A stretch of DNA of 38,806 bases from an uncultured Opitutia bacterium (GTDB lineage: Bacteria > Verrucomicrobiota > Verrucomicrobiia > Opitutales > Opitutaceae): positions 64,001 to 102,806 of the forward strand of contig CAITWF010000098.1 of the NCBI GenBank assembly GCA_903896015.1. The letters run 5' to 3'. This document shows positions 1-38,806 of this stretch, in pieces (the stretch's first letter is position 1; each line of letters starts with the position of its first letter). Both the position numbers and the translations under genes were made by a program. The notes below the pieces were generated by a model that did not search any database, was not told the origin of the DNA, and saw only the letters and a program-made list of their open reading frames with translations.

Positions 1-1369
1 GCGCGCGGCGGCTGCAAAAAAATCCGAGCCGACCGGCCCGTTGCGCGCGGCAATCGTAGTTCTGGCATTTCCACGCGGCCCCAACGCCGCTCTCGGTGTC
101 GACATCGACGCGCGCGATTTTGCCGCCGCACACCGGGCAATTACCGCCGACAGCCGCAAAAAGATCAAACTCCTGCGCGCCGGCCATCCGCTCTTCTGGG
201 AAAGATCGCAGAACCGCGGGAATCACTTCTCCTGCGCGCTCGATCTCGACGAGATCACCAACGCGGATGTCCTTGCGGCGAATCTCGTCCTCGTTGTGCA
301 GTGTGGCGCGGCTGATCGTGCTAAGCGAAAGATGGACGGGCTCGAGTTCGGCGACGGGGCTGAGGATGCCCGTCTTGCCGACCTGAATCGTGATCGCCCT
401 GAGGCGCGTGCGCGCGGTGTCGGGTTTGTATTTGTAAGCGATCGCCCAACGCGGGGACTTGTCAGTTGCGCCGGCGGTGCGTTGCTGTTCGAAGTCGTTG
501 AGTTTCACGACTGCGCCGTCGGTGCCGTAGGCGAACGTGCGCCGGAGTTGGTCGAGTTCGCCGACCGCGGCCCACGCTTCGTCGATCCCGCGGACGGTCC
601 AGTATTTTTCAACGACGGGCAGGCCCCACGCGCTGAGCTTTTCCTGCAGCTCCGTCTGCGAACGCACGACCTCCGGCTCGCAGTAGCCGAGGCTGTAGAG
701 AACGATCGAAAGTTTTCGTTTAGCGACTTCGGCGGAGTCGAGCTGCTTGATGGTGCCGGCGGCAGTGTTGCGCGGGTTCGCGTAGAGCTCCTCGCCGGCG
801 GCGGCGCGCTCGGCGTTGAGGCGCTCGAACTCCGCCTGCGTCATGTAAATCTCGCCGCGAATCTCGACGACGCGCGGCGCGGCGCCGGAAAGTTGGCGCG
901 GCAGCGAAGCGATCGTGAGGACGTTGGCCGTGATGTCGTCACCACGATCGCCTTTGCCCCGCGTGACGGCGCGGATGAGCCGGCCGTCCTCGTAGGTGAG
1001 ACTGACCGCGAGCCCGTCGATTTTCGGTTCGACCGTGTAGCGGAGGTCGTCGGTCTCAAGGAGCTTCGTGAGGCGCGTGTGAAACGCGCGCAGCTCGGTC
1101 TCGTTGTAAGTGTTGTCGAGACTGAGCATCTTCTGCCGGTGCGCGACTTCCTTGAAGCCCTGCACGCGATCGTCGCCTACGCGCTGGGTCGGCGAGTCGG
1201 CGGCGGCGAACTGCGGAAACTGCGCCTCGAGATCGGCCAGCGAGTGCTTGAGCACATCGTACTCGAAGTCGGAAATCTCAGGACGCGCGCCGCGGTAGTA
1301 GAGTTCGTCGTGCTGCGCGACTTCGGTGCGCAGCATGGAAATTTTCGTGTAGGCTTCGGCCGGGGTCAT
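1..1369 (-). CDS. ligA: NAD-dependent DNA ligase LigA, 3' end outside window
   Basis: The reverse strand encodes the first 456 residues of an NAD+-dependent DNA ligase, which seals nicks in replication and repair using NAD+ as AMP donor. Seen directly: the N-terminal Ia-like start (MTPAEAYTKI, then DELYY), the adenylation motif KIDG near residue 116 in the context VEPKIDGLAVSLTYE, the downstream NPRNTAAGTIKQLD segment, and the four-cysteine zinc finger (CPVCGG, then KCQNYDC) next to the left edge. The C-terminal helix-hairpin-helix and BRCT domains expected in a protein of about 670 residues lie outside the window. I chose the ATG at 1369-1367 because it gives the family's usual N terminus; no strong Shine-Dalgarno is visible and an in-frame TTG lies slightly upstream. 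The long open frame on the opposite strand is a shadow. Identification is secure. Confidence 0.95.
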   Translation of the reverse strand, partial: MTPAEAYTKISMLRTEVAQHDELYYRGARPEISDFEYDVLKHSLADLEAQFPQFAAADSPTQRVGDDRVQGFKEVAHRQKMLSLDNTYNETELRAFHTRLTKLLETDDLRYTVEPKIDGLAVSLTYEDGRLIRAVTRGKGDRGDDITANVLTIASLPRQLSGAAPRVVEIRGEIYMTQAEFERLNAERAAAGEELYANPRNTAAGTIKQLDSAEVAKRKLSIVLYSLGYCEPEVVRSQTELQEKLSAWGLPVVEKYWTVRGIDEAWAAVGELDQLRRTFAYGTDGAVVKLNDFEQQRTAGATDKSPRWAIAYKYKPDTARTRLRAITIQVGKTGILSPVAELEPVHLSLSTISRATLHNEDEIRRKDIRVGDLVEIERAGEVIPAVLRSFPEERMAGAQEFDLFAAVGGNCPVCGGKIARVDVDTESGVGAAWKCQNYDCRAQRAGRLGFFCSRRA

Positions 1370-1542
1370 GCGGATGGAGTCAAACTGTTGCGACCCGCGC
1401 GGGATTTTCAATGCAGGGGTTTGTCGGGCGGGTGGCCGGCGGTTAACACCCCATGGTCCCCGGCGGCGATCCGGCCTAACTTCAGGTGGGTGAAGCGAGA
1501 AACGTTTTTGCGCACCCAGAAAGCCTTCGGGCCGCGAAAATC

Positions 1543-2364
1543 ATGAAACCCAAACCTACGCTCCTCTCCGCGGCCACCGCCGTAGCCGCACTTTCCCTCC
1601 TCGCGTTCTCCGCCTGTGATTCTACCTCGGTGAATACGACGTGGACCGCGCCGGATATTTCGAAAATCCACTTCAACAAGATCATGGTCGTAGCGACGTT
1701 TCCCGACGGGGCGACCCGCCGCGCCGCCGAGGACACGTTCAAGGCCCAAATCACCCGTGCGGAATGCGTAACCAGCTATTCGCTGCTGGGCGCGAACAAC
1801 GATCTGAAGGACGTCACCAAAGTTTCCGCGGCGCTCAAGGCCGCCGGCGTCGATGGGGTGGTCGTGATGCGCCCGGTGTCGGACAAAAAGGAAATCACCT
1901 ATATCCCTGGCGCCGGCTATCCCGAATCCTATCGCACGTTTCGCGGCTACTATAGTTCCGGCTACGCGCTGAGTCCCTTTTTCTACGAGCCCGGCTGGTT
2001 CACCACCGACCGCATCGTGCAGATCGAGACCAACATCTATGAAGCCGCCGGCGAGCGCCTCATCTGGTCGGCTTCGACCACGAGCACCAACCCGGGCAAC
2101 GTGCAGGAACTCATCAAAGAAGCGACCGCAGTGATCCGCGCGGAACTGGTGAAGGAAAAGCTCATCACCGTGCCCGCCCCTCCTAGTCCCGCCGCGGCCG
2201 GCGAAACCCGGACGAATTCCGGCAAGTCGGCGTCTTCCCAAACGCAGGATGGGAGCAGAGCTGGCCCAACAAGCGAGGAGACCCGAACGCAATGGGTTTG
2301 TTTATCAGGCCGAACGGCAACGTCGGTCATCGCTGAAGTTCGGCGGGCAATTTTTTGGACATAA
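1543..2364 (+). CDS. Putative lipoprotein of unknown function with aberrant C-terminal tail
   Basis: This encodes 273 residues starting at the ATG at 1543. It begins with a basic n-region, a hydrophobic stretch and a lipobox (LAFSAC) with the lipidated Cys near residue 25, so it should be an envelope lipoprotein. The following domain (KIMVVATFPDG, RRAAEDTFKAQI, then AAGVDGVVVMRPVSD) resembles small lipoproteins that pair an Arg/Glu-rich helix with a 'DGV' strand; I do not recognise the family firmly. The coherent domain ends near residue 220 (around nucleotide 2200, VPAPPSPAAAG). The last 50 or so residues are polar and featureless and run into a lower-GC stretch beside tRNA-Pro, so the original 3' end may have been replaced or the true end lost by a frameshift. 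An in-frame ATG at 1486 is less likely because it would put about 19 residues before the signal peptide. Confidence 0.75.
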   Translation: MKPKPTLLSAATAVAALSLLAFSACDSTSVNTTWTAPDISKIHFNKIMVVATFPDGATRRAAEDTFKAQITRAECVTSYSLLGANNDLKDVTKVSAALKAAGVDGVVVMRPVSDKKEITYIPGAGYPESYRTFRGYYSSGYALSPFFYEPGWFTTDRIVQIETNIYEAAGERLIWSASTTSTNPGNVQELIKEATAVIRAELVKEKLITVPAPPSPAAAGETRTNSGKSASSQTQDGSRAGPTSEETRTQWVCLSGRTATSVIAEVRRAIFWT

Positions 2365-2426
2365 CTTACTTCTAAGGACCGAGCCAGAACGACGTAATAA
2401 GTCATCGTTTTACGTCAGGGGATAAA
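2249..2426. other. Lower-GC stretch abutting the tRNA-Pro 3' end
   Basis: By eye this stretch is less GC-rich than its neighbours and sits exactly at the 3' (CCA) side of tRNA-Pro, the side where integrative elements insert. It overlaps the unusual tail of the upstream lipoprotein gene. It also holds a 58-codon frame (2249-2425, +) starting at an ATG and rich in Arg and Gln, for which I see no ribosome-binding site or family. I see no integrase and no obvious duplicate of the tRNA 3' end, so a remnant of an insertion is only a suggestion. Confidence 0.3.
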
Positions 2427-2503
<77 letters not shown>

Positions 2504-2687
2504 AACAAGTGAAGGGTCAGAAAGCAACATGGCCTCCGCCGAAGCAAGAGCTTTTTCCGGCGTGACCAGCCGGAGCGCGGCCGTGCAACGCGTTCAGCAA
2601 AATTCCCACACAATCCGCTCGCCGCGCCGCCTGACTTCGGGAAAGTTCGCCATTTCGCGTTCGTTTACCCCGCCCTCTCTCCCCATC

Positions 2688-3839
2688 ATGGACAAAATCC
2701 GACTCGGCATCATCGGCTTTGGCGGCATGGGCCAGGCCCACGCCAAGAATCTCCTCGACGGAAAAATCCCGCGCTGCGAACTCGTCGCCGCCTGCGACGC
2801 GGTCGAGGCCAACCTGAAAAAATTTCCGCAACTGCGCGGCTTCGCCACGCCCGATCAGCTGTTCGCCGCGAACTGTGTCGACGCTGTGCTGATCGCCACG
2901 CCGCACTTCGCCCACACCACGCTCGGCATCGCCGCACTCAACGCCGGCCTCCACGTGCTCGTCGAGAAACCGATCTCCGTGCACCGCGCTGATGCTGAGC
3001 GGTTGATCGCCGCGCATAAAAACAAAAAGCAGGTCTTCGCCGCGATGTTCAACCAGCGAACCGATCCCTATTATCAGGCAATCCGTCGGATGGTGCAGGG
3101 CGGCGAACTCGGCCAAGTGCGCCGCGTGCAGTGGACGATCACAAACTGGTTCCGCACGCAGGCCTATTACGGCATGGGCGGCTGGCGAGCGACGTGGGCC
3201 GGCGAGGGCGGCGGCGTGCTCCTCAACCAGTGCCCGCACAACCTCGATCTCTTTCAGTGGATTTTCGGGATGCCGCAGCGCGTGACCGGTTTTTGCGCGT
3301 GGGGTCGCTACCACGACATCGAGGTCGATGACGACGTCACCGCCTACTTCGAATACGCCGACGGCAAAACCGCCACGTTCATCACCTCGACCGGCGAGGC
3401 CCCCGGCACGAACCGTCTCGAAATCGCCGCCGAAAACGGGCGCCTCGTCTACGAGGATGACAAAATCACCTGGACGAGGAACGCGATCCCGATGGGCGAA
3501 TTCAGCAAGACGTCGCCCGAGGCGTTTGGCCGGCCCGCGACCGAGATCGTTAACGTGCCCGCGGATGGCCATGGCGAGCAGCACATCGGCATCCTGAAGA
3601 ATTTCACCGCCGCGATCCTCGACGGCGCGACGCTGCTCTCGCCCGCCGAGGAGGGCATCCACTCCGTCGAGCTCGCGAACTCCATCCTGCTCTCCGCGTG
3701 GAACGGCAGTCGCGCGGTCGCGCTGCCGATCGACGGCGCCGTCTATGAGCGCGAACTCCAGAAAAAAATCGCGACCTCGAAGCCGAAGGAGAAACCCGCT
3801 GTCGCCGCCGTCGCCGATCTTTCAAAGTCGGTCGTCTGA
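2688..3839 (+). CDS. Gfo/Idh/MocA family NAD(P)-dependent oxidoreductase
   Basis: This is a 383-residue dehydrogenase of the Gfo/Idh/MocA family, which oxidises or reduces sugars, inositols or their derivatives with NAD(P). Seen: the Rossmann fingerprint GIIGFGGMG at residues 8-15, the conserved EKP at 93-95 (VLVEKPISV), and the C-terminal domain motif GGVLLNQCPHNLDLFQW near 176-191, whose His and Asp are the usual catalytic residues. The length is normal for the family. The ATG at 2688 was chosen because the in-frame 53 codons upstream are low-complexity and precede the Rossmann strand. It is followed after 25 nt by a TIM-barrel sugar isomerase gene, a common pairing in carbohydrate or cyclitol pathways. 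The substrate cannot be told from sequence. Confidence 0.9.
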   Translation: MDKIRLGIIGFGGMGQAHAKNLLDGKIPRCELVAACDAVEANLKKFPQLRGFATPDQLFAANCVDAVLIATPHFAHTTLGIAALNAGLHVLVEKPISVHRADAERLIAAHKNKKQVFAAMFNQRTDPYYQAIRRMVQGGELGQVRRVQWTITNWFRTQAYYGMGGWRATWAGEGGGVLLNQCPHNLDLFQWIFGMPQRVTGFCAWGRYHDIEVDDDVTAYFEYADGKTATFITSTGEAPGTNRLEIAAENGRLVYEDDKITWTRNAIPMGEFSKTSPEAFGRPATEIVNVPADGHGEQHIGILKNFTAAILDGATLLSPAEEGIHSVELANSILLSAWNGSRAVALPIDGAVYERELQKKIATSKPKEKPAVAAVADLSKSVV

Positions 3840-3864
3840 CTGAGTCCACACCCTCCACGCTGCC

Positions 3865-4656
3865 GTGCAAATCGGACTGTGCGCCAACTCTGCCACGCTC
3901 GCGCGACTCTCCGCGCCGGTGCCCGGCCTCGATTTTCTCGAGGGCTTCGTGCAGGAGTGGTTTCAACCCGAGACGCCCGACGCCGCGCACGTTTCGCCCG
4001 CCGCGGAATTTCGCGCGCGCGGTTTCGTCACGCCGGCGGCGAATCGATTTCTCCCGCCTGATCTCAAAGTCAGCGGGCCCCACATCGATTACGCCCGCCT
4101 CGACAAATTCGCGGCGACGGCGTTTCGCCGCGCGAAGGCGCAAGGCACGACGCTCATCGTGTTTGGCAGTGCCGGCGCTCGGCAGGTGCCGGAGGGCTTC
4201 TCGATGACGACAGCGTTTGAGCAATACGTCGACGTCCTGCGCCAGTGCGGCCCTCTCGCCGAGGAAAACGGCGTGACGCTCCTCGTCGAGCCGCTCAACC
4301 GCGGAGAGTGCAATCTCGTCAACACTATCGTCGAGGGCGCCGAGGCCGTCCGCCGCGCGAAAACCCCCGGCGTCGCGCTCCTCGTGGATTTGTTTCACAT
4401 GGTGCGCAACGGTGAGTCGCCCGACGACATAGCAAAAGTCGGCCCGCTCATTCGCCATGTCCACACCGCTGAGAACCGCGATCGCGCCGCGCCGGGCACG
4501 CACAACGAGGATTTTCGGCCGTTCTTCCGTGCGCTGTGGCGCACAGGCTACGACGCGCGCCTCGCGCTTGAGCCCGACTGGGTCGATTTTTCGCGAGAGA
4601 TCGTGCCGGCGATCGCCGCCGTGCGCGCGCAGCTGCGCGACGCCGGCTATCGCTGA
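3865..4656 (+). CDS. Sugar phosphate isomerase/epimerase-like TIM-barrel protein
   Basis: A 263-residue protein of the xylose-isomerase-like (AP endonuclease 2) TIM-barrel superfamily, which binds a divalent metal and isomerises or epimerises sugars or keto-sugars. The expected metal ligands are visible in order: E142 (LLVEPLNR), D175 with H178 (LLVDLFHM), H200 (HVHTAEN) and E236 (LALEPDW). Translation begins at a GTG (3865-3867); no better ATG exists upstream in frame. It follows the Gfo/Idh/MocA gene by 25 nt and is almost certainly co-transcribed with it, suggesting consecutive steps on one sugar-like substrate. Exact reaction unknown. Confidence 0.87.
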   Translation: MQIGLCANSATLARLSAPVPGLDFLEGFVQEWFQPETPDAAHVSPAAEFRARGFVTPAANRFLPPDLKVSGPHIDYARLDKFAATAFRRAKAQGTTLIVFGSAGARQVPEGFSMTTAFEQYVDVLRQCGPLAEENGVTLLVEPLNRGECNLVNTIVEGAEAVRRAKTPGVALLVDLFHMVRNGESPDDIAKVGPLIRHVHTAENRDRAAPGTHNEDFRPFFRALWRTGYDARLALEPDWVDFSREIVPAIAAVRAQLRDAGYR

Positions 4657-4686
4657 ACCATGCGCGATCGAACGGTGGTATCTCGG

Positions 4687-4716
4687 CTGACTCCACGCGA
4701 GGTGCTGGGCTACAAA
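4687..4716 (+). promoter_or_regulatory. Possible sigma-70-like promoter for the giant PEP-CTERM gene
   Basis: CTGACT (4687-4692) and TACAAA (4711-4716) are separated by 18 nt, and each matches four of six consensus bases. Transcription would start near 4723, leaving a leader of about 45 nt before the ATG at 4767 and excluding the in-frame ATG at 4716 as the start. The assignment rests on pattern only. Confidence 0.3.
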
Positions 4717-4766
4717 TGGGCCTGCTTTCGCCTTGTCTCTGCCAATCGCTTGCACAAGATAACCCA

Positions 4767-7700
4767 ATGAGTTTCCGGCTTACCCTGCTCGCCGCGTGCG
4801 CGTTGGTCCTCAGTTCGCGGCTGGTGGCGCAAATAACCACCTATACTTGGACGGCCACGAACGGGAGCTTCTTCAACGCCGCCAACTGGTCCGGCGAATC
4901 AGTGCCGCCGAGCAGTGCGTCCGCCACGCAATTGTCGTTTGGTTCAACGTTGCAGCCCAATGTGACGCTCAACGCCAATTTCAACGCCAACAAGATCACA
5001 TTTTCCAGCACCGCGCAGCATTACTATGTCGGCGGAAGCGGCAGCCCCACGCTCGGCATCGGCAACGGCGGGATCGCCCTGACCGGCGGCACGAGCACCT
5101 ACGTCGATTTCTCATCGAGCCTGAATCTCAGCCTGCTCGACAGCCAAGCTTGGAACACCGCCGGCAATCTCTCGGTTTACAGCAACATTTCGGCCGCCTC
5201 CAACTATACGCTCACCAAGACAGGCGCCGGCTACCTCGCCCTCGGCGGCAGCAGCACCTATGCGGGCGGCACGACGATCAGCTCCGGCACGCTCTACCTT
5301 ACAAGTAATTCCACGAAGAGCGGCAACACGATTACATCGGGCCCGGTCGGCACCGGCAACCTCACGCTCACGAGCGGCACGACGCTGGCCAATCTCGGCT
5401 CCTCAACGATCACACTCGACAATCCGATCATTGCCAGCGGCACGGTGAACCTCGGCCAGACCACGAACAAAGCCGGCCTGATCCTCACGGGCAACATCAG
5501 CGGCGGCAATGTTACCGCTCCGACTACTCTCAACGTCGTCTCCTCCACCTCGGACGAGTCCATTTTCTACAACGTCGTGCTGCGAGGCACCAACACCTTT
5601 ACCGGCAGCATCAATGCCACCGTCGGCGGCGTGATTCTAGACAGCGCCGGCGCACTGCCCTCCGGCACCGCAATCAAACTCGGGGACGACGGCTATATCG
5701 GCTACACTGAAAATGGATTCGCTTCGTGGTCCGCGTTCCAGTCCGCCATCACCGCCAATAGAAGCAGCAGTTTCAGCGGCGATACCATCATCGGCATCGA
5801 TTCCGCCAACGCCTCCAACCCGCGCACGGTGTCAGACACGATTACGCTCTCCGGCTTCGGCTCGACCGTACCTTACCTCGGTAGCGCAACCAATGTCACG
5901 ATCAGCGGCAGCGTCGTGCTCCCCAGCAGCGGCACCCTCAAGCTCACCGGTGTGAACAGTGGCTATCTAAAAATTACGTCGCCCATCACGGCCACGAACA
6001 ACGTCACCGCCGTTACGATCGGTGCGAGTGAGAGCGAAACAGGCGACGCTTCTTACAACGGCTACGTCGAATTGGCGAGCGGCAGCAGCACTTACACAGG
6101 CAACACCACGCTTCAATCCGGCTACCTGCTGGTCGGCACCAGCAGCACCGGCACGGCCGCCAACGTGACGGGCGGCCCGATCGGCACCGGCGCGCTCTTC
6201 ATTGGCAAATCCTCCGGGGGCAGCAGTTCGGAGGACAACGGCCCCTCCACGCTGGCCGCGAGTACCAACAATCTCACGCTCCTCAATCCCATTTCAATCT
6301 CCAACAACAACACGCTGCAGGTTGGCGTGCCGGTCACATCCAACACCACCTCGCCCGCCTACCCGCTGCAGTCGTTCGCCAGCAATTCACTCACCCTCGG
6401 CGGTGTGATTTCAGGTGCTGGCGCGATCACCATTCAGAGCGGCGGCACTGTTACGCTGAGCAACAACAACACCTACAACGGCGGCACCACGATCAACTCC
6501 GGCACGCTGCAGGTTGGCGCGGGCGGCACGACCGGCTCGATCGCCGGCAACATCACGAACAACAGCTTTCTCACATTTAACGTCTCCAACCCCCTGACCG
6601 TTTCCGGCATCATCTCCGGCACCGGCATCCTGACGCAACTTGGCTCCGGCGCGCTCACGCTCGCCGGCAGCAACACCTACACCGGCCTCACCAGCATCAA
6701 GGCCGGCGGCCTGCTCGTAACGACGCTCGCCAATGGCGGCAACGCCAGCCCGATTGGCGCGTCCACCAGCGCCGCCGCAAATCTCATCATCGACGGCGGC
6801 TTCCTCCGCTATACTGGCACCGGCAACAGCACCGATCGTCTGTTCACCATCGGCGCCAACGGCAGCGCTCTCGATTCCACGGGCAGCGGTGCCATCAACT
6901 TCACCAACACCGGTGTGATCGGTCTCACCGGCTCCAACACGGCGCGCAACTTCACGCTCACCGGCACCAGCACAGCGAACAACACCCTCGCCCCGATCTT
7001 CGCGGACAACGGCACCGGCGCGACCTCCCTCGCGAAAACCGGCGCGGGCACCTGGGTGCTCGCCGGCGCTAACACCTACACGGGCGCCACCACCATCAGC
7101 GGCGGCACGCTCCGAATCGGCGTCGCCAACGCGCTCTCCAGCGCCACCGATGTCACGCTTTCGCTCGGCGGCACCACGCTCGATCTGAATGGCTTTGCCG
7201 ACACCGTCGGCTCGATCGCCGGCGTGCAAACCACGACCATCATCACCACGGGCGGCCTCGCCACCGCGGACAACAATTCTTCCACCTTCAGCGGCAATCT
7301 CACCGGCACGGGCAGCTTCACGAAAGGCGGCACGGGCACGCTCACCCTCAACGGCACCAACTCCTACACCGGCGCCACGGTCGTCTCCGGGGGAACGCTC
7401 CGCCTCGCATCCGGCGGCGTTCTCTCCAGTTCGACCGACTTGAGCCTTCCCAATTCTGGCGCGATGTTCGATGTCAACGGCTCCTCGACCACCGTCAACT
7501 CCCTCGCCGGCGTCAACGGCGCCACCGTCTCGCTCGGCACCGGCTCGCTCACAAGCGCAGGCAACAGCTCAACCACCTTCGCCGGATCGATCAACGGGGG
7601 CGGCTCGTTCACCAAGGGCGGCACGGGCACGCTCACCCTCAACGGCACGAACTCTTACACCGGCGGCACGACGATCAGCGGCGGCACACTGGCCCTCGGC

Positions 7701-10289
7701 GCGGCCGGCTCGATCGCGCCGGGCGCGGATGTCACGGTCAACTCCGGCGCCACGTTGAGCGTCGGCAACAACCAGACCACGCGGGTCATCAGTGGCACCG
7801 GCACCGTCCAGATCGCGGACAGCACCAATCTGACGATCAATCTGCCGGTCAGCGGCACCGGCAGCAGTGGCACGTTTGCGGGCGCACTGACCGGCAACGG
7901 TTCGGCGACCCTGACCGAAGCCGGCGGCGGCAATCTTACGCTGAGCGGAGCATCGCCGAACTTCAGCGGCTCGATCGTCATCAGCAGCGGCAACCTCACC
8001 GTCTCGAATGCGAATGCCCTCGGCAACACGACCGGCGGCACCACCGTGACGAGCCCGGGAACGCTGACGCTGAGCAACGTCGCCATCGGCGCGGAACCCA
8101 TCACGCTCAACAGCGCCAATGGCTCCAATGGCGGCACCCTCATCGGCACCGGCACCGCGTCCCTCTCCGGTCCGGTCACGCTCACCGCCAATTCCACGAT
8201 CGGCACGGTGCTTTCGACCGACGTGTTCACGCTTTCAGGCGTCATCAGCGGGACAAAAAACCTTCTGACGAGCGGTGGCGGCACTCTCGTGCTGACCGGC
8301 CAAAGCACCTACACCGGCTCGACGACGATCGGCAACGGCACGCTCAAAGTCGGCGCGGTCAACGCCCTGCCCGTCACCACTAACATCGGCTTCTCCGGCG
8401 TGCTCGACGTGGCGGCCAACCAGACGATCGCCGGCATCAATAACAGCTCGGGCAGTTCGCTCATCAAAATCGAAACCGGCCAGACCCTCAACATCACGCT
8501 CGGCGCCGCCGCCTCGTTCGATACGCTGTTCACCGGCACGATCGCCGACGCCACCTCCGGCGGCATTCTCGAAATCGGACCTGGCAACGGCCACGCCGTG
8601 CGGCTCTCCGGCGCCAGCAATTACACCGGCGGCACGCAGATCGATGCCGGCGGCGCCCTGATGATCGGCAACAACAACGGCACCACCGGCGCGATCGTCG
8701 GCAACGTCACCGACAATGGCACGCTGATTTTCAATCGCGGAAACGCGATGACCTTCGCCGGCACGATCACCGGCACCGGCAATGTCACGCAGGGCATCTC
8801 CGGCGCCACCACCGGCACCACCACGCTCACCGCCGCCAACACCTACGCCGGCGGCACCACGATCAACGGCGGCACGCTCGTCCTCGCGAATGCCAGCCCC
8901 AGCACTACCTCTGCCACCGGCTCGGGCGACATCTCGGTCGCCGCGGGCGCCACACTCCAAGTCGGAAACGGCGGCACCACCGGTTCGCTCTCCGGCAATG
9001 TCTCCAACTCCGGCACCGCCATCTACAACCGATCCGACAGCGCAACCTACAGCGGCATCCTCTCCGGTCCGGGCAACTTTGTGAAGCAGGGTGCTGGCAC
9101 TCTGACGCTTTCCGGTCAGAGCACCTACACCGGTAACTTCAAGATTTCGGCTGGCACACTCGTCATCGGCGCGAACAACGCCCTGCCCACCGCCAGCCAG
9201 ATCGCCCTCGCTACGGGCGCGACGCTCGAGGTGCAAAACAACCAAACGCTCGCCGGCTTCTTCGGCAACAGCGCCGGCTCCACGCTCCAGATCGATCTGA
9301 ACAAAGTCTTCACCGTCACTATTCCGACGACCAACACCCTCACGACCTTCGCTGGCGATGTCACTGGCGCCGGCACCTTCGCCGTCGGCGGCACCAACGC
9401 CAGCGCCAACAACTTCATCATCCTCAGCGGCAACGTCATCGCCCCCACCTCGAATAATTCCGGTGTCACCGGCACCACGCTCGTCAGCGGCTCCGCCCCA
9501 CTCACCCTCACCGCACCGCTCTTCCTTAGTAGCAACACCACTCAGACGATCACCAATCCCATCGGTGGCACGAGCAGTCTCAGCTTCACCGCCGGCAATA
9601 CCACTCTCACCGGTGCCAGCACCTACACCGGCGGCACGACCGTCAGCAGCGGCGGCAAACTGATCGTCAACAACACCTCCGGTTCCGCCACCGGCACCGG
9701 CACCGTCACCGTCGCCGGTGGCAGCACTATTGGCGGCAACGGCACCATCTCGGGACCACTCATCCTTGCGAGCGGCGCGACCGTCTCACCAGGCAACAGC
9801 CCCGGCACCCTTAACGCGGGCCCCACCACATTGAGTGGCGGCTCGACCTTCGCCTTCGATATCAACAGCACCTCCGGCACGGCCGGCATTAATTGGGACA
9901 TCCTCAAGGTCACCGGCGGCCTCACGATCGCCGCCACGAGCGGCAACCAATTCGTCATCGCACTGAACTCGCTCGATAACTCCAATAACTCCGCCGCCCT
10001 CTCGAATTTCGACCCGACTCAAGGGTATCACTGGGAATTTGCCAGCACCACGACCGGCATCACAATCTTAAGCGGCGGTTTTGATCCCAGCGCCTTTTCT
10101 TTCACCACCTCGTCGTTTCTCAACAACGTCAACGGTGGCGCCTTCAGCGTTTCGCTCAACGGTCCCGGTACGAGCCTCTTCCTCAATTTCACGCCCGCCG
10201 CCGTCCCCGAGCCGTCCACCTGGACGCTCCTCGTCAGCGGCCTCGGCGCCTTTGCCTTCACCGCGATCCGTCGCCGGAAGAAATTGTAA
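4767..10289 (+). CDS. Giant autotransporter-type beta-strand-repeat protein with PEP-CTERM anchor
   Basis: This encodes 1840 residues. A Sec signal peptide (MSFRLTLLAACALVLSSRLVAQ) is followed by an N-terminal segment with the YTWT...NW pattern common before such repeats. About 13 copies of the autotransporter-associated beta-strand repeat follow, with cores such as GTLTLNGTNSYTGGTTISGG, GAGTWVLAGANTYTGATTI and GTLTLSGQSTYTGNFKISAG. These probably stack as a right-handed beta helix. Near the end comes the family's VSPGNSPGTL segment. The last 28 residues are a PEP-CTERM signal: VPEPSTW, a hydrophobic helix, then RRRKKL. No autotransporter beta-barrel is present, so surface display should depend on an exosortase rather than type V secretion. 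The composition is dominated by Gly, Thr, Ser and Asn. The start at 4767 follows from the signal peptide. A surface or matrix structural or adhesive role is inference. Confidence 0.92.
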   Translation: MSFRLTLLAACALVLSSRLVAQITTYTWTATNGSFFNAANWSGESVPPSSASATQLSFGSTLQPNVTLNANFNANKITFSSTAQHYYVGGSGSPTLGIGNGGIALTGGTSTYVDFSSSLNLSLLDSQAWNTAGNLSVYSNISAASNYTLTKTGAGYLALGGSSTYAGGTTISSGTLYLTSNSTKSGNTITSGPVGTGNLTLTSGTTLANLGSSTITLDNPIIASGTVNLGQTTNKAGLILTGNISGGNVTAPTTLNVVSSTSDESIFYNVVLRGTNTFTGSINATVGGVILDSAGALPSGTAIKLGDDGYIGYTENGFASWSAFQSAITANRSSSFSGDTIIGIDSANASNPRTVSDTITLSGFGSTVPYLGSATNVTISGSVVLPSSGTLKLTGVNSGYLKITSPITATNNVTAVTIGASESETGDASYNGYVELASGSSTYTGNTTLQSGYLLVGTSSTGTAANVTGGPIGTGALFIGKSSGGSSSEDNGPSTLAASTNNLTLLNPISISNNNTLQVGVPVTSNTTSPAYPLQSFASNSLTLGGVISGAGAITIQSGGTVTLSNNNTYNGGTTINSGTLQVGAGGTTGSIAGNITNNSFLTFNVSNPLTVSGIISGTGILTQLGSGALTLAGSNTYTGLTSIKAGGLLVTTLANGGNASPIGASTSAAANLIIDGGFLRYTGTGNSTDRLFTIGANGSALDSTGSGAINFTNTGVIGLTGSNTARNFTLTGTSTANNTLAPIFADNGTGATSLAKTGAGTWVLAGANTYTGATTISGGTLRIGVANALSSATDVTLSLGGTTLDLNGFADTVGSIAGVQTTTIITTGGLATADNNSSTFSGNLTGTGSFTKGGTGTLTLNGTNSYTGATVVSGGTLRLASGGVLSSSTDLSLPNSGAMFDVNGSSTTVNSLAGVNGATVSLGTGSLTSAGNSSTTFAGSINGGGSFTKGGTGTLTLNGTNSYTGGTTISGGTLALGAAGSIAPGADVTVNSGATLSVGNNQTTRVISGTGTVQIADSTNLTINLPVSGTGSSGTFAGALTGNGSATLTEAGGGNLTLSGASPNFSGSIVISSGNLTVSNANALGNTTGGTTVTSPGTLTLSNVAIGAEPITLNSANGSNGGTLIGTGTASLSGPVTLTANSTIGTVLSTDVFTLSGVISGTKNLLTSGGGTLVLTGQSTYTGSTTIGNGTLKVGAVNALPVTTNIGFSGVLDVAANQTIAGINNSSGSSLIKIETGQTLNITLGAAASFDTLFTGTIADATSGGILEIGPGNGHAVRLSGASNYTGGTQIDAGGALMIGNNNGTTGAIVGNVTDNGTLIFNRGNAMTFAGTITGTGNVTQGISGATTGTTTLTAANTYAGGTTINGGTLVLANASPSTTSATGSGDISVAAGATLQVGNGGTTGSLSGNVSNSGTAIYNRSDSATYSGILSGPGNFVKQGAGTLTLSGQSTYTGNFKISAGTLVIGANNALPTASQIALATGATLEVQNNQTLAGFFGNSAGSTLQIDLNKVFTVTIPTTNTLTTFAGDVTGAGTFAVGGTNASANNFIILSGNVIAPTSNNSGVTGTTLVSGSAPLTLTAPLFLSSNTTQTITNPIGGTSSLSFTAGNTTLTGASTYTGGTTVSSGGKLIVNNTSGSATGTGTVTVAGGSTIGGNGTISGPLILASGATVSPGNSPGTLNAGPTTLSGGSTFAFDINSTSGTAGINWDILKVTGGLTIAATSGNQFVIALNSLDNSNNSAALSNFDPTQGYHWEFASTTTGITILSGGFDPSAFSFTTSSFLNNVNGGAFSVSLNGPGTSLFLNFTPAAVPEPSTWTLLVSGLGAFAFTAIRRRKKL
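7317..7379 (+). repeat. Intragenic direct repeat, copy 1
   Basis: This 63-nt segment differs at five positions from the segment at 7608-7670, including a perfect run of about 30 identical bases. The offset is 291 nt, or 97 codons, so the copies are in frame and encode the same FTKGGTGTLTLNGTNSYTG core. Most other repeats in the gene are similar only at protein level, so this pair looks like a recent duplication or gene conversion. Confidence 0.9.
7608..7670 (+). repeat. Intragenic direct repeat, copy 2
   Basis: Partner of the segment at 7317-7379. Recombination between the two would remove or add exactly 97 codons without a frameshift. Confidence 0.9.
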
Positions 10290-10310
10290 GGCGTCAGTCT
10301 TGCTGACGCC
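10290..10310. terminator. Hairpin between convergent genes, possible bidirectional terminator
   Basis: GGCGTCAG and CTGACGCC form a perfect 8-bp stem around a TCTTG loop. It starts one base after the stop of the giant PEP-CTERM gene and ends a few bases before the stop of the convergent SDR gene. There is no strong T run on the plus side; on the minus side the tail is moderately T-rich (TTACAATTTCTT). Termination is likely by position, not proven by a U tract. Confidence 0.55.
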
Positions 10311-10316
10311 GCGCTT

Positions 10317-11090
10317 TCACCGCAGGGCAATCACGCCGCCATCGATATCGTAGGCCGAGCCCGTGATAAAACCGGCCTCCTCCGAACAGAGAAACGCCAC
10401 CAGGGCCGCGACCTCGCGCGGCTCGCCCATCCGCCCGATTGGCTGCGCTGCGGAAAGTTTCGCAAACATTTCCTTCTCCTGTCCCGGATAATTCTTCGCG
10501 AGATAGCCATCGACGAACGGCGTGTGCACGCGCGCCGGACACACACAGTTGCAGCAAATCTTCTTGTCCACGAAATCACGCGCGACCGACAGCGTCATCG
10601 AAAAAACCGCGCCCTTGCTCATCGCATAGGCAAACCGATCCGGCACCGCCACCTTCGAGAGCGTCGAGGCGATGTTCACGATCGCTCCGCCGCCCGCCGC
10701 CAGCAGCTTCGGCACGCCAAAGTGCAGTCCGTGGTAAACCCCGCGCACGTTCACCGCATAAACCCGATCGAGTTCCTCGGGCGTGGTCTTCAGCACGTCA
10801 CCCACGCTCGCGATCCCCGCGTTGTTCACGAGCACATCGAGCGCGGCGACCTGGGCGAACGCCGCCCTCATCGACTCCGTGCTCGCCACGTCGGCAGCAA
10901 GCACGTGCGCCACCCCACCCGATCGGCGAATCGCCGCCGCCGTCTCGGCGCCGGCCTCCGCACGCAGTTCCAAAATCTCCACCTCCGCCCCCTCCGCCGC
11001 CAGCCGCTCCGCGATCGCCCGCCCGATGCCCGAGCCCGCACCGGTGACGAGCGCGCGTTTGCCCGTGAAACGTCTGGCTTCCGAAGTCAT
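10317..11090 (-). CDS. Short-chain dehydrogenase/reductase (SDR), last gene of hexarate operon
   Basis: A 257-residue classical SDR. Seen: TGAGSGIG at residues 16-23, NNAG at 89-92, and the catalytic triad Ser142, Tyr155 and Lys159 (YAMSK). An acidic residue, Glu41, ends the second beta strand, which favours NAD(H) over NADP(H). The C-terminal [13 protein letters not shown] and [12 protein letters not shown] segments are typical of SDRs acting on sugars and sugar acids, but substrate cannot be assigned. Its ATG overlaps the stop of the upstream DUF4450-like gene in ATGA (11087-11090), so translation is probably coupled. In this operon it could act on a sugar released upstream of the glucarate steps; that is inference. 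Known uronate dehydrogenases are also SDR proteins but I cannot match this one to them by eye. Confidence 0.9.
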
Positions 11091-14000
11091 CGCACCAGCG
11101 TCACCGCCATCAGCCCGATGACAACATCGTTTGCCAGCGCCCGCACCGTAAGCGACTTCAGCTCCTTCTTCGGATCGAGCGGCAACTCCAGCACTGTCGC
11201 CGCCCCGCCCGGAATTTTTCCGCCCTTGCCCTTGAACGTCTCGCGGTGAAGCACCCGCACGCTGCCCGTCTTCAAGTCCACGCGGATCGGTAGCGACCCG
11301 TCGTAGCGAAACTGAAAATCATCGATGAAATAATCCTGCTCGATCGGCCACCAGCTCGTCGGATTGTACAGGGCGAGCCGTTCCGTCGTTCCATCCGCGT
11401 AGGTCGCGATCACCTCGCCATCGTCGATCCGGCTCTGCATCGGATTCGTCGATCCCGCCATCAACAACACCGCCCGCGCGGCCCACCCGCTCAGCGGCAC
11501 CGTCGACTCGCGCGGATAATTGTCCCACTGCGAGACGAACAACACATTCTTCGCGTCGCGTTCGCCCGGCGTCGCCAGCACGACGCCGCTCGGCAGCAAA
11601 ATCGTTCCGCCCGCTTTCGCCGCGACCGCCCGCAATCCGCTGTCATCGATCTCCGCCATCGTGTTCACGCCGCCCGCCCATCCGCCAAGGCCCTGTTTCG
11701 GCAGCGCCAACGAAACGAACGGCGACCGCGGGGCCCGATACTCGTTCTTGAAAATCTGCGTCACGCGATCGTTGAAATGCATAGTCAAATCGATCGGATC
11801 GGATTTCTCGGCGAATGGGTCGGCCGCCGTCGACGGTATCTTATTTTCTGATTTTATCTCTGGTGCCGCCACCCAGCGCATCTGTCCTTGCTGTACGCTC
11901 GCGAACTTCGCTGACACCACCATCCGCATCGCATCGCCCGCCCACACCACCACGACGTCGTGCGCCGCCGCCGCCATCGCCAGCACATCGATCCGCGGAG
12001 CGCCCACGGAATTTTCAATCACGTGCCACGGCGCCGGTTGACCATCGACCAACACCGATGTCACCCGCTCCCGCCGCGCCACCAAGCGCAGCCGCAGCGC
12101 CATCGGCTTCGCGAAATTTTGCTTCACCGCATAAGTGTCCGTCTCGGCGTCCCGCTTGAACTCCACCGCCACATCCGGGTGCCGCAGCGCCGCGTGCGAC
12201 CACTCCTCCGGCCAGCCCGGCTCGAACCGCAGCTCGCCGCCCAGCGCATCGGGCCGCACGCCGAACAATCCCTCGACTAGCGCCCGCGACAGCACGCCCG
12301 ATCCGTCGCCGAAATCGCGCTGCGACTCACGCCGGTAAACATCGAGGTAACTCATCGAGCCAACGTTGCCCGGCGATATCCCCATGAACATCGCCGCGAG
12401 CAGCGATCCTTTCGCGATGCGCCACGCCTCATCCGCGCGCCCCGCCTGCCAGAACCCGAGCGCCGCGTGCACTGCCTCGGCCATCACGACATTGTTGATC
12501 GACCAGTCGTAGGGCATCCAGTTGCTCTCCGCCAACGTGAAGAGCCCTTCCGGCATGCCCGGTCCGCGCACCGGCAGATGCGGAATCTGCGCGTCGACCT
12601 GCTGCGTCATCGTCCACGCCTCCTGTGGCGTCGGCACCTCCGAATCGATCGTGTGATAAAACGTCCAGAGCGCAGCGCTCGGGTGCACGCGCTGCGCGCC
12701 GAGCCAATCCTTGCTCTCCGCAAACCATCCGCCGCGGCCGGCTTCAATCCACAGCAGCGTGCGCATCGCCCGCTCGATCGCCGTGGCCTCGGTCTCGTAG
12801 GGCTTCGCATCCAATCTAAGCAACCGCGCCAGTCGCGCCGCCTCGCGGTTGTGAAAATAATTGTAGGCGCTCGCGTGCGCGGTGCCGCCGCCGGAATACT
12901 GCAAATCGTCGCTCGCCCAAATCGCCCCGTAGGCTTCGTAGAGTGGCAGTTTCTCGCCGTTGACGACAAACTCGCGCCGAAACAGCCGCCGCTCCCAAGC
13001 GAGATGCCGTTCGATGACCGGCCACATTTTTTTCGCGAACTCCACATCGCCCGTCCACCGCAGGTGCCGGAACAGCGCGTCGATCGCCACGAGGTTCATG
13101 TCGTAATGCGAATTCGACATATCTCCGTTCGAGTGCAGCCCGGCCTCGTTGCGCGCGAGGTTGTCCTTCTCGCTCGCCGGCGGAATTTTTTCCGGGATCG
13201 GCGCCACGTTTTGCCGGCCCGCCCAATATTCGAAATGGCTCCGCGCGCGATCGTGCCAGCCGAGGGCGTCGAGCGAGTAGGGCCCGCGCCACCCAAGCAG
13301 CCGCGTGCGCCACGCGATCGCGCCGTGCATGATGTCACGCTGCGGTTCATCCCACACCGCGTCAGCTGCAACGTTCAGCGCGCCGACCGCGGCGTTGAGA
13401 AACGCGTCAGGCGTGTCGACGCTCACCCGCGCGCGCAGTTCGGAAAAATACTTTTCCGCCTCGGCGAATCGCGCAGGAAGCTGCACCGCAGAATACGCCG
13501 GCGCCAGCACGGCCGCCTTCGCCGGCTGCGGAGCGCCGACTTCGCGATACGTGGCGAGATCTTCGGTAGGCGCCGCATTCGCCGCGATGCGCTGCAACGA
13601 AACGAACAGCGGCTGGCCGCTGTTGAGCGGCGCTCGACCCACCACGACCGAATCCTTCGGCGCGAAAGGATACTCCGCTGCCAACAACGTGGTTGGATCC
13701 GACCACTGCGCCGCATCGCTCACCCTCAGCTTTGCACCCGCCGGCATCACGCCGACGATCGTCGCGGCCTTCGCCGTGAGCGTGAAACGCCCTTCCCCGA
13801 TCGCGAACACGTTGTCGCGGCAAAATTCCGGCTTGAGCTGAAACCACTCGCTGATCGGCACGCGCTCGGTGCCGATGTCGCCGTCGCGCGCGCCGCGCTG
13901 GCCGTTCACGCCACCGTAAGCCCAGATCAATTCCACGCCCGCAGAGATGTTTTCTCCTTCCGCCCGCACGATCAGCCCCTCGGTCTGATGCAAGGCGATC

Positions 14001-14416
14001 CCCGTCACGCGCAGCACACCCTCCCCGCCGAGCAGCGGGTCGCGGATTTCGTAGACTAGCTCGCCCGGCCGGTAGCGCGTGGTTATTTTCGCCGCAGCCT
14101 GCAGCCATTTCGCGCCCACGGCGCTGCGCACGCCGAACCGTAGATTTCCGCCACGTCCCGGCAGATAGAGCACGAACTCCGGCTTGTCGCCGCCGTCGAC
14201 GCGAAAGGCTGTATTACCGCCGTAGAGCGGCCGGTTGAAAAACTCCGCCCCGTTCTCGATTACGAAGTCCGCACCGTCCGGCCGGTAGCGCAGCGGCCGA
14301 TCGATGTTGGTTTCGAGATTCGGCGTGAGACGCTGCGCACCGAGCGTCTGCGCGCGGGCTATCGTCATTGCGCACAGCAAAACAATCACCGCGGACCGGA
14401 TAACTCGAAAGGGCAT
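11087..14416 (-). CDS. Secreted DUF4450-like protein with six-hairpin glycosidase-like domain
   Basis: This encodes 1109 residues. A signal peptide (about residues 1-22, ending ARA before QTLG) implies export. The N-terminal domain has [17 protein letters not shown] and [20 protein letters not shown] (about 40-80), a pattern I associate with DUF4450. From about 335 to 800 the sequence looks like an alpha/alpha toroid of the six-hairpin glycosidase kind: [19 protein letters not shown], then [33 protein letters not shown] and [12 protein letters not shown]. The last 250 residues are beta-rich. It lies 64 nt after gudD and overlaps the SDR start, so it belongs to the glucarate operon. The inferred role is releasing a sugar or uronic acid from an oligosaccharide or polysaccharide in the periplasm or outside the cell. 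No enzyme activity is asserted; the family name is from memory of its motifs. Confidence 0.75.
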
Positions 14417-14480
14417 TGCCGGAAAAATCGACTGCCGACCGGTTTTTTTCGAGCCGCGAATCGTCGGACCGTCACGCTCC

Positions 14481-15764
14481 TCACCACCGTGTCTGCGCGA
14501 ATTTCCACCCTGGCACTTTCTTCTGCATCTCGATCTCGTCGTTGCGCTCGGTCAGGCCGGCACGCTTGAAGTTGGCGTGGGCCTTGGCGAGTGCGGCGCG
14601 ATCGAGTTCGACGCCGAGGCCGGGTTTGTCCGGCAGCACGACGCAGCCCTTTTCAAATTTCACGCGGCCGCCGATGATGATTTCCTCCCACTGCCACGGA
14701 TAATGCGTGTCGAGCGCATAGGTAAGGTTGGGCATTGCGGCGCCGAGGTGCGTCATCGCGATCAGAGAAATGCCGCCGTGGTTGTTAGAGTGCATCGAAA
14801 CGCCGCGACCGAAGACGCGGCAATGCGCCGCCAGCTCCATTGACGCGTGCAGCCCGCCCCAAAAATGGTGATCCGTGAGAATGATGTCTTCTGACCCCGT
14901 GCGCGCGCTGCCGGGCAGATCGTCAAACGACGTCGTGCACATGTTGGTCGCGAGCGGCGTTTTCAGCGCCTTCCGCACCGTCGCCATGCCTTCCTGTGTG
15001 CGGCAGGGATCTTCAAAATATTCGACCACGCCCTCGAGTTCGCGGCCCCATTTGATCGAAGTCTCGACGGTCCAGAGCGCGTTGGGATCGAGGCGCAGCG
15101 GATAGCCGGGAAACGCTTTTTGCAGCGCTTTCATCGCGGCGACTTCCTGGTCGGGTGGAAAACAGCCACCCTTCAACTTGATGGATTCAAAGCCGAACTC
15201 CGCGATCATGGCGCGCGCCTGCGCCACGACGCCGTCGGGATCGAGTGCCGCCGCCTGCCGTGCCGCGTCCCAACCCGTCGCCGACGGATCGGTGCCGAAC
15301 GCGAGGTCGCCGCCCGCGCCTTCGTATTTATAGAAGAGGTAGGCGGAATACGGCACGCGATCGCGGACGATGCCGCCGAGGAGCGTGGCCACGGGAACGC
15401 CGAATTTCTTCCCCGCGAGATCGAGGCACGCGACATCGAGCGCGCTCTCCACCTGCACCAGCGCGCGTTGGTCCCACGGTTTGTCACCGCGCGCCGCCGA
15501 GGCCTCGGTGCCAAAATGCGCCCGCAACGCGGCGCGCAGCGGATGCCAGTTCAACGGATCTCGCCCGATCGCGATCCATCGCGCGGCCTCGAGCTTCGCG
15601 TTGATCGCGGCGCTGCCGGGCACCTCGGCGAGACCCGTGAGCCCATTGTCGGTCACGAGTTCGACAACCGTGCGCAGGCACCACGGGGCGTGCAGGCCGG
15701 CCGCGTTGAGCAACGGTGGATCGCCGAGCACGATCGGCGTGACGTGCATTTCGACGATACGCAT
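14481..15764 (-). CDS. gudD: Glucarate dehydratase (enolase superfamily)
   Basis: A 427-residue enolase-superfamily dehydratase converting D-glucarate (and often L-idarate) to 5-keto-4-deoxy-D-glucarate in the cytoplasm. Family residues are visible: the general-base pair Lys196/Lys198 in SIKLKGG, metal ligands Asp226 (RLDPNALW), Glu251 (YFEDP) and Asn274 (LATNMC), Asp298 (ILTDHHFWGG), and the catalytic His325 with His329 in SMHSNNHGGIS. These match the arrangement known from E. coli GudD. It starts 9 nt after the garL stop and is followed by the DUF4450-like gene. The product is the substrate of the preceding aldolase gene, so the function is well supported by both motifs and context. Confidence 0.95.
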   Translation of the reverse strand: MRIVEMHVTPIVLGDPPLLNAAGLHAPWCLRTVVELVTDNGLTGLAEVPGSAAINAKLEAARWIAIGRDPLNWHPLRAALRAHFGTEASAARGDKPWDQRALVQVESALDVACLDLAGKKFGVPVATLLGGIVRDRVPYSAYLFYKYEGAGGDLAFGTDPSATGWDAARQAAALDPDGVVAQARAMIAEFGFESIKLKGGCFPPDQEVAAMKALQKAFPGYPLRLDPNALWTVETSIKWGRELEGVVEYFEDPCRTQEGMATVRKALKTPLATNMCTTSFDDLPGSARTGSEDIILTDHHFWGGLHASMELAAHCRVFGRGVSMHSNNHGGISLIAMTHLGAAMPNLTYALDTHYPWQWEEIIIGGRVKFEKGCVVLPDKPGLGVELDRAALAKAHANFKRAGLTERNDEIEMQKKVPGWKFAQTRW

Positions 15765-15773
15765 CGCCGAAAA

Positions 15774-16541
15774 TTATTTCGCTTTGAGCGTTGCCACGAA
15801 ACCCATCAGCGCCGAGCGCACGCCGCCGCCGTCACTGCCGAGCGCCACGAACGTGTAGCCGAGGTCGCGGACTTTCGGGACGAGCTTGTCGTTGTGCACG
15901 AGAATGCCGGCAGCCTTGCCGTGTTTCTTCGCGGCGTCGCTTACCTTCTTGAGCGTCTCGGTGAACTGCGGGCTCTCCAGTTGATCGCGAATGCCCATGT
16001 TGTAGCTGAGATCGGTCGGGCCCACGAAAAGCACATCGGCGCCGTCAACCGCCGCAATCGCGTCGATGTTCGCGACGGCCTCGGGCGTTTCGATTTGGAC
16101 GACAGTGAGCAGGCGCTCGTGGCCGTGGAGATAGTATTCCTCAAAGTCGCCACCGAAGCCCGCGCCGCGGTTGAACTTCGCGACACCGCGCACGCCGTGC
16201 GGCGGATAACGCACGGATGCGACCGCCAGCTTCGCCTCGGCCGCCGTGCTCACGTAGGGTGCCATCACGCCGAAGGCGCCCATATCGAGCGCGCGTTTGA
16301 AGCGCGGCGTCTCGTTGGCCGCGATGCGCACAACAGGGAATGAGGGCGTTGCCGCCGCCGCGTGGAGTTGGTGCAGCAGCGTGTCCTCGCCGCCCGGGCC
16401 GTGCTCGTGATCGATTAGCAGCCAGTCGAAGCCGGCAAGTCCGGCGATCTCGACGGTGAGCGGCGAGCCGAGATTAAGGAACGTGCCAACGAGCCATTCG
16501 CGGGCGAGCACGCGTTTGCGGAAATCAGGCGGAAGTTTCAT
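15774..16541 (-). CDS. garL: 2-dehydro-3-deoxyglucarate aldolase (HpcH/HpaI family)
   Basis: A 255-residue class II aldolase of the HpcH/HpaI family. It would cleave 5-keto-4-deoxyglucarate or 2-keto-3-deoxyglucarate to pyruvate and tartronate semialdehyde. Seen: the catalytic His47 in IDHEHGP, substrate Arg72 (VVRIAA), metal ligand Glu151 in VVQIETPEA, and Asp177 in VGPTDLS, the usual second metal ligand. Family members also act on 4-hydroxy-2-ketoheptanedioate or ketorhamnonate, but the adjacent gudD and garR genes fix the likely substrate. It begins 9 nt after the garR stop, so the genes form one transcript. Confidence 0.92.
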   Translation of the reverse strand: MKLPPDFRKRVLAREWLVGTFLNLGSPLTVEIAGLAGFDWLLIDHEHGPGGEDTLLHQLHAAAATPSFPVVRIAANETPRFKRALDMGAFGVMAPYVSTAAEAKLAVASVRYPPHGVRGVAKFNRGAGFGGDFEEYYLHGHERLLTVVQIETPEAVANIDAIAAVDGADVLFVGPTDLSYNMGIRDQLESPQFTETLKKVSDAAKKHGKAAGILVHNDKLVPKVRDLGYTFVALGSDGGGVRSALMGFVATLKAK

Positions 16542-16550
16542 GGGAGATTT

Positions 16551-17426
16551 TTAGAGCGATGTGTAGAGACGGTAGAGCGCCTGCGTGCCGCAGTCTTCCC
16601 AAGCGCGCGCGGCGACCTGGTCGTAGAGTTTCTTCGCGCAGGCGAGGCCCGGCAGATCGAGCTTCATCTCGGCGGCGCTTTCGAGCGCGATGCGCATGTC
16701 TTTCAGGATGTGCTTCACGTAGAAACCCGGGGCGTAATTTTCAGCAAGCGCGCGCGGCGCGAGATTCGTCATCGCCCAGCTGCCCGCCGCACCCCCGCTG
16801 ATGCTTGCGTGCACCGCCGCCGGATCGAGGCCGGCTTTCTTCGCATAAGCGAGCGCTTCGCACCACGAGACCATGCCGACGGCAACGGCGATCTGGTTCG
16901 CCATCTTGCAATACTGGCCCGCGCCCGCCGCGCCGAGGAGCGCAATGTTCTTGCCCAAGATTTCGAAGAGCGGCTTCGCGCGCGCAAACGCCGCTGCATC
17001 GCCGCCGACCATAATCACGAGGCGGGCTTCCTTCGCCCCAAGATCGCCGCCGGACACAGGCGCATCGAGCGACGCGAGGCCGCGTTTCGCGGCTGCGTCG
17101 AAAATTTTTCGCGCGAGCACCGGGCTCGAGGTCGTCATGTCGATCAGCAACGCGCCAGGCTTGGCACGTTCGACGATGCCGCCCGCGCCGAGGTAGCTCG
17201 TCTCCACGTCGGTCGGAAATCCGAGCATCGTAATCACCACGTCGGAGGGCGCGGCTGCCGCGCCGGCAGAGTCGTGCCACGTAGCGCCGGCTTCGAGGAG
17301 CGCGGCGGCTTTTTCCTTGGTTCGGTTATAGACGTGCAGCGCGTGGCCTGCCTTCTGGAGGTGGCCCGCCATGCTGCGGCCCATGACGCCGGTGCCGATG
17401 AATGCGATCGAGAGCGTAGCGGACAT
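16551..17426 (-). CDS. garR: 2-hydroxy-3-oxopropionate (tartronate semialdehyde) reductase
   Basis: A 291-residue beta-hydroxyacid dehydrogenase that would reduce tartronate semialdehyde to D-glycerate. Seen: the nucleotide-binding FIGTGVMGRSMA (residues 9-20), a YNRT after the second strand (favouring NADPH, by inference), the substrate motif DAPVSGGDLGAKE at 121-133, and the catalytic Lys174 with Asn177 in CKMANQ. The start at 17426 was preferred over an in-frame start 38 codons upstream because the longer version adds an Arg-rich tail before the Rossmann strand and would read through the inverted repeat. It is the first gene of the operon and faces a divergent GntP-type permease. Confidence 0.93.
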   Translation of the reverse strand: MSATLSIAFIGTGVMGRSMAGHLQKAGHALHVYNRTKEKAAALLEAGATWHDSAGAAAAPSDVVITMLGFPTDVETSYLGAGGIVERAKPGALLIDMTTSSPVLARKIFDAAAKRGLASLDAPVSGGDLGAKEARLVIMVGGDAAAFARAKPLFEILGKNIALLGAAGAGQYCKMANQIAVAVGMVSWCEALAYAKKAGLDPAAVHASISGGAAGSWAMTNLAPRALAENYAPGFYVKHILKDMRIALESAAEMKLDLPGLACAKKLYDQVAARAWEDCGTQALYRLYTSL

Positions 17427-17469
17427 GATTGGAAACGAATGAGGGATAATCGAAAACCGCCCGCGATGC

Positions 17470-17519
17470 AAAAGCAAAGCGCGGCGCGCGCGAACCAAAT
17501 CGAGCCGCGCTTTGCTTTT
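17470..17519. promoter_or_regulatory. Perfect 16-bp inverted repeat between garR operon and gntP-type gene
   Basis: AAAAGCAAAGCGCGGC (17470-17485) is repeated as its exact reverse complement GCCGCGCTTTGCTTTT (17504-17519), with an 18-nt spacer. It lies centrally in the 171-nt region between two divergent starts. It could be a dimeric operator controlling both transcripts, or a hairpin with an A tract before and a U tract after a GC core, resembling a bidirectional terminator or attenuator. No regulator gene is adjacent. Confidence 0.8.
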
Positions 17520-17597
17520 ATCGTTACGCAGCGTCCTCACATGCGGTGCGATCCGCGATTGCCTTCTTTCGAGTCAAAGGCAGCGTCGGCGAACCCC

Positions 17598-19031
17598 ATG
17601 AGTCCCCTGCCCATTGCCTTCATCGGCGGCCCGCTCGGCATCGTCGCGTTCAGCATTCTGTTTGTCGTTTTTGTGATCACCGTGCTGCGGCTGCACGCAT
17701 TCTTCGCGCTCATCCTCGCGGCGGCGGTCGTGAGTTTGCTCACGGCGACCACGCAGACGGGTGATGGGCGCTATGTGAAAGCGATCGAGGCCGTCATGAC
17801 AGAGTTCGGCTCGACCGCCGGCAAACTCGGCTTCGCGATCGCGCTCGCGGCGGTGATCGGCGCGTGCCTCATGGAGAGCGGCGCGGCCGACAAAATTGTC
17901 CGCCGCATGATCGCCGTGCTCGGCGAGGGCCGCGCAGCGCTCGCGGTGTGCCTCACGGGCTTCGTGCTCGCGGCACCGGTTTTTGCGGACACGGTTTTCA
18001 TGCTGATGCTGCCGCTCGCGCGCTCGCTCGCTCGCCGCACCGGCAAGGACTACATTCTCTACGTGTGCGCGATGGGCGCGGGCGTCGTCGTCACCAACGG
18101 CATCGTGCCGCCCGCACCGGGCCCGATGTTTGTCGCCGACAAACTTGGCATCACGATGGGCCATGCGATTCTCACGGGCATCGCGTTCGGCTTGCTGCCC
18201 GCGCTCGCCGGCCTCGCGACCGCCCGCTGGGTCAACCGCCGCTGGCCCGCGCCGCCGCGCCCGCTCGAAGGCGAGACGGCGGAGTCACTCACCGCACAGG
18301 CTGCGAAACCTGAGTCGGAGCTGCCCGGCTTTCTGCCGTCGATCGCGCCCGTCGTGCTCCCGCTGATTTTAATCGCGGCCGCCGCGACGCTCGACGCAAT
18401 CCTCAAACATGCGACCGCCGCGACGCGCGCGAACGTTTCGCCAACACTCGTCCAAGTCGTCCAGTTTCTCGGCAACAAAAACATCGCGCTCCTCCTTGGC
18501 GCCCTCGTCGCCCTGGCCGTCAACGCCCGCCAGAAAGCCATTTCGTGGAAACAGGTTGGCGCCCGACTTGGCAAACCCGTCGAGATGGCTGGCGTGATGA
18601 TTCTCATCGTATCGGCTGGCGGCGCGTTCGGCGGGATGATTCAAAGCGCCGGCATTGGCGAACAGGTCCGCGCCCTCGCCGGTGGCCACGCCCTCAACTA
18701 CGTGCTGCTCGCGTGGCTCGTCACGATCATCATCCGCGGCGCGCAGGGCTCCGCCACAGTCGCAACGATCGCCGGCGCCGGCGTGATGATGTCGATCGCG
18801 GGCACCGCCGGCTTCGGCGTGCACCCGCTCTATATTTTTCTCGCGATCGGCTTCGGCTCGAAGGGCCTGCTTTGGATGAACGACGCCGGCTTCTGGATCG
18901 TCTCGCGCATGAGCGGACTCACCCAGGGCGAAATGTTGAAAAGCTGGTCCGTCGTGATCAGTCTGATCTCGCTTTACGGCCTGATCGAAGTCTTGGTCGT
19001 ATCAGCCCTCTGGCCGCAACTGCCATTCTGA
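17598..19031 (+). CDS. GntP-family gluconate/hexarate:H+ symporter
   Basis: A 477-residue inner-membrane transporter with about 12 hydrophobic segments and a hydrophilic loop near residues 215-245. Family hallmarks are visible: FADTVFMLMLPLARSLARRTGKD, the re-entrant-loop-like TNGIVPPAPGPMF, RGAQGSATVATIAGAG and GSKGLLWMNDAGFW. GntP proteins carry gluconate and related sugar acids with protons. Its divergent placement next to glucarate genes suggests it takes up glucarate, galactarate or a related acid, which is inference. The start at 17598 gives the normal N terminus; the same frame is open far upstream but crosses garR on the other strand and is not coding there. The next gene follows after 22 nt with no terminator. 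Confidence 0.92.
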   Translation: MSPLPIAFIGGPLGIVAFSILFVVFVITVLRLHAFFALILAAAVVSLLTATTQTGDGRYVKAIEAVMTEFGSTAGKLGFAIALAAVIGACLMESGAADKIVRRMIAVLGEGRAALAVCLTGFVLAAPVFADTVFMLMLPLARSLARRTGKDYILYVCAMGAGVVVTNGIVPPAPGPMFVADKLGITMGHAILTGIAFGLLPALAGLATARWVNRRWPAPPRPLEGETAESLTAQAAKPESELPGFLPSIAPVVLPLILIAAAATLDAILKHATAATRANVSPTLVQVVQFLGNKNIALLLGALVALAVNARQKAISWKQVGARLGKPVEMAGVMILIVSAGGAFGGMIQSAGIGEQVRALAGGHALNYVLLAWLVTIIIRGAQGSATVATIAGAGVMMSIAGTAGFGVHPLYIFLAIGFGSKGLLWMNDAGFWIVSRMSGLTQGEMLKSWSVVISLISLYGLIEVLVVSALWPQLPF

Positions 19032-19053
19032 TCCTCCTTTTTTCTTAGCCACC

Positions 19054-19878
19054 ATGAATCGTCGCGAAGTCCTCACCACCTCGCTCGCCGCCTCCGCGGC
19101 CGCGACTCTCGCCCACTCGCAGCTTGCCGCCGCGGAAAAATCCCCCGGCGTGCGGGAGTATTATGAGCTGCGGGCTTACCGGCTGAAACCCGGCGCGTCC
19201 TCAGCGCTGCTCGAAGGATATTTGGAGATGGCCTTTATCCCGGCGCTCAATCAGCGCGGCGTGAAAAACGTCGGCGTGTTTACAGAACTCGAAGTCGATA
19301 AGAAGGCCGGCACCTCGAAGCCGCTCGCCGGCTCGCCGTTCTGGGTGCTCGTGCCGCACGGATCCCTCGAATCGTTCGTGAGCGTCAGCGCGGATCTCAA
19401 CACCGATGCCGCCGTGCAGGCCGCAGGCGCAGATTACCTCGGCGTCGCGAAAGCCAGCCCCGCCTTCGATCGGATCGACACGTGGCTTTATCGCGCCTTC
19501 GCCAGTCAGCCGCAAATGGAGCTGCCCGCGTTCAGCAAGAGCCGAGTGCCGACGCGCGTCTTCGAAATGCGTGACTACGAGAGCCACAGCGAGCGCGCCG
19601 CCCTAAGCAAGATGGCGATGTTCAACCACGGCGAGATTCCGCTCATGAAGGAACTAGGCATGTCGCCGTTGCTCTTCAGCCAGGGCATCGCCGGCCCGAA
19701 TCTTCCTCATCTGCGCTATTTCACCAGCGGCTCCGATCTCGCGGCGCACCTCGCCGGCTGGGCGAAGTTCGGCCCCGACCCGCGCTGGAAGGCGATGTCG
19801 ACCGACCCGCAATACAAGGACAACACGTCGAAGAACACGGCGCGTTTTCTCACACCGACGGCCTACTCGCAGATCTGA
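19054..19878 (+). CDS. NIPSNAP-like protein with Tat-type signal
   Basis: A 274-residue protein beginning MNRREVLTTSLAASAA, a twin-arginine-type signal with an AAA-rich end near residue 27. Two similar ferredoxin-like halves follow: one starting YYELRAYRLKPG and one starting RVFEMRDYESHSERAA. This arrangement is typical of two-domain NIPSNAP proteins, which resemble small monooxygenase-like dimers of undefined function. It follows the permease by 22 nt, so it may be co-transcribed with it. The protein is probably exported folded to the periplasm. Biochemical role unknown. Confidence 0.85.
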   Translation: MNRREVLTTSLAASAAATLAHSQLAAAEKSPGVREYYELRAYRLKPGASSALLEGYLEMAFIPALNQRGVKNVGVFTELEVDKKAGTSKPLAGSPFWVLVPHGSLESFVSVSADLNTDAAVQAAGADYLGVAKASPAFDRIDTWLYRAFASQPQMELPAFSKSRVPTRVFEMRDYESHSERAALSKMAMFNHGEIPLMKELGMSPLLFSQGIAGPNLPHLRYFTSGSDLAAHLAGWAKFGPDPRWKAMSTDPQYKDNTSKNTARFLTPTAYSQI

Positions 19879-19951
19879 GCGGCGCCGGCGCGGCGGCGGA
19901 TTGCGCGGCGCCCTTGCGCGCCCGCGCAGTCCATATAGCGTTTCTCCAACC

Positions 19952-19957
19952 GGAGGT
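19952..19957 (+). promoter_or_regulatory. Strong Shine-Dalgarno fixing the DUF3300-like start
   Basis: GGAGGT lies 6 nt before the ATG at 19964. It selects that start over an in-frame start 21 codons upstream, and is notable because most genes here lack a clear Shine-Dalgarno. Confidence 0.8.
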
Positions 19958-19963
19958 CGCCCC

Positions 19964-21310
19964 ATGAAAACCCGCCTCGCCCTCATGCTCTGCCTCGCGT
20001 TCGCGCAATTCGCGCACGCCGACGAAACCGCCGCGTCGCCGCTCGCGGGGCCCGAAGGCGTCCGCCTCTCCGCCGATCAGCTTGAACAACTCACCGCGCC
20101 CATCGCGCTCTACCCGGACGCGCTGATCGCGGTGATCTTGCCGGCATCGACCGCGCCTGCGGACATTGTGCTCGCCGCGCGTTATCTAAAGGACGACGGC
20201 AATCCCGACGACGTTGCCAGCCGCTCATGGGACGAAAGCGTCAAGTCTCTCGTCCACTACTCTGAGGTCGTACACTGGATGGACGACAATCTCGCTTGGA
20301 CCAAACAACTCGGCGAGGCCTTCCACGATCAGCCCGCCGAGGTGATGAACGCGATCCAGCGCCTCCGCGAGAAAGCCCGCGCTGCGGGTCTGCTCGTCGA
20401 TTCGCCGCAGCAGCAAATCCTCGCCGACAACGGTTTGATCACGATCATCCCCGCGCCGCCCGACGTGATCTACGTGCCCTACTATGACTCAGCGATGCTC
20501 TACGGGCCGCCGGCACAATCTTACGGCGCGCCCGGCGCTCCGTTTCTCACGTTTAGCGCGGGTTTTGCCGTCGGATCGTGGCTCACATTCGATTGCGACT
20601 GGCAACGCCACAACGTCTGGGTCGCCGAGCATCACTGGGCGCAACGCGATCGCCATGACTGGCGCCATCCGGTTTTTCCCGGAGCACCCGGCTACGTCAA
20701 CGACCCCAGCCGCCATCCGTGGCATCCCAATGCAAATCTCCCGCATGCCACGATCGTCGCGGGCTTTCGGCCCGACAACATCGCGCGCCCTACGCCGATC
20801 AACGGCGCACCCCGCCCCGGCTTCGCGCCCGATCGCGCGAACTCACCGTCCGGCCAGCCGCCGCGCGCCGACGATCGCCGCCGCGATCCGAATCTCAACC
20901 GCAGCGTCGCCATCACGCCAACTTCTTCCGCGCCCGTCGTGACGACCACGCCGGCCACCCGCCGCCCAGAACCAAGTCGCCCGCGCAATGACGGCGTCGA
21001 CTCCAGCCGCCCGATCGCCGTGCAAAACTCACCGGGCGGCGCCACGCCAATCCGGACGGCACCCACGATTTACGTCGCACCGACGCCGAGCAATTATTCG
21101 CCCGCCACGGCCGTCCCTTCGCGGATCGTGCCGGCGTTTACCGGTCCGATCGTCGCGCCGCTGCCGCAGGCTGTGACACCTCTGCCCACGATTCACATGC
21201 CCAACGCGGCCCCTGCGCCTTCGCCGGTCGCTCCGCCGCCTAACGCCGCGACCAGCGATCGCACACAAGGCGTAAATGGCGGTGGAGAGCCGCGGAAGCA
21301 GTTGAACTAA
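19964..21310 (+). CDS. DUF3300-like exported protein with Pro-rich C-terminal half
   Basis: A 448-residue protein. A signal peptide (MKTRLALMLCLAFAQFAHA) precedes a domain matching DUF3300: LSADQLEQLTAPIALYPDALIAVIL, then the conserved SWDESVKSLVHY and the LRxKA-type segment, ending with IIPAPPDVIYVPYYD (about residue 165). A Trp/His-rich segment (WQRHNVWVAEHHWAQR, about 210-225) follows. From about 240 to the end the protein is Pro, Ala, Thr and Arg rich and probably disordered. DUF3300 has no established function; export to the periplasm or envelope is likely. The start at 19964 is fixed by the upstream GGAGGT. Confidence 0.85.
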   Translation: MKTRLALMLCLAFAQFAHADETAASPLAGPEGVRLSADQLEQLTAPIALYPDALIAVILPASTAPADIVLAARYLKDDGNPDDVASRSWDESVKSLVHYSEVVHWMDDNLAWTKQLGEAFHDQPAEVMNAIQRLREKARAAGLLVDSPQQQILADNGLITIIPAPPDVIYVPYYDSAMLYGPPAQSYGAPGAPFLTFSAGFAVGSWLTFDCDWQRHNVWVAEHHWAQRDRHDWRHPVFPGAPGYVNDPSRHPWHPNANLPHATIVAGFRPDNIARPTPINGAPRPGFAPDRANSPSGQPPRADDRRRDPNLNRSVAITPTSSAPVVTTTPATRRPEPSRPRNDGVDSSRPIAVQNSPGGATPIRTAPTIYVAPTPSNYSPATAVPSRIVPAFTGPIVAPLPQAVTPLPTIHMPNAAPAPSPVAPPPNAATSDRTQGVNGGGEPRKQLN

Positions 21311-21329
21311 ACTTCGTCCGTCACCGCGC

Positions 21330-21941
21330 TCACCGGTCTGGGCGTTTGATCGAAAAGCGTTCGGTCGTGCGTGTGTAAAGTTCTCCGCCGAGCCGTCCGA
21401 TCAGATCGAGTTTCGCCGGATCGGGATGACCGTCGGCGCCGAGCGCGGCATCGGCGATATGTGCGAGCATGATCCGCCCGAAAACTACGTTGGCGGCGAG
21501 CGGGCCTTCGCCCACATGCACGATGCGATCGAGGGTGCACTCAAACGCCACCGGCGCAGCGGCGACGCGCAGCGGCCGCACGTGTTCGCTCGCGGCGGAT
21601 GCGATGCCGAATTTCTCAAATTCGCTTTCGCCATAGGGCAGCAGCGCGGCGGTTGCGTTCATCTTTTCTGCGAGCGCGAACGGGACGAGATTCACGACGA
21701 ACTCGGGCACGGCCTCGATGTTGCGCGTGGTGTCTTTCTTCGCACCGTCGCGGGTGTTCACCGGCACGAACATAAGCGTCGGCGGATTTGCGCAGATGCC
21801 CTGAAAAAATGAAAACGGCGCGAGGTTGGATTTACCGTCGGCGGAGATCGTCGAGACCCACGCGATCGGTCGTGGGAGGATCGTGCTGACCATCCAAGAA
21901 TAGGCATCGCGGGCGGAGAGAGAGGTGAAATCGAGGCGCAT
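21330..21941 (-). CDS. Flavin reductase family (FMN-binding split barrel) protein
   Basis: A 203-residue protein of the flavin reductase-like split-barrel family. These bind FMN and either supply reduced flavin to a partner monooxygenase or reduce small substrates themselves. Seen: RPIAWVSTISADGKSNLAPFS near residues 24-44, the family's flavin-binding core, followed by NPPTLMFVP and FVVNLV strands. The ATG at 21941 gives this clean N terminus; in-frame codons further upstream overlap the divergent pepP region. No partner oxygenase is next to it. It is divergently transcribed from pepP across a region with nested inverted repeats. Confidence 0.88.
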   Translation of the reverse strand: MRLDFTSLSARDAYSWMVSTILPRPIAWVSTISADGKSNLAPFSFFQGICANPPTLMFVPVNTRDGAKKDTTRNIEAVPEFVVNLVPFALAEKMNATAALLPYGESEFEKFGIASAASEHVRPLRVAAAPVAFECTLDRIVHVGEGPLAANVVFGRIMLAHIADAALGADGHPDPAKLDLIGRLGGELYTRTTERFSIKRPDR

Positions 21942-21974
21942 GGAACTACGTTGCACCAACGGCGGGACAGGACA

Positions 21975-22031
21975 GCCACAAAAGCGCAAAAAACTCCGAA
22001 TAACTTTTGCGCCCGCTGTGCTTTTTGTGGC
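21975..22031. promoter_or_regulatory. Nested inverted repeats in the flavin reductase / pepP divergent region
   Basis: An outer pair GCCACAAAA (21975-21983) and TTTTGTGGC (22023-22031) encloses an inner pair GCGCAAAA (21984-21991) and TTTTGCGC (22005-22012). The left halves are contiguous; the right halves are separated by 10 nt. The whole fills much of the 100-nt space between the two starts and ends 10 nt before the pepP ATG. It may be an operator, a leader hairpin or a copy of a dispersed intergenic repeat. Confidence 0.65.
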
Positions 22032-22041
22032 CAATGAAACT

Positions 22042-23322
22042 ATGAGCAACTTTCTCGACGAACGCCGCGCGCGCATGACCGCCGCCCTGCCGCTCGAAGA
22101 CGCCATCCTGGTCGTCGGGGCCGGCGAGCCGGTGCCTTTACCCGAGGGGAGCGACCAGACTTATCCGTTTCGATCGCATGCGGAGTATTTTTACCTCACC
22201 GGCCGCGAGTGTTCCAGCGGCGTGGTCGGGTTCGATCCGCGCGACGGCGCCGGCGACGACTGGATCTCGTTTGTGCCGGAGGTAACCGAAAGTGAGCGCG
22301 TATGGGAGGGTCGTATGCAGACTCCCGGCGCGCCGCTCGCACAACTCGGCACTTGGCTCGCCGCCCGTGGTGACCGCCCGATCGCAACGCTCGGTGCGCC
22401 GACCGCGAATGCGCTGGGCGACGCAGCTCTGACAAAGAAAATCCGCGAGCGGTTCACCCACGCCCGCCGTGCGAAGGATGCGCCCGAAGTGGCATTGATC
22501 CGGCGCGCAGCAGCCGCCACCGCCGCTGGCTACGCAACGTTGCGCGAGCACCTGCGGCCGGGCGTGACGGAGCGTGCGCTCCAGATCGAACTAGAGGCGG
22601 AGTTTTTCCGCGCGGGCGCGGCGCGCCCCGGCTACGGCACGATCGTCGGGAGCGGACCGAACGCGGGGGTGCTGCACTTCGAGCCGTCGGCGCGTGCGGC
22701 GCAGCGCGGCGAGTTTGTGCTCGTCGACGCCGGCGCCGAGATCGATCGCTACATGGCGGACGTCACGCGGACCTACGTTGTCGGGGAGCCGAGTGCTTTT
22801 CAGCGGGATTTGTTTCAGGTCGTGCTCGGGGCCGAGGAGCGCGCGATCGCGAAGTGCGTGCCGGGTGCGGAGTGGAAGGAGATTCACCTCGCGTGTGCGA
22901 TCGAACTGGTCGGCGGACTGGTCGCGATGGGCGTGATGCGCGGCGCGCCGGAATCGCTCGTCGAGCAGGAGGCGCACACGCTGTTCTTTCCGCATGGGCT
23001 CGGTCACATGGTCGGACTCGGCGTGCGCGACGCCAGCGGCACGCTGCCGGGCCGAGCAAAGGACGCCCGGCAGAGTCTGCGCACGCTACGCATGGACCTT
23101 CCGCTCGCTCCGGGCTACGTCGTGACGGTTGAGCCGGGGCTGTATTTCATCCCGGCGCTGCTCAACGATCCGGTGCGGCGCGCGCGGTTCCGCGACTGCA
23201 TCAACTGGCCGCTCGTCGAGCAGCACCTCATGCTCGGCGGCGTGCGCATCGAGGACGATGTGCTGGTGACGACCGAAGCGCCGGAAATTCTCACGGCCGC
23301 GATCCCCAAAACGCTGGAGTAG
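22042..23322 (+). CDS. pepP: Xaa-Pro aminopeptidase (M24B)
   Basis: A 426-residue cytoplasmic metallopeptidase that removes N-terminal residues preceding proline. An N-terminal aminopeptidase P domain (AEYFYLTGRECSSGVVGFDP) is followed by a pita-bread M24 catalytic domain. The five metal ligands are visible: Asp229 and Asp240 (VDAGAEIDRYMAD), His322 (HGLGHMVGLGVRD), Glu364 (VTVEPGLYF) and Glu404 (GVRIEDDVLV). Proton-shuttling His residues also appear nearby. Length is as expected for PepP. The ATG at 22042 gives the family's N terminus; the in-frame upstream extension covers the inverted-repeat region. Confidence 0.94.
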   Translation: MSNFLDERRARMTAALPLEDAILVVGAGEPVPLPEGSDQTYPFRSHAEYFYLTGRECSSGVVGFDPRDGAGDDWISFVPEVTESERVWEGRMQTPGAPLAQLGTWLAARGDRPIATLGAPTANALGDAALTKKIRERFTHARRAKDAPEVALIRRAAAATAAGYATLREHLRPGVTERALQIELEAEFFRAGAARPGYGTIVGSGPNAGVLHFEPSARAAQRGEFVLVDAGAEIDRYMADVTRTYVVGEPSAFQRDLFQVVLGAEERAIAKCVPGAEWKEIHLACAIELVGGLVAMGVMRGAPESLVEQEAHTLFFPHGLGHMVGLGVRDASGTLPGRAKDARQSLRTLRMDLPLAPGYVVTVEPGLYFIPALLNDPVRRARFRDCINWPLVEQHLMLGGVRIEDDVLVTTEAPEILTAAIPKTLE

Positions 23323-23359
23323 CGGTCGAGCGCGCTGGGGCAACACGCTCCCCTCAACT

Positions 23360-24070
23360 TCACGGCATGTCCGCGAGATCCTTGCCGCGAAACGCGACCA
23401 TCATCGCCAGCACAAAAATCGCGGTCAGGAGGAGCAGACCAAGCAGCACGATGACGGGCCAACTGGCGGCCCCCATGACGATGGTCGAAAGATTGTTCGT
23501 GCGCACGGTGTAGTCTTTGCTGACGCCTAGACTTGCCGTCTCCATGGCATCGGCCGCCTTGGCGATTGCCGTCATGTGGTGGTCGAAAGCCGGCAGCAGC
23601 TTTTCCTCACGAATGCGGGTGGCCTCGGATATTTTTCCCGCCGCGTAAAGCGTCTGCACGTCGCGGACAGTCGCGGCAAAAGAGTCTCCGGTTTCCTGCA
23701 CAACCTTGAATTCAAGTGGCTCGTCCTTGATCGCTTGCGAGGACGCCAGCAGCGCGCGAAATTTCTGCGCCTCATCGAGTTTGGAACCGATCGCCTTGGC
23801 GGCCTCGACCCGCTCCTGCGGCGATCCTCCAAAATTTCGCGCATTGGTCGTGCGCATGGTCAGCACGGTATCGGTCATCAATTCCCGCAGGTCGTTTACT
23901 GCCGGCAGGGCCCGCTCCAGTAGTTCAGAGTAGCGCCGATCCACGGCGCGCAATAGGTATACGCTCAACGCGCCCACAACGAGATTGGACACGACAAGGA
24001 GCAACACGAGTATCTTCAGGTTGCGCAGCGTGGCGGCCTGATCGTTGGGACTGGAAGCGGTCCGGACCAT
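23360..24070 (-). CDS. Membrane protein with four-helix-bundle (4HB_MCP-like) sensor domain, no output domain
   Basis: A 236-residue protein. A transmembrane helix (about residues 17-40) precedes a periplasmic helical region with the look of a four-helix-bundle chemoreceptor ligand domain: RRYSELLERALPAVNDLRELMTD, RTTNARNFGG, and TRIREEKLLPAFDHHMTAIA. A second transmembrane helix follows (about 200-226) and then about 10 cytoplasmic residues. No HAMP, methyl-accepting, kinase or cyclase domain follows and no signalling gene adjoins it. It could be a partner subunit for a sensor elsewhere or a relic of a chemoreceptor. Function unknown. Confidence 0.75.
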   Translation of the reverse strand: MVRTASSPNDQAATLRNLKILVLLLVVSNLVVGALSVYLLRAVDRRYSELLERALPAVNDLRELMTDTVLTMRTTNARNFGGSPQERVEAAKAIGSKLDEAQKFRALLASSQAIKDEPLEFKVVQETGDSFAATVRDVQTLYAAGKISEATRIREEKLLPAFDHHMTAIAKAADAMETASLGVSKDYTVRTNNLSTIVMGAASWPVIVLLGLLLLTAIFVLAMMVAFRGKDLADMP

Positions 24071-24140
24071 AGGTGATTAGAGTAAGACGTTTGCGAGAAG
24101 CTTCAGGTTTCAGTCCAACTCTTATCGTGCACGCCCTTAG

Positions 24141-24191
24141 GCAAGATTTTCCCGAAAGCCCATCGGACGGCAAGCTTTTCGGAAAATTTGC
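24141..24191. promoter_or_regulatory. Imperfect inverted repeat between divergent membrane-protein genes
   Basis: The arms 24141-24159 and 24174-24191 pair over about 18 base pairs with three single-base bulges, around a loop of about 14 nt. It lies in the 159-nt gap between the 4HB-type gene and the small membrane-protein gene. No U tract follows on the plus strand. It may be an operator or a leader hairpin. Confidence 0.5.
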
Positions 24192-24229
24192 CGTGGACAA
24201 GGCCCAGATCGTCCGTCTCCTTTCTCGCC

Positions 24230-24469
24230 ATGGCTCAGCCCGAAACCAAGACAGTCACGCCGGGGGCGATCGCGCTCGATGCGGTGCTCGTCATCGCGTT
24301 CTTCTTCTATCTTTACAGCCTCGTGTCGCCGCACGTCCCGTCGAACAACCCGAAGTGGATCATGATTTGGGGCGGACTCACTGCGGCGTGCATGTCCGGC
24401 GTGTTCTGGCTTTGCATCCAGATGTTCCGGGTCGTGCTCCGCGCGCAGCGCGAAGCCAACCGTAAATAG
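24230..24469 (+). CDS. Small two-helix membrane protein, unknown function
   Basis: A 79-residue protein with a polar N terminus (MAQPETKTVTPG), a hydrophobic helix (IALDAVLVIAFFFYLYSLV), a short polar loop with SNNPKW, a second helix (IMIWGGLTAACMSGVFWLC) and a basic C terminus. I do not recognise the family. The reading frame is supported by its hydrophobic pattern and by an intrinsic terminator 26 nt downstream. An in-frame ATG 14 codons earlier is possible, but the chosen start gives the cleaner protein. Confidence 0.7.
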   Translation: MAQPETKTVTPGAIALDAVLVIAFFFYLYSLVSPHVPSNNPKWIMIWGGLTAACMSGVFWLCIQMFRVVLRAQREANRK

Positions 24470-24494
24470 GCTTCCCCTCAATTCTCGACACCGC

Positions 24495-24524
24495 AAAACG
24501 CGTCCGATCCGATGCGTTTTTTTT
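24495..24524 (+). terminator. Intrinsic terminator after the small membrane-protein gene
   Basis: The arms AAAACGCGTC (24495-24504) and GATGCGTTTT (24511-24520) pair with one G-T wobble around a 6-nt loop. The right arm ends in a run of eight T (24517-24524). Confidence 0.85.
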
Positions 24525-24631
24525 GCGCCCAGGTCCGGCTGGCTAGCCGGCCAATCCGATCTCCCCGAGCGCTCACAATTGCATCTTCCAGTTGCGCCAA
24601 CGCGGTTTTGAGTTAGCACTAGCGCGTTACC

Positions 24632-25384
24632 ATGAAGACCCGCTCCTCATCGGCCCGGCTTGATTCCAAGCCCGCCGGGTCGTTCGCCCTCTGCGCCGTG
24701 TTGGTTGCCACCACTCTCCTCGTCGGCGGTTGCGTCAACTCCACCGAAATGAAGATCGATTCGCTCGCGAAACCCACGGCCGAGGAAGCGATCTCTTACA
24801 AGATTCATAACGCCAACCCCGCCGTCTCCGAAGACACGCTCCGCCATCAGGAAGCCGTCGGCTTCGTCCGCACCGCGCTTTCGGGCAAGGGCATGTATGA
24901 GACCACCGACGCCGACAAAGCCGACGTCGTCGTCGATCTCGAATACGGGGTGGGCCCCCCGAAGTTACAGCGCGAAACAGTTCAGGATCCCGTCTACATG
25001 ACCTTGCCCGGTCAAGCGCGCGTCGAGCGCGTGCAAGTGGGCACCGATAAGAACGGCAATCCGATTTTTTCCACCGTTACCGTCCAAGAACCGCCGCGCA
25101 CCGAATTGGTCGGCTACCGCGACAGGATCATCGAGACCATCGTCTATGAAAAACACCTCCGCCTCTCGGCCAAGGACAACAAACCCGCCGCCGAAGGCCA
25201 GCCGCCTTCCGAGATATGGACCATCGATGTCACCAGCGAAGGCGAAACCCACGATCTGCGCAAAACACTGCCCATTCTCGCCGCTGCCAGCATCGACTAC
25301 ATCGGCAAAGATTCGCACGGAGAAAAAGTCATCCGCCTCAAGGACACCGACAAGGACATCGCCTTCATCAAAAAAGGCATGTGA
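24632..25384 (+). CDS. Putative lipoprotein, unknown family
   Basis: A 250-residue protein with a signal peptide and lipobox LVGGC (Cys near residue 34). The mature part contains a short helix (SEDTLRHQEAVGFVRTALSGKG), then ADKADVVVDLEYGVGPP, resembling lipoproteins in which a 'KADVVV' strand follows a conserved helix. The C-terminal part (IWTIDVTSEGETHDLRKTLPILAAAS) is consistent with the same fold. I cannot name a family or function. It probably sits in the outer membrane or the periplasmic face of the inner membrane. The upstream terminator at 24495-24524 means it has its own promoter, which I cannot place. Confidence 0.8.
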   Translation: MKTRSSSARLDSKPAGSFALCAVLVATTLLVGGCVNSTEMKIDSLAKPTAEEAISYKIHNANPAVSEDTLRHQEAVGFVRTALSGKGMYETTDADKADVVVDLEYGVGPPKLQRETVQDPVYMTLPGQARVERVQVGTDKNGNPIFSTVTVQEPPRTELVGYRDRIIETIVYEKHLRLSAKDNKPAAEGQPPSEIWTIDVTSEGETHDLRKTLPILAAASIDYIGKDSHGEKVIRLKDTDKDIAFIKKGM

Positions 25385-25457
25385 GCCAGTCGTCCCCTCG
25401 CGACACCCAAGCGAGTTTAGCCTTTGCTTCACTGCTCGCCGGGGGCAAATTTCCCTC

Positions 25458-26024
25458 ATGCCCGCGCCCAGTGTTCCCGCGCCCCAACCGCCGGAAAAAA
25501 TTCGTCCGCTCATTCGCTACCTCGACAGCCTGACCGGCCGCGCCTCGATCGATCGCCTGCGGGAACTGCTCGAATCCACCGACATCGCCCTCGCCGACCT
25601 CCGCGAGTTCGTGCAGTTCGACGACGAACACTACCGACGAAACCTCGTCGCGATCGGCGAATGGTATGAGATCCTCGTCATCTGCTGGCAAAGCGGCCAG
25701 CGCAGCCCCATCCACAACCACGCCACGTCCACCTGCGGCCTGAAAGTGCTCGACGGCGTTTGCACCGAAACCGTCTTCGATCACTCGCCGTGCGGCCAGG
25801 TCGTCGCGCTCCACAGCACCAATCTCGCACCTGGCTACATCTGCGCCTCGCAAGACACCGATACGCACCAAGTCTCGAACCTTCAGTCCCTCGGCAAAAA
25901 TCTCGTCACGCTCCACATCTACTCGCCGCCGTTGCGCTCGATGCAGCGCTTCTCGATCACCGGCCGGCAGGTGGACGAGTGGCGCCCCCCGGTCTTCGAG
26001 TTTGCCCAAGGCGCGGGAATCTAA
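25458..26024 (+). CDS. Cysteine dioxygenase (cupin), with Cys-Tyr pair preserved
   Basis: A 188-residue non-haem iron cupin that would oxidise L-cysteine to cysteine sulfinate, or a related thiol. The iron ligands His86 and His88 ([11 protein letters not shown]) and His137 (DTHQVSN) are present. An Arg at the substrate-carboxylate position is in HYRRNLV. Cys93 and Tyr155 (HIYSPP) fall where mammalian cysteine dioxygenase forms its Cys-Tyr crosslink, a pair many bacterial enzymes lack because they carry Gly in place of the Cys. A bacterial mercaptopropionate dioxygenase is the main alternative. The ATG at 25458 is chosen because the same frame upstream overlaps the lipoprotein gene on the same strand. 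Confidence 0.88.
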
Positions 26025-26107
26025 GTCCGCTCCGGTCTCGATTGGGCGAAATTTGCCCGGAATGCGGCCGCGCGCCGCGACATTTCGCACGCGGCGAAGC
26101 TGTGCCG

Positions 26108-26136
26108 TTGACAGGCCCCCGGCGTGCCTTATTGGA
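26108..26136 (+). promoter_or_regulatory. Possible promoter of ppdK
   Basis: A perfect TTGACA (26108-26113) is followed 17 nt later by a poor hexamer (ATTGGA, 26131-26136) within an AT-rich stretch (TTATTGGATTTTATC). The -35 element is convincing, the -10 is not. It lies 58 nt before the ppdK start. Confidence 0.35.
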
Positions 26137-26193
26137 TTTTATCTTTCGTGCGCCCGTGCACGCGTCTGTTTTTTAACCCAAACTCCTCCATCA

Positions 26194-28965
26194 ATGGCCG
26201 CCAAATCCAAAGCCAAGAAATCCGCTCCGAAAACGAAATCTGCCTCCGCCAAGGCGATTAAATATGTCTACACGTGGGGTGCCGGCAAAGCCGACGGCCA
26301 CGGTGGCATGAAGCCGCTCCTTGGCGGCAAGGGCGCCAATCTCGCCGAGATGACGCGCATCGGCCTCCCGGTGCCCCCCGGCTTCACGATCACCACCGAG
26401 GTCTGCACGTATTTCTACGCGCACAAGAAAACCTACCCGAAGGAACTCCAGAGCCAGATGGAAGCTGGCGTGGCCAACATGGAAAAGATCATGGGCACGA
26501 AGTTCGGCGCGACCAACTCGACCCCGCTCCTCGTCGCCGTCCGCTCTGGCGCGCGCGACTCGATGCCGGGCATGATGGACACGATTCTCAACCTCGGCCT
26601 CAACGATCAGACCGTCGTCGCGCTCGTCAACGCCACCAAGAACGAGCGCTTCGCGTGGGATTGCTACCGCCGCTTCATCCAGATGTATGGCGACGTCGTC
26701 CTCGGCGTGCAGAAGAAAGAAGGCGAAGATCACGAGCCGTTCGAGACCGTGATCGAAGGCTACAAGCACGAGGTCTACCACAAGAACATCGTCGACAGCG
26801 AACTCACCGCCGCCGACCAGCAGGAACTCGTGAAGCGCTTTAAGGCCCTCGTGCTTGAGCGCACCGGCCACGTTTTCCCGAACGATCCGTGGGAGCAGCT
26901 CCGCGGCGCCGCGGGCGCCGTCTTCGGCTCCTGGATGAACGATCGCGCCAAGGTTTACCGAGCGAAGTACAACATCCCTTCCGAGTGGGGCACCGCCGTC
27001 AACGTGCAGGCCATGGTCTTCGGCAACACCGGCAACACCTCCGGCTCCGGCGTCGCGTTCACGCGCAATCCCGCCAACGGCACCAATGAATTCTACGGCG
27101 AGTTTCTGATCAACGCACAGGGTGAGGACGTCGTCGCAGGCGTCCGCACGCCCGAGCCGGTGCTCGAACTCAAGAAGCAGATGCCGAAATCCTACGCCGA
27201 ACTCCTCAAGGTTCGCGCGACGCTCGAGAAGCACTTCAAGGACGTTCAGGACATCGAGTTCACGATTCAGGAAGGCAAGCTGTTCATGCTCCAAACGCGC
27301 AACGGCAAGCGCACCGCCGCCGCCGCGCTCAAATTCTCCATCGATATGGTGAAGGAGAAGCTCATCGACTGGAAGACGGCCATCACCCGAAATCCCGCCG
27401 ATCAGCTCGAGCAGCTTCTCGCGCCGATCTTCGATCTCAACGAGGTCAAGAAGGCCACCGTCATCGCCACTGGCCTCCCGGCCGGCCCCGGCGCCGCCAC
27501 CGGCAAGATTTACTTCAACGCCGAGCGCGCCGTCGCCGCCGCCGCCAAGGGCGAGAAGGTCCTCCTCGTCCGCGTCGAAACCTCCCCGGAAGATCTCCGC
27601 GGCATGATCGCGGCGGAAGGCATCCTCACCGCTCGCGGTGGCGTGTCCTCGCACGCGGCGCTCGTTGCCCGCCAGATGGGCAAGGTCTGCGTGTGCGGCG
27701 CCGCCGCGCTCCACATCGACTACGACAAGACGACGCTCACGGTGGGCGACAAGGTCTACAACGAGGGTGATTTCCTCTCGATCGATGGCACCGCCGGCAC
27801 CGTCTACGGCGGCCAGATCCCGACGGCTCCGTCGGAAATCATCGCCGGCCTCGTAAACAACGACGCCACTGCGAAGGCCAGCGAGAAATTCAAGAGCTTC
27901 ACTCAACTCATGAAGTGGTGCGCGCAGGCCACGAAGCTCTCCGTCCGCACCAACGCCGATACGCCCGATCAGGCACGCATCGCCGTCGCATTCGGTGCCA
28001 TTGGCATCGGCCTCACTCGCACCGAGCACATGTTCTTCGAGGGCAATCGAATCGACGCCATGCGCGAGATGATCCTCGCCGACACGCTCGCCGACCGCCA
28101 AGCCGCGCTTGCGAAACTCCTCCCCTACCAGCGCGACGACTTCTTCGGAATTTTCAAGGCGCTGAAGGGCTTCCCGGCGACGATCCGTTTCCTCGATCCG
28201 CCGTTGCACGAATTCCTTCCGAACACGAAGGAAGCCCAGCTTGATCTCGCGAAAAAGCTGAACGTCCCGGTCGAGAAGATCATCAACCGCGTCCACGAGC
28301 TCCACGAGTTCAACCCGATGCTCGGTTTCCGCGGCTGCCGTCTCGGCATCAAGTATCCCGAGATCACCGCGATGCAGGCGCGCGCCGTTCTCGAGGCCGC
28401 CGCTGACGCCACTAAGGCCGGCTTCAAGGCCCACCCGGAAATCATGATCCCACTCGTCGGCTTCAAGAAAGAGCTCGATCTCCAAACCGCCCTCGTCCAT
28501 GAGGTCGCGGCCGCCGTCCAGGCCGAGAAGAAGGTGAAGATCAAGTATTCCGTCGGCACCATGATCGAGATCCCGCGCGGCGCGCTCACCGCCGACGAGA
28601 TCGCGAAGACGGCCGAGTTCTTCAGCTTCGGCACGAACGATCTCACGCAGACTTGTCTCGGCATGTCGCGCGACGATTCGGGCAGCTTCCTCAACGCCTA
28701 CCAGGAGTCGGAGATCTTTAAGAAGAACCCGTTCGCTTCGATCGACCAGACCGGCGTCGGCCAGCTCATGCAGATCGCAATTGAGAAGGGCCGTCAGACC
28801 CGCCCCGACATCAAGCTCGGCATCTGCGGCGAACACGGTGGCGATCCGGACTCGGTGAAGTTCTGTCACAAACTCGGCCTCAGCTACGTCTCGTGCTCGC
28901 CCTACCGCGTGCCCGTCGCCCGTCTCGCGGCGGCGCAGGCCGCGGTCGCCGATGCGAAGTCGTAA
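26194..28965 (+). CDS. ppdK: Pyruvate, phosphate dikinase
   Basis: A 923-residue cytoplasmic enzyme interconverting pyruvate, ATP and phosphate with PEP, AMP and PPi. Domains in order: the nucleotide-binding part ([21 protein letters not shown], about residues 45-65), the swivelling phosphohistidine domain with the catalytic His487 ([18 protein letters not shown]), and the PEP/pyruvate TIM barrel with [16 protein letters not shown] and the catalytic Cys878 ([11 protein letters not shown]). The N terminus carries an extra Lys/Ala/Ser-rich tail of about 23 residues ([20 protein letters not shown]) before the usual KYVYTWG start; the overall length is slightly above the common one. A strong terminator follows 29 nt after the stop. 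A candidate PPi-type PEPCK gene lies 1.1 kb downstream, suggesting pyrophosphate-linked metabolism. Confidence 0.97.
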
Positions 28966-28994
28966 CGCGAGCGGACATCACAAATCTATTCCAA

Positions 28995-29023
28995 GCCCCG
29001 CGCCGAAAGGCGCGGGGCTTTTT
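28995..29023 (+). terminator. Intrinsic terminator of ppdK
   Basis: GCCCCGCGCC and GGCGCGGGGC form a perfect 10-bp stem with a GAAA tetraloop (28995-29018), followed by five T (29019-29023). Confidence 0.97.
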
Positions 29024-29074
29024 CATCGAAGCTTGCGCCGCCCGCGGCGTTATAATCGACCAGTGCCGAAGCCG

Positions 29075-29794
29075 CTACCTACTCCGTCGACGACGGTGCC
29101 ATGCCAGGCCAAGAGTCGAGGCGCCCGCGATCACCGCGTAGCTCGACGACTCCGGGACCGCGGACACCGCTTCGGAAAGCACCAAGCCATTCACGATCGC
29201 GCCATCCTGATTTCCGTCACCGCCATAGGCGTCGGATTGCGTCAGCAGGAGGTTAATGTTGCCGGAGCCGTCGGCATAGGCGTCGAAATAAGTGTTTTGC
29301 GCTACCGTCTGAGATAGAGTCAAAATCGTCACCAACGATCCATTCACCACGATCGCCTGCTCGCGCGGCGCCCAGTAGCCCGCGAACTGCAACACATCGA
29401 GGCGATACTGCCCGTTCGGCACGAGGCCGGAAAACGTGTATTGAATGGGCGAACCACCATCGTCATCCCACGCCATCGCCTGAAAAAGGCTGCGCAGCGC
29501 GACATCGTTCGCCGAATTCTGACCGGGAAACGGATCCCACGTCGTCACGGAAAAATCAGGATCACCAAGGCCCAGCGCAAGCGGGGTAAATGTCACGCCT
29601 TGCACGATCAGGTTACCGGTCCCGTTCACATTGTATGCAAACAGCACATTCGCCGGATTCAGCGTCAAGCCTTGCCCAGGATCGCCGCCCGTAACCGGCA
29701 CCGTGGTTTGTGCCGAGAGAGTGAGGGCAAGCAACAACCCTCCGCCGACGATGCCAGCGCGAACGAGAGCGAGTCTGGATGGGAGTATGATCAA
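29075..29794 (-). CDS. Small PEP-CTERM sorting-signal protein
   Basis: A 239-residue exported protein. A signal peptide with a long hydrophobic core (IVGGGLLLALTLSA) precedes a beta-rich domain with GLVPNGQYRLDVLQFAGYW and AIVVNG strands, reminiscent of small carbohydrate-binding or jelly-roll folds. The C terminus is a PEP-CTERM signal: VPESSSYAVIAGASTLGLAW followed by HRRRRSR. The second proline of the usual VPEP is replaced (VPES). Translation appears to start at a TTG (29794-29792), as no ATG lies in frame nearby. It is an exosortase substrate by inference; no exosortase is in the window. Function unknown. Confidence 0.82.
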   Translation of the reverse strand: MIILPSRLALVRAGIVGGGLLLALTLSAQTTVPVTGGDPGQGLTLNPANVLFAYNVNGTGNLIVQGVTFTPLALGLGDPDFSVTTWDPFPGQNSANDVALRSLFQAMAWDDDGGSPIQYTFSGLVPNGQYRLDVLQFAGYWAPREQAIVVNGSLVTILTLSQTVAQNTYFDAYADGSGNINLLLTQSDAYGGDGNQDGAIVNGLVLSEAVSAVPESSSYAVIAGASTLGLAWHRRRRSR

Positions 29795-30102
29795 ATCGAA
29801 ATGCGGGACCGCAATCCGCAGCGTGGTTTCCTGAAAAGGACGGCATCGGGATTTTCAGGGATAACTTGAGCTGAATTTTCCGGCCGTGCATACTCTTCTC
29901 CTTCTGCGTGACGTCGCTTCCGACACAGCATCCTGCTAATTTTTCTCGGGCATTTCAGCAACCGGGCGGCGTTGGTCCTCGTGGCGCTGCCGAGCTACCG
30001 GGAAATCCCCCGCTCCCTCCGTCATATTTGGTCTGAAACCGCCTTCCGGGATTGCTCCCGGCGCGCGTTCGTTAATTTTGGTGCGTCGGAGTTTCCTCCG
30101 AC
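29795..30102. other. 308-nt divergent intergenic region
   Basis: It separates the TTG start of the small PEP-CTERM gene (-) from the PEPCK-like gene (+). I find no open frame with family resemblance and no convincing promoter hexamers. It contains two hairpins near its right end, annotated separately. Confidence 0.6.
30046..30102 (+). promoter_or_regulatory. Two-hairpin leader; second hairpin buries the Shine-Dalgarno of the PEPCK-like gene
   Basis: Hairpin 1 is CCGGGA, loop TTGC, TCCCGG (30046-30061). Hairpin 2 is GTCGGAG, loop TTTC, CTCCGAC (30085-30102), a perfect 7-bp stem that ends on the base before the ATG. The only Shine-Dalgarno-like sequence, GGAG (30088-30091), lies inside its left arm. 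This geometry would hinder initiation unless opened by temperature, a protein, a ligand or a translating ribosome. Regulation is inference from the sequence. Confidence 0.65.
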
Positions 30103-33100
30103 ATGCCGACTACACTTGCCTCGCTGCCACCCGTGCCCGATCCCGCGGACCCGCGGCTTCTGGCTTACCTGAATCTCAAGCTTCGCGAAATCGGCCAGCC
30201 CGGCGTCGCGTTGCCCGAGGGCGATATGCTCGCCGGCTTCGTCGACCATCTGCTCACGCTCAGTCGTGAAAAGGATCGCGCGCTCGCGCAGCACCTCTGC
30301 CCGGTGGATCAGCGCATCCAAAATTTTCTCTACTATCAGCTCGAGGGCACCGGCGACGTGCCGCGGCTGCCAGCCACGACGCTCGTGCTCGATCAGCCCG
30401 GGCTCGCGCGCGCCCTCTCGCTGCCGCCGTCGCAGGACGAGCACCGAAGCAGCATCCTCACCTCGCAACGCGTCAAGCAGGGCGTGCTGCACAACCCACG
30501 CAGCGATCGCCGCACGACGCAGGGAATCTTTCATGTGGCCGACGGTGGCCTGCCCATCCCCGACGACAAAAAGGCCGTGCCCGCCGCCACGTTTGCGAAG
30601 TTACTCGCGCGTGCGCTGCAGCCACCGGCGGAGTTGCTCCGACTGCCGTTCACGGCAGCGGAGCCGAAACCCGCGGAGTGTTTCGTCTCGCTGCACCTAC
30701 GCCCCGTCGTCGTGCCCGTGGTGCACGGTTACACGCCGCGGCGCGCGATGGAGACGCGCCTCTTCGTTCCCGGCAGCCTCGTCGCGAATCTCGATTTCGT
30801 TGAAAGCATCTTCGGTAACGCCGGCGATCCACGGCTGCCCGAAAATGACGCCGCCCTCGATCCCGAGCACTGGACCGGCCACACCGGCTGCATCATTCTC
30901 GCACCTCATCTCAACGGCCTGACCAAGCGCGAGCTCGGCCTCCCGCCTTGGGACGCCGCCACGGCGCGCCAGCGCCGCGATGGCATGTGCTGGAAGGACG
31001 CAAGTGAAACCTACAACGGCGGCACGCCCTTCAAGCTCACTTCGCGCGACGCGAGCGGCGTCGTCGTCACGCTGATTTCGGACAACTATTTCGGTTACTG
31101 CAAAAAAGAGGTGAAGACCCAGATCAGCTTCGCTGCGAATCTCCTTGGCCGCGCCGAAGAGGAACACGCAGGAGGAGCGATCGTTTTTCCGAGCTACGAT
31201 CTCGGCGAGGATTTTTCGCTTAACCGCAACCTCCCCGACGTGCAGCACACGTTCGCCGAGGCGCTCGCATTGCTCGGTGAACGCGCCGAGTTGCAACCCG
31301 GCGGCTGGGCCCGCGATCGGGTTTACCCCGGAGTTTACTACGTTCCGCCGGACGCGCGCTTCGATCTGCGCACGCAGCGCATCGAGTGGAAAAACGCCGA
31401 CGGCGCCGCGCACACGCTGAAACTTCTGCCCGGCCTAACCTACGTGCTGCCATCCGGTTACAAGGTCGAGATGGTAAAACCAGAGGAGAGTAACCGCTGG
31501 CGCCTGCGCGGCACGACCGCCGAAGGCCTGCTCTGCCACAAGCCGTGCACCGTCTCCGGCGGGGGAAAATCCGAAATCTCTAAGCCGATCTCGGACGCGA
31601 TGTTCACCGGCCCCGTTTTCGTGAACGACCTTGCGCGCGATCTCGATGCCGTCGAAGCGATCCTCGCACGCGATTACCACGATCGGTTCAAGAATCTCGC
31701 GGCCGCAAAATCCCACGCCCGCCCGATTCTGAGCCCGGAGCGTTCGCTCGGATCGGTGGTAAAGCTCCTCAGCCCGAGCACCGACTACAAGGACGAGTAT
31801 AACGCGTGGCTTGCCACAATTCCGCGTTCGGTGCGCGACCTCGTGCTACTGCTAAAGCGGCTCTACAAGCCCGAATGGGGCGAGGACTGGCGCAAGGAAT
31901 TCACCGTCGACACGATCAACGCGCGGCCCGGCAACGAGCTCAAATACCACAATGAGCGGCTCGCGACCCACTACCTCCGGGTCGGCTACACGCGCGAGGG
32001 CGGCTGGCGGACGTTCACAGTGCGCTCCGATTTTTTCCCCGCGGAAAAGATTCAGGCCGAGGACGACATCACTGCCTCGATAGTCGCGCCGACGAGCCAG
32101 GTGCCCTGCCTGCCGTCGTGGGTGACGGAGCCGTCGGTGAAGTTTGTTCACAACTGCGAACTCCGCCTCTTCCAACGGCCCGACGACGCGATCGTGCGCG
32201 GCTACGACAAGCGCACCGAGCGTGACTTCAGTCGTCCGGGGAATTTCTTCTCGAACTACGAGGCCCTCACGCGCGAGACCGCGCGCGCCATCGTCGATGA
32301 TACGATCGCCTTCGAGAAATTCACGGAGCCGATGCAGAAGACTTTCCGCGAGTTCGTCGCCGCGGTCCGACCAGCCTTCACGGTCTCCCCCGCGCATCCG
32401 CGCATTGTCGACGGAAAGCCGTCGAAAAATCCGCGCTACCTCCAAGTCCGGCCCGATCTGGAGGATCCGCGCGCGACCTACCTCGCGCAAACCGGTGCGC
32501 GGCTCTACCGCCGCATCGCCTCCGATCAGCCGGCGCCCTTCCCCGTCGGCTCCGTGCTCATCGGCCGCCGCCTCAATCCACCCGAGCCCGGCGTGCGACC
32601 ACTCTGTGTTTTCAATCCAATCCACTATCAGGAACTGCCCGAGGCGTTCATGGATTTGATCGCGAGCCTCACCGGAAAATCCCCGTCAACGACGGGCGCC
32701 GGCTCCGAGGGCGCACTGACGAAAGGGCCGTTCAACGCGCTTCCACCGATTTACGATCTCAACGGCGCGTTTGTGTCCTACGTGCTCACCGGCCTGCCCA
32801 TTTTCTCGACCGCCGCAGGTTGGGTCGGGCCGCACCACCGCGTCGATCACGACATCAGTCTGCTCGTGCCCGAAATCTGGTGCCGCATGACCCCACCCGA
32901 GCGCGTGCCGTCGTATCTCATCGCCGAGGGTCACCTCGAACGCTGCCAGGATTTTGAGCACAAGGGCCGCCAAGTGCTCGCCAGCCGGCTCGGCTGGCGC
33001 ATTACGGGCCGTTTCGTCGCCACGTTCTGCGGGCGCGTGCTCAGCAACCCGAGTGCGATCTTCGATGCGGAGTTCCTGCAACCCGAGAAGCAGGACCTCG

Positions 33101-33564
33101 ACGTCTTCGCTGACGGCGTGAACAACATCGTTGGAGCGATGCGCGAGGCCTCCGAGCATTACTTCGCCGACGGATCGATCGCACAGGCGGTGCCGCCGCT
33201 GCGCGCGCTGCTGCACATCATGCGCGACGGAAACTGGGAGGGCCGCGACGCCAACGATCCGAAGTTTCGCGCGCTCTTCACCCGGGAAGCCGTTCTCGCA
33301 AGCGACTGGTATCGAGCGCGGCTCGAAGCGCAGCGCAGCGTCGATGCGCATGCGCTCGAGTCGCAGGCGCGCTATCTTGAGAAGTTCCTCGCGCGCTCCG
33401 GCTATGCCGACGTCGCCATCCGACTCGACATCAAGGGCCGGCTCACGCGGGTCACCGAAGCCGTGCGCGCCGCGCGCGCTCCCGAGTATTTCGAAAAACT
33501 CCGTGGCACGCTTGGTGTCGAGCCGACGATCGCGACGGAGCTGGCGAAAACGCCGCGGCATTGA
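30103..33564 (+). CDS. Probable PPi-type phosphoenolpyruvate carboxykinase
   Basis: A 1153-residue cytoplasmic protein with no signal peptide or membrane segment. Two motifs suggest a PEPCK fold: DNYFGYCKKEVKTQ at residues 327-340, comparable to the Gly-x-x-Lys-Lys active-site region of ATP-type PEPCK, and TVSGGGKSEIS at 483-493, a kinase-1a-like P-loop. Length near 1150 and these motifs fit the pyrophosphate-dependent PEPCK family described from Propionibacterium and Entamoeba, which interconverts PEP, CO2 and phosphate with oxaloacetate and PPi. Conserved blocks such as ENDAALDPEHWTGHTGC and GWVGPHHRVDHDISLL mark a single long family. The neighbour ppdK makes or uses PPi and PEP, supporting the call. 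It is often annotated hypothetical. The family assignment is from memory of its motifs. Confidence 0.7.
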   Translation: MPTTLASLPPVPDPADPRLLAYLNLKLREIGQPGVALPEGDMLAGFVDHLLTLSREKDRALAQHLCPVDQRIQNFLYYQLEGTGDVPRLPATTLVLDQPGLARALSLPPSQDEHRSSILTSQRVKQGVLHNPRSDRRTTQGIFHVADGGLPIPDDKKAVPAATFAKLLARALQPPAELLRLPFTAAEPKPAECFVSLHLRPVVVPVVHGYTPRRAMETRLFVPGSLVANLDFVESIFGNAGDPRLPENDAALDPEHWTGHTGCIILAPHLNGLTKRELGLPPWDAATARQRRDGMCWKDASETYNGGTPFKLTSRDASGVVVTLISDNYFGYCKKEVKTQISFAANLLGRAEEEHAGGAIVFPSYDLGEDFSLNRNLPDVQHTFAEALALLGERAELQPGGWARDRVYPGVYYVPPDARFDLRTQRIEWKNADGAAHTLKLLPGLTYVLPSGYKVEMVKPEESNRWRLRGTTAEGLLCHKPCTVSGGGKSEISKPISDAMFTGPVFVNDLARDLDAVEAILARDYHDRFKNLAAAKSHARPILSPERSLGSVVKLLSPSTDYKDEYNAWLATIPRSVRDLVLLLKRLYKPEWGEDWRKEFTVDTINARPGNELKYHNERLATHYLRVGYTREGGWRTFTVRSDFFPAEKIQAEDDITASIVAPTSQVPCLPSWVTEPSVKFVHNCELRLFQRPDDAIVRGYDKRTERDFSRPGNFFSNYEALTRETARAIVDDTIAFEKFTEPMQKTFREFVAAVRPAFTVSPAHPRIVDGKPSKNPRYLQVRPDLEDPRATYLAQTGARLYRRIASDQPAPFPVGSVLIGRRLNPPEPGVRPLCVFNPIHYQELPEAFMDLIASLTGKSPSTTGAGSEGALTKGPFNALPPIYDLNGAFVSYVLTGLPIFSTAAGWVGPHHRVDHDISLLVPEIWCRMTPPERVPSYLIAEGHLERCQDFEHKGRQVLASRLGWRITGRFVATFCGRVLSNPSAIFDAEFLQPEKQDLDVFADGVNNIVGAMREASEHYFADGSIAQAVPPLRALLHIMRDGNWEGRDANDPKFRALFTREAVLASDWYRARLEAQRSVDAHALESQARYLEKFLARSGYADVAIRLDIKGRLTRVTEAVRAARAPEYFEKLRGTLGVEPTIATELAKTPRH

Positions 33565-33573
33565 GGGAGGAGC

Positions 33574-35490
33574 TTAATTTCCGCCGCGGACGCGTGCGAG
33601 CGTCTCGCGTGCGTCGGGAAAATTCGGGTTGAGCTGCAACACCGACTCAAACGCCGCGATCGCTTCGTCGCGCCGGCCGAGTTGGAGCTGGGCCATCCCG
33701 AGCGCGAACAAGGCGTCAGGAAAATTAGGCCGCTGCGCCACGGCCGCGCGATAGTGTGCAACCGCCTCGGTGGGTTTGCCCGCATCGAAAAGCAGGTTCG
33801 CAAAATTGAAATGGGCCGCGGGATAGTCGGGACGCAGCTTGAGCGCCGCCTCGTAATGCGCCGTCGCCTCGGGATTCCGATCCAGCGCGCTGAGCACATT
33901 CGCGAGATCGAAATGTGCCTCGGCGAAATCGGGCTTGAGGCGCAACGTCGTCTCGAAGTGCGCGATCGCCTCGGCGCGGCGACCGGCCCTTGCGAGCGCA
34001 ATGCCGAGTTCGTGATGCGCGTCGACGTAGTCGGGCTTCGTCCGCAGCGCCCCTTCGTAGTGCGCGATCGCTTCAGCAATTTTTCCATTGCGTACGAGAT
34101 CGTCGCCGAGCGAAACGTGCGCGACGGCGAAAGCGGGAAAGATCTTCAATGACGCGGCGTGGTGCTCCGCCGCCTCGTCGTAGCGGCCCGCGCGATCGAA
34201 CGCTTGGCCGAGCATCTCGTGGGCGAGCGCGTTGCCGGGGCGCTTCGCGACGGTGTCGCCCCAGATCGCGAGTTCGCTGCGGTAGTCTTCGTTGCGACGG
34301 ATCGTGAGAGTGATGCACCCGAGTGCCGGCAGCAGCCAAAGCCAGCCAGTGCGCGGCCCGAGCCACGCTGCCACGCCTAGCACAAGCGCAGTGATCACGG
34401 CGGCGAGCGGCAGATACATTCGGTGCTCGACGATCATCTGCGTGGTGCCGGGGACGAGGCTCGTGACCGCGAGACTAGCGAAAAACCAGCAGCCGAGAAA
34501 CCCGAGCGCCGGTTTTCGCCACACCGCCAGCAACGTCGCGCCCGCGAGGCCGAGCACCAAAACCATTTCGAGCATCACATCCGCCGTGTGATCGATCCAG
34601 AAGCTGCCGTATTCGAACACGAGCGGCGCCGGCCAGAGCGAAAGTTTGAGATAATGCGCGATGGCGCGGAACTGCGTCAGCTCGTAGTCCCACCAGCTCA
34701 CGCCGACATCAAAGCCGGCCGAGCCCCCGCGATTTCCACCCGTGCTCGCGACGCACAGCGCGAGCACGATCCACGTGGACGCGAGCGCCGCGTAGAAGGT
34801 TTTCCGCTGGGCAAGCGCGGCGCGAAACGCGCCCGCGAAAAACGTTCGATCGAGGAGGAGCACGACGATCGGGGCGGAGACCATCACTTCCTTCGTGGCC
34901 ATGCCGAGCGCGCAGGCGACGACGGAAAACGCGAACCAAGCGCGTTGGGGGCAGCCCGCACCACCTTCAGCCGCGTCTACGCCGCGGACTAAAAAATAGA
35001 GCGTGAGCAAATAAAACAGACCCATCAGCGACTCAGCGCGTTGAATCGTGTAGGTGATCGATTCCGTCTGGAGCGGATGAACGATCCACAGGTCGGCGAT
35101 CGCAAGCGAAAGTGCAAGGGCGTTGGGCGCGAAGCGCGTGCGGGCGAGTGTACGGCGAACGAGGCCAAACAACGTTAGTCCTGCGCCGAGGTGAATCGCG
35201 AGGTTGAGCGCGTGGTAGCTCCAGACGGCGGTGCCGCTGGCGGCGTAGTTAGGCGCGAGGGAAAGATTCAGGACCGGGCGGCCCTGCACGGTGACAGCCG
35301 CGTCGGGTGGCGAGAGCGGTCCCCACGGCGGCCACAATGAGCGAATCGTGGGATTGGAGGTAATCGACGAGGCGTCGTCGAAGATGAACGGGCCGGAAAA
35401 ACTATTGTGGTAAGCGACGAAACCCGTGAGCACGAGCGCAGCGGCGGCGAGGTAAATTCTCGCCGGGCGCACGGATTCGATCGGGGCCAT
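33574..35490 (-). CDS. TMTC-like polytopic membrane protein with C-terminal TPR repeats
   Basis: A 638-residue protein. About ten transmembrane helices occupy residues 10-400, with an N-terminal loop NSFSGPFIFDDASSI holding the Asp-Asp pair (38-39) typical of GT-C glycosyltransferases. HPLQTESITYTIQRAESL and VEHRMYLP are conserved in bacterial relatives of the TMTC/O-mannosyltransferase-like family. From about 420 to 635 there are six tandem TPRs, several with the pattern PDYxxAHxxLGxALxxxG. Family knowledge suggests a membrane glycosyltransferase or assembly protein, with TPRs binding a partner; acceptor and donor are unknown. Its stop lies 9 nt from the stop of the convergent PEPCK-like gene, and a terminator separates it from the upstream TonB receptor gene. 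Confidence 0.82.
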   Translation of the reverse strand: MAPIESVRPARIYLAAAALVLTGFVAYHNSFSGPFIFDDASSITSNPTIRSLWPPWGPLSPPDAAVTVQGRPVLNLSLAPNYAASGTAVWSYHALNLAIHLGAGLTLFGLVRRTLARTRFAPNALALSLAIADLWIVHPLQTESITYTIQRAESLMGLFYLLTLYFLVRGVDAAEGGAGCPQRAWFAFSVVACALGMATKEVMVSAPIVVLLLDRTFFAGAFRAALAQRKTFYAALASTWIVLALCVASTGGNRGGSAGFDVGVSWWDYELTQFRAIAHYLKLSLWPAPLVFEYGSFWIDHTADVMLEMVLVLGLAGATLLAVWRKPALGFLGCWFFASLAVTSLVPGTTQMIVEHRMYLPLAAVITALVLGVAAWLGPRTGWLWLLPALGCITLTIRRNEDYRSELAIWGDTVAKRPGNALAHEMLGQAFDRAGRYDEAAEHHAASLKIFPAFAVAHVSLGDDLVRNGKIAEAIAHYEGALRTKPDYVDAHHELGIALARAGRRAEAIAHFETTLRLKPDFAEAHFDLANVLSALDRNPEATAHYEAALKLRPDYPAAHFNFANLLFDAGKPTEAVAHYRAAVAQRPNFPDALFALGMAQLQLGRRDEAIAAFESVLQLNPNFPDARETLARVRGGN

Positions 35491-35524
35491 GCCTCAGCTA
35501 GGCAGAAGTCGTTTTTGAAAACAA

Positions 35525-35551
35525 TCGCGCCGCGCGAAAGGCGCGGCGCGA
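35525..35551 (-). terminator. Intrinsic terminator of the TonB-receptor gene
   Basis: TCGCGCCGCGC and GCGCGGCGCGA form a perfect 11-bp stem around a 5-nt loop. On the minus strand the tail reads TTGTTTTC. It lies 24 nt after the receptor stop and 34 nt before the TPR gene start, so the two genes are likely transcribed separately. Confidence 0.85.
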
Positions 35552-35575
35552 CGGTGCGAGCGAGGCTGAGTCGCG

Positions 35576-38500
35576 TCAGAACGAGATCGTGCTCGACCAG
35601 ACGTAGGTGCGGGGCTGCTGATCGAAGGTCGCATCCAAGATGGCGCTGGGACCGTATCCCGCCGTGGGGCTGGGCAGAACGAGAACGTGGTAGCGGTTGA
35701 ACATGTTGGCAATGTTGAGCTGCGTGCGGAAGCCGTAGCGTTTGCCGATGCGCCGGGAGTAGCCGATTACACCGTCGAAACGCGTCTGCGTCGGCCACAT
35801 ATAGAGGGAGCGCGGGGCATTGTTCGGATCGGAGAGGCCGTTCGGGTAATAGTAATATTGGCGGTATTGCCAGCCGAGCGAGACGGTGCCGCCGATGCTG
35901 ATACCCTTCGCGAAACCCTCGGAGAACGTGTAGTTGTTCGTGAAAACAAAACTGTAGGTCGGATAGCCGGTGGATTTTTCGCCAGCGATATTGGTGACGA
36001 TCGTGCCGGGCGGCGTGAAGCCGGGGTTGATCTGGATTTTCGAAATCGGGAGGCCAGTCGCTCCGGTGAGGATGGGGCCGTGAATAGCGATTGCGGGATC
36101 GGCGGCGCCAAGCAAGATCACGCCGGCACGGCTGGTGCGGCTGATCGCGCCGGTGACGGCTTGCGGGTTGGCATAATACGCGTCGCCGGACGTGCTCATT
36201 TTCGTGATCGTGAGCGGAATCGCACCGGTGGCGGTGGAGGCGACAGGGACGTTGGCTCCCGCGGAATTCACGTAGACGACGGTTCCATCCTTGTAGGTAA
36301 CCTGGCCGGCGGCGTTGGCGTAGAATTGATCGTTGTAGAGCTGCGGGAAGGTGCGGGTCGAATCGACGGTGCCGTCGGTCTTCGCGGCGGAAAGACGCAT
36401 GCGCCAGTTATTGGTGGGGGCGGCGGTAAGCGCGACCTGCACGCCCTGAGCTTTGCGGTCGAGGTTGAGCCAGACGCTCGGAGCGTTGTAGAGGCCGTTG
36501 AGACCGCTCGGGTTGATGTCGAAGAGGAGCGTGCTGGTAAGCGAGGACTCTTCGTTTTTTGATTTCGCGTGATAGACGGCGATCGAACCAGAGAGGGTCT
36601 TGGTGGCATTGGTGATCTTGAGGCCGACCTCCTGACCGACGCCGTGCGCGGAAACCGGATAGTCGCCCAGCGGGCCCGCCACGTATATCGCGGGCGGATC
36701 GTAAGAGTCAGAGACGGAGGCGTAGGCGCGCAGCCACGGGCGAATCGCGTAGTCAACGCCGGCGTTGAAGCTGAGGGATTTCGTGTCGAGCGAGGAATTC
36801 ACGCTGCCGAGAGAGGGAGGCGCGGCTTCGGTGGCCTGCAACGAGTAGGAGTCGCCAGCGCGCAGGCCGAAGAGGACGTCGAGTTTGCCGTCGAGCCAGT
36901 TGGTGTAGTTCGCGCCGTAGATGCCCTTGTTAATCGTTTCGCCGACACGGTAGTCGCCGAGTGCACTGAGGCCGCCGGGGAAAAGACCCTCGGGATTGGA
37001 CGGCGAGATGAGATTTTTCTGGGGCGGGTTGGTCATCACGCGGACGTAATTCTGGCCGTTGTAGGTAACGCGATTGGCGACGCGCGGCTCCCAGAGCGGG
37101 CGGCGCTGCGGGCCGTCGGCGACCGAATACCAGAGGGGACCGGTGTAGGAGTAGCCGGTACCGATCGCGGTGTTGGTGGTGATCGGGTTGAAGTTGGCGT
37201 CGGCCTTCACATAGTCATACGTGATGACGGCACCGTCGGTGCGAACAAAGTCAGCGCCAATGATGCTTTGACTGTGAACTTTTCCGTCAAAGAAATCGTT
37301 CGTCGCGAGCGCGGAGAAACGGATCGTCTTTTGGCGGACGGGCTGGGCGAGATCGGAAACGGGCATGCCGCCGGTCTGGCCGATGGCCCACGTGCCGGTG
37401 GGGTTGGTGGCAACATTGGGCGCGGCGAACGTGATGGTGTTACCGACGCGCGAATCGAAGGTGGTGCGGTAGCCGAGCGCGAGCTGGGTGGTGAGCCAGC
37501 TGTTCCATTTCGTGTCGGCGGTCAGCGAGGTGAATTTATTCTTGGTGTATTCGTTGGTGTTCCACCACGAGGCATAGGAGTCGACGTTGTCCCAGTTGAT
37601 TTTGCCGTTGCCGATGTAACCGGCGCCACTGGCGCCGCCGCTGGCCGCAGCTTGGAGCTGGTTCGTCGCGAGGAGATAGCGAAGGCGCTGGCCGTTGCGG
37701 ATGTCGTTCGCGGCGCTGAGGGCGGTAAAGGCCTGGTTGCCGGTGCCGGCGATGCGGTTATATTCGCTCGTCTCTCCGGACCAACGGAGCAGCGTCTTGT
37801 GCGGAAGCTTGAACGCGAGTTGGAGGTAGAGGCCGTTCATCGGTCCGCCGAGGTAAATGCGCCGGCCACCTTGGGCGTATTGATCGGTGGCAGCGAGGCG
37901 CACAGCAACTTTCTCGTTGGACCAGCCAAAGTCGAAGAGGCCGAGCTTTTGACCGTATTGGTTAACCTGAAACTGAAAGGAGCCGAAGGGCTTCTGGTTG
38001 AAGCGCGCCTGCTTCGACACGACGTTGATCACGCCGCCGGCACCGCCGACGCCGTAGAGGAGCGATTGCGGGCCGTTGATGACCTCAACGCGCTCGATGT
38101 CGAAATTGCTTGAGAAGCCGGTGCCGGTCGCGCCGGACTGGATGTAGGTGTTCACCGGCATGAAACCGTCGCGCTCCATCGTCGGCGCGGTGAGGCCGCG
38201 GAGGGCGAGAAAGGAGTTGGCGTTGCGATCGCCGGGCTGCGTGCTGGTCGACGACGTCGAGGGCGACGCGAGCGCCGAGCCCGCGCCAGCGGAGAACGCG
38301 GTAATCATGTCCTCAACGGAGACGGCGCCGACATCCTTCATGAAGGCCTCGTTGAAGATGTCGGCCGAGACCGGCATGCGATCGAGTTCGGTGTTGAAAC
38401 GGGTGATCGAGTTGGAGTTCAGCGCGCCGTAGCTTTTGTCGGAATCAGCGAGGACTTCGAATGCAGAGAGCGCCACGGTCTCTTCTGGTGGTGGAGAAGC

Positions 38501-38602
38501 GGGGCGCGCGACGGTTTGCGAGTGCGCCGCAGAGGCGAGCGCCAAGCCGCCGAACACAATGAGAGCACGGCGGATGGCAGGGAGCATGGGTTTGGTAGTC
38601 AT
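35576..38602 (-). CDS. TonB-dependent outer-membrane receptor
   Basis: A 1008-residue receptor. A signal peptide (PAIRRALIVFGGLALASAAHS) is followed by an ETVALSAFEVLAD segment common before the plug in Opitutaceae receptors. The plug domain ends with VEVINGPQSLLYGVGGAGGVINVVSK. A long beta-barrel with alternating aromatic strands ends in a terminal Phe (YVWSSTISF), the outer-membrane insertion signature. The ligand cannot be read from sequence; siderophore, cobalamin or oligosaccharide uptake are all possible. No TonB, SusD or transporter gene is adjacent. I chose the ATG at 38602, which precedes the signal peptide closely; one 20 codons upstream is less likely. The upstream leader has two strong hairpins. 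Confidence 0.93.
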   Translation of the reverse strand: MTTKPMLPAIRRALIVFGGLALASAAHSQTVARPASPPPEETVALSAFEVLADSDKSYGALNSNSITRFNTELDRMPVSADIFNEAFMKDVGAVSVEDMITAFSAGAGSALASPSTSSTSTQPGDRNANSFLALRGLTAPTMERDGFMPVNTYIQSGATGTGFSSNFDIERVEVINGPQSLLYGVGGAGGVINVVSKQARFNQKPFGSFQFQVNQYGQKLGLFDFGWSNEKVAVRLAATDQYAQGGRRIYLGGPMNGLYLQLAFKLPHKTLLRWSGETSEYNRIAGTGNQAFTALSAANDIRNGQRLRYLLATNQLQAAASGGASGAGYIGNGKINWDNVDSYASWWNTNEYTKNKFTSLTADTKWNSWLTTQLALGYRTTFDSRVGNTITFAAPNVATNPTGTWAIGQTGGMPVSDLAQPVRQKTIRFSALATNDFFDGKVHSQSIIGADFVRTDGAVITYDYVKADANFNPITTNTAIGTGYSYTGPLWYSVADGPQRRPLWEPRVANRVTYNGQNYVRVMTNPPQKNLISPSNPEGLFPGGLSALGDYRVGETINKGIYGANYTNWLDGKLDVLFGLRAGDSYSLQATEAAPPSLGSVNSSLDTKSLSFNAGVDYAIRPWLRAYASVSDSYDPPAIYVAGPLGDYPVSAHGVGQEVGLKITNATKTLSGSIAVYHAKSKNEESSLTSTLLFDINPSGLNGLYNAPSVWLNLDRKAQGVQVALTAAPTNNWRMRLSAAKTDGTVDSTRTFPQLYNDQFYANAAGQVTYKDGTVVYVNSAGANVPVASTATGAIPLTITKMSTSGDAYYANPQAVTGAISRTSRAGVILLGAADPAIAIHGPILTGATGLPISKIQINPGFTPPGTIVTNIAGEKSTGYPTYSFVFTNNYTFSEGFAKGISIGGTVSLGWQYRQYYYYPNGLSDPNNAPRSLYMWPTQTRFDGVIGYSRRIGKRYGFRTQLNIANMFNRYHVLVLPSPTAGYGPSAILDATFDQQPRTYVWSSTISF

Positions 38603-38720
38603 GACAGGGGGATCGAGGGGAACCACGCGCAGGTCGGCGCGCAGAGCAGAGACGAGAAGCAACTAAACCTAAAGACGGCGGTTGAGCGGGACAAGAAATG
38701 CCGGATGTGATTGGCTGCCG

Positions 38721-38769
38721 GGCCGATGAATGAGAACATCGGCCGAGAAAGCGGTCACCCCGTGGGTGA
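38721..38769 (-). promoter_or_regulatory. Two consecutive hairpins in the upstream region of the TonB-receptor gene
   Basis: GGCCGATG (38721-38728) and CATCGGCC (38737-38744) form a perfect 8-bp stem with an 8-nt loop. TCACCC (38755-38760) and GGGTGA (38764-38769) form a 6-bp stem with a 3-nt loop. They lie 119-167 nt before the start codon. No T run follows, so they are not obvious terminators. They could be part of a regulatory leader or an operator. I do not recognise a cobalamin or other known riboswitch core, and the region is cut by the window edge. Confidence 0.5.
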
Positions 38770-38806
38770 GCCTGAAACGGCGCTGGTGCCCGTCGCCGGC
38801 GAAGAG

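Follow-up and report, generated by a model that had tools for sequence, protein, structure and literature searches.

The hexarate-type operon of an uncultured Opitutaceae bacterium has, with a probability that we put at about 0.6, captured the gene for a secreted rhamnogalacturonan-I (RG-I) glycoside hydrolase, the DUF4450 protein, which likely releases L-rhamnose and would be expressed jointly with the operon on plant material. Rhamnogalacturonan is the branched part of plant pectin, and comparison across many bacteria suggests that DUF4450 is a new kind of rhamnogalacturonan-digesting enzyme. One Opitutaceae lineage would have gained this (alpha/alpha)6 hydrolase gene between gudD and an SDR gene. 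The general work of DUF4450 would be the degradation of RG-I, and its linkage to gudD would stem from the two being expressed together on decaying plant matter, not from a pathway that leads from glycan to hexarate.

Operon organization and hexarate-type enzymes

The window (the whole analysed stretch, 38,806 nucleotides) holds 24 called genes, 19 of which were scanned against Pfam. The features of interest are:

10317..11090, minus strand: SDR oxidoreductase (257 aa; Pfam/NCBIfam matches)
11087..14416, minus strand: DUF4450 protein (1109 aa; PF14614 match)
14481..15764, minus strand: GudD-like enolase-superfamily dehydratase (427 aa; Pfam, TIGR03247 and PDB matches)
15774..16541, minus strand: GarL-like HpcH/HpaI-family aldolase (255 aa; Pfam, NCBIfam and PDB matches)
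16551..17426, minus strand: GarR-like tartronate semialdehyde reductase, the operon's first gene (291 aa, ATG start; TIGR01505)
17427..17597, no strand: garR/gntP divergent intergenic region, presumed promoter region (171 nt)
17598..19031, plus strand: GntP-family permease (477 aa; Pfam, TIGR00791)
19054..19878, plus strand: NIPSNAP-domain protein (Pfam; gene order in relatives)

Open reading frames and Pfam/NCBIfam matches place garR-garL-gudD-DUF4450-SDR on one strand with gaps of 9, 9, 64 and -4 nt in transcription order, exactly as an earlier note on this DNA had described, and divergent from the permease. For garR the ATG start was taken (291 aa), the longest frame extending to 17540 from a GTG. 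That note had also reported neither a regulator nor a glycerate kinase nearby, and the 19 scanned genes likewise include neither a glycerate kinase nor a convincing transcription regulator. In a consensus scan, the stretch 10200-19100, divergent region included, yielded no sigma-70-like promoter, against 0.9 expected from shuffled sequence, and the 64 nt between gudD and DUF4450 hold nothing resembling a terminator; these results neither show nor exclude a single transcript. Elsewhere in the window, a TPR protein (33574-35490) carries a weak BTAD match beneath its TPR matches, and a TonB-type receptor lies at 35576-38662.

Judged by sequence matches, the nearest families of the operon enzymes are those of hexarate breakdown, in support of the hexarate catabolic module proposed earlier, though no curated cut-off is reached. 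Specifically, TIGR03247 (D-glucarate dehydratase equivalog) is the best NCBIfam model for the GudD-like protein by a margin of >220 bits, at 324.8 bits (cut-off 828.7), and the PDB search gave 412 bits to 3vc5 and 267 bits to the glucarate dehydratase 1ec7. Its IKLKGG, LDPNA, EDP, TNMC, DHH and SMHSN stretches align with 3vc5 and 3vdg, entries not themselves established here as glucarate dehydratases, and the active-site motifs of the glucarate dehydratase group (KxK, DPN, EDP, HxN) are present. The GarL-like protein scores 213.7 bits (cut-off 406.75), with 2-dehydro-3-deoxy-galactarate aldolase 1dxe as its best PDB match (189.5 bits); the GarR-like protein scores 257.5 bits against TIGR01505 (cut-off 340.75), and the permease 263.5 bits against TIGR00791 (cut-off 292.75). 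GntP would thus import glucarate or galactarate, which the GudD-like enzyme would dehydrate to 2-keto-3-deoxy-hexarate; cleavage of this by the GarL-like aldolase would yield pyruvate plus tartronate semialdehyde, the substrate that the GarR-like enzyme would reduce to glycerate. The window shares its glucarate dehydratase-, GarL- and GarR-like enzymes with the E. coli gar/gud system, but differs from it in its GntP-type permease, in the added SDR, NIPSNAP and DUF4450 genes, and in that no kinase was found.

Recurrence of the operon and position of DUF4450

The gene order is beyond chance, as it recurs in three other genomes: whole in G001 and G024 and, in G043, as gudD-DUF4450-SDR only. The linkage reported earlier is therefore found in relatives, though with a narrow spread. 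It is lineage-specific, with DUF4450 linked to gudD in 4 of the family's 21 DUF4450-positive genomes (5 counting G007, which has garR-garL without gudD). Three genomes carry garR-garL-gudD-SDR without DUF4450: G026, G054 (with an opposite-strand 150-aa ORF ahead of the SDR gene) and G031 (where two additional ORFs separate garL from gudD). Because in these three the first gene to follow gudD on the same strand is the SDR gene, DUF4450 was probably inserted between gudD and SDR in one Opitutaceae lineage; we infer insertion rather than loss, and one change on the tree is enough to account for it.

The same genomes indicate that the SDR is part of the hexarate module and, on gene order, an older operon member than DUF4450, which corrects the earlier note. 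The NIPSNAP gene also adjoins the module in G001, G054, G031 and G026. The SDR is a classical one (PF13561), and its homologues (51–62% identity) have an FAH gene beside 5 of the 11 loci read, 3 of these 5 also having an L-fucose dehydrogenase. As such homologues sit in L-fucose-type oxidative operons, the SDR is not likely a uronate dehydrogenase; with the SDR as query, no Udh appeared among the best 25 of 224 NCBIfam models, nor in the PDB search at E 1e-35 (24 rows). At 55% identity to the second SDR encoded in a Granulicella cluster, the window's SDR resembles one member of the oxidative L-fucose pathway, whose components are an L-fucose dehydrogenase, a lactonase, a fuconate dehydratase, a second SDR and an FAH hydrolase. 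Co-location with L-fucose dehydrogenase, FAH hydrolase and lactonase, as expected of a 2-keto-3-deoxy-L-fuconate-type 4-dehydrogenase, holds for its homologues but not for the window's own gene; the other steps are missing from the window, and a search of the genome at E 1e-60 gave no L-fuconate dehydratase homologue.

Association of DUF4450 with pectin genes

Across 61 genomes of the family (21 with and 40 without DUF4450), DUF4450 tracks pectin genes, not gudD. At least five GH28 matches occur in 20/21 DUF4450-positive versus 7/40 DUF4450-negative genomes (p 3e-9), and c1_707, a frequent DUF4450 neighbour of ~710 aa, in 19/21 versus 5/40. Close gudD showed no such co-occurrence (5/21 versus 6/40, p 0.49), so the survey that the earlier note had proposed gave no association. 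Its suggestion that the locus could help to assign DUF4450 holds, but gudD (linked in 4/21 genomes) is not the informative part; the general partners are rhamnogalacturonan/pectin genes, through which the plant-polysaccharide link is supported.

Among 80 named DUF4450 loci, with recurrent neighbour clusters typed by Pfam (one representative per cluster), the recurrent neighbours are GH28, PL11, GDSL esterases, GH2, GH43, GH88/105, GH106, GH115, pectic acid lyase, RhaM, RhaT and RhaAD. A pectin/rhamnosidase marker (GH28, PL11, GH105, GH106, GH78, PL10 or PL26) lies within 10 kb in 42 of the 64 loci having at least 10 kb of flank, versus 0/17 control loci; a wider set, which also counts GDSL esterases and a cluster judged lyase-like by eye, covers 47/64, and 15/64 have neither a wide-set marker nor c1_707. 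RG-I utilisation loci (GH28, PL11, GH105, GH106, acetylesterases) house DUF4450 homologues in Bacteroidota, alpha- and betaproteobacteria, Acidobacteriota and Verrucomicrobiota, whereas the window's copy sits in a hexarate-type operon. Within 10 kb of it there is no pectin marker, pectin enzyme or SusC/SusD pair, which places the locus outside the definition of a polysaccharide utilisation locus, and a marker was seen at only 5/20 other DUF4450 loci read in the family, some with short flanks.

Rhamnose-type genes occur in 15/64 loci (9 with RhaT or RhaAD, 6 with RhaM alone), although RhaM-family proteins may also serve fucose. In 14 of these 15, GH106 and GH78 are absent within 10 kb, so that rhamnose release would fall to DUF4450 or c1_707; these loci are not independent, being mostly from Flavobacterium and Hymenobacter.

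Predicted structure of the DUF4450 protein

PF14614 matches residues 85-278 at 135.6 bits (gathering cut-off 27). The structure prediction (pLDDT 84.3, pTM 0.88) comprises a beta-sandwich with PF14614, an (alpha/alpha)6 barrel (~aa 310-720), a beta domain (~740-850) and a further conserved C-terminal beta domain (~870-1109). Together with an N-terminus that looks signal-peptide-like by eye, this predicted fold supports the earlier reading of a secreted glycosidase-like protein. Specifically, the model is that of an (alpha/alpha)6 glycosidase nearest alpha-L-rhamnosidases, which fill the top nine VIA rows (Z 28.1 to 23.7), e.g., Aspergillus niger Rha-2 8iwf (Z 28.1; rank 1, rmsd 2.9 over 431 residues), A. 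oryzae RhaA 8hmm (27.8, 433 residues) and Streptomyces avermitilis 3w5n (26.4, 413 residues); other (alpha/alpha)6 families follow from Z 23.2. One of these structures is labelled GH78 in its title, and we take the remainder to be GH78 as well. Foldseek ranked GH94 phosphorylases first.

While GH78 enzymes are the closest solved folds, DUF4450 differs from them in its low identity (12–14%) and its extra C-terminal domain. A weak profile match reached two GH78 sequences (E 2e-4, probability 46%), and PF17389 (rhamnosidase 6-hairpin, GH78) gave no match at E 0.001, versus 331.9 bits in Pfam for a true GH78 neighbour. The GH78 general acid is a Glu in a DCPxRER-type motif; DUF4450 has LGWRG (aa 374-378), with no acid at that position as judged by eye from sequence. 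D503 and D704 are invariant (93/93 close and 8/8 distant sequences) and D701 is conserved (99% of close, 8/8 distant), making D503 the candidate acid and D701 or D704 the candidate base. DUF4450 would most likely cut a terminal 6-deoxy-L-sugar by inversion, probably L-rhamnose, with L-fucose the alternative.

Alternative explanations

That alternative, in which an exo-alpha-L-fucosidase (or an enzyme acting on L-galactose) trims RG-II or the side chains of pectin and supplies an oxidative L-fucose route, seems to us improbable. Two loci do point to L-fucose over rhamnose: in Sphingomonas UBA978, fucP (365.3 bits, cut-off 280.4) overlaps DUF4450 by 4 nt, next to a homologue of L-fuconate dehydratase and an L-fucose dehydrogenase (414.5 bits, cut-off 300), in a locus that has GH106 as well, and Granulicella has an L-fucose-type operon with DUF4450. 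The window's SDR is kin to an SDR of such operons. Yet only these two are clear against the 15 rhamnose-type loci, the closest folds are rhamnosidases, and the window's genome fails to return the dehydratase at E 1e-60. We give similarly little weight to a reading in which DUF4450 is an exo-alpha-galacturonidase, or some other hydrolase, specific to RG-I and c1_707 is the rhamnosidase. The genomic association would be identical, and both models are (alpha/alpha)6 with a beta-sandwich; however, the c1_707 model resembles GH65 (Z 34.8), GH95 and GH139, folds known for alpha-1,2 cleavage, whereas DUF4450 resembles rhamnosidases. No Pfam or NCBIfam match was found in the c1_707 representatives scanned. 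A more speculative extension, which we consider doubtful, is that the two are new inverting GH families dismantling the RG-I backbone in turn, DUF4450 taking rhamnose off galacturonate and c1_707 galacturonate off rhamnose; if true, the pair would explain RG-I loci without GH106 and GH78.

The chain drawn by the earlier note, in which DUF4450 releases a glycan-bound uronate or hexarate for processing by the SDR and GudD, gains from the operon being shared by four genomes, from garR-garL beside DUF4450 in G007 and from galacturonate making up half of the RG-I backbone. The genome, however, encodes UxaC, the isomerase route for uronates, so a glycan-derived hexarate is unnecessary to explain the linkage from which that note had deduced such a substrate. 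Oxidation of galacturonate to galactarate and of glucuronate to glucarate is known from bacteria (PMC6353982), but genomes with DUF4450 are not enriched in a close gudD, the operon is also found lacking DUF4450, and the classical SDR did not have a uronate dehydrogenase model among its best matches; we regard the chain as quite unlikely. Chance adjacency, with DUF4450 landing by rearrangement under its own promoter and regulation, is unlikely too: a gap of 60–64 nt precedes DUF4450 in the window, G001 (60 nt) and G024 (62 nt), and a single change suffices, but the order is kept across these three at 74–78% protein identity, DUF4450 and SDR overlap by 4 nt in the window and G001, and in G043 only 16 nt separate gudD from an in-frame upstream DUF4450 ATG. 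Capture of an RG-I hydrolase gene by the hexarate operon remains our preferred reading.

Significance for DUF4450

Pfam's DUF4450 name and five plasmid annotations carry no function, and the words DUF4450 or PF14614 were not found in the searched PMC literature. The comparison gives the family a probable substrate class, a predicted fold and candidate catalytic residues, and where pectin loci lack both GH106 and GH78, DUF4450 may be what releases rhamnose. The comparison also illustrates that single-lineage operon partners can mislead: from its tie to hexarate genes alone, DUF4450 would have been assigned a different substrate. By record names, DUF4450 occurs in at least four phyla, and its loci on plasmid records include those of Asticcacaulis excentricus (two GH28, pectate lyase, GH115, GH2), Asticcacaulis AND118 (pectate lyase) and Granulicella (GH28, TonB receptor).

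Operon Architecture and Hexarate Core

We place the DUF4450 protein of this operon best as a secreted rhamnogalacturonan glycosidase of unassigned family that is a guest among hexarate genes here, and we put the probability that it is a pectin or rhamnogalacturonan-I (RG-I) glycosidase at roughly 80%. The source genome (G000; Opitutaceae-like, 4.96 Mb, 123 contigs) has Opitutae and Opitutaceae records as the window's nearest named relatives in the named-genome scan. On the minus strand the order garR, garL, gudD, DUF4450, and SDR was confirmed, as were the coordinates and the gaps of 9, 9, 64, and −4 nt; from a 171-nt gap, genes for a GntP permease and a NIPSNAP protein are read in the opposite direction.

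4716-10289, convergent with the operon: 1857-aa PATR/autotransporter-repeat protein with a PEP-CTERM end
10317-11090, minus strand: short-chain dehydrogenase (SDR)
11087-14416, minus strand: putatively secreted 1109-aa DUF4450 protein (PF14614)
19054-19878, opposite in direction to the operon: NIPSNAP-domain protein with, by eye, a twin-arginine-like N-terminus
30133-33564: 1143-aa protein with no Pfam match at E 0.0001

Long PATR-type proteins occupy the same position in two relatives (G001 and G024), and G001, G054, G031, and G026 all keep the NIPSNAP protein beside the hexarate module, two of them having no GntP in the stretch read.

The hexarate enzymes are named by closest kin, because the GudD-, GarL-, and GarR-like scores all lie below the curated cut-offs. 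Specifically, the GudD-like protein is nearest to glucarate dehydratase (TIGR03247, 324.8 bits; best PDB match 3vc5, 412 bits), the GarL-like protein to Escherichia coli GarL (1dxe, 189.5 bits, with YfaU next at 144), and the GarR-like protein to tartronate semialdehyde reductase (TIGR01505, 257.5 bits). Context supports these names: a 43%-identical GudD homologue sits beside a GntP-type permease in two other families of the same taxonomic order (loci L177 and L178), and garR-garL-gudD adjoins UxaC in the relative G038. A rhamnonate pathway (i.e., enolase-type dehydratase, HpcH aldolase, and SDR) was rejected, as the dehydratase scores only 24.6 bits as rhamnonate dehydratase and is unlike the Granulicella fuconate dehydratase. 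A promoter scan gave no useful lead. By kinship and context, the hexarate reading in the earlier note is sound, and the core is very probably a hexarate module.

Genomic Company of DUF4450

The named-genome scan gave at least 537 confirmed matches, the best 80 of which were taken as loci; these 80 span Verrucomicrobiota, Massilia/Duganella relatives, Asticcacaulis, Caulobacter, Sphingomonas, Hymenobacter, Flavobacterium, Chitinophaga, Bacteroides, and others. Recurrent neighbor clusters, typed by Pfam on one representative each, include GH28, PL11, GDSL esterases (judged by eye to be of the RGAE kind), GH2, GH43, GH88/105, GH106, GH115, and GH78, along with pectic acid lyase, PcRGLX (PL26 kind), RhaM, RhaT, and an aldolase/SDR fusion labeled rhamnulose-1-phosphate aldolase/dehydrogenase (RhaAD) by NCBIfam. 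As a marker for rhamnose genes in general RhaAD was rejected: its SDR portion also matched the window SDR, and the label was therefore restricted to proteins of at least 600 aa.

Dropping 3 loci without a called DUF4450 gene and 13 with <10 kb of flank left 64 of these best 80 of at least 537. A strict marker set (GH28/PL11/GH105/GH106/GH78/PL10/PL26) occurred within 10 kb in 42 of the 64, and a wide set, which also takes in the GDSL esterases and a cluster judged by eye to be lyase-like (no Pfam match for its representative), in 47. At least 5 of the 80 are contigs of relatives already in the genome set, and leaving out repeats gives a strict count of 41/60. Such markers were absent from all 17 control loci (8 of a distant DUF4450 type and 9 with gudD but no DUF4450; locus L173 was left out), though the marker HMMs, with which the controls were also scanned, were derived from neighbor clusters that recur in those very DUF4450 loci, which favors finding them there. 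One control, L054, bears the RhaAD label, but RhaAD does not count as a pectin marker. For DNA outside the window, gene calls came from a simple codon model, not a standard gene finder. Public annotation places two GH28, GH115, GH2, and a pectate lyase near DUF4450 on Asticcacaulis excentricus pASTEX01, a pectate lyase in Asticcacaulis AND118, and GH28 on Granulicella pACIX902; all five matched plasmid records name the gene “DUF4450 domain-containing protein.”

The distant type (L052-L059; ~30% identity) lacks pectin markers, and most of its members have, by eye, no signal-peptide-like start; in L052 and L054 it lies in an operon with genes that look dehydrogenase-E1-like and acyltransferase-like.

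The same association appears within the window's family, where 21 of 61 genomes carry the close DUF4450 type (five with the distant type only and two with marginal matches, G023 and G041, were counted as negative). At least five GH28 matches—matches, not genes—were found in 20/21 of these vs. 7/40 others (Fisher p 3e-9), and a homologue of c1_707, a protein cluster often near DUF4450, in 19/21 vs. 5/40 (p 2e-9), whereas close gudD occurred in 5/21 vs. 6/40 (p 0.49); these tests ignore kinship between genomes. Close gudD and DUF4450 thus do not co-occur, and we reject the gudD linkage as a general clue to DUF4450. While the gene cluster and hexarate reading of the earlier note were borne out, the useful result for DUF4450 is its probable role on pectin rather than the glucarate link proposed there.

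The window's own DUF4450 gene has no pectin marker within 10 kb. By gene content its genome nevertheless looks like that of a pectin degrader, with 14 matches to GH28, a homologue of c1_707 (contig C87, L179:4662-6800), UxaC, and RhaM in one stretch with an esterase-like and a transporter gene. Opitutaceae strain MRC-7 is reported to carry pectin-degradation genes (PMC12613999); a literature search for glucarate dehydratase with pectin and Verrucomicrobia found no paper.

Predicted Fold and Candidate Mechanism

The AlphaFold2 model (30 sequences; pLDDT 84.3, pTM 0.88) predicts a beta-sandwich that holds PF14614, an (alpha/alpha)6 barrel, a beta domain, and an additional C-terminal domain that the aligned homologues share. 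The conserved C-terminal beta domain at aa 870-1109 ([22 protein letters not shown] motifs) has no Pfam match and was barely covered by the fold search. Nine alpha-L-rhamnosidase entries head the VIA-align ranking (Z 28.1 to 23.7 over 394-433 residues), and below them, from Z 23.2, the entries are mixed; in Foldseek the top matches are GH94 phosphorylases (E 1e-19), and hhalign against two GH78 sequences gave E 2e-4 at 46% probability. On these models, the predicted (alpha/alpha)6 class is well supported and the rhamnosidase lead suggestive. A PDB sequence search found nothing credible, and a viral-structure search gave no lead.

D503 and D704 are conserved without exception in the 101 aligned homologues, 8 of which belong to the distant type, and D701 is almost invariant. 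From their position in the barrel, D503 would be the candidate acid and D701 or D704 the candidate base of an inverting enzyme, roles that we assume by analogy to GH94, GH37, and GH78.

The ~710-aa c1_707 (L133:13580-15703 and 43 further copies) has no Pfam match (one copy scanned) and no NCBIfam match (two copies). It is present in 39 of the 64 loci from the best 80 of at least 537, and 15 of the 64 have neither c1_707 nor a wide-set marker. The c1_707 model (pLDDT 89.7) is (alpha/alpha)6, with GH65 as its nearest match (Z 34.8) ahead of GH95 and GH139, so that c1_707 is, as modeled, a second unassigned protein of this class. DUF4450 and c1_707 do not form one family (hhalign probability 0.4%).

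Which Sugar May Be Released

That the product is L-rhamnose is a tentative proposal, with somewhat less than even odds. Rhamnose-type genes occur in 15 of the 64 loci from the best 80 of at least 537 (9 with RhaT or RhaAD, 6 with RhaM alone), and in 14 of these 15 neither GH106 nor GH78 is labeled within 10 kb. Rhamnose is not a product of GH28, GH105, or GH2, which leaves DUF4450 or c1_707 as its expected source unless an enzyme encoded elsewhere releases it. The cleanest cases are Hymenobacter clusters combining RhaAD, RhaT, SusC, SusD, DUF4450, c1_707, GH28, and GH105 (L106 and L109); as most of the 15 are from Flavobacterium and Hymenobacter, independent cases are few. Against rhamnose stands an oxidative L-fucose route at two DUF4450 loci, in Sphingomonas UBA978 (L080), where the DUF4450 and fucP genes overlap by 4 nt and GH106 is encoded as well, and on Granulicella pACIX902 (L191).

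History of the Operon and Its SDR

Close gudD homologues (≥56%) occur in 12 of 95 genomes, and DUF4450 lies directly behind gudD in four: the window, G001, G024, and G043. For G043, simple gene calling gave a 127-nt gap, which we discarded, as an upstream in-frame ATG with a signal-peptide-like start leaves 16 nt. Three genomes without any DUF4450 match have garR-garL-gudD followed by the SDR: G026, G054 (an opposite-strand 150-aa ORF between gudD and SDR), and G031 (garL and gudD separated by two extra ORFs). In G038 the garR-garL-gudD trio lacks the SDR; G083 retains homologues of garR and garL, and G048 one of garL; within the stretch read, gudD stands by itself in G018 and G033, G018 having DUF4450 matches on other contigs; and G007 has garR-garL ahead of DUF4450 with neither gudD nor SDR. 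The four gudD-linked members require a single change (two if G007 counts as linked) on a tree of 23 DUF4450 proteins, with weak support for their group (40) and 96 for the window, G001, and G024. Most simply, DUF4450 would have been inserted between gudD and the SDR, the alternative being loss from the other genomes.

The window SDR, of the classical type, shares 55% identity with the second SDR in the fucose-type cluster of Granulicella and only 31% with the L-fucose dehydrogenase there, which rejects the latter identity. Its homologues (E 1e-75) occur in 18 of 95 genomes, 7 beside gudD or gudD-DUF4450; among the other 11 loci read, an FAH-family hydrolase is adjacent in 5, three of these with an L-fucose dehydrogenase homologue. 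From this kinship and these neighbors, the SDR was probably recruited to the hexarate operon as a dehydrogenase of 2-keto-3-deoxy sugar acids, a candidate function. No L-fuconate dehydratase homologue was found in the window's genome at E 1e-60. A PDB sequence search with the Granulicella second SDR gave no match at E 1e-45. Four Opitutales fucose-type clusters (L222, L225, L229, and L230) hold the SDR and FAH, three with L-fucose dehydrogenase, and in these, by eye, an altronate-dehydratase-like protein seems to replace the enolase-type fuconate dehydratase.
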